Of a stretch of DNA of 45,792 nucleotides, positions 1-45,792 are shown in pieces. Both the position numbers and the translations under genes were made by a program. Source of the DNA: Thermoanaerobaculia bacterium (lineage in GTDB: Bacteria > Acidobacteriota > Thermoanaerobaculia > Multivoradales > JAGPDF01); contig JAIOJQ010000328.1 of NCBI GenBank assembly GCA_019911865.1, forward strand, positions 1-45,792. Reading direction: 5' to 3'. Positions within the stretch are counted from its first letter, which is position 1. Every line of letters starts with the position of its first letter. The notes under the pieces are model-generated. The model had not been told where the DNA came from and made no database searches. It worked only from the letters and a program-made list of their open reading frames with translations.

Positions 1-2
1 CG

Positions 3-176
3 GCGGGGCGGCGGGTCGCGAAGGATGCCGTCGCACTGGTGCTGACCGTGGCGGCGGTCCTGCGTCTCGGCCTGCTGCCGGTCGACGCCCTGCTCGCCGC
101 GGCGGGGGACGGCGACGAGGGCGCCACGACGCGCGCCGCCATCGAAGCCGGCGCCGCGCTCGCCGGCGCGACCTGA
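3..176 (+). CDS. 3' end of a CDS truncated by the window start, product unknown
   Basis: Open frame from position 3 to TGA at 174-176 (…RRVAKDAVALVLTVAAVLRLGLLPVDALLAAAGDGDEGATTRAAIEAGAALAGAT*). Confidence 0.4.
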   Translation, partial: AGRRVAKDAVALVLTVAAVLRLGLLPVDALLAAAGDGDEGATTRAAIEAGAALAGAT

Positions 177-290
177 CGCGCCGGCGCCTCTACTCTCCCC
201 GCAGCTCCGGCCGGCCACCCACGCGGGTGGCGCCGGCGGCCGGGCGACCCGGGAGACTGACGCATCGGGCGTCGCCCGGAGGAGGAAGCC

Positions 291-1517
291 GTGTTCGAAC
301 TGCTGCCCAAGCGAGCCCAGGAGTACCGTCAGCGTGCCCGCCAGGTCGCCGAGTCCGCGGTGCGCCCGATCGCCGCCGAGCTCGACCGCACCGGCGAGTA
401 CCCGTGGCCGGTGATCGAGGCGCTGCGCGCCGCCGAGCTGATGGGCATCTGGATCCCGCGCGAATACGGCGGCCAGGGGGCCGGGGTGCTCGACCTGTGC
501 GTCGTCGTCGAGGAGCTGTCGCGCGCCTGCGGCGGCGTCGGCGTGGCCTACGCGGTCAACGCCCTCGGCAGCTTTCCGATCATTCTCGGCGGCACCGAGG
601 CGCAGAAGCAGCGCTGGCTGCCGCCGGTCGCCTCGGGCGAGAAGCTGATCGCCTTCGGCCTCTCGGAGAAGGCCTCCGGCTCGGACGCCGGCAGCCTGCG
701 CACGCGCGCCGTGCTCGCCGACGGCCACTACCGGATCGACGGCGACAAGAAGTGGAACACCAACGGAGGCGCTGCCTCGATCTACACGGTCTATGCCTCG
801 ACCCGCCCGGATCGCGGCAGCCGCGGCATCTCGCCGCTAGTGGTCGAGAAGGGGACGCCCGGCTTCGAGATCGGCAAGCGCGAGGACCTGATGGGGATCC
901 GCTGCGTGCCGGTGCACGAGCTGCACTTCCGCGACTGCCGGGTGCCGGCCGGCAACCTGCTCGGCGAAGTCGAGGGGCGCGGCTTCGGCAACGCCATGCA
1001 GACGCTCGACCGGGCGCGGCCCGGCGTCGCGGCGCAGGCGGTCGGCCTGGCGCAGGGGGCGCTCGACTGGGCGATGCGCTACACCTCGGAGCGCCAGCAG
1101 TTCGGCCAGTCGGTGATGAGCTTCCAGTCGACCCAGTTCCGCCTCGCCGACATGGCGACCGAGATCGAGGCGGCGCGCCAGCTCGTCTGGTCGGCCGCGC
1201 GCTCGATCGACGAGGGGCACGCCGGGGCGTCGAAGTACGCCGCGATGTGCAAGGTGTTCGCCAGCGACGTGGCGATGCGGGTCACCACCGAGGCGGTGCA
1301 GATGTTCGGCGGCTACGGCTACTGCCGTGACTACCCGGTCGAGAAGTTCATGCGCGACGCCAAGATCACCCAGATCTACGAGGGGGCCAACCAGATCCAG
1401 CGCCTGGTCATCGGCCGCGCGCTGACCAAGGAGGCCGCCGCGCTCGGCGACACGCTGGCGGTCAAAGTCGAGCATCCGCCCGCCGCCGAGACGGCCGCCG
1501 AGGAGACCGGGTCATGA
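291..1517 (+). CDS. acyl-CoA dehydrogenase
   Basis: 408 aa; typical motifs (FGLSEKASGSDAGSLRTRA, YTSERQQFGQ, QMFGGYGYCRDYPVEKFMRDAKITQIYEGANQIQRLVIGRAL). Confidence 0.95.
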   Translation: MFELLPKRAQEYRQRARQVAESAVRPIAAELDRTGEYPWPVIEALRAAELMGIWIPREYGGQGAGVLDLCVVVEELSRACGGVGVAYAVNALGSFPIILGGTEAQKQRWLPPVASGEKLIAFGLSEKASGSDAGSLRTRAVLADGHYRIDGDKKWNTNGGAASIYTVYASTRPDRGSRGISPLVVEKGTPGFEIGKREDLMGIRCVPVHELHFRDCRVPAGNLLGEVEGRGFGNAMQTLDRARPGVAAQAVGLAQGALDWAMRYTSERQQFGQSVMSFQSTQFRLADMATEIEAARQLVWSAARSIDEGHAGASKYAAMCKVFASDVAMRVTTEAVQMFGGYGYCRDYPVEKFMRDAKITQIYEGANQIQRLVIGRALTKEAAALGDTLAVKVEHPPAAETAAEETGS

Positions 1518-2233
1518 ATCGCACCGAGCTCGAATGCCGGGGGCGCGTGCAGCTCGCCCCCCTGCCCGCCACCACGATGCTCGACCTCGCCGGTTTCCCG
1601 GGCGAGTGGCTGGAGTACTCGGCCGAAGAGAACGCGCTCGTGGTGCGCCACGTCCAGCCCGGCGGCTCACCGGCGCTCGCCGCAGTGCCGGCCGAGCTGA
1701 TCGCCATGCTCGACCTGGTGCCCGCCGCCGAGCGCGCCGCGAGCCCCGGCGGCACCCTGGTGGTGCACGGCCGGACGACGCCGGTGCTGCGCCTGCACGT
1801 CGCCGGCGGCCGCATCGGCGTGCAGTGGCCGCAGGAGGACTGGGAGCACGCGCTGCCGGTCGAGCTGGCCGAGATGTTCCGCACCGTGGCGCCCGCCTCG
1901 GCGAAGCTGACCGGGGATCTCGCCTTCGCCGCCCCGGCCGGCACCGAGCGGCGGCTGATCGATTTCCTCGAGTCGTTCGAAGGGCTCTACCCGGGCGGCG
2001 AGTACCACGTGCGGCGCGACGCCGAGACGGTCCGCGTTCGCCTCGACACGTTCAACGCCGGCCCCGAGGAGTTGCTGGCGCTGGTGCGCGAGCTGGCCTC
2101 GCCCGCCGGCTCGCTCGACATCGAGCTCGACGTCGGCTCGTTCGAGCCCCGGGCCTTCGAGCGCGACTTCCGCCTCACGGCGCGCGACGGCGAGATTCAC
2201 GCCGTCCGCCCGGCCCTCTGGCCCGAGCGCTGA
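1514..2233 (+). CDS. hypothetical protein, translationally coupled to the acyl-CoA dehydrogenase
   Basis: 239 aa; ATG overlaps the upstream stop by 4 nt (ATGA); no family recognised. Confidence 0.7.
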   Translation: MNRTELECRGRVQLAPLPATTMLDLAGFPGEWLEYSAEENALVVRHVQPGGSPALAAVPAELIAMLDLVPAAERAASPGGTLVVHGRTTPVLRLHVAGGRIGVQWPQEDWEHALPVELAEMFRTVAPASAKLTGDLAFAAPAGTERRLIDFLESFEGLYPGGEYHVRRDAETVRVRLDTFNAGPEELLALVRELASPAGSLDIELDVGSFEPRAFERDFRLTARDGEIHAVRPALWPER

Positions 2234-2693
2234 GTCCGAACGCCTTCATCGCCGGAGATGAAGAAGACCGCGCCGCCCGGGCAGCGAGCGGCCCGGAGAA
2301 GGGCGCTGCGCAAGGGCTGCTTCACGCAGCGGATCGCGAACGACACGAAAACCGCAAGGGTGATCTCCTCCTGGACGATCTCCCGCTGACCGAGCTGCTG
2401 CCGGGGTTCGGGCGGAAGCTCCGATTCCTCTCGCGGATCTGCAGAAGATCCTCGGCACTCCTCTCGAACGTTCTGCAAGCTGGCCTTCTGCCAGGCCCGA
2501 AACACGTCGCACGAGGCGCCGGCCGAACGGTCCGCGCGAGTTGCGGAGCACGCCACTTGAGGTAGGATTTCGATGTCTGTAACCGACCCAGCAATGCTTG
2601 GTCGCAGCCCCGGGGACGCTTCGGATCGACGCGCACCCGGATGGGCGGGCGGCCCGGCTCGTCGAGCCCACGATCCGGGCGGGAGGCCTTGAA

Positions 2694-4223
2694 GTGGCGC
2701 CGAGCGAACGGATTCGAGCCTACAGCGTACTGACGGCGAACACCTTCGCGTTCACCGTCTGTTTCGCCGTCTGGATGCTCTACGGCGTGCTGCTGACCTT
2801 TCTCGTCGATCGCGGCCTGTTCGACTTCTCTTCGGCGCAGCTGGGCTGGCTGATCGGCATCCCGGTGCTCACGGGGGCGCTCCTGCGCCTGCCTGCGGGG
2901 CTGCTGACCGATCGCTTCGGCGGTCGCCCCGTGATGGTGGGCACCCTGCTCGTCGCCGCCGCGGCGGTATTCTCGGTCAGCTTCGCGCGCGATTTCTGGG
3001 GCTTCTTCTTCGCGGGTCTCGGTTTCGGCGTGGCCGGGTCCTCGTTCGCGACCGGAGTGGCCTACACGTCGGCCTGGTTTCCACCGGATCGCCAGGGTAC
3101 GGTTCTGGGCATCTTCGGTATGGGCAACGCCGGCGCTGCGCTGACCGCGTTCATCGCGCCGCGACTGCTGGGAATGCTGACGCAGGGCGGCGCGGACCTC
3201 GAGCGCTGGCGTTCGCTGCCCCGCCTCTACGCTGCCGCGCTGGTCGCCACGGCATTGCTCTTCTGGTTCGCGACGTTTCCGCGACGGGCGACCACCAGCG
3301 GCCTGCGAACTCTCTCCGAACGTCTGTCGCCACTCGGCGTGCCGCGGGTCTGGCGTTTCGGTCTCTACTACTTCCTGTTGTTCGGCGGCTTCGTCGCTCT
3401 CTCGCAGTGGTTGATTCCGTACTACGTCAACGTCTACACGCTCTCGGTGGGCGCCGCGGGTGCCTTGACGTCGATCTTCTCTCTGCCGTCAGGACTCTTC
3501 CGCGTGCTGGGCGGATGGCTGTCCGACCGGGTCGGCGCGCGCAGCGTGATGTACTGGGTGCTCGGCCTGAGCCTCGCCGTACTCGCGCTGCTCTTTCCGC
3601 CGCGGGTCGAACTGCGAGCGCCCGGCGAGGGTCTCCTCGCGGCAGCTCCCGGAACGGTGACTGCGGTAGGCGAGGCGGAGATTGTCGTCGACGAAACTCG
3701 CTACGCACTTCAAACCGGTCGGACCGGGGCAGCTTCGGCCGAGCTGCGATTCGGGATCGGCCGGCCCGACGAGCACCACCTGTTCCTGCCCAGAACCAGC
3801 TCCGAACAGACCCCCGTCGTCACGGTCGGCGACCAGGTCGCGCGCGGGCAGCTGCTGGCGACCGGCGTGACCCACCTCTATTTCCAGGCCAACCGCCTCG
3901 TCTTCACCGGGCTCGTCGTCATCCTCGGCGTGATCATGGGCATCGGCAGCGCCGCGGTCTTCAAGCACATCGCCACCTACTTTCCGGCACAAGTCGGGCT
4001 GGTCGGCGGGATCGTCGGCATGATCGGCGCGCTCGGCGGCTTCGCCTTTCCGATCCTCTTCGGCTACCTGCTGGGAGCGACCGGGATCTGGACGACTTGC
4101 TGGATACTGCTCGCCGCCTTCGCTTTCGTCTGCCTCGTCTGGATGCACCTCGTGATCCGCCGGATGATGCACGCTGCCGCTCCCGGCCTGATGCAGCAGA
4201 TCGACACGCCGAAGTCCACGTGA
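2694..4223 (+). CDS. narK: NarK-type nitrate/nitrite MFS transporter with an extra ~100-aa soluble insertion
   Basis: MFS signatures (LLRLPAGLLTDRFGGRPVM; GIGSAAVFKHIATYFPAQVGLVGGIVGMIGALGGFAFPILFG; GIWTTCWILL). GTG at 2694 has GGAGG 7 nt upstream; the longer ORF starts at 2598. Adjacent to nar genes. Confidence 0.85.
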   Translation: MAPSERIRAYSVLTANTFAFTVCFAVWMLYGVLLTFLVDRGLFDFSSAQLGWLIGIPVLTGALLRLPAGLLTDRFGGRPVMVGTLLVAAAAVFSVSFARDFWGFFFAGLGFGVAGSSFATGVAYTSAWFPPDRQGTVLGIFGMGNAGAALTAFIAPRLLGMLTQGGADLERWRSLPRLYAAALVATALLFWFATFPRRATTSGLRTLSERLSPLGVPRVWRFGLYYFLLFGGFVALSQWLIPYYVNVYTLSVGAAGALTSIFSLPSGLFRVLGGWLSDRVGARSVMYWVLGLSLAVLALLFPPRVELRAPGEGLLAAAPGTVTAVGEAEIVVDETRYALQTGRTGAASAELRFGIGRPDEHHLFLPRTSSEQTPVVTVGDQVARGQLLATGVTHLYFQANRLVFTGLVVILGVIMGIGSAAVFKHIATYFPAQVGLVGGIVGMIGALGGFAFPILFGYLLGATGIWTTCWILLAAFAFVCLVWMHLVIRRMMHAAAPGLMQQIDTPKST

Positions 4224-5293
4224 GCTTACCGACGGTCCCGCGCTCGAACGCGCTCGCCGGCCTCGTCGAGGAGTTGCCGCCAGCCTCGTTCGCGATCGTG
4301 ATGGCCACCGGCATCATCTCGACGGCAGCGCAGCTGCTCGGCCAAGTGGCGCTCGCCCGAGGGCTGTTCGCCGTCAACCTCATCGCCTACCCGCTGCTCT
4401 GGGTGCTGCTGCTGGCGCGGATCGCCCGCTGCCCCGGGCGAGTTCGTGCGGATCTGCTCGACCATTCCCGCGGCCCCGGGTACTTCACCCTGGTGGCTGC
4501 CACCTGCGTGCTCGGCAGCCAGTTCATTCTGCTCGCGGGTCGTACCGGCATCGCGACGGCGCTCGGCGGTTTCGGGCTGCTTCTCTGGATCGCTCTGACC
4601 TACACGATCTTCACCGGCATCACCGTCAAGCAGGAGAAGCCAACGCTCGCCGACGGCATCAGCGGCGCCTGGTTGCTGGCCGTGGTCTCGACTCAGTCGA
4701 TCGCCCTGCTCGCGGCGCAACTCGCTCCCGAGCTCGGGGGGTTCAAGCTGGCGACGAACTTCTTCGCGCTCTCGATGTGGCTCTGGGGCGGGATGCTCTA
4801 CATCTGGATGATTTCGCTGATCTTCTACCGCTACGCGTTCTTCCCCTTTTCGCCCGGAGACCTGTCCCCGCCCTACTGGATCAACATGGGAGCGATGGCG
4901 ATCTCGTCGCTCACCGGCGCCACGCTGATCGAGAACACGCCGCACGCGCCGTTCCTGCTGTCGACCCTGCCCTTTCTCAAGGGTTTCACGATCTTCTACT
5001 GGGCGACGGGAACCTGGTGGCTGCCGATGCTCGTGATCCTGGCCATCTGGCGTCACGTCTACCGGCGCTTTCCTCTCGCCTACGATCCGCTCTATTGGGG
5101 CGCAGTGTTCCCGCTCGGCATGTACACGGCTTGCACCCTCGAGATGGCGCGGGCCATGCAACTCCCCTTCCTCGAGCCCTTCGCAAGCCGCTTCTTCTGG
5201 GTGGCACTGACAGCTTGGCTGGCGGCCTTCGTGGGCCTGCTGCGCGCCAGTGCGCGGCACTTCTCCCGTCGCGCGTCCGGCGGCACGCCGTGA
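4220..5293 (+). CDS. TehA/SLAC1-family (TDT) transporter
   Basis: Part of ORF 3407..5293 starting at GTG 4220, which overlaps the narK stop (GTGA). ~10 TM; LPPASFAIVMATGIISTAAQLLG, GTWWLPMLVILAIWRHVYRRFPLAYDPLYWGAVFPLGMYT. Confidence 0.85.
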   Translation: MSLPTVPRSNALAGLVEELPPASFAIVMATGIISTAAQLLGQVALARGLFAVNLIAYPLLWVLLLARIARCPGRVRADLLDHSRGPGYFTLVAATCVLGSQFILLAGRTGIATALGGFGLLLWIALTYTIFTGITVKQEKPTLADGISGAWLLAVVSTQSIALLAAQLAPELGGFKLATNFFALSMWLWGGMLYIWMISLIFYRYAFFPFSPGDLSPPYWINMGAMAISSLTGATLIENTPHAPFLLSTLPFLKGFTIFYWATGTWWLPMLVILAIWRHVYRRFPLAYDPLYWGAVFPLGMYTACTLEMARAMQLPFLEPFASRFFWVALTAWLAAFVGLLRASARHFSRRASGGTP

Positions 5294-5330
5294 GGAAGAC
5301 CCTCGCCCGTGCCAACCCCTGCGCCGTCGC

Positions 5331-6059
5331 TCAGTTGTTGGTCGGACGCTTGTGGGTCCAGACGGTCGCCGGATCGCGAATCGTCTTGCGGTTCCAGTTC
5401 CAGATCACCTGCTGGTAGGGCCTCACCAGATAGTCGAGAGGCGCGACGATGAAGTGGGCGAGCCGGGTGAACGGCACGAGCAGAATGATCAGAAACGCGC
5501 CGACGATGTGCAACTTGATTACCCAGGGCATCGCGAAGACCGCCTCCGTCTCCGGCGAAAGCTTGAACACGGACCAGAGATACGGAGAGAGGTCAGCCGC
5601 GAACCAGGACGCGCCCCAGCGGTAGCCGAGGGCGATCCAGCAACCCAGAACGACCTGAGCGAGAATCACGAACTCGATGACGATGTCCATCCGCGAGGTC
5701 ACCGCGCGTACGCGCGCGTTGGTGAAGCGCCGGATCATCAGCGCGATCAGTCCGACCAGAACGGTGACGCCGAACAGGAAAGCAGTCACCTCGAGGATGA
5801 TCAGCCGCACCGGCTGGCTGTTCCAGGCCAGCGTCGCCCGGGGGAACAGGAACGCCGACAGGTGGCCGAAGAACACGATCAGAAGGCCGACGTGAAACGG
5901 AACGGAGCCCCAGAACAGAGCGCGCCCTTCGAGAAACTGGGAAGAGAGCGACGACAGGGCGAATCCCTTCTGCTTCCGCCGATAGACGAGGCCGACCACG
6001 AAGACGAAGAAGGCCACGTAGGGCAGCCCCACGAAGAGGAAAGTGTTGAGCGCGTTCAT
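5331..6059 (-). CDS. narI: respiratory nitrate reductase, gamma subunit (cytochrome b)
   Basis: 242 aa membrane protein MNALNTFLFVGLPYVAFFVFVVGLVYRRKQKGFALSSLSSQFLEG…; narGHJI gene order. Confidence 0.92.
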   Translation of the reverse strand: MNALNTFLFVGLPYVAFFVFVVGLVYRRKQKGFALSSLSSQFLEGRALFWGSVPFHVGLLIVFFGHLSAFLFPRATLAWNSQPVRLIILEVTAFLFGVTVLVGLIALMIRRFTNARVRAVTSRMDIVIEFVILAQVVLGCWIALGYRWGASWFAADLSPYLWSVFKLSPETEAVFAMPWVIKLHIVGAFLIILLVPFTRLAHFIVAPLDYLVRPYQQVIWNWNRKTIRDPATVWTHKRPTNN

Positions 6060-6786
6060 GAGCTCCGTCCGATCTGCACGAGTGGTTCCTCCTGCGTTGC
6101 TTCCTCGGCTTCCAGTTCGAGCTCGCGACCGAGCGAGCGGACGAAATCGCTTTCGACCTCCGGTGCCCGCCAGTCGCCCAGTTCGAAGTCGGTCCGGAGG
6201 ATTTCGAGCGTCGCGCGCAACGGCTGGCTGAACAAAGTGCGATCCGTCGCAGGCACCTCGATCAAAGTCTTGTAGTGCTTCTCGTAGAGGCGGTCGCGCT
6301 CGGCCGCGCGCTGCTCTTCGAACTCCGCGAGCATGCGCTCGAGCGCCGGCCGCACGATCTCGGCGACCAGTTCACGAGCGAGCTCGGCGTCATCCCACCT
6401 CGCGAGCAGGCGCAGAATGGTCGGCAGGTGATCGGGCAGCTCGCTGCCGCAGTCCACGCCTGCCGCGCGCATCTCGCGATTCAGGTGCACCAGCAACTCT
6501 CCGCGCTTGTAGTCGTCACCGAACAGCACGTACCCTATGCCGAGCGTCGTCGCGGCCTGGACGTCGAACGTCCGCGTGTAGAGCTCCTGGAGCTCGTCGA
6601 GCTGGTGCTCGTCGAGTGCATCCCGACCACGTGGCAACCCTGCTGCCAGCGCCTCGATCGCTGCCGCAGCCGCTGGATTGTGTCTCGCTACGATCTCCGA
6701 CGCCACCCGAACCCGCCCCGGATAGCCGGAGTCGGGATAGTCGAGAAGCGCTGCGAGCACCTCGTAGAGCGGACGCGGAGCGACCA

Positions 6787-6787
<1 letters not shown>
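6056..6787 (-). CDS. narJ: nitrate reductase molybdenum cofactor assembly chaperone
   Basis: MVAPRPLYEVLAALLDYPDSGYP…; 4-bp overlap with narI; start placed at 6785-6787 instead of the longer ORF start. Confidence 0.88.
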
Positions 6788-8340
<1,553 letters not shown>

Positions 8341-8376
8341 CTCAGCTCTCCCGTTCCCGGCGCGACCGCGAAATCA

Positions 8377-11300
8377 TCAGAACACCACCTTGTCCATGCG
8401 CTTGACCACCACGTGCGTGTCGCGGTTGGGAGCGATCGGCCCCCAGTAGTTGAAGCCGTAGGAGAACTGACCGTACCCCCCGGCGAGAAAGTTGGGCTTC
8501 AGGTGGATGCGGGTGAAGCTGTTGTGACCTCCCGCGCGGCGACCTCCACGCACCTGTGACTTCGGAATGCCGACCGTTCGCTCAGGCACGTGGTAAACGA
8601 TGCAGACTCCCTTCGGAATACGTGCGCTGACGCACGCCCGCGCGCAGTAGACGCCGTGGTCATTGTGGACCTCGACCCAGTCGTTGTCGGCGATGCCCAG
8701 CGCAGCTGCGTCGACCTCGCTCATCCATACCGGCTCGCAGCCGCGCGACAGCGTCAGCATGCGGTGGTTCTCCATGTACGTCGAGTGGATGTGCCACTTG
8801 CCGTGGGGCGTCAGGCAGTTGAGGATCCTTGCCTCGCCGCTCTTCAGTGTCTCGCGCAGGTCGCCGTAGGCCTGCGGCCGCGGAGACGGCTTGTAGGTCG
8901 GCAGGTTCTCGCCGTAGGCGAGGTACATCTCGTGGTCGAGGTAGAAGTGCTGTCGGCCGGTGAGCGTGCGCCACGGCACCAGCTTCTCGACGTTGTAGGT
9001 GTAAGCGGAGTAGGCTCGGCCGCCGTTCATCAGTCCCGACCATAGCGGCGAAGTGTTGTAGCGCCGCGGTTGCGCCTGAAGGTCGGCGTAGGTCAGGCGC
9101 ACGTCGGCGCTGCCCGCACCGAGATCGGCCAGTTCGAGCCCGGTCTTCTTCTCTGCGTTCTCGTAGGCGCGCATGTTGAGCACGCCGTTGGTCAGGGTCG
9201 AGAGATGGAGCACGGCGTTGGCGGCCCACTCGGCCTCGCGAATCGAGGGACGGGCGCTGCCGTTCTCCCGCTCGACCGGGAAGTGGTTCGACGTGATCAT
9301 CTCGTCGTAGGCATCGGCGCACTGGTAGCTGTTGCCGTGCGCCCCCAGGCCGGCGGTGCGCAGCCGATCGCCGAGCGTCACGTAGCGTTCGTGAAGCCGC
9401 GTGTAGTCCCGCTCGACGATCGTGAGCTGGTGCGTCGTCTTGCCGGGAACCGGTTCACACTCTCCGAGGTACCAGTCGCGAATTCGCGGCTGAGCGATCT
9501 CCCCTGCCGAGTCGTGCGCGATGGCAGTCGCGACGACATCCTTGTGCGTGCCGGGGAAATAGCGCCGGGCCATCTCCGCCGTCGCCTCGGCGAGATCGCG
9601 GAAGATGTTCCAATCGGTTTTCGACTCCCATACCGGGGCGACTGCCTGCGACAGAGGATGGATGAACGAATGCAGGTCGGTGCTGTTCAGATCCGCCTTT
9701 TCGTACCAGGAAGCCGCCGGCAGGACGATGTCCGAGTACAGAGCGGATGAGTCCATGCGAAAGTTGAGGTCGACGACGAGATCCATCTTGCCGACCGGCG
9801 CAACGTCATGCCACGCCACCTCCTGCGTTCGCTCGTCGGCGTCGCGGGCGATCACGTTCGAGTGCGTTCCCAGGTAGTGCTTGAGCGCGTACTCGTGCCC
9901 CTTCATGCTGCCCATGATGGCGTTGCCGCGCCAGATGTACCAGACGCGCGGGAAATTCACTTCGGCGTCCGGGTCGCTCACGGAATAGTTCAGTTCGCGC
10001 TTCGCGAGGCGATCGAGAACGTGACGCTTGATCGCCTCGTCGTCGGTGGCCCCCTGCTCGACCGCTTCGCGGCAGAGCTCCAGCGTGTTGCGGTCGAACT
10101 GGGGAAAGAATGGCATCCAGCCCATGCGAACGGAGCGGAAGATCTGGTCCGCCGTGTGCTGGCGCGTCATCTCGTTGTCGGGAACCGTGTTGTAGCGCGA
10201 GAACTGTCCGTCGTATCGGTACTGACAGGTGTTGATGTAATGCCAGATCGGCGCTTGCTGGAGACGCGCCGCGGCCTGGTGGTCGCGGGCGAACGCGATG
10301 GCACTCCACGAGTCGACAGGTGCCAGCTTCTCCTGGCCGACGTAGTGGTTGAGCCCGCCGCCGTTCTTGCCGACGCAGCCGGTGAGCATGAGCGCCATGG
10401 CGCCGGCGCGGTACATGAGGTTGGCGTGATACCAGTGATTGATGCCGGCGCCGACGATGATCATGCACTTTCCGCCGGTCGCCTCGGCGGTCGAGGCCCA
10501 TTCACGCGCGAACTGCTCGACGGTGGCGGCCGATACGCCCGTGAAGACCTCCTGCCACGCCGGCGTGTAGGCGCCATCCGGATCGTCGTAACCCTTCGGA
10601 TAGTCGCCCTCGAGTCCGCGGCTGACGCCGTACTGCGCCATGATCAGGTCGTAGATCGTGGTCACCAGCGCAGGGCCGTCGACCGTCTCGATTTCGATCG
10701 CTGGCACGCCGCGCGCTGCGTCCCGGTCGAGGCCGAAGTCGTGGAACGTGGTCTGGGCGACCTGCGTCTCGCGACCCAGCAGCGTCAGCACCGGATCGTA
10801 GGGCGAGTCGTCCGCCGCGCTCTCGTACTTCATGTTCCAGTTGCCGGGCTTCTCGTCCCAGCGCGAACCGACGCTGCCCTTGGGGACCACCGGACGCCCG
10901 GTCGCGGCGTCCAGGTTGACGAACTTCCATTCTCCGTTCGAGAGGCTCCGGTAGGCGGGCAGTTCACCGGCGCGCAGCAGGCGGCCGGGCCGGAATCGCT
11001 CGCCGTCGCGCTCGAGCTTCACGAGGTACGGACTATCGGTGTAGCGCTTCACGTAGTCGATGAAGAACGGAGTCTGGCGTCGGTGGTGGTACTCCTCCAG
11101 GAGGATGTGCGTGACCGCCATCCAGAAGGCCCCGTCACTTCCCGCGTGGATCGGCACCCACTGGTCCGCGTACTTGCAGACCTGACTGAAGTCGGGCGAG
11201 AAGACGACCGCCTTGGTGCCGTTGTGCCGCGACTCGGCGAAGAAGTGACAGTCGGGCGTACGCGTCATGTTGAGACACGCGCCCATGTCGGCAATCATCT

Positions 11301-11994
11301 TGGCGTTGTACCAGTCGGCGCTCTCGCAGACGTCCGTCTGCTCTCCCCAGATCTCCGGGAACGCGGTCGGCAGGTCGCAATACCAGTCGTAGAAGCTGAG
11401 GTTGACGCCTCCGAACAGCTGGAGGAAGCGGGCGCCGGCCGCGTAGCTGAGCATCGACATCGCCGGGATCGGACTGAAGCCGATGACGCGGTCCGGACCG
11501 TGCTTGCGGGCGGTGTAGACGTTGGCCACCGCCATGATCTCCTGCGCCTCCTGCCAGCTGGCGCGCCGGAAGCCGCCCTTGCCACGCGCCTTCTGATAGG
11601 TCGCGCGCGCCGCGGAGTCGGCCTGCAGCGCCTCCCAGGCCTTCATCGGGTCGCCGCCGTGCTCGCGCTTCTTGGCGCGGTAGGCGTCGAGCAGCGCGCC
11701 GCGGATCAGCGGGTACTTGATGCGCAGCGGGCTGTAGAGGTACCAGGAGAAGGAGATGCCGCGCTGGCAGCCGCGCGGCTCGTAGGGCGGCAGCGAGTCC
11801 TCGAGCAGCGGGTAGTCGAGCTGCTGGGTCTCCCAGGTGACGATGCCGTCCTTGACGTGGATTTGCCACGAACAGCCGCCGGTGCAGTTGACTCCGTGCG
11901 TGCTGCGGACGATGCGATCGTGCTGGAAGCGGTTGCGGTAGAACTCCTCCCACTTCCGCGTCTGAGGCGAGATGATGTCTTTGATCCAACCCAT
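8377..11994 (-). CDS. narG: respiratory nitrate reductase, alpha subunit (molybdopterin)
   Basis: 1205 aa from [47 protein letters not shown]…; start corrected to 11992-11994. Confidence 0.97.
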
Positions 11995-12055
11995 GGTCTG
12001 GTCCGATTCCTCTTCCGGATTGATCGCGCGGCAGGGACGTGGGCGTCCGCGCCGG

Positions 12056-12946
12056 TTAGGTCGACCGGACCTGCCGGTCAAAAATCGACTCGTAAACCGT
12101 GCGGATCCTGCGCCGTCGCCAGAGCAGCGAGTAGAGGCCGAGCAGCACGATGGCCCCACTGGTACCGGCGGTGAAGAGCCCTATGCCGTAATCGCGCGGC
12201 CGCTGGAAAGCGTGCTGGGCGTCGGCATCCTCGAGGAAAGCGAGGATCGCCGCCTGTTCGACCTGGGTCAGCGGCCGATCCTGGTAGGCGCGCTGCATCA
12301 CCGGGAAGGGCGGGCTGCCGATGACCGACCGGACGCCGGGCCCGCCGAGCCTGGAGAAGACCGTCGTCAGGTCGCGGGCCAGCAGGCCGCCGCCGATGAC
12401 CGCATCGTGGGAAACCTCGTGGCACGAGTTGCACGTCGGACCGCCGTTGATGAGCCGCTGCGTACCCTGGAACAGCGCCCGGCCGAGGGCGATCTGCCGG
12501 TCGCTGGGCGGCGCCGGCGCCGCTGCCGCCGTGGCAGCTGCGGTCGCCGTGACCGGTCCCGGGTACTCGCCTTCCTTGGTGAAAGCGAGCACGGAGAGAA
12601 CTTCGGCCGCGCTCAAAGCCTGCGGAGGCATCGGAATGCGCGCGTACTCCTCGAAGATGGCGACTGCCTCGGCGTCTCCCGACGCCACCATGTCGGTCGA
12701 GTTCTGGACGAACCGGACCAGCCACTCCTCCCGCCGTCGCTCGGTGACGCCCCGCAGATCGGGGCCCACCAGCCGGCCACCGCCCACCGTGTGGCAGGCG
12801 AAGCAGGTCTTGCGGAAAATCTCCTCGCCGCGCTGTGCGGCCTCCGACAGGGCCCGGGCGGGCCGAGGGCCGGCCAACACGGCGACGACCGCTGCAGCAG
12901 TCACGAGTCGGACTCCGGCTCTTCCGATCTGAACGATTTCCATCAA
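12056..12946 (-). CDS. diheme c-type cytochrome with C-terminal TM anchor, nar-associated (NarC-like)
   Basis: N-terminal signal; two CxxCH motifs (CFACH, CNSCH); C-terminal TM then RRRR; directly upstream of narG. Confidence 0.85.
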
Positions 12947-12999
12947 CGCAGGCTCCCTGGTTCGGCGCGAAGCATCTCCGCGCCGGGGGTGGCTCCGAC

Positions 13000-13013
13000 A
13001 TGACGGCCGTCAT
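13000..13013. promoter_or_regulatory. palindrome ATGACGGCCGTCAT (TGAC-N4-GTCA), candidate Crp/Fnr (NNR/DNR-like) site upstream of the nar cytochrome/narGHJI
   Basis: Perfect 14-bp palindrome 54 bp upstream of the 12946 start codon. Confidence 0.4.
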
Positions 13014-13199
13014 ATCGACGCGGAAGCACGGGATTCTTGCCGGGCAACGCCGGCTTTCCGGTGCTCGCGGAGGGTTCCGCAAGGAGTTCTTCCGCCGGTC
13101 CGGGGACCGCTCTTCGCAGCTGCGGGACGCGGCCGCAGGCGGCCTCGCCCGGAAGGGCGTCGCCGCGCCCGTTCCCTCCGCCTAGAATCCGCAGCCTCG

Positions 13200-13694
13200 A
13201 TGAAGATCTTCGGGTTCGCCGGCTACTCCGGCAGCGGCAAGACCACCCTGATCGAACGGCTGATTCCGCGCTTTGCCGAACGCGGACTCAGCGTCTCGCT
13301 GATCAAGCACGCTCACCACGCATTCGACCTGGATCGACCCGGCAAGGACTCGTACCGGCTTCGCGAGGCCGGGGCGAGGGAGGTTCTGCTCACTTCGTCT
13401 CACCGCTGGGCGCTGCTGCACGAGCTGCGCGGCGAAGCCGAGCCGTCGCTCGCCGAGCAGGTTCGGCACCTCTCGCCGTGCGACCTGCTGCTGGTCGAGG
13501 GTTTCAAGCATGCGCCGATTCCGAAGCTCGAAGTCCGGCGGGAGGCGGCCGGCGAAAGACTCCTGCATCCCGAAGACCCGTTCATCGTCGCCGTGGCCTC
13601 CGACGAGAGGATCGTGGGCCGGCTGCCTCATTTCGACCTGAACGACGTTGCCGGCATCGAAGCGTTCGTGCTCCGGCATCTGAAGCTCGGTTGA
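13200..13694 (+). CDS. mobB: molybdopterin-guanine dinucleotide biosynthesis protein B
   Basis: MKIFGFAGYSGSGKTTLIERLIPRFAERGLSVSLIKHAHHAFDLDRPGKDSYRLREAGA… P-loop and MobB signature. Confidence 0.95.
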   Translation: MKIFGFAGYSGSGKTTLIERLIPRFAERGLSVSLIKHAHHAFDLDRPGKDSYRLREAGAREVLLTSSHRWALLHELRGEAEPSLAEQVRHLSPCDLLLVEGFKHAPIPKLEVRREAAGERLLHPEDPFIVAVASDERIVGRLPHFDLNDVAGIEAFVLRHLKLG

Positions 13695-13832
13695 GCCGGA
13701 GCTCGCTGTTTGCCGCGAATGGTTCCGACGGACGACGAGCGCGAAGTCACCCGCAGTGTCCCGCGCGGCCAGCGAATCCGGCGGCGCGTTCGACCCTCGC
13801 CTCGCCTCTCCCGCGTCCTGTGTCGCGCTGCC

Positions 13833-15158
13833 TCATCGCGGATCCCCGTACGCCCTCGCTAGCCGCTCGACCGGGACACCCAGCGCATAGAGGATCGGCA
13901 GGAAGTTGACGAGCAGAAAGTAGTAGACCGGACGGGTCAGGAAGCGCCGGCCGGAGACCCGAACCCGCGCCGGAACGACGCGGATCTCCCCCTCGCGTGC
14001 GAGCCTGCGCGAGAGCTCGAAATCCTCCATCAGCGGCATCTCGGGGTAGCCGCCGACCCGCTCGAAGACGGCGGCCCGGACGAAGATCGCCTGGTCACCG
14101 TACGGACGGCGGGTGTACCGCGAGCGGATGTCGGCGAGGTGGAGCAGCGGAGCGATCCAGCTCCGGCGGCCGTCGGGCACCGTCCAGGTTCGAAAAGCGC
14201 CCGCGACCACCTCGGGATCGGCGAGGGCTCGAGCGACGGAGTCGCGGGCTTCCGGCGGCAGGCCGACGTCGGCGTGGAGGAAGAGCAGCACGTCGCCGGT
14301 CGCGCAGCGTGCGCCCGCGTTCATCTGCCGTGCACGTCCTCGGGGCGCTTCCAGGACACGCACGCCCGGCACGCTGCGGGCAAGCGCCGCGGTCTCGTCC
14401 CGGCTTCCGCCGTCCACGACGAGAATCTCGTGCCAGCCATCCGCGGCGAGAGTGCGAAGCGCGGACTCGATACGGCCCGCCTCGTCGAGTGCGGGAATCA
14501 CGACGGAGATCCGGGGCGCGCGTGGACAGAGTCGACCGAGCAGGCGCGAGGTCGCGGGCGCGCGCACCGCTCCGCGTTCGATCCGCTGCTGGAGTCTCAC
14601 GAGATCGGCGGGAACGTCGACGTCGAACCAGCCGGGCAGGATTTCGACCGAAAGCCCGCGCTCGAGGAGGCGCTCGCGCGTGCGGCCGAACGTCGAGTCG
14701 GCGCTCCACGGCAGATCCTCGAGCAGGCCGGGCGGGCATCGCCGCAGCGCCAGCAGGTAGAAACCCCCGTCGTCGCAGGGGCCGAGTACCGCGTCGGAGC
14801 GCTCGAGGGCGTCGCGCGCGGCCTCCAGCAGCGCGGCCGGAACTCCGGGCGAATCCGTGCCGACGGCGATCGCGCCGGCCGCCTTGCCCGCGAGCGCTCG
14901 CGCGAAAGCCCGCGCCAGTCGTTCGCCGAGGTCACCTTCTCCTTGCGGCCAGCGGCACGCGGCGCGGGCAGCACCCCACTCGGCGGCATCGGGCTCCGGC
15001 GTAACCAGGACGGGTCGGGCCCAGCGCAGGCTCGAGACGCGGGACCAGGTGTCCTCGAAGAGCGCCGTGGCAAGAGCTGCCGCGCCCTTCGAACCCAGCG
15101 CGGGCGCGAGGCGGGTCTTGGCGACGCCCGGCCGAGGCGGCTTGGCGAAGACGAGCAC
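13833..15158 (-). CDS. fused DUF2064 (TIGR04282-like) + family 2 glycosyltransferase (TIGR04283-like), arsenosugar biosynthesis type
   Basis: N-terminal VLVFAKPPRPGVAKTRLAPALG…GTDSPGVP; C-terminal ISVVIPALDEAGRIESALRTL…ILVVDGGSRDETAALA…FLHADVGLP. GTG start at 15156-15158 is a best guess. Confidence 0.85.
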   Translation of the reverse strand: MLVFAKPPRPGVAKTRLAPALGSKGAAALATALFEDTWSRVSSLRWARPVLVTPEPDAAEWGAARAACRWPQGEGDLGERLARAFARALAGKAAGAIAVGTDSPGVPAALLEAARDALERSDAVLGPCDDGGFYLLALRRCPPGLLEDLPWSADSTFGRTRERLLERGLSVEILPGWFDVDVPADLVRLQQRIERGAVRAPATSRLLGRLCPRAPRISVVIPALDEAGRIESALRTLAADGWHEILVVDGGSRDETAALARSVPGVRVLEAPRGRARQMNAGARCATGDVLLFLHADVGLPPEARDSVARALADPEVVAGAFRTWTVPDGRRSWIAPLLHLADIRSRYTRRPYGDQAIFVRAAVFERVGGYPEMPLMEDFELSRRLAREGEIRVVPARVRVSGRRFLTRPVYYFLLVNFLPILYALGVPVERLARAYGDPR

Positions 15159-15196
15159 GGGAGTCCGTGCCGGCCGCGAGACCTGGAGGACGCGGA

Positions 15197-16219
15197 TCAG
15201 GCGAGCGCTCCCGAGCAGCTCGAGCCCGCGCCGGCGGTGCACGCGAAGCAGTGGCTCGCCGTGGCGATCGCGCTGCCGCCGAGATCCGAGAGCCGATCGA
15301 CGTCCCAGACCGTCGGACGAGAGGGTCCGCCTTCGAGGCGGAGCGGCAGGTCGAGCATCAGGTTGAAGTCGCAGTCGTAAAGCCGTCCCCGCCAGTCGAC
15401 GCTGACCTGCGAGCGGCACATCAGCCCCTCGACGGTCGCCGGGTTGAAGTGGTTGACCAGCAGCGCCTGGTAGTCCTCGGTCTTGCCCAGCCGCGCGAGC
15501 TGCTCGGCGAAGCGGCGGATCGGCATGTTGGTGAGGGTCAGCAGTCTATCGAACTCGATGCCGAAGCGCTCCGCGAGCTCGCGCTTGTAGTCCTCCTCGA
15601 GCTGGCGCTGCGCGGGCGGCAGCGACGGCCCGAGCGGGTTGTATACGAGGTCGAGACGCAGCGCCGAGCCGGCACGGCCGTAGCCGAGCTGGTTCAGTCG
15701 ACGCAGCGCCGCGATCGAGCCGTCGAAGGTGCCGCGTCCCCGCTGGCGGTCGACGTTGCTCTCCGTGTAGCAGGGCAGGCTGGCGACGATCTCGACGCGC
15801 TGGGCGGCGAGAAACTCCGCCAGTCCCTCGAAGCCGGTCTCGCCGAGGATGGTCAGGTTGCAGCGGTCGATGACCCGGCGGCCCAGCTGCCGCGCTCCGG
15901 TGACCAGCCGCTCGAACTGCGGGTTCATCTCGGGCGCGCCGCCGGTCAGGTCGAGCACCTCGACTCCGGGGCTGGCGGCGAGCAGCTCGAGCAGCCGGTC
16001 TGCGACCTCCGCGGAAAGCGACTCGGTCCGCTTCGGCCCGGCCTCGACGTGGCAGTGGTGGCAGGCGAGGTTGCAGAGCCGGCCGACGTTGACCTGCAGG
16101 GTCGTGATCCGGGCGCGCCGCAGCGCGCCGAGGCCGTGCCGCTGCAAGGTCGCGTCGAAGCGAGCGTCGTCGGCGGCGGTGGGCAGGACGGGAAGTCGAG
16201 GGGCGCGATCGGCGAGCAT
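15197..16219 (-). CDS. arsS: arsenosugar biosynthesis radical SAM protein ArsS
   Basis: NVGRLCNLACHHCHVEAGPKRTES (CxxxCxxC), LTGGAPEMNPQF, C-terminal CFACTAGAGSSCSGALA. Confidence 0.92.
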   Translation of the reverse strand: MLADRAPRLPVLPTAADDARFDATLQRHGLGALRRARITTLQVNVGRLCNLACHHCHVEAGPKRTESLSAEVADRLLELLAASPGVEVLDLTGGAPEMNPQFERLVTGARQLGRRVIDRCNLTILGETGFEGLAEFLAAQRVEIVASLPCYTESNVDRQRGRGTFDGSIAALRRLNQLGYGRAGSALRLDLVYNPLGPSLPPAQRQLEEDYKRELAERFGIEFDRLLTLTNMPIRRFAEQLARLGKTEDYQALLVNHFNPATVEGLMCRSQVSVDWRGRLYDCDFNLMLDLPLRLEGGPSRPTVWDVDRLSDLGGSAIATASHCFACTAGAGSSCSGALA

Positions 16220-16295
16220 GTGCGGCTCCTTCGTTCTCGGATTCAGGGCTGCCGGTTCAGGGCGAGGCCCGCGAGCAGCGCGACGATCGCCATTT

Positions 16296-17450
16296 CTAGC
16301 AGCAGCCGTCCGGGCCGCAGCAGGGCGCGGCGGGCGCGGACGAGTCGTCGTAGTCGCGGCCCTTGGTCTCGCGCGGGTCGCGCCGGAGGCTCCGCGTGCA
16401 GTCGAACGGCCGCGCCGCGCTCGGGTCGATCGGCACGCGGGGCTCGACGAGCTCGACCTGATTCCGGTAGGGCTCGCCGGAGTAGATCTCGAATGTCTTG
16501 GCGCAGACCGCGGCGCGCTCGCCCCGCACCAGCCGGTGGCCGTCGTCGTCGAGGACCTGCTTGAACGGACCCTTGTAGATCACCGCCTGGAAGTGCTCGA
16601 AGCAGGGGCCCTGCTTGCCCTTGAACGCCACGACGGTGAGCGAGCGGAACTCGATGCCCTCGACGGTGCGCCAGGGCTGCGCCGGCCGCTCGAGGATCCG
16701 CAGGCCGTGGAAGCCCGCCTGCTCGAACGCGGCGAGGAACCCCTCCTCGGTGAGCGCGCCCGAAATGCAGCCGCTCCACAACTCGGGGTCGGCCTCGAGG
16801 TGCGCCGGCACCGGCTCGTCGGCGACGATGTCGGAGATCACCGCCCGGCCGCCGTGGCGCAGGACGCGGAAGATCTCGGCGAAGAGGCGTCGCTTGTCGG
16901 CGCCGTCGACCAGGTTGAGAACGCAGTTGGAGACCACGACGTCGACCGACGCGTCCTCGACCAGCGGCGTCTCGTGCCGCAGTCGATCCGCGAGACGCTC
17001 GGCCGCGCGCAGGTCGTCGGCCGAGCGGACCGGTCGCGCGGCGAGCTCCGCGTCGAGCCGGTCGAGATCGAGTGCCAGGTCCTGGATGCGCGCGCGGCGG
17101 AACTCCACGTTGGCGAATCCCAGCCGCTCGGCGACCCGCGGTGCGGCCCGCCGAGCCACCTCGAGCATTTCGGGTGTCATGTCGATGCCGATCACCCGGC
17201 CCGCGGTGCCGACGACCTGGCTGGCGATGAAGCAGATCTTGCCGGTGCCGCTGCCCAGGTCGAGCACGGTCTCGCCCGGGCGCAGGTGGCGCGAGGGGTC
17301 GCCGCAGCCGTAGTCGCGTTCGAGCACTTCGTCCGGAATCACCGCGAGGTAGCGCGGATCGTAGTCGACCGGGCAGCAGAGCTCGGGCTCGCGGGCGGCG
17401 GCGCCGCGCGCGTAGCGCTCGCGGACGCTGGATTCGGTGGCGATGGACAT
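16296..17450 (-). CDS. arsM: arsenite S-adenosylmethyltransferase with C-terminal Cys-rich tail
   Basis: SAM motif ETVLDLGSGTGKICFIASQVVGTAGRVIGIDMTPEML; VEDASVDVVVSNCVLNLV; tail CCGPDGCC; adjacent to arsS. Confidence 0.92.
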   Translation of the reverse strand: MSIATESSVRERYARGAAAREPELCCPVDYDPRYLAVIPDEVLERDYGCGDPSRHLRPGETVLDLGSGTGKICFIASQVVGTAGRVIGIDMTPEMLEVARRAAPRVAERLGFANVEFRRARIQDLALDLDRLDAELAARPVRSADDLRAAERLADRLRHETPLVEDASVDVVVSNCVLNLVDGADKRRLFAEIFRVLRHGGRAVISDIVADEPVPAHLEADPELWSGCISGALTEEGFLAAFEQAGFHGLRILERPAQPWRTVEGIEFRSLTVVAFKGKQGPCFEHFQAVIYKGPFKQVLDDDGHRLVRGERAAVCAKTFEIYSGEPYRNQVELVEPRVPIDPSAARPFDCTRSLRRDPRETKGRDYDDSSAPAAPCCGPDGCC

Positions 17451-17483
17451 GCCTGGAGTCCTCCTTCGATCGGCCCGATCGAG

Positions 17484-17945
17484 TCAGGCCCGTTGCGGGC
17501 TCGGCGTGAGACGCGCGCGACGGCGCGCCAGGAGCGAAAGACCGAACAGTGCGGCCGTGGCGGCGCCGAGACCCGCGACGCCGAGGCGCACGGCCCACCA
17601 GAGCGTCCGGACCTGGATCGGGCGGCTTCCGGCCGCGGCGGCGGGCAGCAGCGACAAAGTCGGATCCTCCTCGGGGTGAACGACCTGCAGATCACTGAAC
17701 AGGAGGACCCTCGTGGGCTCGCTCATCGGGCTGCCGTAGAGGTCGGCGATCGGGTCTCCGGCACTCCAGAGCGAGCGGTTGAGGGTCACGACCGACGGAT
17801 CGTGAGGGGAGATGAGCAGGACCTCGTGCCCCCAGCCGAGATCGGCGAGAGAGGCGGCGAGAGGCAGCAGGAGGGCGGCGACGAGACCGGCCCGGGCCCC
17901 GCGTCGGGCCCAGCGGGCGACTCCGGTCAGGACGTTCGTGGACAT
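17484..17945 (-). CDS. hypothetical protein with N- and C-terminal hydrophobic segments
   Basis: 153 aa ORF between yceI and arsM on the same strand with short gaps. Confidence 0.65.
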   Translation of the reverse strand: MSTNVLTGVARWARRGARAGLVAALLLPLAASLADLGWGHEVLLISPHDPSVVTLNRSLWSAGDPIADLYGSPMSEPTRVLLFSDLQVVHPEEDPTLSLLPAAAAGSRPIQVRTLWWAVRLGVAGLGAATAALFGLSLLARRRARLTPSPQRA

Positions 17946-17964
17946 GGCGACGATCGCTCTCGGC

Positions 17965-18576
17965 TCAGCTCGCGGCGTTGACGAAGAGGTTGAGCTTCAC
18001 CTTCCAGGTGTCGCTCACCCGTCCGGCGACCTTCTGCGGCACCGCGAGGCCGTGGTCGGAGAGCTGGACCTCGAAGGGCACCGAGACGCGCAGCCAGTCC
18101 CCTTTACCGAGCCCGGCGGCCTTCGCCGCCTCGGCGGGAATCGGCTTGACCCGGGCGCGGACGGTGATCGGCTTCGTGACGCCGCGGAGAGTGAAGTCGC
18201 CGGCGATCTCCCAGCTGCCGTCCTCGAGCTGGCGCGCGGTGGTCGAGACGAAACGGATCTCCGGGTTCTTCTTCGCGTCGAGCCAGTCGCCCGACTGCAG
18301 GTGCTTGTTGCGCAGCTCGATCCCGGTGTCGAGAGAGGCGACCGGAACCCGCACTTCGACGCTGGCGGTGCCGGCTTCGAGGTCCGCCACGACCTGGCCC
18401 GTGACGGTGTGGGTGCGGCCGAGGATGGTCTCGAAGTCGGTCTCGGATTCGAAGGTGATGTTGGTGTTCTTGTCGTCGCCGCCGGCGGCGAAGGTGCGCT
18501 CGGTGGCGGCAGCGGCGGCGACCTGGAACAGGCCCGCGAGGGCGAGGGCGAGAACGGGCGAACGACGGTGGATCAT
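17965..18576 (-). CDS. YceI family protein (periplasmic, lipocalin-like)
   Basis: MIHRRSPVLALALAGLFQVAAAAATERTFAAGGDDKNTNITFESETDFETILGRTHTVTGQV…GDFTLRGVTKPITV; signal peptide; start at 18574-18576. Confidence 0.93.
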   Translation of the reverse strand: MIHRRSPVLALALAGLFQVAAAAATERTFAAGGDDKNTNITFESETDFETILGRTHTVTGQVVADLEAGTASVEVRVPVASLDTGIELRNKHLQSGDWLDAKKNPEIRFVSTTARQLEDGSWEIAGDFTLRGVTKPITVRARVKPIPAEAAKAAGLGKGDWLRVSVPFEVQLSDHGLAVPQKVAGRVSDTWKVKLNLFVNAAS

Positions 18577-18633
18577 GGCGGGTCTCCCTGGGTTGCGCCC
18601 CCGGCCGATCGCCGGTCGGGGGGCGTCAGGGGA

Positions 18634-18663
18634 ATCTTTGCCGCTCCCCGCGGAGCGGTTACC
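18634..18663 (-). promoter_or_regulatory. ECF-type promoter motif A: GGTAACCG-N14-GCAAAGAT, upstream of yceI
   Basis: Read on minus strand; same elements and spacing as three other sites in the window; 58 bp from the yceI start. Confidence 0.75.
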
Positions 18664-18673
18664 GGCCGCTTCG

Positions 18674-18703
18674 AGTAACCTCTTCGCCCGATGAGGCGAA
18701 GAT
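18674..18703 (+). promoter_or_regulatory. ECF-type promoter motif D: AGTAACCT-N14-GCGAAGAT, upstream of the sigma factor
   Basis: Matches motifs A-C in spacing and core; implies autoregulation. Confidence 0.7.
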
Positions 18704-19265
18704 GAGGGGCGAGGTCGACGAGGCCTCGCTCGACGATCTGCCGGAGCTGATGGCCCGCTACCAGGCGGGGGACGAGGCGGCGTTCGAAGAGATCTACGGA
18801 CGGCTGGCGCGTTCGGTGCGCGGCTACCTGAGAACCCTGACCCCGCCGGGAGCGGACGTGGAGGACCTGGTGCAGAACGCGTTTCTCCAGATTCACCGGT
18901 CGCGGCAAACCTACCTGCCGGGCGAGCCGGTGCGCCCCTGGGCCTTCGCCATCGCCCGTCACGTCGGTCTGATGGCGCGGCGGACTTCCGGGCGGCGGGC
19001 CCGCAACGAGGTCCAGCCGTTCGACCAGCTGCCCGAAGTGCCGACCCTGTCGCGCGCCGCCGGTGCCCTCGACCGGATCTCGCTCGGGCGGGCGCTCGGG
19101 ACGCTCGCCGAGCCCGGCCGCGAGGCGGTCTGGCTCCACCACGTCGAGGGGTTCTCGTTCCGCGAGATCGCCGCCGTCCAGGGGATCTCCGAGACCGCGG
19201 CGAAGGTGCGCGCCCATCGCGCCATCGTCGCGCTGCGCGGCGAGCTGAAGGAGGCCGCGGGATGA
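18702..19265 (+). CDS. ECF RNA polymerase sigma factor (start possibly 18750)
   Basis: ELMARYQAGDEAAFEEIYGRLARSVRGYL…DVEDLVQNAFLQIHRSRQTY…RPWAFAIARHVGLM…REAVWLHHVEGFSFREIAAVQGISETAAKVRAHRA. Confidence 0.95.
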   Translation: MRGEVDEASLDDLPELMARYQAGDEAAFEEIYGRLARSVRGYLRTLTPPGADVEDLVQNAFLQIHRSRQTYLPGEPVRPWAFAIARHVGLMARRTSGRRARNEVQPFDQLPEVPTLSRAAGALDRISLGRALGTLAEPGREAVWLHHVEGFSFREIAAVQGISETAAKVRAHRAIVALRGELKEAAG

Positions 19266-19939
19266 CCGCGCCCGACCGCGAGCCGGTCCCCGCGGCGCTG
19301 CGCGCCGCCATCCGGCGCGATCTCGCGCCGGTGACCCCGCTGGCGTCGCCGGCGCGACGCGCCCTGCTCCTCGCGCTGCCGGCGCTCGTCGTCCTCTCGA
19401 CGGCGGTCGTCGTGCTGACCCGCGGCGCGGCGAGCCCGGGCGTGAACTCGCTCGCCGGGGGCGGCGTCTCGCTGCTCGAGTGGCTGGCCGGGCTCGCTCT
19501 GCTCTGGTTGGCGCTGCGCGAAGCCGTGCCGGGCCTGGGCGTGGGCGCCGGCCGGGCGCTCGCCGCCCTGTCCGGCGGCATCCTGCTGCAGCTCCTCCTG
19601 GGACTTCTGATCTGGCAGCAGACCGGCGCCGCGCTGAGCGGCCCCGGCGCCCTGGCCGTCGGCAGCCGATGCGCCACGATCGAGGGGGCGATCGGACTGC
19701 CGCACCTGGCGATCGCGACCTGGCTCGCGCTGCGCGCGCTGCCGATCCGGCCGCGCTGGTCGGGCGCCCTCGCGGGAGCGGCGGCCGGACTGCTCGCTGA
19801 CTCGCTCTGGCACCTGGCGTGCGCCCGCAACGACCTCGAGCACCTGCTGGTCTGGCACTTCGGGGCGACCGTGGCGATGACGCTCCTTGGCGCCTTCGCG
19901 GGCTCGTTCTGGCCGCGGGGTGAGGCCGCCAGCGAGTAA
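19262..19939 (+). CDS. NrsF/DUF1109-like anti-sigma factor, polytopic membrane protein
   Basis: ~6 TM; overlaps sigma stop; conserved-looking HLACARNDLEHLLVWHFGATVAM near the C-terminus. Confidence 0.8.
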   Translation: MTAPDREPVPAALRAAIRRDLAPVTPLASPARRALLLALPALVVLSTAVVVLTRGAASPGVNSLAGGGVSLLEWLAGLALLWLALREAVPGLGVGAGRALAALSGGILLQLLLGLLIWQQTGAALSGPGALAVGSRCATIEGAIGLPHLAIATWLALRALPIRPRWSGALAGAAAGLLADSLWHLACARNDLEHLLVWHFGATVAMTLLGAFAGSFWPRGEAASE

Positions 19940-20504
19940 GAAGAGGGTTGCCGCCATCGAGATCGCTCAGCGGGCCGAAGCCGATCGCGCGCTGGCCGAG
20001 GCCTACCGCCGCGTTGCCGGTCCGGACGGCGATCCGGCTCACATTCTGGCCGTCTCCTCGCCGAATCCCCGGGCGATGGAGGATCACGCGCGCCTCTATC
20101 GCGGCTTGATGTTCGGTGCCTCGCCCCTGTCGCGCAGCGAGCGCGAGCTCGTCGCGACGGTCGTCTCGCGGACCAACGGCTGCCACTACTGAATCGAGCA
20201 CCACGGACGGGCTCTCCGGGCCGAGAGTCACGACGATGCGATGACCGACGCGGTGATGGCGGGAAACCGGGCCGCCGTCCTCGAGGCCCCGCGTCCGCGG
20301 GCGCTGTGCGCCTTCGCCGAGAAGCTGACGCGGGATCCCGGCGCCTGCGGCGAGGACGACCCCGCGCCGCTGCGGGCGCTCGGCCTGTCGGACCGCGCCC
20401 TCCACGACCTCGTGCTGGTGGTCGCCTATTTCAACTTCGTCAACCGTATCGCCTCGGGACTGGAAGTGCAGCTCGAGCCGGGTGAGCCGGCTCGCGAGCG
20501 GTAA
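19920..20504 (+). CDS. AhpD-like (peroxidase-related, carboxymuconolactone decarboxylase fold) protein; candidate selenoprotein with Sec at TGA 20190-20192
   Basis: GTG 19920 to TAA 20502-20504, in frame through TGA. Product: VRPPASKKRVAAIEIAQRAEADRALAEAYRRVAGPDGDPAHILAVSSPNPRAMEDHARLYRGLMFGASPLSRSERELVATVVSRTNGCHY-U-IEHHGRALRAESHDDAMTDAVMAGNRAAVLEAPRPRALCAFAEKLTRDPGACGEDDPAPLRALGLSDRALHDLVLVVAYFNFVNRIASGLEVQLEPGEPARER. U occupies the second Cys of the NGCHYCxEHHG motif. Confidence 0.85.
20210..20229 (+). promoter_or_regulatory. putative bacterial SECIS hairpin
   Basis: GGCUCUC-CGGGCC-GAGAGUC: 7 paired positions (one G-U), 6-nt loop with G at position 2; loop starts 24 nt after the TGA. Confidence 0.65.
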
Positions 20505-20529
20505 CCGTTTCTCCGCTGCCGGCAAAGAG
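20500..20529 (+). promoter_or_regulatory. ECF-type promoter motif B: GGTAACCG-N14-GCAAAGAG, upstream of the Cys-type AhpD
   Basis: Same elements and spacing as A, C and D; ~74 bp upstream of 20603. Confidence 0.75.
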
Positions 20530-20602
20530 TGACTGCGAACGGAAACCGAACCCGTTCGCGTGGCGCCGATTCCGGCGCGCACCCAGACCCGGGAGATCCC
20601 GC

Positions 20603-21172
20603 ATGACCGATTTCCGGATTCACGCTTCAGACTCCGCCCCCGAGGCGTCCCGCATCGCGCTCGCCGGAGCCCGGAGCAAGTACGGCTTCGTCCCCAACCC
20701 GATCGGCATGCTGGCCGAGTCGCCGGCCGCCGTGGCCGGCTACCTCGGCATCGGCGAGCAGTTCGACGAATCTTCGTTCACGCCGGTCGAGCGCCAGGTC
20801 GTGTTGCTCGCCGTCAGCTTCGAGAACGCCTGCGACTACTGCATGGCCGCGCACACGGTCATCGCCGGCATGAGCCGGGTCCCCGCCGCGACGATCGAGG
20901 CCCTGCGCTCCGGCGACCCGCTGCCGGAGGCGCGCCTCGACGCCCTGGCGTGCTTCACCCGCACCGTGGTGCGCGAACGCGGCCGCGTCTGCGAGCCCGA
21001 ACTCGCCGCCTTCCTCGCCGCCGGCTTCACCCGCGCCCAGGTCCTCGAGGTCGTCCTCGGCGTCGCGATGAAGACCTTGAGCAACTACGCCAACCACCTC
21101 GCCCGCACCCCCCTCGACCCGGCGTTCGCCCCGGCCCGCTGGGAGCCGGCGCACCTCGCGCCGGTCGGCTGA
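20603..21172 (+). CDS. AhpD/carboxymuconolactone decarboxylase family protein (Cys form)
   Basis: VERQVVLLAVSFENACDYCMAAHTVIAGM: canonical CxxC…H active site. Confidence 0.93.
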   Translation: MTDFRIHASDSAPEASRIALAGARSKYGFVPNPIGMLAESPAAVAGYLGIGEQFDESSFTPVERQVVLLAVSFENACDYCMAAHTVIAGMSRVPAATIEALRSGDPLPEARLDALACFTRTVVRERGRVCEPELAAFLAAGFTRAQVLEVVLGVAMKTLSNYANHLARTPLDPAFAPARWEPAHLAPVG

Positions 21173-21242
21173 AGACAGGGCCAGCGCCGGCTTCACCCGC
21201 TCTCCGGGTCGCTCGTGCGGCCCGGGGGTACCTTGCCCCTCC

Positions 21243-22730
21243 TCAGTCGCCCCCGGCCGGGACGGCGCTCGCAGCGGCACGGATCTCGTCCAGGATGGCG
21301 TCGAGGTCGGACTCCTCGAGATCGGGATTGACACAGACCAGGCGCAGAACGCGGCGGCCGGCGACCGTGCCGTAGCCGATCTTCAGACGACCCTCGCGGT
21401 CGAGCCAGTCGCAGAGGGCGGCGCTGTCGCGGCCGCGCACCGCGAAGCAGACGTTGATCGAGGGCGGCGGCTCGATCAGCTCGAGCGCGGGATCCGCGGC
21501 GATTTTCGCGGCGGCGAGGCGGGCGAGGGCGAACTGGCGCTGGATGCGCTCGTCCCAGCCGCGATCGCCGAGCCGCAACCAGGCGGCCCAGAGCTTGAGC
21601 GCATCGTTGCGGCGCCCGCACTGGATCGAGCGGTGCCCGGGATTGACGTCGTCTTCGTGCGACTGGAAGAGATACTCGGCAGTCTCGTCGAGGCTGCGGG
21701 TGAGCTCGCCGCGCCGCGCCACCAGGAGCACCGAGCACTGCAGCGGCACGCCCATCATCTTGTGCGGATTCCAGGTGAACGTATCGGCCAGCTCGACGCC
21801 GTCGATCAGCTCGCGCCGCGCGGGGCAGAGCACCACGCTGCCGCCCAGCGCGCCGTCGACGTGCAGCCAGGCGCCGTACTCGCGGGCCAGCGCCGCGAGG
21901 GCGCGAATCGGGTCGAAGGCGCCGCGCACCGTGGTGCCGGCGGTGGCGTTGATCAGCGCCGGCCGCACGCCGCGCGCGCGGTCCTCCGCGAGCTTCTGCG
22001 CCAGGGCGCCGACATCCATCCGGCCGACGTCGTCCGTCGGCACCCGCCGCACACTGTCGCGCCCGAGCCCGAGGATGCCGGCGTTCTTGGGGATCGAGTA
22101 GTGACCCTCCGCCGAGGTGTAGATCGCGAGGCGCTCGCCGCCGAGTCCGCGGTCACGCGACTCGGGGGAGGCGACGTTGCGCGCCAGCAGCAGCGCCACG
22201 AGATTGGCGATCGACCCGCCGGGAGTGAAGCAGCCCTCGGCGTCGGCCAGGCCGGCGTGGCGCGCCATGTGGCGGAGCAGCTCGCGCTCGACCAGTATCT
22301 GGGCGCCGGCGGCCTTGAAGGTGTACATCGACACGTTGGGCACGACGGCGAGCATCTCGGCCGCCATCCCCGCCGGCTCGCGGCCGCCGAAGAGCTGGTT
22401 GACGAAGCGCCAGCTCGAGCTCGACGGCGTCGCGGCCAGCGCCGAGCGCAGGCGCGCCAGGACCGCGGGGGTCGCGAGCCCGTCCGCTCCCAGGCGCAGC
22501 TCGAGCCGGCTCTCGAGCCGGACGGGGTCCCCGTCCCCGGCTTCGGCCGGCGCGTTCTCCTGCGCCACGAGCTCGCGGGCGAGGGCCGGGACCGCAGCCA
22601 GCCACTCTTCGAGCTCGCGGGCACGGCGTTCGCGCCCCGCCTCGGACGGCGCTTCGGACGGAGATTCAGGCGGGTCGGGACGTCGGTCGACGGTGGTCAA
22701 GGCACGCCTCCTCGGAACTCGGACCGCCAT
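21243..22730 (-). CDS. pyridoxal-dependent decarboxylase (group II amino-acid decarboxylase)
   Basis: HVDGALGGSVVLCPARRELIDGVELADTFTWNPHKMMGVPLQCSVLLV (PLP Lys); FTPGGSIANLVALLLARN. Start uncertain. Confidence 0.92.
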   Translation of the reverse strand: MAVRVPRRRALTTVDRRPDPPESPSEAPSEAGRERRARELEEWLAAVPALARELVAQENAPAEAGDGDPVRLESRLELRLGADGLATPAVLARLRSALAATPSSSSWRFVNQLFGGREPAGMAAEMLAVVPNVSMYTFKAAGAQILVERELLRHMARHAGLADAEGCFTPGGSIANLVALLLARNVASPESRDRGLGGERLAIYTSAEGHYSIPKNAGILGLGRDSVRRVPTDDVGRMDVGALAQKLAEDRARGVRPALINATAGTTVRGAFDPIRALAALAREYGAWLHVDGALGGSVVLCPARRELIDGVELADTFTWNPHKMMGVPLQCSVLLVARRGELTRSLDETAEYLFQSHEDDVNPGHRSIQCGRRNDALKLWAAWLRLGDRGWDERIQRQFALARLAAAKIAADPALELIEPPPSINVCFAVRGRDSAALCDWLDREGRLKIGYGTVAGRRVLRLVCVNPDLEESDLDAILDEIRAAASAVPAGGD

Positions 22731-22768
22731 CTTACGCGTCGACACCTGCCGCCGGACGTGATCCACCC

Positions 22769-22798
22769 GGTAACCGAATCCGCGGGCGCGGCGAAGAT
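22769..22798 (+). promoter_or_regulatory. ECF-type promoter motif C: GGTAACCG-N14-GCGAAGAT, upstream of the TVP38-reductase pair
   Basis: Same elements and spacing as A, B and D; ~55 bp upstream of 22853. Confidence 0.75.
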
Positions 22799-22852
22799 CC
22801 CGGTGAACGCACCGTTCGCGCACTCCCGGCGGCGAATCGGAGGGAAGCAACC

Positions 22853-23602
22853 ATGGCACTCGAAGTGGATGACCTGACGGCGGATCCGAGGAGCCGGGTT
22901 TCCGTCCGACGGAGTCGGCGATGGCTCCGACCGCTGCTCTTCTTCGTCGTCCTGGCGGCGCTGGCGGTGGCTGCGCCGCTCCTCGGACTCGGCCAACGCC
23001 TCACGGAGCTGCGCGGCTGGATCGAGGGGCTGGGCGCGCTCGGTCCGCTGGTCTTCGCCCTGATCTACTCGATCGCGACCGTGGCGGCGGTGCCGGCTTC
23101 GCTCCTGACGATCGCGGCCGGCGCGATGTTCGGCTCGGGGGTGGGCGTCGCGACCGTGATTCTGGGAGCGACTGCCGGCGCGACGGCGGCTTTCGCGATC
23201 GCGCGCTGGATGGCCCGGGACGCGGTGGCCGGCTGGCTCGCGAAGAACGAGAAGTTCGCGCGGCTGGACGCGATGACCGAGCGTCACGGCGCGATCATCG
23301 TCGCCGTCACCCGGCTGCTGCCGATCTTCCCCTTCAATCTGCTCAACTACGGTTTCGGACTGACGCGGGTCCGCTTCGGCACCTACGTGCTCTGGTCGTT
23401 CCTCTGCATGCTTCCCGGGACGGCGCTCTACGTGGTCGGCGCCGACGCGGTCACCCGCGGCCTCGAGGAGGGGCGGATTCCGTGGGGCCTGATCGCGGTG
23501 CTCGTCGGAGTCCTGGTGCTGCTGCTCCTCGTCGTCCGGCACGCGCGTCGCGTCCTCGCGGCGCGCGAGGCGGCGGCGACGGCGGCCGAGGAGCGAGCAT
23601 GA
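22853..23602 (+). CDS. TVP38/TMEM64 (DedA-like) family membrane protein
   Basis: GALGPLVFALIYSIATVAAVPASLLTIAAGAMFGSGVGVATVILGATAGATAAFAIAR…RLLPIFPFNLLNYGFGLTRV. Confidence 0.93.
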   Translation: MALEVDDLTADPRSRVSVRRSRRWLRPLLFFVVLAALAVAAPLLGLGQRLTELRGWIEGLGALGPLVFALIYSIATVAAVPASLLTIAAGAMFGSGVGVATVILGATAGATAAFAIARWMARDAVAGWLAKNEKFARLDAMTERHGAIIVAVTRLLPIFPFNLLNYGFGLTRVRFGTYVLWSFLCMLPGTALYVVGADAVTRGLEEGRIPWGLIAVLVGVLVLLLLVVRHARRVLAAREAAATAAEERA

Positions 23603-25140
23603 GCCTCCCGGAGCTGACCTCCTCGCCCCACGACCTCGCGCTCGATTCGTTCGTCCATCCGCCCGACTGGGTCAACCCCCGACCCGCGGCGAAGTACCAC
23701 CTGGTCGTCGTCGGCGCCGGTACCGCGGGTCTGGTCACGGCCGCCGGTGCCGCGGGGCTCGGCGCGCGCGTCGCGCTGGTCGAGCGCCACCGGATGGGCG
23801 GCGACTGCCTCAACGTCGGCTGCGTCCCGTCCAAGGCGGTGCTCGCCAGCGCCCGGGCGGCGGCGGACGTGGCGCGGGCCGCGCAACTCGGGATCAGCGT
23901 GCGCGGGCCGGTGGCGGTCGACTTTCCGGCAGTCATGGAGCGCATGCGGAAGCTGCGCGCGTCGATCGCGCCGCACGACGCCGCGCGCCGGTTCCGCGAC
24001 CTGGGCATCGACGTCTTCCTGGGCGAGGCCTGCTTCCGTTCGGCCGACGAAGTCGAGGTCGGCGGAGCGCGCCTGCGGTTCGCCCGCGCCGTCGTCGCGA
24101 CGGGGGGGCGTCCGGCGGTGCCGCCGATCGCCGGTCTGGTGGAGGCGGGATTCCGCACCAACGAGACGATTTTCAACCTCACCGAGCTGCCGCGGCGTCT
24201 GGCGGTGATCGGCGGCGGGCCGATCGGCTGCGAGCTGGCGCAGGCCTTCAGCCGGCTCGGCGCGCAGGTGACCATCGTCCAGAACCATCCCCGGTTCCTG
24301 CCGCGGGAGGATCGCGACGCCTCCGGGGTACTGCTCGGCGCCTTCCGGGCGTCGGGGCTCGGCGTCCGGCTCGACACCGAGGTCGAACGGGTCGAGACGA
24401 TCGGCGCCGAACGGATCCTCCACTTGAGGCGGAACGGATCGCGCGAGCGGCTCACCGTCGACGAGATCCTGGTCGCGACCGGCCGGCTCCCCAACGTCGC
24501 GGGTCTCGGGCTGGAACGGGCCGGAGTCCGCTTCGGGCCGGAGGGCATCGAGGTCGACGACTTCCTGCGGACGACCAACCGCCGGATCTTCGCCGCCGGC
24601 GACGTCGCCCTGACCCACCGGTTCACCCACGTCGCGGACGCCGCGGCGCGGCTGGTGATCCAGAACGCCCTGTTTCCGCTCAGGCGGAAGTACTCGGCGC
24701 TCGACATCCCGTGGTCGACCTACACCGATCCGGAAATCGCGCACGTGGGGCTCGACGAGCACCAGGCCCGCGAGCGCGGCGAGCGCATCGAGACCGTCAC
24801 GATCCCGTTCGCCGAGGTCGATCGCGCCCGGCTCGAAGGGGAGACGGAGGGCTTCGTCCGCGTCCACGCGGCGGCGAAATCGGGCCGGATCCTCGGCGCC
24901 ACGATCGTCGGCCGCGGCGCCGGCGACCTGATTTCGGAGATCGCCACGGCGATGGCGGGCCGCCTCGCCCTCGGCGCGCTGGGATCGGTGATCCATCCTT
25001 ACCCGACGCGCGCGGAGGCGATCCGCAAGGCCGGCGACGCCTGGAATCGCCGCCGCCTGACGCCGCGCTCGAAGCGCCTGCTCGAAGGGTACCTGTCGCT
25101 GCGCTTCGGCCGCGAGGTTCGGGGACAGGCCACCCGCTAG
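23599..25140 (+). CDS. FAD-dependent pyridine nucleotide-disulfide oxidoreductase (mercuric reductase/dihydrolipoamide dehydrogenase-like)
   Basis: VVVGAGTAGLVTAAGAAGLGARVALVERHRMGGDCLNVGCVPSKAV; overlaps the TVP38 stop (ATGA). Confidence 0.95.
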   Translation: MSLPELTSSPHDLALDSFVHPPDWVNPRPAAKYHLVVVGAGTAGLVTAAGAAGLGARVALVERHRMGGDCLNVGCVPSKAVLASARAAADVARAAQLGISVRGPVAVDFPAVMERMRKLRASIAPHDAARRFRDLGIDVFLGEACFRSADEVEVGGARLRFARAVVATGGRPAVPPIAGLVEAGFRTNETIFNLTELPRRLAVIGGGPIGCELAQAFSRLGAQVTIVQNHPRFLPREDRDASGVLLGAFRASGLGVRLDTEVERVETIGAERILHLRRNGSRERLTVDEILVATGRLPNVAGLGLERAGVRFGPEGIEVDDFLRTTNRRIFAAGDVALTHRFTHVADAAARLVIQNALFPLRRKYSALDIPWSTYTDPEIAHVGLDEHQARERGERIETVTIPFAEVDRARLEGETEGFVRVHAAAKSGRILGATIVGRGAGDLISEIATAMAGRLALGALGSVIHPYPTRAEAIRKAGDAWNRRRLTPRSKRLLEGYLSLRFGREVRGQATR

Positions 25141-25152
25141 GATGGGGGCGCG

Positions 25153-27069
25153 ATGCCCAAGCAGTACAGCCATGGCGGACGGGTGAGCTCGCGACCTGGC
25201 GGCGTTGCGGGCGGAGCGCCGGTCGACGAGCGCGCGCCACGCACGCTCCGCCAGCGCGTTTCGGCGCTCGGCAACTTGCCGCCGTTCCTGCGGCTGGTCT
25301 GGGAGATCCACCCCGCCATGGCCGCCGGCACGCTCGCGCTGCGCTTCGTGCGCGCGCTGCTCCCAGTGGCCACGCTCTTCGTCGGCAAACTGATCATCGA
25401 CGAGGTCGTACGGCTCGGCCGGCTCCCGGATCCACCGCCCGACCTCCCGGCCTGGCTCGCGAGCGGACTGGCGCGCACCCTGCTCGTGCTGCTGCTGTGC
25501 GAGCTCGGACTCGCCATCCTCTCCGACCTCTGCGGCCGGCTGGTGTCGCTGTTCGAGGCGTTGCTCGCCGAGCGGTTCTCGAACACCACGAGCGTGCGGC
25601 TGATGGAGCACGCGGCGACCCTCGACCTCGAGGACTTCGAGGACAGCGAGGTCCAGGACCAGCTCGAGCGGGCGCGCCGGCAGGCCGCCGGTCGCTCCAG
25701 CCTGCTCGGCCAGCTGTTCGGCCAGGCGCAGGACGTGGTGACGATCGTGGCGTTCGCCGCCGGGCTGGTGTTCTACGCCCCCTGGCTGATCGCCCTGCTG
25801 GTGGTCGCCGTGGTGCCCGCTTTCCTCGGCGAGACCCACTTCAACGCCCAGGGGTACGAGATCGCCTGGCGGCGGACGCCGGCGCGGCGCGAGCTCGACT
25901 ATCTGCGGGTGACCGGCGCCAGCGTCGAGACCGCCAAGGAGGTGAAGATCTTCGGCCTCGAGGCGTTCCTGATCGAGCGTTACCGGGCGCTCGCCGACGA
26001 CCTCTACGCGACCAACCGCGCGCTCGCCGTGCGGCGCGCCGGGTGGGGCGGGCTGTTCACCGCCGCGGGCACGCTCGGCTACTACGGCGCCTACGGCTTC
26101 ATCGCCTGGCGCACGCTGTCCGGCGAGCTGACGATCGGCGACCTGACCTTCCTGTCGGGATCGTTCCGCCGCCTGCGCAACCTGCTCGAGGGGCTGCTGA
26201 TCGGCTTCTCGCAGGTCGCCGGCCAGGCGCTCTACCTCGACGACCTGTTCTCGTTCTTCGAGCTCCAGCCCGAAATCGTCTCGCCAACCGACGCGGCGCC
26301 GTTCCCGAGCCCGATCCGCACCGGCTTCGTCTTCGAGGACGTCGGCTTCCGCTACCCCGGCGCCGAGCGCTGGGCGGTGCGCCACCTCTCGTTCACGCTC
26401 CGGGCGGGAGAAGTGCTGGCGCTGGTGGGCGAGAACGGTGCCGGAAAAACGACCCTGGTCAAGCTCCTGGCGCGACTCTACGACCCCGACGAGGGCCGCA
26501 TTCTGCTCGACGGGCGCGACCTCAGGGAGTACGACCTGGCGGCAGTGCGCGCGCGGGTCGGGGTCATCTTCCAGGACTTCGTGCACTACCATCTGACCGC
26601 CGCCGAGAACATCGCGGTCGGCCGCATCGAAGCGCGCGACGATCGCGCGCGGATCGAAGCCGCGGCCGAGCAGAGTCTCGCGGCCGAGGTGATCGCCAGG
26701 CTTCCCGAGGGGTACGACCAGCTGATCGGCAGACGCTTCAAGAAGGGAGTCGAACTCTCGGGCGGCGAGTGGCAGAAGATCGCCATCGCGCGGGCCTACA
26801 TGCGTGACGCCGACCTGCTCATCCTCGACGAGCCGACCGCGGCACTCGACGCGCGTGCCGAGTTCGAAGTCTTCCGGCGCTTCGCCGAGCTGTCGCACGG
26901 CAAGACCGCCGTGCTCATCTCCCACCGATTTTCGACCGTGCGCCGCGCCGATCGCATCCTCGTGCTCGCCGGCGGCGAGATCGAGGCCGCCGGCACCCAC
27001 GACGAGCTCGTCGCCCAGGACGGCCGCTACGCCGAGCTGTTCGACCTCCAGGCCGCGGGCTTCCGGTAG
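25153..27069 (+). CDS. ABC transporter, fused permease/ATP-binding protein (exporter type)
   Basis: Walker A LVGENGAGKTTLVKLL; signature VELSGGEWQKIAIARA; Walker B LLILDEPTAALDARAE. Confidence 0.95.
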   Translation: MPKQYSHGGRVSSRPGGVAGGAPVDERAPRTLRQRVSALGNLPPFLRLVWEIHPAMAAGTLALRFVRALLPVATLFVGKLIIDEVVRLGRLPDPPPDLPAWLASGLARTLLVLLLCELGLAILSDLCGRLVSLFEALLAERFSNTTSVRLMEHAATLDLEDFEDSEVQDQLERARRQAAGRSSLLGQLFGQAQDVVTIVAFAAGLVFYAPWLIALLVVAVVPAFLGETHFNAQGYEIAWRRTPARRELDYLRVTGASVETAKEVKIFGLEAFLIERYRALADDLYATNRALAVRRAGWGGLFTAAGTLGYYGAYGFIAWRTLSGELTIGDLTFLSGSFRRLRNLLEGLLIGFSQVAGQALYLDDLFSFFELQPEIVSPTDAAPFPSPIRTGFVFEDVGFRYPGAERWAVRHLSFTLRAGEVLALVGENGAGKTTLVKLLARLYDPDEGRILLDGRDLREYDLAAVRARVGVIFQDFVHYHLTAAENIAVGRIEARDDRARIEAAAEQSLAAEVIARLPEGYDQLIGRRFKKGVELSGGEWQKIAIARAYMRDADLLILDEPTAALDARAEFEVFRRFAELSHGKTAVLISHRFSTVRRADRILVLAGGEIEAAGTHDELVAQDGRYAELFDLQAAGFR

Positions 27070-27199
27070 GCGGAATGATGGAAAGGCGGTCCACAGCGCA
27101 CCGCGGCCGGGACCTCGTCGCGTATTGCGGCTCGATGCGCCGCAGCGGATCCCCGGCAGATCCCGATCCCTCACGCAGCCACTCCCAGCGAGGACGCCG

Positions 27200-27553
27200 A
27201 TGAACGAGATCCTGATCCTCCTCAACGACCCGCCCTACGGAAGCGAGCGGTCCTACAACGGCCTGCGCCTGGCCCTCGCGCTGGCCAGAGCGGAGCCCGA
27301 GGCGCGCGTCCACGTCTTCCTGATGGCCGACGCGGTGCTCTGCGGCAAGTCCGGCCAGCAGACTCCCAACGGGTACTACAACCTGGAACGCATGCTGCGG
27401 GCGGTGCTTCGCCACGGCGACGTGCTGCTCTGCGGCAGCTGCATGGATGCGCGCGGACTCTCCGACGCGGAGCTGGTCGAGGGCGCGCGGCGGAGCACGA
27501 TGGAAGAACTCGCGCGGCGAACGCTCGACGCCGGCAAGGTGCTGGTGTTCTGA
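27200..27553 (+). CDS. DsrE family protein
   Basis: MNEILILLNDPPYGSERSYNGLRLALALARAEPEARVHVFLMADAVLCGKSGQQTPNGYYNLERMLRAVLRHGDVLLCGSCMDARGL. Confidence 0.9.
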   Translation: MNEILILLNDPPYGSERSYNGLRLALALARAEPEARVHVFLMADAVLCGKSGQQTPNGYYNLERMLRAVLRHGDVLLCGSCMDARGLSDAELVEGARRSTMEELARRTLDAGKVLVF

Positions 27554-27641
27554 ACCAACGGCGGTGCACGCCGCCGACCCGCAACGGCCTCGCGATGCCG
27601 GGTCAGCCTGCGGGTCGGGCCTCGCCATCCGGTGTGCGGCT

Positions 27642-27863
27642 TCAGTCGGCGCCGGCGCGCTCCATCAGGCTCTGAAAGGTCCACCCGTAGACCAGCGTGC
27701 AGTCGCCCGAGGCCGAGCAGTGGACCTCGGCACGGCGGGGAATGCGGGCGAGGTTGCCGGGCGGGACGTCGATTGCCGGAACCGCGGCGCGCGCCCTCTC
27801 GATCAGCGCTCGGGGCAGCTTCGGGTCGACGGCGTCGATCTCGAGCAGGCGGCCGTCGAGCCG
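27642..27863 (-). pseudogene. 73-codon coding-like segment directly following, and in frame with, the TAG stop of the isocitrate lyase-like gene; gene remnant or readthrough tail
   Basis: RLDGRLLEIDAVDPKLPRALIERARAAVPAIDVPPGNLARIPRRAEVHCSASGDCTLVYGWTFQSLMERAGAD*; no ATG/GTG/TTG near its start. Confidence 0.4.
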
Positions 27864-28661
27864 CTACTCGGCGGCGAGACCGGAGAGCGCGCCGTGCGCC
27901 GCCCGGGCGGCTTCGGCGAGCGACTTCATCGCCAGCCGCCAGGGGATCGGGCCGTGGCTGATGCGGGCGGCGCCCAGCTCCGCGAGGCGAACGAGCGAAG
28001 GCCCGTCCGGCCGCGCGAAGAGGTTGACCGGCAGCGGCGAGGCGGCGCAGAGCCGGGCGATGCGCGCCTCGTCGGCGAGGCCGGGGACGAAGAGACCGTC
28101 GGCGCCGGCGGCGGCCCAGGCCGCTGCCCGCTCGAGTGCGGCGTCAACCAGGGCGTCGTCCTGCTCGGCGGCGGGCGTGACCAGGAAGAGGTCGGTGCGG
28201 GCGTTGACGAAGAAGGGGACGCCGCAGCGCTCGGCCGCCGCGCGCGCCGCGCCGACCCGCGCCGCACTCTCCGCGACCGGGAAGAGTTCGGAAGTGCCGA
28301 TCCTCCGGTCCTCGAGATTGCAGCCCACCGCCCCGGCCGAGAGGGCGCGGGTGACCGTCTCGGACACCACCTCGGAGCTGGCGCCGTAACCCGCCTCGAG
28401 GTCGACCGACACCGGCAGGTCGACCGCGCCGACGATGCGCTCGAGGTTGGCGATGGCGAGATCGAGCGGGATCTTTTCGCCGTCCTCGTAGCCGTGTGCG
28501 GAGGCGACCGGATGGCTGCCCGTGGCGAGCGCCCGCGCGCCGGCGCCGGCCACCGCGCGGGCCGAACCCGCATCCCAGACGTTGAACAGGACGAGCGGCG
28601 CCCCCGGAATATGCAGCCGCGCGAAGGCGCGCGCCCGTGCGAGCTGATCGGCCATGGCCAC
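27864..28661 (-). CDS. isocitrate lyase/phosphoenolpyruvate mutase family protein
   Basis: PLVLFNVWDAGSARAVAGAGARALATGSHPVASAHGYEDGEKIPLDLAIANLERI…PVSVDLEAGYG…GCNLEDR. Confidence 0.93.
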   Translation of the reverse strand: MAMADQLARARAFARLHIPGAPLVLFNVWDAGSARAVAGAGARALATGSHPVASAHGYEDGEKIPLDLAIANLERIVGAVDLPVSVDLEAGYGASSEVVSETVTRALSAGAVGCNLEDRRIGTSELFPVAESAARVGAARAAAERCGVPFFVNARTDLFLVTPAAEQDDALVDAALERAAAWAAAGADGLFVPGLADEARIARLCAASPLPVNLFARPDGPSLVRLAELGAARISHGPIPWRLAMKSLAEAARAAHGALSGLAAE

Positions 28662-29103
28662 CCCCTCTCTCGTTGCGAGCCCACTCTCTCACTCCTCCGG
28701 CTCCCGTGTCCCGTGGCGGTGCGAGGCATGCGCCTCCTCCAGGCACCGGTCTTCGCTCGGCGCGCGGTCCGTGGCGCCGCCTCCAGGCCGGCCGGGTCGC
28801 TGGCGGTGCTGCGGAGCCGCTCCAGCGGCGATTCGCCGCGACCTTCCCGCCTTATTCTGTCGACGAAACTCCGGTGCCGCCACGACGCGTCCACGCGGGC
28901 TCCGGACCACCCCGGGAAGCGGGTGCTGCGAACGGGCCCGGCAGGTATCCTGACCGGCGGGAGGAGCGCCTTCTTGAATCGACACCCCCTCCGCTTCCGG
29001 ACTCTTGCCGCTGCGACCGTCGAAGCGACCCGGGCCGCCTTCGAGTCCAGGATCGGCTCGCTCCACCGCGACGGCTGAGCGGCGGCCGACCTCGAAAACC
29101 CCG

Positions 29104-30159
29104 ATGGCTCGACTCGCCCCTCTGTTCGCGATCGTGACGGCACTCGCGCTGCCGGGCGCCTCCGCGCGGGCCTTCCACGGCGGCGGCGTCGCGGCCTGCG
29201 GCGGCTGTCACGTCACCCACAACAGCGCGGACGGCTTGCCGATCGTGCCGGGGCCGGCCAACGACTACGCGCTGCGTTCGACGACGCCGAGCGAGGTCTG
29301 CCTGCTCTGCCACGCACAGTCGGCCGGCATGGTGCTCGGCCTCAACCCGCTCGCGCCGCCACCCGAACGGGGCGGCGGCAACTTCGTCTTCCTGCTCGAG
29401 GAGAACCTGAACGACGCGGCCGACGGCGCGACGCGCCCCATCCCGGGTGCGGCGGCGGGACACAACCTGGTCGCCCCCGCGTACGGCCTGACGGCGGACA
29501 CGCGCCACGGCGTCTCGCCCGGCGGCAGCTTCCCGGCCACCGAGATGGGTTGTACGAGCTGCCACGATCCGCACGGCCGCACGAGCTTCCGGATGCTCTG
29601 GGGCGCCGGCACGATCCGCGACGGGCTCTTCGTCTTCGGCGCGCCGGCGCCGGTCGCCAGCGGGCTGCCGCTGACCGCAGGTGCCGTCGAGCGGCGCGGC
29701 GCCCACTCCGCCTACGTCTCGGGCATGAGCGCCTGGTGCGGCAACTGCCACGGCGATTACCACCGCACCGTCGGCACGGAGAACTTCGAGCATCCGAACG
29801 ACGCCATGCTCTCGATCGCCGTCGTCGACCAGTACAACCGCTACCAGGGCGTACTCAATCCGACGGGCGGCAACCCGCTCGACGCCTACCTGCCCGAGGT
29901 GCCGTTCGAGGACGTCTCCACCGCGGTCGAGTCGACCGCGGGCCCGAGCGCGACGAGCCGCCTCTCCTGTCTCTCCTGTCATCGCGCCCATGCGAGCTCG
30001 GCGCCCGCGGCGCTCCGGTGGGACTTCGCGATCGCGACTCTGGGCGAGGACGGCGCCGTCTCGGGCTCGTGGCCGATCCCGAATCCGTACGGCGACCCGT
30101 CGCAACCCGGGCTGTGCTGGAAGTGCCACGCCGGCGGCGCCCCGCCTCCGACGCCCTGA
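29104..30159 (+). CDS. hexaheme c-type cytochrome, OmcS-like (paralogue 1)
   Basis: Signal peptide ending ARAFHGGGVAACGGCHVTHNS; six CxxCH (CGGCH, CLLCH, CTSCH, CGNCH, CLSCH, CWKCH); GHNLVAPAYG, CTSCHDPHG, MSAWCGNCHGDYH, LPEVPFED, CLSCHRAHAS. Confidence 0.9.
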   Translation: MARLAPLFAIVTALALPGASARAFHGGGVAACGGCHVTHNSADGLPIVPGPANDYALRSTTPSEVCLLCHAQSAGMVLGLNPLAPPPERGGGNFVFLLEENLNDAADGATRPIPGAAAGHNLVAPAYGLTADTRHGVSPGGSFPATEMGCTSCHDPHGRTSFRMLWGAGTIRDGLFVFGAPAPVASGLPLTAGAVERRGAHSAYVSGMSAWCGNCHGDYHRTVGTENFEHPNDAMLSIAVVDQYNRYQGVLNPTGGNPLDAYLPEVPFEDVSTAVESTAGPSATSRLSCLSCHRAHASSAPAALRWDFAIATLGEDGAVSGSWPIPNPYGDPSQPGLCWKCHAGGAPPPTP

Positions 30160-30183
30160 GGGCCTCTCTCCCGAGAAGGCGAC

Positions 30184-33100
30184 GTGACCCGACCCGAAAC
30201 GAGCTCGCACGCCTCCGCGCCGCCGCTGCGGCGGCGCGCCACGTTTCGCCTCGTCGCGCTGATCTTCGTGCTCTCCGGCGCGGCGGCGCTCGTCTACCAG
30301 GTCGTCTGGACGCGCGCTCTCGGCCTCGTCTTCGGCAGCTCGCACCTCGCGGTGACGACCGTTCTCGCGGTCTTCATGGGCGGCCTCGCGCTCGGCGGCG
30401 CACTCTTCGGTCGCCGGGTAGGCAGCGAGCGCCGGCTGCTCCGGCTCTACGGCCGGCTCGAGCTCGGCATCGCCGCCGCCGCGCTCGGCTTCGCCCTGCT
30501 CGTGCGTGCCTATCCGCTCCTCTATGTCCCGCTCGCGCGCCTGGGCGAGAGCTCGCCCCTCTACCTCTCGATCCTGCGCGTCGGCTTCGCCGCCCTTCTG
30601 CTCCTGGTTCCCACGACGCTCATGGGCGGCACGCTGCCGGTCCTCGCGGCCTTCGTCGGCGGGCGCGGTCGGGAATTCGCGGCAAGGCTCTCGTTGCTGT
30701 ACGCGCTCAACACCTTCGGAGCGGTGCTCGGGGCCGGCGCGGCCGGATTCGTGCTCCTCCGCTTCTTCTCGGTCTCCACCAGCCTCGGCGTGGCGATCGG
30801 CATCAACGTCCTGCTCGGCTTCGCCTGCCTCGCGCTCGACCGGCGGTTGCCGTCCGCCGCCTCGCCGGAGCCCGAAGCCGCCACGCCCCCGGCGCCGGCG
30901 AGCCCCGTCGGCTCGCCGCGGCCCATTTCGGATCCTCTCCCTGGCCGCCTCGTGCTCTTCGGCGCCGGCGTCTGCGGCTTCGCCGCGCTCGGCTACGAGG
31001 TGCTCTGGACGCGCGTGCTCGGCATGGTGATCGGGGCGAGCGTTTACGGCTTCACCGTGATGCTGATGGCCTTCCTGACCGGCATCGCCCTCGGCAGCTC
31101 GGCCTACGGAGCCTGGAACCGCAAGCGGTCGGCACGAGTCGACCGCGGGCCCGATGCGGCGGTCCGCACCTTCGCGATCGTGCAGGTCGCCATCGGCGCC
31201 GCCGGTCTCGCGGTGACCGGCGCCTTGCGGGAGCTGCCGTCGCACGCCTACCAGCTCCAATGGTCGCTCCTCGGCGGACCCGCCCACGGCTTCGCGACCC
31301 GCCAGGCGATCGATTTCCTGCTCGCCTTTCTCTACGTGCTCGTACCGGCCTTTCTCTCGGGGCTCGCCTTCCCGCTCGCGGCGCGCATTCGCGCCGAGCG
31401 CGGTGGCGAGCCGGCCTGCGCGGTCGGCGAGACTCTCGCCGTGAATACCGTCGGCGCGATCGCGGGGGCGGCAGCGAGCGGCTACGTGCTGGTCCACCTG
31501 GTCGGCATCGAGCGCTCGCTCCAGCTCCTGTCGCTCGCTGTCGCGGGCTGCGGACTGGTCGTCGCGGCCAGCCTGCGCGGCCCCCGCCTCGCCGTCGCCG
31601 CCGCGGCGGCGATCGGTGTCGCCGCCCTCCTGCTCGCCTCCGCCGGCGACGCGCTGCGCTCCTGGGACCGGCGCTTCTTCGCCGTCTACCAGTCGAACCG
31701 GCCCGACAAGTTCTCGACCCCCGAGAAGACGCGCGACACCCTGCGCAACACCGACGTGCTCCACTACGCCGAGGGGGTGCAGGCGATAGTCAGCTCGATC
31801 AAGGTCAAGGGCGGCACCCAGTCGTTCATCACCAACGGCCGGATCGAGGCGACGGACAACCCGCCGGACCTCGCCTGCCAGTACACGCTCGGGCACCTGC
31901 CGATGCTCCTGCACCCCGAGCCGCGGAAGGTCTTCGTGCTCGGCACCGGCAGCGGCATGACGCTCGGCGCGACCGCCGCTCATCCCTCGGTCGAGCGCGT
32001 CACCCTCGCCGAGATCGAACCCGCCGTGCTCGGCGTCGCGCGCACTTTCGCCCGCTACAACCACGATGTTCTCGAGGATCCCCGTCTGCGCGTCGTGCTC
32101 AACGACGGCCGCAACTTCCTGCTCACGACGCGCGAGCGTTTCGATGTCATCACCGCCGACCCCATCCATCCCTGGTTCAGCGGCGCCGGCTACCTCTACA
32201 CGAAGGAGTATTTCGACCTCGCGTCATCACGGCTCGCGCCCGGCGGCGTGATGTGCCAGTGGCTGCCGATCTACGAGCTGGATGCCGCGAATCTGCGCTC
32301 CATCGTTCGCACCTTCCTGTCGAGCTTCGAGCACGTGCTCGTATGGCTCACCCACTACGACGCGCAGCTCGTCGGCAGCAATGCGGCCTTCCGGATCGAC
32401 GAGCGAGAGCTCGACCGCCGCATCGCCCAGCCGGCCGTTCGCGGCGACCTCGACCGCATCCAGATGGGCTCGGCCCGCGACCTGCTCGCCTTCTTCGCCT
32501 TCGGCCGGCCCGGGGCCGAGGCTTACTCGGCTGGCGCCCGCCTGAATACCGACGACAATCTCTATCTCGAGTTTTCCGCCCCGCTGTCCATGGAGGAGCC
32601 GGCGCTCATCGCCGAGAACTTCGCCGGCCTGGTCGCCCATCGGGAGAGCCTGCTGCCCTACCTCGCGCCCGCCGACGGGGAGGAGCGGAGCCGGCAGGAG
32701 GCGCGCGCGTCGGCGGCACTGACCGCCGCCCGCATCGCCGATCCGATCCGTCACCGTGAACTGGCCGGGGAGATCGGCCCGACGGAGGCCGCGCGACTCG
32801 CCGCCGAACTCGGCCCCGCCCTGGGGGACTACGGACCCTGGCGCTACCTGCTCGGCGAGTTCGCGCGCGACCGGGCCCAGGCGCCGCAGCTTCTCCGCCA
32901 GGTTTTCCTGCCAGCGGTCAAGCCCGGGGGCGCCGTGGAGCCGATCCGGCTCGGCGCGATAGCCCGGCGGATGACCGGGGTGATCACGACGCTCGACTTC
33001 GTCGACGGCCGCGACGGTCGCGTGCTGGCGCACCACGAGATCCTGGGAGGACCCGAAGGCGCGGCCGGCGAGCTCGTCGAAGCCGCGTTCCGGGACGTCC

Positions 33101-33243
33101 GGGAGGCCTACGCCGCCGAGCGCCGCGCGGCGAGCGCGCGCGGCGAGAGCGCGCCGGCCGAGGCCAGGCTCCTCGAGCGCCTCGCCGCGGTCCTCGGCAG
33201 CCGCCTCGCCCGGACGGACGACACCGGCCTTCCCGTTCGCTGA
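30184..33243 (+). CDS. fused polytopic membrane domain + spermidine synthase-like (aminopropyltransferase) protein
   Basis: GTG start; N-terminal TM domain (LSGAAALVYQVVWTRALGLVFGSSHLAVTTVLAVFMGGLALGGALFGRR); SpeE-like domain (LGHLPMLLHPEPRKVFVLGTGSGMTLGATAAHPSVERVTLAEIEPAV…YTKEYFDLASSRLAPGGVMCQWLPIYEL). Confidence 0.9.
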   Translation: MTRPETSSHASAPPLRRRATFRLVALIFVLSGAAALVYQVVWTRALGLVFGSSHLAVTTVLAVFMGGLALGGALFGRRVGSERRLLRLYGRLELGIAAAALGFALLVRAYPLLYVPLARLGESSPLYLSILRVGFAALLLLVPTTLMGGTLPVLAAFVGGRGREFAARLSLLYALNTFGAVLGAGAAGFVLLRFFSVSTSLGVAIGINVLLGFACLALDRRLPSAASPEPEAATPPAPASPVGSPRPISDPLPGRLVLFGAGVCGFAALGYEVLWTRVLGMVIGASVYGFTVMLMAFLTGIALGSSAYGAWNRKRSARVDRGPDAAVRTFAIVQVAIGAAGLAVTGALRELPSHAYQLQWSLLGGPAHGFATRQAIDFLLAFLYVLVPAFLSGLAFPLAARIRAERGGEPACAVGETLAVNTVGAIAGAAASGYVLVHLVGIERSLQLLSLAVAGCGLVVAASLRGPRLAVAAAAAIGVAALLLASAGDALRSWDRRFFAVYQSNRPDKFSTPEKTRDTLRNTDVLHYAEGVQAIVSSIKVKGGTQSFITNGRIEATDNPPDLACQYTLGHLPMLLHPEPRKVFVLGTGSGMTLGATAAHPSVERVTLAEIEPAVLGVARTFARYNHDVLEDPRLRVVLNDGRNFLLTTRERFDVITADPIHPWFSGAGYLYTKEYFDLASSRLAPGGVMCQWLPIYELDAANLRSIVRTFLSSFEHVLVWLTHYDAQLVGSNAAFRIDERELDRRIAQPAVRGDLDRIQMGSARDLLAFFAFGRPGAEAYSAGARLNTDDNLYLEFSAPLSMEEPALIAENFAGLVAHRESLLPYLAPADGEERSRQEARASAALTAARIADPIRHRELAGEIGPTEAARLAAELGPALGDYGPWRYLLGEFARDRAQAPQLLRQVFLPAVKPGGAVEPIRLGAIARRMTGVITTLDFVDGRDGRVLAHHEILGGPEGAAGELVEAAFRDVREAYAAERRAASARGESAPAEARLLERLAAVLGSRLARTDDTGLPVR

Positions 33244-33256
33244 AGCGACGGCGTGC

Positions 33257-34219
33257 TCAGCGGGGCGGCGCCGGCGCGGCGCCGAGGCCGCCGTAGACCT
33301 GGACGCGGCCATCGGCCGATTGCGCCACGTAGGCGCGGCCCGCGGGGTCGAGCGCGAGGTCGTAGGGGAAGTAGAGCCAGCCCGGGGCGTCGCCCAATCC
33401 GAGGTGTTCCGACAGGCATTCGTTGTCCGCGATCCGCCAGCGCGTCACCATCATGCGCTGGGCGTCGAGCACGACCACGTGCCCTTCGGTATCCAGCGCG
33501 GCAGCGGTGGGATAGCCGAGGTGGAGCGGGCCCGAGCCGCGCACACCGACGCCGCCGACCCGCGCGCCCTCGAGCGTGTAGACGAGCACCCGTCCGCGCA
33601 GCGGGATCGTGACCACGACGCGGTCGCCCGAGACGTCGACGTGGCCGGGCGCCCATTCGGACCGCTCGTCCTCGGGATCCTCGGCGCCGAGGTCGATGCC
33701 GCCGAGGACGTGGCCGTCGCGGTCGGCGATCCAGACCTTCGAGTTGGCGCCGTCGGCGAGGAAGATCCGATCGCCGTCGAGCGACAGCGCGACCGAGCCG
33801 AGCGCGGGCGGCACGCTCCCCTCCGGCAGGTCGACGATCGGCACCTCGCGCCGGAAGCGACCGTCGAAGTCGATCTCGACGAGCGCCAGCCCCGGACCGC
33901 GGCGCGCGAGGACGAGGAGAAAGCCTTCGGGGTCGACCGCGAGATCCTCGGGCGACGCGAGCTCCTCGCCGCCCAGGATCTGCGCCTCGAACTGGCCCTC
34001 GCGGTCGAAGATCAGGATCCGGCTCGTCCGCGGGTCGCAGACGAAAACCTCGCCGGTGTGGGGATCCGCCGTCACGCAGTTGCCGTAAGCGATGTCGTCG
34101 CCGGCGACCGGCAGGCTCAAGCGCCCGAGGTAGCGCACCTCGGCCGCCGAAACCGTGGCGGGCGACGCCAACACGACGAGGAGCGCCGCGAGAGTGCGGA
34201 GCAGGACCCGGCCGGTCAA
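33257..34219 (-). CDS. NHL-repeat/beta-propeller protein with signal peptide (OscD-like candidate)
   Basis: Signal MTGRVLLRTLAALLVVLASPATVSAAE; repeated beta-propeller blades (PEDLAVDPEGFLLVLARR, YDLALDPAGRAYVAQSADGRVQVY). Confidence 0.85.
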   Translation of the reverse strand: MTGRVLLRTLAALLVVLASPATVSAAEVRYLGRLSLPVAGDDIAYGNCVTADPHTGEVFVCDPRTSRILIFDREGQFEAQILGGEELASPEDLAVDPEGFLLVLARRGPGLALVEIDFDGRFRREVPIVDLPEGSVPPALGSVALSLDGDRIFLADGANSKVWIADRDGHVLGGIDLGAEDPEDERSEWAPGHVDVSGDRVVVTIPLRGRVLVYTLEGARVGGVGVRGSGPLHLGYPTAAALDTEGHVVVLDAQRMMVTRWRIADNECLSEHLGLGDAPGWLYFPYDLALDPAGRAYVAQSADGRVQVYGGLGAAPAPPR

Positions 34220-35133
34220 CGGCCACTTCCGATCACGTCGAAGAGCTGGGCGCGACCGTTGCCGCCGTCGGAGACCAGCAGGGCACCGTTGGGCAGGCGC
34301 GCGAGCGCGTCCGGGAAGTAGAGCTGGCCCGGCTCCCAGCCTTTGCCGCCGCCGAGGCCGAGCAGCTGGCCCTCGCCGTCGAGGACGACGACCCGGTGCT
34401 GATGGCGGTCGAGGACGAAGAGGCGACCGCCGGGCTCGGCCACGATCCCCGCGGGCCAGAGCGGCACCGGGCTCTCCGAGGGCACCCGCATCCGCCCTGC
34501 GGGTCGGCCCTCCGCGTCGAAGCGCTCGAGCGCGCCGCGCTCGCCGATGCCGACCCAGAAGCCGCCGGCGCCGTCGCTCGCGAGCGCGGTGACGTTGCCC
34601 GCGATCGCGGCCCGAGCGACGACGGACGACCCCTGGAGCTTGGCGACCCGCCCGCGGCGCGCGTCCCAGACCAGCAGGCCGCCGTCCGAGGACTCCGCGA
34701 TGCGGCCGGCGACGATGCCGTCCGGCAGCGCCAGCTTGCGCGGCTCCTCCGCCGATGCGCCGCCGCGCACCGCCAGGAGCTCGGAGCCGGCGCCGCGCAG
34801 CACGGCGAGATACTCCCCGCCCACGAACGCCAGCGCGGCGGGCGGCGCCGGCAGGGCGACCTCGCGGCGCAGCGGCCAGCCGGATCCGACCCGGTGGAGA
34901 ATCAGCAGACGGTTGCCGTGCGCGTCGGCGACCGCGATCTCGTCGGCGCCGCCCACTGCCACCGCGACCGGCCAGCGCAGCGGGCGCTCGGCCGGTCCGT
35001 CGACCACCGCGGCGTAGCGCAGCAGGCGCTGGGCGAGCTGCTGGGTGAGGGCGGGCGCGGCGATCGCGACGACGAGCGCGAGCGCGATGGCGAGCGGGCG
35101 GCCGCCGCGCCGGGCGAGGCTTCGGGCGGGCAT
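34216..35133 (-). CDS. NHL-repeat/beta-propeller protein, second copy
   Basis: MPARSLARRGGRPLAIALALVVAIAAPALTQQ…; blades such as PAGIVAEPGGRLFVLDRHQHRVVVLDGEGQLL; start at 35131-35133; overlaps both neighbours. Confidence 0.85.
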   Translation of the reverse strand: MPARSLARRGGRPLAIALALVVAIAAPALTQQLAQRLLRYAAVVDGPAERPLRWPVAVAVGGADEIAVADAHGNRLLILHRVGSGWPLRREVALPAPPAALAFVGGEYLAVLRGAGSELLAVRGGASAEEPRKLALPDGIVAGRIAESSDGGLLVWDARRGRVAKLQGSSVVARAAIAGNVTALASDGAGGFWVGIGERGALERFDAEGRPAGRMRVPSESPVPLWPAGIVAEPGGRLFVLDRHQHRVVVLDGEGQLLGLGGGKGWEPGQLYFPDALARLPNGALLVSDGGNGRAQLFDVIGSGR

Positions 35134-36404
35134 CACTGGTTCCTCCTCGCCATCGATTTGTGGCAACTGACGCAGAGATCGGTCACCTCCCCGGCGTGGA
35201 GGTACTTGGGGTAGGGCGCCTCGTGGATCGCGTGACAGGAGCCGCAGTCCATCGGCGCTCCCGAGCGCGGATCGAGCTTGTCCTCGCCGAGGGGATGGCT
35301 GACCCCGTGCTGGTGGGAGTGGCAACTGCTGCAGACCGCGACCGGATCGTCGACGAACAGGCGCGGCTGCCCGGCGCCGTGCGGCGCGTGGCAGGTGGTG
35401 CACGAGACCTGCCCCGCGTGCAGGGCGAAGCGCCCGGGCTGCCGGGAGGCGGCGCCGCCCGGATCGTGACAAGCGAGGCAGGTCGCCTCCTCCTTGCGCT
35501 GGAGGATCGCCGCGCCCTCCCCCGCGTGCGGGTTGTGGCAGTCGGTGCAGCGCCCGCCCGCCGCCGAGACGTGGCCGAAGCGCGCCTGGCGCGACTCCTC
35601 GACCTGGTCGGCGTGGCAGTCGCCGCACAGCTCGTCCTCGGGCTTGACCAGGGCGAAAGGGCGCTCCGCGGAGCTCGCGACGTGACAGGTCGAGCACGTG
35701 CCGCTGCCGAACGGCTCGTGGACGATCTGCCGGAGCAGTCCGGGCCGATCCGAGGCGTGCGGATCGTGGCAGGTCGCGCATTCGGCCTTCTCGACCGGGT
35801 AGCCGCCGTGAATCGACCGGAAGCGGGCGTCGACGGCGTGGCAGCTCGTGCACGAGGCGCCCGGCTTGATCAGCCCCGGCGTGTCGCTGGCGTGCGCCTC
35901 GTGACAGGTCGCGCACCGGCCTTGCGCGAACGGCGCGTGCGGGGACTTGCGCTGCTGCCACTCCGCGACGTCGACGTGGCACTCCTGGCAGAGCTCGGTC
36001 GCCGGCCGCGCGAGGAGGCCGGCGAAGGGGGCACCGTGCGCGGAGTGACAGATGGCGCAGCGCGCCTCCGCGACCGGCGCATGGACCACCTTGCGCGCCA
36101 GCTGGGCGGTAACGTCTTCGTGGCAGCGCGCGCACAGCGGCCCGGGCTGATCGAGGAGCAGGCCCTCGAGGCGGGAGACGTGGGGGTTGTGGCACGCGGA
36201 GCAGTCGCCCTCCGCGGCGGGCGGATGCTTCACCTTCGCCGCCAGCGCGTCCGCCAGGTCGTGGCACTCGAGGCAGACCTTGAGCTCGTCGACCTCGGCC
36301 GCCTGCGGCGCCCCGGCGGCGAACGCCGCCGTTCCGATCATTGCGAGCGCCGGAGCTCCGAGCAGCGCGAGCGTCGCGAGCGCGATCCGGATCGGAGCGT
36401 TCAT
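35133..36404 (-). CDS. 16-heme c-type cytochrome (cytochrome c3/c7 or NrfB-type CxxCH repeats)
   Basis: 16 CxxCH motifs counted in 423 aa from MNAPIRIALATLALLGAPALA. Confidence 0.92.
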   Translation of the reverse strand: MNAPIRIALATLALLGAPALAMIGTAAFAAGAPQAAEVDELKVCLECHDLADALAAKVKHPPAAEGDCSACHNPHVSRLEGLLLDQPGPLCARCHEDVTAQLARKVVHAPVAEARCAICHSAHGAPFAGLLARPATELCQECHVDVAEWQQRKSPHAPFAQGRCATCHEAHASDTPGLIKPGASCTSCHAVDARFRSIHGGYPVEKAECATCHDPHASDRPGLLRQIVHEPFGSGTCSTCHVASSAERPFALVKPEDELCGDCHADQVEESRQARFGHVSAAGGRCTDCHNPHAGEGAAILQRKEEATCLACHDPGGAASRQPGRFALHAGQVSCTTCHAPHGAGQPRLFVDDPVAVCSSCHSHQHGVSHPLGEDKLDPRSGAPMDCGSCHAIHEAPYPKYLHAGEVTDLCVSCHKSMARRNQ

Positions 36405-38332
36405 CGTGCACCTCCCGCGGCCGCCCCGTCGGTATGGCAGGTGTCGCACGCCCTCTCCGCGAACGGCGGGTGGGCGACCGGCAGCAGCAGACCCCCCTCC
36501 TTCGCGGCGTGCGGATCGTGGCAGCTGCCGCAATCGAGCGTCTTCGCCGGCAACCCGAGGTGCGCCGCGGCGAAGTCCCTGCCGTCGCCGGGATGACAGC
36601 TCAGGCAGCCTTCGGCGACCGGCTGCCGGAGCAGCGAGGGCTGCGGCGCGACGTGCGGCGAGTGGCAGTCGATGCACCCCTCCGGCTCGGCGGCCGGCGG
36701 GTGCGCCACCTGCTGGTCGATCGCCTGCTCGACCGCCGTGTGGCACGAGCCGCAGAGCGGCCGCACCGGCGCGCGCAGGAACGCCCGCGTGGCGCTGGCG
36801 TGCGGCTGGTGGCAGGCGGTGCACGAGCGACCCGCGCCCTCGTGGGTGGAGCCGCCGACCGGCGCCTCGACCTTGACGTCGTGGCACTCGGCGCACAGCC
36901 GCGCGGTCGGCGCGGTGAGCAGCGCCGGCACCGCGGCCGCGTGCGGCAGGTGGCAGCTCGCGCAGTCGCCGTCGGCGAAGGGCGGGTGCTGCGGCAGGCC
37001 GTCCGCCGCCCGCATCTCAACCTCGTGGCAGGTCGCGCAGAGCTCCTTGCCCTGGGCGACCAGCAGGTTCGCGCCGCCCGCGTGGGGCTCGTGGCACGAC
37101 GAGCAGGCGCCGGTGGCGACCGGCTGGTGGACGACCGGCAGACCCGAGCGGGTGCCGATCTCGCCGTGGCAGTTGCCGCACAGCGCGTCCTGGTCGCGGA
37201 CCAGTATCGCCTTGCGCCCGGTGCCGTGCGGATCGTGACACTCCGAGCACTCGCCGCGCGACGGCTCGTGGACGACGGCGGCCCCGGCTCCGACCGGGTC
37301 CTCGTGGCAGCTCACGCAGAGCGCGCGCGGCTCCTCGCGCAGCAGCCCCGCGACCTGGCTCTGGTGGCCGGCGTGACACGCCGTGCAGTCGCTCGCGGCC
37401 GGGTGGGGCGCCGGCAACGCCATCGCCTTCGCCACGTCGCCGTGGCAGCTCGTGCAGAGCTCGGCGGGCGCCGCGCGGAGCAGCGCGGGGTGGTCCGTCG
37501 TGTGCGCGTCGTGGCACGCGAGGCAGTCGCCGCGCAGCACCGGCCCGTGCACCGAGGGCGCCGAGCCGGCTTCGACCGCGGCGTGGCAGTCGAGACAGAC
37601 CCGCGCGCCACCGGCCGGCTTGCCGGACCCTCCTTCGTGGCAGCTCGTGCAGTCCATCTCCGGGTGGATCGCGACGCCGAGCAGCCCCGCGCGCGCGCCG
37701 CTGTGCGGCCGGTGGCAGCTCGCGCAGTCGGTGCCGGCGACCGCCATCCCCGCGTGCGCGCCAGCCCAGCCGTCCGCGCTCGCGTGGCAGCCCGCGCAGA
37801 GCGCGTCGCCCGCCTGGAGCAGCTGCTTCGGGTGCGCGCTGCCGTGGGGCGAGTGGCACGACGAGCAGCCCTCGGCGGCCGGCGGGTGCGGCACCTCGCC
37901 GTCGAGCCCGGCGGCGGCGTGACAGCCGGCGCAGAGCTCGCGCTCGGGCAGGACGAGCAGCGCCTTCTGGTTCGAGCCGTGCGGATCGTGGCAGGACGAA
38001 CACTGCTCGACCCCGGGGTGCCGGTGCTCGGCCTTCGTCCCGAGCTTCGACACGTCGTGGCAGGACAGGCAGAGAGCCGGCTCGTTCTCGGTCAGGCGCA
38101 GAGCACCGACCAGCCCGTGCGGCTTGTGGCAGGAGTCGCAGCCCTCGGCGAGCGGCGCGTGCGGCACCCGGACGTCCTTGCCGACGTCGGAGTGGCAGGA
38201 GGTGCAGGTGGAGCCCTGCTCGAAGCGGCCGCCGCGCTTGAGCTGCGCGTCGGCGCGTGGCGCGAGAGCGAGCCCGCCGAGGCCGGCGAGAGCTGCCGCG
38301 AGCGCGAGAGCCCGGATCGGTTGGGTGGTCAT
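36401..38332 (-). CDS. 26-heme c-type cytochrome
   Basis: 26 CxxCH motifs counted in 643 aa; signal peptide MTTQPIRALALAAALAGLGGLALAPRADA. Confidence 0.93.
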   Translation of the reverse strand: MTTQPIRALALAAALAGLGGLALAPRADAQLKRGGRFEQGSTCTSCHSDVGKDVRVPHAPLAEGCDSCHKPHGLVGALRLTENEPALCLSCHDVSKLGTKAEHRHPGVEQCSSCHDPHGSNQKALLVLPERELCAGCHAAAGLDGEVPHPPAAEGCSSCHSPHGSAHPKQLLQAGDALCAGCHASADGWAGAHAGMAVAGTDCASCHRPHSGARAGLLGVAIHPEMDCTSCHEGGSGKPAGGARVCLDCHAAVEAGSAPSVHGPVLRGDCLACHDAHTTDHPALLRAAPAELCTSCHGDVAKAMALPAPHPAASDCTACHAGHQSQVAGLLREEPRALCVSCHEDPVGAGAAVVHEPSRGECSECHDPHGTGRKAILVRDQDALCGNCHGEIGTRSGLPVVHQPVATGACSSCHEPHAGGANLLVAQGKELCATCHEVEMRAADGLPQHPPFADGDCASCHLPHAAAVPALLTAPTARLCAECHDVKVEAPVGGSTHEGAGRSCTACHQPHASATRAFLRAPVRPLCGSCHTAVEQAIDQQVAHPPAAEPEGCIDCHSPHVAPQPSLLRQPVAEGCLSCHPGDGRDFAAAHLGLPAKTLDCGSCHDPHAAKEGGLLLPVAHPPFAERACDTCHTDGAAAGGAR

Positions 38333-38351
38333 GAGATCGACGTCCAGAGCC

Positions 38352-40085
38352 TCAGCCGCCGTGACCGGGAACCGCCGGCGCCTCCTCCGGCGCCGTCGGC
38401 AGGATCTCGAAGCGGGCGAGAGCCGCCTGGTCGATCCAGATCTCGGAGCGCTCGCGGAGCTTGGCGATCACCTCGTCGATCCGCGCCACGACCTCCTGGT
38501 TCTCGAGCTTCGCCTTGACGTTGCCCGAGACGGCCTCGAACGGATAGTGGTCCTGCTCCTCGTAGACGTCGACCTGGAGGAGCACCCAGCCGTTCGGGCT
38601 CTCCCTGGGGCCGAGAATGTCGCCCTTGCGCGCGTCGAGGAGATCCTCGCGGAAATTGAGCAGGCCCTCGGTCGCCAGCACCCAGCCGCGGTCGCCGCCG
38701 GCCTCCTTGTAGGAGTCGGTCGAGTTCTGGCGGACGAGCCAGGCGAACTCCGCGCCGCCCTTTGCCAGGCCGGCCAGCCGCTCGGCCTGCTCGCGGGTCG
38801 GCACCGTGAGCTGGAGCAGGTGCAATCGCGGCGGCTTGCGGAACTCGTCGCGGTGCTCGTCGTAGTAGGCACGCGCCTCGGCCGGAGTCACCTCGACCCC
38901 GGCGGCGACCGTCTCCTTGAGGTACTTCGAGGCGAGATGGCTGAGCTCGAGCGCATGCAGCTCGCGCCTCACCTTCGGCGTGTCGCCATAGCCGCGGCGC
39001 AGGCCCTCGGCGATCAGCATCTCCTCGAAGATCAGCTCGTCGAGAACGCCCGGCTTGTATTCGGCGGCGAGCACCGGGTTGGTGACTCCCGACCAGGCCG
39101 TGCCGAGCCGGCCGGCAAGCTCCTTGATGGTCAGCGTGCGGCCGGCGAGCCGCGCCACGGCGCGCTCGGGATCGGCGAACCTGGGCAGCAGCTTGCCGTC
39201 GTGCATGCGCTGAACCTCGATCGACTCGTAGGCCGCCCAGTCGACCTCCAGGCCGAGCGACGGCTCGAGCCGCTCGACGAGCGCCTTGCGGAGCGCGAGC
39301 TCCTGCCGGTGGCGGAGCTCGACCAGGACCCGGCGGGTCCGCTCGGCGAACTTTTCGGGATCGGCCGGCTCGACCTTCACCAGCCGGGCGAGGGTCCAGC
39401 CCCATGGCGTCGCGAGCGGCGCCGAGAGCGCGCCGGGCTCGCTCGTCTTGGCGAACTCGAGCAAGGACTGGTGGAGGTCGGTGAAGGCCGTGTTCATTCG
39501 GCCGCCGCGCCCGGCGTAGGGATCCTGGGAGTCGGTCCCGGCCAGCTCCGCCCAGGCCTCCTCGCCGGCCGGTTCGAGCTTCGCTCGCAGCGCCTCGAGC
39601 TCGGCCCGGTCGCGCCGGGTGAGGATCCGGAGCGTCGCGAACCGGTAGACGTCCGCGTAGACTTCGCGCGCCTTCGGCTCGGAGAAATCGAGCCGCGCCA
39701 GGATCTCCTCGCGGAAGACCTCGCCACGCGCCTTCGACTCGCGGCGCGCCACGAGCTTGCGCGCGAGCTGCGGATCCGCGTCCATCTCGAGTGTCCGCGC
39801 CTCCTGGGCGAGGAGGGTGTCGTTGACCAGGCGGAACATCAGCTGCTCGAGGTCGAAGCGTGACCGCTGCCGAACCTGCTGGGAGCGGTGGATCTCCTCG
39901 AGGACGATCTCGATGTCCTCGCTGTAGAGCGCTTCGCCGTTGACGCGGGCAACGACGGTCGAGCCGGCGTCGGGGGGATCGAGCTCCTGCCCGACGCCCG
40001 GCAGCGGCGCGGCGAGCAAGGCGAGGGCAGAGAGCCAGCGGACGGGTCGCGCCGCACGGCGCGCCCGCGGTGGTGAAGTGCGCAT
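38352..40085 (-). CDS. secreted PpiC-type (parvulin) peptidyl-prolyl cis-trans isomerase (OscH-like candidate)
   Basis: Signal …LALLAAPLPGVGQ; VNGEALYSEDIEIVLEEI (SurA-N-like); two parvulin-like regions (RILTRRDRAELEALRAKLEPAGEEAWAELAGTDSQDPYAGRGGRMN…; LHLLQLTVPTREQAERLAGLAKGGAEFAWLVRQNSTD…GDRGWV). Confidence 0.9.
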   Translation of the reverse strand: MRTSPPRARRAARPVRWLSALALLAAPLPGVGQELDPPDAGSTVVARVNGEALYSEDIEIVLEEIHRSQQVRQRSRFDLEQLMFRLVNDTLLAQEARTLEMDADPQLARKLVARRESKARGEVFREEILARLDFSEPKAREVYADVYRFATLRILTRRDRAELEALRAKLEPAGEEAWAELAGTDSQDPYAGRGGRMNTAFTDLHQSLLEFAKTSEPGALSAPLATPWGWTLARLVKVEPADPEKFAERTRRVLVELRHRQELALRKALVERLEPSLGLEVDWAAYESIEVQRMHDGKLLPRFADPERAVARLAGRTLTIKELAGRLGTAWSGVTNPVLAAEYKPGVLDELIFEEMLIAEGLRRGYGDTPKVRRELHALELSHLASKYLKETVAAGVEVTPAEARAYYDEHRDEFRKPPRLHLLQLTVPTREQAERLAGLAKGGAEFAWLVRQNSTDSYKEAGGDRGWVLATEGLLNFREDLLDARKGDILGPRESPNGWVLLQVDVYEEQDHYPFEAVSGNVKAKLENQEVVARIDEVIAKLRERSEIWIDQAALARFEILPTAPEEAPAVPGHGG

Positions 40086-41146
40086 CAACCGGACTCCTTC
40101 ATGACCACTGCGGCCTCCCCGCCAGAACCGGCGAGGAGCATACGCGTGGCGATTCGTTCGAGCAGATTCCGCAGCTGCGCGCCGCGCGAGTGGACGCGGC
40201 CGCGACCGAACCACCCCTCTCGGTCGAAGCCGCCACCTTCGAGCGAGCCGACGAAGAGGATGCGGCCCGACTCGGCGTCGAGCAGCCGTACCGCCACCGC
40301 GACCACCGGCTCGGGCGAGCTGCCGCCGCGAACTTCCCAGCGCTCGACCGAACCGGTGACCAGCCGGGCGGCGCCGCAGGCGTCGCGCACCTCGGCGCGG
40401 ACCTCCGCCGAGAGCTCGCCCCATCGGATGCCGCCCGGGCCGCGCAGCGCCGTCGTCACGCAGCCCGGCTCGGCGAGCGGGATCCCGGCGGCGACGAGCA
40501 GCGCGCGCATCGTCTCGGTCGCCGCCGCCGCGACCTCGAGCCCGTCCGCCACCTCGTTGACGGTGAAGGGCACGATGCCGACGAGGTCGGGCGGCGCGGC
40601 GACCCCGACTCCCGGGCTCGCCGGCGCGACCGCGCCGAGCTCGACGCCCGCCAGCAGCTCGGTGACCACCGGCGGCAGCAGGGTCGCGAGGTCGGCGACC
40701 GCGCCGATCCCCAGCAGGCCGCGCGTGTCCAGCCCGGAGCGGGCGACCGCGGCGGCCCACGCCATGCGGCCCGTCCGCCCGTCGTAGAGCCGGGCCGAAA
40801 CCGTGAGATCGGGAACCAGATGCTCGGGCGCGTCGTGGATCGCCACCGAGATCAGCCAGTCGGCCCCGAGCGCCGCCGCGATCGCGCGCAACCGCTCGGG
40901 CGGCGCGCCGTCGGCGTTGCGCAGGCGCTCGGCGCGCAGCGCGGCCCGGGTCCGCTCGGCGTCGATCACGGTCGCCCTCCGGGCGAGCTCGGCAGTCACC
41001 GCCTGCTCGAACCGCGCGCCGAGTCCCTCGACCCGCACGCCCTGCCGCACGGGCAGCAGCGCGACCGTGTCGGCCAGCGCTGCGCGGCCGGCCAGGGCGC
41101 CGGCGGCGAGCAGGAGCGGAGCGAGGAGGGAGCGGCGGCGCATCAC
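40085..41146 (-). CDS. CsgG-like/curli-assembly-type periplasmic protein
   Basis: Signal peptide; VALLPVRQGVRVEGLGARFEQAVTAELARRATVIDAERTRAAL…ALGADWLISVAI…SARLYDGRTGRMAWAAAV. Confidence 0.65.
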   Translation of the reverse strand: MMRRRSLLAPLLLAAGALAGRAALADTVALLPVRQGVRVEGLGARFEQAVTAELARRATVIDAERTRAALRAERLRNADGAPPERLRAIAAALGADWLISVAIHDAPEHLVPDLTVSARLYDGRTGRMAWAAAVARSGLDTRGLLGIGAVADLATLLPPVVTELLAGVELGAVAPASPGVGVAAPPDLVGIVPFTVNEVADGLEVAAAATETMRALLVAAGIPLAEPGCVTTALRGPGGIRWGELSAEVRAEVRDACGAARLVTGSVERWEVRGGSSPEPVVAVAVRLLDAESGRILFVGSLEGGGFDREGWFGRGRVHSRGAQLRNLLERIATRMLLAGSGGEAAVVMKESG

Positions 41147-41149
41147 GGG

Positions 41150-41782
41150 CTACTTGAGCAGCGTCTCCACGAGCCGTCGCACGCAGCGTCGCGTCGTCAC
41201 CGAGAGCGGTTCGCCCTCGTTGCCGAGCAGGCGCGCCGAGGCGACCGAGCCCTTCTCGGTGTGCGTCGCCGCCCAGATGATGGCGCCCGACTCGGTCTCG
41301 ACCAGCTGGGCGTCGACGGTCACCGTCGGGACGCCGGCCGAGCCCGAGCGCAGCACCTCGGACTGCAGGACGGCGCCCGCGATGACCGCCTGGACACCGA
41401 GCGTCTTGCCGAGTTCGACGATCTGTTCGGTGCTCGGACGCTGGGCCCGGTTGGCGCCAAATTTGACCGTGGCGGCGTTCACCTCGCCGGGCTCGACGAC
41501 GTCGACCGCGCCGGTCGCGAGCAGCTCGGTGACCAGCAGTCGGGTCACGCGCGCGGCCGCGGCGGTGTCGTTCGAGTAGTTCTCGAACGGCAGCACGGCC
41601 ACCCTCTCGACGAACGAGAAGTCGATCTTCGGGTTGGTGAACTTCGTCGGCCCCATCGACCCGCAGCCGCTGAGGGCCCCGAGGCAGGCGACGAGGAGGG
41701 CGAGGCATCGGGTCGAGCTTCGGAGTTTTCTCACGGTTCGCACCTTCCGATCAGAAGGAGAGGGTGGTGCCTGCGTTGACAC
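41150..41782 (-). CDS. CsgG-like lipoprotein
   Basis: Lipobox-like LGALSGCGSM; VERVAVLPFENYSNDTAAAARVTRLLVTELLATGAVDVVEPGEVNAA…QAVIAGAVLQ…VTVDAQLVETESGAIIWAATHTEKG. Confidence 0.8.
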   Translation of the reverse strand: MSTQAPPSPSDRKVRTVRKLRSSTRCLALLVACLGALSGCGSMGPTKFTNPKIDFSFVERVAVLPFENYSNDTAAAARVTRLLVTELLATGAVDVVEPGEVNAATVKFGANRAQRPSTEQIVELGKTLGVQAVIAGAVLQSEVLRSGSAGVPTVTVDAQLVETESGAIIWAATHTEKGSVASARLLGNEGEPLSVTTRRCVRRLVETLLK

Positions 41783-43901
41783 TGGTCACGGCGGTCTCCG
41801 GGCCGTCCGCGATCGCCGAGCTCGAGCGCGTCATGGAGCCGAAGAGCACCAGTCGGGCCGCGAGCCGGTAGTGCAGGGCGAGGCTCTCGTTGCGGGTTTG
41901 CGCGCCTTCGCGCTGGGAGAAGTCGTCCCAGCCGAGCGCGAGGCTCAACTTCGGTCCCGGGTTCCACGACAGATTGTAGCTCTGCCGAATCGTGGCGCCG
42001 GTCGACTCGTCGAAATAGGCGATCGTGCCGCCGAGGCCGAGCGCGGCGCCGGGTGTCCAGCCGAAATCGACGAACAGGCTGGAGCTCTCGAAGCGCGGCC
42101 CGCCGGCGACGGCGCTCTCCGTGCGGCTCCAGGTGTAGCCCCCGCCCAGGCGCCAGTCCTGGCGCGGGCGCATGTCGATCCGCTCCGTCCAGGTGAGCGT
42201 CTCGCGCGCCCCGCCGGTCCCCGGGGTCTCGATCCGGCTGGTCGACAGGTTGGTCACGAGACGCAGCTCGTCGAGCAGGTCGAGGGCGATCGTCGCGCGC
42301 GCGTAGCGGAGGTTCGACAGCTCGTGCCGCTCGTCGGAGTCGGTCCGCACCCCGGTCGCGAGCAACGCGTCGACGGTGTCGAGTGGATTCCAGCGCAGGC
42401 TCGCTCCGAAGTCGTCGGAGATCCGGGTCAGGTCGCGTCCGGCGCCCTCCTCGTAGCGCGAGTGCCGGTAGGCGACCGAGAGCGTCAGGTCGCGCGCGAG
42501 GTCGAGGCCGAGTCCGCCGTTGATCGCCGAACCGGTGGTGTCCCGCCGCACCACGCCGCCCACCGTCGTCGAGTCGTTGCTCGCGTCGGCCGAGGCGTGG
42601 AAGTGGAGTCGCTCCGAGACCCGCCACGCCAGGCTCGCGGCCGCCCGGTAGAGGTCGGCGCTGCGCTCGGGCTGGAGCGCCTCGACCGCGACGTCGCGCA
42701 GGGCGACGAGCTCGGTGACGCGGACCTCGTTCTCCGGGTTGATCGAGACGTTGACGGCCTTCAGATAACGCTCGGAGGACTCCAGGAAGTGGAGCTGATA
42801 GCGGAGCAGATCGGGGTCCCAGGCGCGCTCGAGGATCGTCACCGGCTGCCAGACCAGGCCGTCCGCGCTCTGGTAGACGTCCCAGGCGACCTGGGCGCCC
42901 GAGAGGCGGTCGACGACGATGTCGAGCCGGTGCGCCGGCACCGGCAAACCGAGGTCGAGGGCGAGGTTGCGGAAGGTGTTGGCGCCGCCGATTTCGATCG
43001 CCGGCGCGACCGGCGTCGAGAGGTCGCCGTCGACGAGGCCGGGCGCCGCGTCGAGTTCGCCGAGGGCGGGCGAGAGGTCGACGCCGGCGAAACCGCGCAC
43101 CGCCGCGATCGGCTCCGCGAGCTCGCCCTCGCCGCGGCTCTGCTCGGCTTCGAGCCGGCCGGCGACGCCCGCGAAGGAGAGGCGGACGCGATCGCCCGCC
43201 AGCGCGCGCGCCGCGGTGAGCCGCAGGTCGTGACGCAGCTGGGTGACGTCGAGGGCGGCCGCGCCGCCGGTGAGCTCGTTGTACCTGCCGCCGTACCCGA
43301 CGCTCCAGCGCGGGCGCTCGAACAGCAGGTCGACGCGCCCGACCCGCTGCTCGAGCCCGCGGCCGAGTGCCGCCACGCTCGCCGACTCGTCGGCGAGGTC
43401 GCGCCAGGAGAGGCCGAGGCGGAAGCCGCGCGGCGCGCGCCAGGAGAGGCTGGTGGTGAGCGCGCGCGACTCGAACTCCGCCGCGTCCGCGCCGGTGTCG
43501 GACCGCAGGCTCTCCCAGGCGACGCGCCACGACAGGTTCGGCGCGCCGTAGCGCAGCTCGGCCACCGGCTGCACGGTGGTGCGCGAGAAGGCCTCGACGC
43601 CGTCGAGCTGCGCGGCCTGCTCGGCGTAGAGGCCCGAGAGGTGCAGGCTCAGGTAGGGCGTGAGCTCCTGGACGACCGCGACGTTGGCGGAGTGATCGCT
43701 GCCGTCGACCACGGCGTCGCCGAGATCGGTGCTCGTCCAGCCGAGCCGGAGGGCGCCGTCGAGCGTGCCGGCGCGTGCCGCCGAGGCCGCCGCCAGAGCG
43801 AGCCCCGCCAGAACGAGGCTGCGCCCGGCACCCTCCCGCGAAACCTGCGACGCGCGTCTCACGGCGGGCATTCTCACAGCCAGCTCGAACGCCGCCACCA
43901 T
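41751..43901 (-). CDS. outer-membrane beta-barrel protein (OscG-like candidate), start possibly 43871
   Basis: 716 aa; signal peptide; repeated alternating amphipathic strands; terminates in …SVNAGTTLSF with a C-terminal Phe. Confidence 0.85.
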   Translation of the reverse strand: MVAAFELAVRMPAVRRASQVSREGAGRSLVLAGLALAAASAARAGTLDGALRLGWTSTDLGDAVVDGSDHSANVAVVQELTPYLSLHLSGLYAEQAAQLDGVEAFSRTTVQPVAELRYGAPNLSWRVAWESLRSDTGADAAEFESRALTTSLSWRAPRGFRLGLSWRDLADESASVAALGRGLEQRVGRVDLLFERPRWSVGYGGRYNELTGGAAALDVTQLRHDLRLTAARALAGDRVRLSFAGVAGRLEAEQSRGEGELAEPIAAVRGFAGVDLSPALGELDAAPGLVDGDLSTPVAPAIEIGGANTFRNLALDLGLPVPAHRLDIVVDRLSGAQVAWDVYQSADGLVWQPVTILERAWDPDLLRYQLHFLESSERYLKAVNVSINPENEVRVTELVALRDVAVEALQPERSADLYRAAASLAWRVSERLHFHASADASNDSTTVGGVVRRDTTGSAINGGLGLDLARDLTLSVAYRHSRYEEGAGRDLTRISDDFGASLRWNPLDTVDALLATGVRTDSDERHELSNLRYARATIALDLLDELRLVTNLSTSRIETPGTGGARETLTWTERIDMRPRQDWRLGGGYTWSRTESAVAGGPRFESSSLFVDFGWTPGAALGLGGTIAYFDESTGATIRQSYNLSWNPGPKLSLALGWDDFSQREGAQTRNESLALHYRLAARLVLFGSMTRSSSAIADGPETAVTSVNAGTTLSF

Positions 43902-43951
43902 CCGCGAGGGTGGCCCCGCCGCAACCCGCGGCGCGGGGCGGCCGGCCCCCC

Positions 43952-43987
43952 AAAAAAAGCGACCCGGGGTGCGGACACCCCGGGTCG
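43952..43987 (-). terminator. intrinsic terminator downstream of the 44024..45175 cytochrome gene
   Basis: Minus strand: GACCCGGGGTG-TCCG-CACCCCGGGTC (perfect 11-bp stem, extendable by one C-G) then GC and TTTTTTT. Confidence 0.92.
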
Positions 43988-44023
43988 ATGTGGCGCCGGC
44001 AGGCGCCGGATCTCTACCTCAGA

Positions 44024-45175
44024 TCACGGCGTGACGAGGTGGTCGAACTCGTCCTGCGTGTGGCACTTGTTGCAGAGCGACTTCTGGTCGTCGTCCGCCG
44101 GCAGCGTCGCCTGGGCGTACGGGATCTTCCAGGAGCCCGAGGTCGCGCCGTCGGTCTCGATGTTCTGGATCGTGAAGTCCCAGCGGCCCATGTCCTGCGC
44201 CGAGGTGGCGTGGGCGCGGTGGCAGGTGACGCAGGCGACCATCGACGTGCCCGCGGTCGGACCGGCGGTCGAGGTGGTCGTGACCGAGGGATCCTCGAAC
44301 GGCGTGTCCGGCAGGTAGGCGTCGACCACGGTGCCGCTGCCGCAGGGATCGGTCGGGCCGGTCGGCGGGTTGTTGACGCAGTCGGCCGTGCCGCGATACT
44401 CGTTGTACTTGGCGACGATCGTCGCGGTCAGAGCCTCGCCCGACGGGTGGATCAGGTTGCCGGACGAAGCGTGGAAGTCGCCGTGGCAGGTGGAGCACCA
44501 CTCGCTGTAGCCCGAGTGGTAGGCGTTGTGGTTCGCCAGGCCCTCGATCGAGTTGTAGCTGATGCCCTCGGCCACCAGGGTGCCGCCGAACGTCACCTCG
44601 TCCCCGCCGACGTCGATCGTCTGGCCGGTCTGGTAGAGGAAGCGGAAGCTGTCCTGGCCGTGCGGGTCGTGGCAGCTCGTGCACTCGAGCTGGTTGTTCG
44701 CCAGCTCGGCCTGGCCGCCCGGGGGATAGAGCAGCGTGGTGTCCCAGTTGCTGCCCTTGATGCCGGAGCGCAGGTTGTGGCCGGCCCGCTGGCCCGGGAT
44801 CGGGTTGGTCGCGCCGCCGCGGCCGTCGTTGACGTTGTCCTCGAGCAGGAACACGAAGTTGCCGGCGCTGTAGTACTCCTGCAGCGTCGGATTCAGTGGA
44901 TCCGACTCGAACACGTTGTAGCTGGCGCTGTTGTTGCCGTGGCAGCGCAGGCAGGTGTCGGTCGCGTTCGGCAGCAGCAGCAGGTCGGTGTAGCCGAAGC
45001 CCGGCGCCAGGCCCGGCCCGGTGCCGGTGGCGTCGAGGTTCATGCCCAGGTTGTTGGCGCTGTTGTGCATGGTGTGACAGCCCTGGCAGTAGCCGACCGA
45101 CTCGTGGTGGAACGCCATCGCCGGGGCGGCGAGCAGCACCGCGACGGCGGCGATCAGAAGCATCCGGTTCTTCAT
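44024..45175 (-). CDS. hexaheme c-type cytochrome, OmcS-like (paralogue 2)
   Basis: Signal …LAAPAMAFHHESVGYCQGCHTMHNS; six CxxCH (CQGCH, CLRCH, CTSCH, CSTCH, CVTCH, CNKCH); GHNLRSG, CTSCHDPHG, YSEWCSTCHGDFH, YLPDTPFED, CVTCHRAHATS, SLCNKCHTQDE. Confidence 0.93.
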   Translation of the reverse strand: MKNRMLLIAAVAVLLAAPAMAFHHESVGYCQGCHTMHNSANNLGMNLDATGTGPGLAPGFGYTDLLLLPNATDTCLRCHGNNSASYNVFESDPLNPTLQEYYSAGNFVFLLEDNVNDGRGGATNPIPGQRAGHNLRSGIKGSNWDTTLLYPPGGQAELANNQLECTSCHDPHGQDSFRFLYQTGQTIDVGGDEVTFGGTLVAEGISYNSIEGLANHNAYHSGYSEWCSTCHGDFHASSGNLIHPSGEALTATIVAKYNEYRGTADCVNNPPTGPTDPCGSGTVVDAYLPDTPFEDPSVTTTSTAGPTAGTSMVACVTCHRAHATSAQDMGRWDFTIQNIETDGATSGSWKIPYAQATLPADDDQKSLCNKCHTQDEFDHLVTP

Positions 45176-45466
45176 CTGGCGTCTCCTTTCCGTCGCCCTC
45201 GGGCGCGGGAGTTTTCATGTCTGTCCAGCTCTAGCGCAACGAGCGTGCCCGCTTCGCGGCGAGCCGCCGCGCGGACCGCCGGGGCGCGCCGCAAATCGTG
45301 TGTCGAGAATGGGTTGCGAGCCGGACTCGCAGTGCCGGCGAACGACCCGGCGGCGGTGGTGCGGGCGGACGCTGCGCAAGTTTCCCCACGGCTCGCCGCG
45401 GCGTGCGAAAAATCTCCCAGTCTCCCGGGGTAGGCCGCTCGCGGGAGCGCCTGGGTCGGCGGAGAG

Positions 45467-45792
45467 GCGAAGGCGCCGGCGGTTTCGCTTCGGCAAGAGC
45501 GGCTGGAGCAGTAGTGAGGCACGCGGTCAACTTACGCCGTGGCCGGCGGCGGGAGGCCGCCTGGGCGGGTGGCAGCGTCGTGCTGGCCGGGTAGCGACGA
45601 CCGGCGCGAGGTCAGCCGCGGCCGAGCCGGCGGGCGCGACGGGCGAGCATGGCGTGGGTCGTCGCTACCCGGCCAGCACGACGCTGCCACCCGCCCAGGC
45701 GGCCTCCCGCCGCCGGCCACGGCGTAAGTTGACCGCGTGCCTCACTACTGCTCCAGCCGCTCTTGCCGAAGCGAAACCGCCGGCGCCTTCGC
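45467..45792. repeat. 136-bp inverted repeat (45467-45602 / 45657-45792) with a 54-bp spacer, ending at the window edge
   Basis: Right arm is the reverse complement of the left arm from the last base (GCGAAGGCGCCGGCGG…GTAGCGACGACC); mirrored by ORFs 45532..45720 (-) and 45539..45727 (+), which share their first 20 and last ~20 residues. Confidence 0.9.

Follow-up and report, generated by a model that had tools for sequence, protein, structure and literature searches.

The window, i.e. the whole stretch of 45,792 nucleotides that was analysed, is one entire contig (JAIOJQ010000328.1) of a 3.76-Mb Thermoanaerobaculia assembly in 458 contigs (GCA_019911865.1). Two hexaheme cytochromes of the OmcS family, here called A and B, lie at the two ends of a gene block. 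A (44024-45175, minus strand, 383 aa) heads a tight minus-strand run of eight genes, and a strong terminator-like hairpin (43960-43987, minus strand; 12-bp stem, tail CTTTTTTT) stands between it and the block. The block, all on the minus strand, begins with a 716-aa protein (41751-43901) in the beta-barrel/porin slot, a class that we assign from its position and sequence character; it has no match in Pfam or NCBIfam, and homologues occupy the same place in the gene order of relatives. Then follow an LpoB/CsgG-like lipoprotein (41150-41782; PF13036, 5e-6; PF03783, 1e-4), a 353-aa secreted protein with no known domain (40085-41146), a SurA/PpiC-type peptidyl-prolyl isomerase (38352-40085; PF13145, 2e-27), a GSU2495-like cytochrome with 26 CxxCH motifs (36401-38332; PF09699, 5e-123), a cytochrome with 16 CxxCH motifs (35133-36404, its start inferred from an overlapping ATG; PF09699, 4e-76) and two NHL-repeat propeller proteins (34216-35133, PF01436, 3e-13; 33257-34219, PF01436, 2e-13). 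B (29104-30159, plus strand, 351 aa) is encoded on the opposite strand, past the far end of the block, with a 1019-aa spermidine-synthase-like membrane protein (30184-33243, plus strand; PF01564, 4e-24) behind it. Both hexaheme reading frames are intact.

A and B each have a signal peptide and six CxxCH motifs in the order found in OmcS, and the layout which the sequence-only reading had described for the pair, motif by motif, is present in both genes. The OmcS motifs that it had quoted also match the PDB sequence, as far as the alignments show. The two proteins are 42% identical over 357 columns. In a sequence search of the PDB, OmcS of G. sulfurreducens (6ef8/6nef) was the sole significant match for both (E 3e-31 for B, 1e-25 for A), and the predicted folds gave the same answer. 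The AlphaFold2 models, built from 58-row alignments as monomers without hemes or neighbouring subunits, reached pLDDT 79 and pTM 0.80 for B and, less confidently, pLDDT 70 for A; with Foldseek, 6ef8 was the only significant PDB match of either model (B: E 1e-17, TM 0.74/0.64; A: E 3e-13, TM 0.62/0.58). The resemblance to OmcS that had been noticed from the sequence is thus borne out by sequence and predicted fold. The window proteins are shorter than OmcS, which has 432 aa.

Apart from partial rows and one exception, exactly 12 His columns are conserved in the 58-sequence alignment, which includes the OmcS clade. Six of them lie within the CxxCH motifs and six elsewhere (23, 37, 133, 172, 243 and 322 in P0002 numbering). 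This conservation is far above chance, and 12 is the number needed for six bis-His hemes. His37 of A and His39 of B align with the CHxxH His of OmcS, i.e. with the position of the cross-subunit ligand, which we take to be His16. The ligands of OmcS follow an 11 + 1 scheme, in which one His is given to the neighbouring subunit (PMC6584659). The sequence-only reading had named models lacking the distal His ligands as evidence that would speak against it; the distal and the cross-subunit His residues are present in both proteins. We conclude that A and B are both members of the OmcS family and have kept its ligands, including the equivalent of the cross-subunit His. The sole untruncated exception among the 58 sequences is a Zixibacteria hexaheme (L029:1126-2193), in which Asp replaces the cross-subunit His.

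A locus headed by the hexaheme GSU2501 and followed by the eight-gene block GSU2500-2493 has been described in Geobacter (PMC12977616), and that source, on the authority of Shen et al. (2025, Cell Chem Biol), links the block to the maturation and secretion of OmcS. The window has the same leading hexaheme followed by eight genes, including the 26-heme and 16-heme cytochromes, and the likeness extends to the PpiC protein and the NHL proteins in the relatives checked. It differs in the second hexaheme, which is encoded on the opposite strand past the last gene of the block, and no omcS/omcT-type copies were seen 5' of the leading hexaheme, where the contig ends. Judged by its gene content and order, the window locus would be an OmcS secretion block of the Geobacter kind. 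The same block order is found in Krumholzibacteriota, Zixibacteria, Geobacteraceae, Anaeromyxobacter, Nitrospirota and Rokubacteria.

The bracket formed by two hexahemes is also found elsewhere. In two genomes of the same order, the whole block is bracketed by an A-type and a B-type protein: in G053 (L121) the convergent layout is identical to that of the window, whereas in the Thermoanaerobaculia genome G017 (L012, CALZIK010000200.1) the trailing copy is on the block strand, as it is in the Krumholzibacteriota-type locus L020. Geobacter AOG1 (G072) and H2geo (G074) have convergent hexahemes about 13 kb apart, and in AOG1 the block was confirmed to lie between them. Moreover, two OmcS-like hexahemes and barrel proteins were reported in 2021 in a cluster of the Acidobacteriota MAG Ca. 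P. svalbardensis AM4; the description of this cluster mentions neither an eight-gene block nor the ligands nor a distinction between two kinds of subunit (PMC8528874). The earlier suggestion that the two cytochromes bracket one electron-transfer locus is therefore sound: the bracket is real, widespread and conserved, and not new in outline, and the locus between its arms corresponds to the known OmcS secretion block.

In several phyla, OmcS-type nanowire loci contain or adjoin a gene for a spermidine-synthase-like membrane protein (besides the window, at L121:4-1281, L139:4777-7080, L060:5813-8830, L071:7260-10028, L050:1316-3826 and L059:1339-3552). The identity is 46-52% in Geobacter H2geo and in a Vicinamibacterales genome, and in the latter the gene comes directly after the LpoB-like gene. 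Genomes have 0-3 such genes, and they are found at nanowire loci more frequently than this number predicts.

The rest of the window includes a narGHJI nitrate reductase operon (5331-12946) with an adjoining cytochrome c gene, and these genes may also allow the organism to respire nitrate. No tRNA genes or Rfam families were found in the window. Elsewhere in the genome, contigs C223, C63 and C236 (L137, L140, L138) carry further multiheme cytochromes, i.e. a decaheme, a pair with about 19 and about 17 hemes, and an 11-heme membrane protein beside a NapC-like gene; most of the doubled-CxxCH matches of the genome fall within the window. The contig is closed by an inverted repeat (arms 45467-45607 and 45652-45792, 141 nt, 99% complementary, 44 nt spacing) that is probably an assembly fold-back.

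This repeat is one of the grounds for asking whether the contig could be mis-binned or chimeric, the locus having come from another organism such as a Krumholzibacteriota bacterium. The assembly contamination is 6%, the best named matches of A in the species collection belong to Krumholzibacteriota and allies (44-47%), and the OmcS-type cytochromes of the window are absent from three genomes of the same genus (G001-G003), meaning that the locus is patchy within the genus. However, one of these three, G003, has a counterpart with 85% identity to the ABC transporter encoded at 25153-27066, and hence the contig is most likely of this genus. The block, too, is nearer to genomes of the same order: A is 55% identical to its match in G051, and the barrel-slot and 26-heme proteins are 35% and 53% identical to those of G053, whereas the respective values for the Krumholzibacteriota-type L020 are lower, 27% and 43%. 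On the strength of the transporter and the same-order similarity of the block we reject mis-binning, which we regard as very improbable.

In a tree of 79 proteins, A and B fall in a deep clade (100/98) apart from OmcS, which groups with Geobacteraceae and Nitrospirota copies; in other words, neither is orthologous to omcS. Within their clade the two are separated in accordance with position. When more same-order copies were included, A joined the leading copies of G051 and G053 (100/100), while the clade of B (100/98) has 15 members, of which nine are trailing copies and none is a leading one. The two types differ at the heme-6 motif, which has the form CNKCHxxD in A-type proteins and in OmcS (CNKCHTQD in A, CNKCHAKD in OmcS) and is lost from the B type (CWKCHAGG in B); the Asn and Asp are missing in 17 of 18 B-type proteins. 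The tree requires about four changes of type.

The distribution of the losses along the protein was investigated with 107 columns that are conserved in the 31 A-type proteins of the A/B clade, a column being counted as lost if it is kept in fewer than half of the 18 B-type proteins. Near the first and last hemes 12 of 31 columns are lost, compared to none of the 76 in the core (Fisher p 6e-8); two of the 12 belong to the definition of the B type, which does not involve the N-terminal columns. Within the OmcS clade, it is chiefly the heme-6 end that is affected (p 0.003). The hemes of OmcS are stacked in sequence order and its subunits are arranged head to tail (PMC6584659), so the heme-1 and heme-6 ends are the expected subunit contacts. 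The idea that B is merely a fast-evolving copy was rejected, as the two types are equally diverse overall (median identity 0.49 for the B type, 0.50 for the A type) and the B type has retained the core. The loss of the signature at both ends of B in this clade weakens the model of a simple one-ended cap; among proteins of the OmcS clade, the heme-6 end is the main site of loss. The column comparison found no B-specific end signature, and the ends of B-type proteins are variable.

A possible third subunit type is a trailing hexaheme at the far end of the block with the tail CNKCHE(N/Q)Dx(Y/H)KQ, seen in Geobacteraceae and allies (L176, L180, L174, L056, L068 and L083).

Whole-genome searches found exactly one B-type protein, together with one or two A-type proteins, in all 11 non-Geobacter-type genomes that have a B type; several Geobacter-type genomes have no B-type protein under this definition. 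The translation and termination signals of the two types also differ. A is preceded by the Shine-Dalgarno sequence AAAGGAGA (dG -8.7) and B by a weak one (dG -1.5), and the medians for the two types are -9.5 and -6.3 kcal/mol (p 0.0025, kinship ignored). A terminator-like hairpin stands behind 19 of 40 A-type genes and behind none of 14 B-type genes (a count that likewise ignores kinship); in the window, the 12-bp hairpin with its T-rich tail is directly 3' of A. The pattern fits an abundant subunit with read-through into its machinery, and a scarcer partner.

The reading that we favour, with moderate confidence, is that A is the filament subunit and B a minor or terminal companion, rather than a second full nanowire. 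The observed family, fold, ligands, operon order, conservation and divergence of the B ends are its basis; the tie to secretion is carried over by analogy from the published Geobacter work, and from these we infer how A might polymerise, where electrons might pass and what B might do. A would pass into the periplasm, acquire six bis-His hemes and be handled by the PpiC/SurA-type isomerase, the lipoproteins and the barrel protein of the block. Outside the cell it would stack head to tail, with His37 serving as a ligand to one of the neighbour's hemes, the part played by the cross-subunit His in OmcS, and the 26-heme and 16-heme cytochromes would pass electrons over the periplasm and the outer membrane towards the filament. 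B would be a low-abundance companion, located at the end of the filament or between filament and conduit.

The sequence-only reading had proposed that both proteins could be filament cytochromes, perhaps as two nanowire types or as a mixed filament. Family, fold and ligands hold for both proteins, but their equivalence does not, given that B-type ends have lost conserved residues. Two separate nanowires, each a homopolymer made under different conditions like OmcS, OmcE and OmcZ in Geobacter, have in their favour that B keeps the cross-subunit His, for which a protein that does not polymerise would have no need; B also keeps the fold and all 12 His residues, is transcribed separately on the other strand, and Geobacter does make several nanowires (PMC12307469). 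Nevertheless, we think this unlikely: the variable B-type ends are without residues that are invariant in A-type proteins and OmcS, a B type always comes with an A type and never in more than one copy in the 11 genomes, and the translation signals of B are weak. A filament composed of both proteins throughout, alternating or freely mixed, would agree with their 42% identity, common fold and ligands and shared secretion block, yet free mixing requires matching ends, and it is exactly at the ends that the two differ; with no B-specific end signature found, such a filament seems quite improbable. It could also be argued that A and B form no long filaments at all and act as six-heme electron carriers, either secreted or on the outer surface, with a porin-cytochrome-type conduit serving them, since there is dispute over what the filaments do physiologically (PMC11077965). 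We consider this improbable too, because the cross-subunit His and the A-type ends are conserved from phylum to phylum, as expected of a self-assembling subunit.

Beyond the window, the preferred reading of A as filament subunit and B as companion could be generalised, although only tentatively and with some doubt on our part: OmcS-type systems might in general have two components, a self-assembling A type, to which OmcS belongs, and one end-altered B-type hexaheme that starts, ends or wires up the filament. The B type would then have arisen about four times, including a block-adjacent copy in Geomonas. Curli offer an analogy, with a major fibre subunit (CsgA) and a sequence-divergent minor partner (CsgB), and the CsgG-related lipoprotein domain is also found in the window locus. 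The subunits themselves are not homologous, and a nucleator role for B would be a matter of analogy.

The Geobacter secretion block is already known, as is the presence of two OmcS-like genes in an acidobacterial cluster. In the literature consulted we found no earlier description of a division into two subunit types that differ at their ends, with a single B type per genome, though it may have been noticed before. Open questions about cytochrome nanowires include their anchoring, initiation and termination (PMC12307469) and the function of the OmcS-like protein that goes with the secretion block (PMC12977616). The comparison gives a short list of residues at both subunit ends that are kept from Geobacter to Acidobacteriota and Krumholzibacteriota in the A type and lost in the B type. 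With these residues named, both the anchoring and ending of the filament and the part played by the OmcS-like companion become testable by mutation in Geobacter.

Follow-up and report, generated by a model that had tools for sequence, protein, structure and literature searches.

The window, the whole stretch of 45,792 nucleotides analysed here, carries nine minus-strand genes running from 45175 down to 33257. All nine were verified, in the order and on the strand given by the original prediction, with exactly 26 and 16 CxxCH motifs counted in the two large cytochromes. A second omcS-like gene converges on this array, and the respiratory nitrate and arsenic genes predicted to lie nearby were also found. 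The features are as follows.

44024-45175, minus strand: OmcS-like hexahaem cytochrome, omcS_B (6 CxxCH motifs; phmmer match to OmcS 6ef8, E=1.2e-25)
43960-43987, minus strand: intrinsic-terminator-like hairpin in the gap between omcS_B and the barrel gene (12-pair stem, then a T-run)
41751-43901, minus strand: OscE-like outer-membrane barrel (AF2 model, Foldseek, CBM32 profile, homology to Geobacteraceae and other loci)
41150-41782, minus strand: OscF-like lipoprotein of the PelC/LpoB/CsgG superfamily, PelC-sized (Pfam LpoB and CsgG; PelC structures 5t10, 5t11 and 9h80)
40085-41146, minus strand: OscG-like protein with two tandem PelC-fold domains (AF2 model, Foldseek, PelC profile)
38352-40085, minus strand: OscH-like SurA/PpiC prolyl isomerase chaperone (Rotamase_2, E=2.5e-27, and SurA_N_3)
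36401-38332, minus strand: OscI-like 26-haem cytochrome (26 CxxCH motifs; TIGR03508 above cut-off; 6r2q_A, E=3.8e-17)
35133-36404, minus strand: OscJ-like 16-haem cytochrome (16 CxxCH motifs; positional 16-haem counterpart in Geobacter sp. AOG1 and H2geo)
34216-35133, minus strand: NHL beta-propeller, terminal gene of the block, at the GSU2493 position (NHL, E=2.9e-13; E=3e-25 to the AOG1 gene that follows the 16-haem gene)
33257-34219, minus strand: NHL beta-propeller, the 3'-most gene (NHL, E=2.2e-13; E of 1e-15 to 1e-25 to propellers upstream of omcS)
29005-30159, plus strand: second OmcS-like hexahaem cytochrome, omcS_A, convergent to the operon (phmmer match to 6ef8, E=4.3e-31)
30184-33243, plus strand: fused membrane/spermidine-synthase-like protein downstream of omcS_A (Spermine_synth, E=3.5e-24)
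6790-12159: narG/narH
15200-16219: arsS

From the barrel gene onward, neighbouring genes overlap or are no more than about 20 bp apart. The OmcS-like gene omcS_B is set apart from them by a gap of 122 bp that contains the strong hairpin, so that the overlapping run comprises eight genes rather than nine; the mostly overlapping ends described originally hold from the barrel gene down but not for omcS_B. The hairpin is a likely terminator, perhaps an attenuating one, with omcS_B on its upstream side. On the opposite strand, 25 bp separate the end of omcS_A from the spermidine-synthase-like gene.

Profiles built from this lineage find a match to each companion gene in loci of Geobacteraceae, Anaeromyxobacter, Rokubacteria and others, and the genes follow one another there as they do here. 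In Geomobilimonas luticola, for example, they detect the barrel (E=3e-30), OscF (3e-39), OscG (2e-34), the PpiC protein (1e-40) and the 26-haem cytochrome (4e-146). Across other osc loci, E values range from 1e-31 to 1e-45 for OscF and from 1e-29 to 1e-50 for the PpiC protein (OscH), while the OscF and OscG profiles together span 1e-26 to 1e-45 in the named loci. The barrel and the 26- and 16-haem cytochromes likewise qualify as the OscE, OscI and OscJ members of an osc operon. Searches not seeded with OmcS turned up several other genomes, of the same phylum and order, that carry the identical gene order with exactly 26 and 16 haem motifs, a recurrence that argues against a chance array, and the array was found again beside OmcS-like genes in other loci. 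Both the proposed homology to osc and the recurrent linkage to OmcS-like genes are thus borne out.

The G. sulfurreducens osc cluster (GSU2504-GSU2493) shares with the window the succession of OmcS-like cytochrome, barrel, two PelC/CsgG-fold proteins, PpiC chaperone, 26-haem cytochrome, 16-haem cytochrome and terminal propeller. In two papers, this eight-gene block is linked to the maturation and secretion of OmcS, and OscI corresponds to GSU2495, with 26 haems, and OscJ to GSU2494 (PMC13194489; PMC12977616). The names OscF and OscG are assigned by position. Our OmcS-seeded scan covered 74 loci, G. sulfurreducens itself not being among them, and the apparent equivalence to osc rests on other Geobacteraceae and on second-hand gene names. 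The window differs from the G. sulfurreducens cluster in lacking OscD, in having the upstream propeller shifted to the 3' end, in an OscG whose N-terminus has no lipobox, and in carrying a second, convergent omcS together with the spermidine-synthase-like gene; its proteins form a separate clade.

These comparisons overturn one element of the original prediction, namely that two giant multihaems and CsgG-like proteins had been added to an osc system. Apart from the mere presence of those genes in the window, nothing speaks for such a gain, and we consider it practically untenable: all four are standard elsewhere, with 26- and 16-haem proteins occurring in Geobacter loci, where they bear the names OscI and OscJ, and both CsgG-like genes present in 44 of the 74 OmcS-seeded loci. 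The two multihaems and the CsgG-like proteins are core osc parts. A literature search for papers linking OmcS with CsgG found none.

The true variation of the window-type locus is the opposite of gain, the loss of OscD. This beta-propeller lipoprotein of the YVTN type (~480 aa), placed between omcS and the barrel gene and corresponding by position to GSU2500, was detected by its profile in 40 of 40 named loci in which the omcS-barrel position is visible. The same profile found no match in the window, in the rest of the metagenome-assembled genome (MAG) or in nine loci of the same clade, and only the 122 bp of the gap occupy the expected position. The nine OscD-less loci and the window form one clade with a support of 1.0. 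We also considered the two window propellers as OscD candidates and rejected them, since they match the terminal and upstream NHL propellers, whereas OscD is a longer YVTN lipoprotein without a match in the window. In loci that contain OscD, the counterpart of the propeller at 33257-34219 is found upstream of omcS; the 3' position seen here is shared with L033-L036, L231 and L234.

It is quite improbable that the contig was wrongly binned and stems from another organism. MAG contamination amounts to 6.2%, and genomes of the same genus are devoid of a window-type locus, G001 having one of a different type; yet the tetranucleotide profile and GC content resemble those of other contigs of the MAG, and misbinning would not alter the identity of the locus. 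An RpoB fragment of the MAG shows 66% identity to a Rokubacteria genome and 56-63% over its main segments to most others, values too low to place the MAG in a phylum.

OscF and OscG have the fold of the PelC/LpoB/CsgG superfamily, so the CsgG-like label applied to them initially stands at the level of superfamily, but their nearest relative is PelC, not CsgG. The OscG model (AF2 pLDDT 87) consists of two tandem PelC-fold domains devoid of the two long, pore-forming transmembrane beta-hairpins of the CsgG channel family. PelC ranks first in its Foldseek search and is matched at the profile level (E=3e-12), which places the fold nearest to PelC of the PelBC exporter; a Pfam match of OscG to HCV_NS4a fell below the cut-off and is meaningless. 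For OscF, the distinction from CsgG was judged from its length, which is that of PelC, and from its PelC-first matches. Other curli proteins are absent among the operon genes. As in the PelB-PelC exopolysaccharide exporter, PelC-fold lipoproteins are encoded beside an outer-membrane barrel. In contrast to that exporter, the window barrel was not matched to PelB, OscG carries a pair of PelC domains, and the cargo is presumably a cytochrome.

The OscE model (AF2 pLDDT 86) has about 28 strands, with a CBM32-like beta-sandwich, also matched by a CBM32 profile, inserted at about residues 260-405. Its top Foldseek match is MtrB (6r2q_B, E=1.9e-11), a resemblance at the level of fold only (TM 0.42, 9% identity), and a Pfam scan of the barrel found no MtrB-type family. 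OscI passes the cut-off of the DmsE/MtrA-type model TIGR03508 with 26 haems, against the decahaem MtrA type, and among solved structures its sequence comes nearest to the cytochrome chain in the Mtr complex, so the best matches of barrel (by fold) and multihaem (by sequence) come from one solved complex. Set against Shewanella MtrABC, the window resembles it in a large barrel, nearest by fold to MtrB, and in a multihaem, nearest among solved sequences to MtrA, but has 26 rather than 10 haems, an additional inserted CBM32-like domain and no MtrC. These resemblances, and the co-operonic multihaems in the window's clade, raise the possibility of a conduit rather than an exporter, in which OscE and the 26- and 16-haem proteins would form an MtrAB-like porin-cytochrome conduit assembled by the PelC-like ring and chaperone, with the OmcS-like protein as terminal surface reductase or short wire. 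We regard this as somewhat unlikely: PelC/CsgG-type rings and a dedicated chaperone suit export better, in Rokubacteria the barrel, ring and chaperone genes are split from the multihaems, and published work on the homologous block gives OscE-G a role in OmcS secretion (PMC13194489).

What is exported would be the OmcS-like cytochromes. In the His columns of the alignment, omcS_A and omcS_B each keep 12 of the 12 haem-ligand histidines of OmcS, which are near-invariant across the family, and both proteins qualify as OmcS-family hexahaem cytochromes. The retained ligands include H16, which we take to be the one given to the adjacent subunit in the filament. For OmcS filaments, haem coordination between subunits has been described (PMC12307469), and wire-forming OmcS and its hexahaem relatives are not separable by sequence (PMC12977616). 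The block could instead be an ancestral or alternative secretion system that exports OscC-type hexahaem cytochromes without wire formation, an idea put forward for Geobacter genomes that have GSU2501 but lack omcS. It has been reported in genomes with only a GSU2501 homologue (PMC12977616), and both window proteins lie far from OmcS in sequence (E of 1e-25 and 1e-31); we nevertheless hold this to be rather unlikely given the complete ligand sets. Filament formation by the window proteins is presumed.

Collectively, these results suggest, with a probability of roughly three in four, that the window carries a full, though divergent, operon of the osc type, made up of OscE-F-G-H-I-J and a pair of propellers and accompanied by two OmcS-like wire subunits, and that it falls in a clade from which OscD has been lost. 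This OscD-less subtype probably serves the secretion and wiring of OmcS-like filaments. The export route, ring assembly and electron path that we infer would begin with Sec-dependent export of the OmcS-like protein and attachment of its haems in the periplasm, where the OscH-like SurA/PpiC chaperone would hold or fold it. On the periplasmic side of the large OscE barrel, the PelC-like OscF and OscG would assemble into a ring, and the cytochrome would leave by this route to polymerise outside. OscI and OscJ would conduct electrons through the periplasm and over the outer membrane to the base of the wire, with OscI possibly residing in or under the OscE barrel, like MtrA in MtrB.

The spermidine-synthase-like gene adjoins omcS/osc in other phyla as well, and in L220 and L221 it lies inside the osc operon; this membrane-fused protein may be an undescribed osc accessory. 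More speculatively, and in our view unlikely as a whole, the clade could represent a second, ancient, OscD-independent nanowire subtype, whose PelC-type ring, seated on an MtrB-like barrel, would both export the wire subunit and, together with the 26-haem protein, wire the finished filament to the periplasm, while the spermidine-synthase-like accessory would act on the wire or on the cell surface as a modifying enzyme.

The osc parts list is corrected by these findings, with multihaems and CsgG-like proteins as core components; the recurrent spermidine-synthase-like neighbour is a new candidate part. The resemblances to PelC, MtrB and MtrA provide a concrete, testable structural model of both exporter and electrical connection, by which cytochrome nanowires would exit the cell and join its respiratory chain. 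OscD has been proposed to control wire morphology, and filament properties may differ in its absence; a natural subtype devoid of it would offer a direct test of that role.

A real, well-supported operon of the osc (omcS-companion) type lies in the window, a single 45.8-kb contig. The metagenome-assembled genome (MAG) to which this contig belongs totals 3.76 Mb in 458 contigs, with 92.6% completeness and 6.2% contamination. Gene calls confirmed all nine minus-strand genes of the original prediction as described (45175 to 33257): the OmcS-like omcS_B, the OscE-like barrel, the OscF- and OscG-like pair, the OscH-like PpiC protein, the OscI- and OscJ-like multihaem proteins (643 aa with 26 CxxCH motifs and 423 aa with 16, respectively) and two NHL propellers. 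The eight genes beginning with the barrel overlap their neighbours or leave gaps of no more than about 20 bp. The OmcS-like gene is set apart from the barrel gene by a 122-bp gap that contains a 12-pair hairpin and a T-run, and omcS transcripts are therefore probably more abundant than those of the rest of the operon. Two further genes converge on it:

29005-30159, plus strand, convergent to the operon: omcS_A, the second OmcS-like gene
30184-33243, plus strand, convergent to the operon: gene for a membrane protein with a spermidine-synthase domain

The contig also encodes NarG/NarH nitrate reductase (6790-12159) and ArsS, an arsenosugar radical-SAM protein (15200-16219).

The predicted recurrent linkage of the cluster to OmcS-like genes was seen in surveys seeded with OmcS, OscG and PpiC. 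The PpiC search of 99 related genomes yielded this operon six times, complete or in part, in another family of the order; copies not truncated by a contig end are identical to the window in gene order, haem counts (26 and 16) and 3' propellers. Among named genomes, the OmcS-seeded scan recovered 74 loci (Geobacteraceae, Anaeromyxobacter, Rokubacteria, Nitrospirae, Desulfobulbaceae and others), in which the osc block is also located after omcS; both PelC/CsgG-fold genes are visible in 44 of the 74, with PpiC in 41 of these 44. OscG as seed matched 18 of 396 genomes of the window's phylum (4.5%), and at least 15 of the 17 genomes with both PelC/CsgG-fold genes, the window included, encode a hexahaem OmcS-family member or a protein with 20 to 26 haems within the same stretch. 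Since this search recovers the linkage without an OmcS seed, the linkage is not a seed artefact.

Lineage profiles matched Geomobilimonas luticola for the barrel (3e-30), OscF (3e-39), OscG (2e-34), PpiC (1e-40) and the 26-haem protein (4e-146), and Geobacter sp. AOG1 for the 16-haem protein (6e-89) and terminal propeller (3e-25). Single-linkage clustering unites the barrels of 57 loci; at the threshold used, the barrel profile had no match in a few loci. One paper ties the eight-gene block GSU2500-GSU2493 to OmcS maturation and secretion and gives GSU2495 26 haems (PMC12977616); another equates oscI with GSU2495 and oscJ with GSU2494 and relates, second-hand from Shen et al. 2025, roles in folding for OscH, secretion for OscE-G and morphology for OscD (PMC13194489). 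OscD was equated with GSU2500, OscE with GSU2499 and so on by gene position. Given the profile matches and the published block, both giant multihaem proteins and the two CsgG-like proteins belong to the canonical osc set. Thus, the proposed osc variant holds as to osc-type homology, but not in treating these proteins as additions, since they are standard in Geobacteraceae loci and in the papers.

Even so, one named osc component, OscD, was looked for and not found, and the locus is therefore classed as an osc-related variant instead of a plain member. Where OscD is present, the last omcS-like gene and the barrel gene flank a gene for a YVTN-propeller lipoprotein whose length of ~480 aa is consistent with the 473 residues that PMC13194489 states for OscD. 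The OscD profile matched 40 of the 44 named core loci, the expected position lying outside the sequence stretch in the other four, and had no match in the window or its MAG; among the 99 relatives, full-length OscD was found only in G030, whose operon is canonical. In a midpoint-rooted FastTree phylogeny of concatenated OscF-OscG-OscH (65 loci, 1088 columns), the window and nine OscD-less loci (L033-L036, L039, L229, L231, L232, L234) form one clade (support 1.0), and all OscD-containing canonical loci lie on the other side. Hence, with the direction set by the midpoint root, OscD was probably lost in the window's clade. There, the last gene of the operon is the NHL propeller that elsewhere sits upstream of omcS, and the window OscG has no lipobox, which many canonical OscG proteins carry. 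Adjoining this clade is a third group of greater divergence (L037, L038, L228, L230, L233), in which two loci have a weak OscD-like gene; the osc-like clusters of the group differ in gene order, and their hexahaem proteins resemble OmcS only weakly (34-91 bits). In L137 and L138 (Rokubacteria) and L227, the osc set is divided: omcS-OscD-barrel-OscF-OscG-PpiC converges on a second half made up of the multihaem-propeller genes, which in L137 and L138 is followed by a spermidine-synthase-like gene.

Both window OmcS-like proteins match only OmcS in the PDB (6ef8/6nef; E=1.2e-25 and 4.3e-31). When 109 hexahaem sequences are aligned, twelve OmcS histidines, exactly two per haem, are near-invariant (>=96%), and both proteins keep all twelve, including H16, which we take to ligate a haem of the adjacent subunit in the filament. 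Together with the inter-subunit haem bond described for OmcS filaments in a review that gives no residue number (PMC12307469), this conservation makes filament formation plausible.

The OscG model (pLDDT 87) has two tandem PelC/LpoB/CsgG-type domains with strands of ordinary length; by fold it matches PelC best (PelBC exporter, PelC dodecamers) and CsgG less well, in agreement with the family profile (PelC, 3e-12). OscF matches PelC structures by sequence. The barrel model (pLDDT 86, pTM 0.64) comprises 11 long strands, a CBM32-like beta-sandwich at ~260-405 and 17 further long strands, about 28 predicted barrel strands in all. Its top fold match is MtrB (6r2q_B, E=1.9e-11, TM 0.42), and the top PDB sequence match of the 26-haem protein is 6r2q chain A (E=3.8e-17), a 333-aa Mtr-complex protein that we take to be MtrA, the molecule name in the record being odd. 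That two independent comparisons lead to the same complex suggests an OscE-OscI pairing.

Downstream of omcS_A is a gene whose product falls within a widespread family of fused membrane/spermidine-synthase proteins. The relatives closest to it (45-53% identity, >900 bits), from Rokubacteria, Nitrospiraceae, Schekmanbacteria and deltaproteobacterial genomes, were found only beside omcS/osc genes, in a biased sample where most genomes, G105 excepted, had been picked for such a gene already near omcS; best matches in the window's own relatives reach 37-39%. A relative of this gene separates OscF from OscG inside the osc operon of L220 and L221. This adjacency and intra-operon placement support a functional tie to osc and perhaps horizontal transfer, and the protein is a possible undescribed osc accessory. 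The gene recurs next to omcS-like or osc genes in several phyla (window 30184-33243; L052:775-3933; L095:5759-8821; L136:10028-13267; L220:7033-10071). Other multihaem open frames include one of 2049 aa with 49 CxxCH immediately after an OmcS-like gene of Anaeromyxobacter soli SG29 (L079:11427-17573) and, in the window's MAG (L150:3788-10276 and L149:8208-9335), frames of 1498 and 664 aa with 21 and 11 CxxCH on contig C236, and one with 10 on C223.

Collectively, what is new is an OscD-less osc subtype and an improved structural reading of the secretion parts. Haem-loaded OmcS-like protein would be secreted through OscE with a PelC-like ring of OscF and OscG, assisted by OscH, and OscI and OscJ would connect the wire electrically; the exporter and conduit models are not mutually exclusive. 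If OscD is lacking, the morphology of the wire may be determined in some other way.
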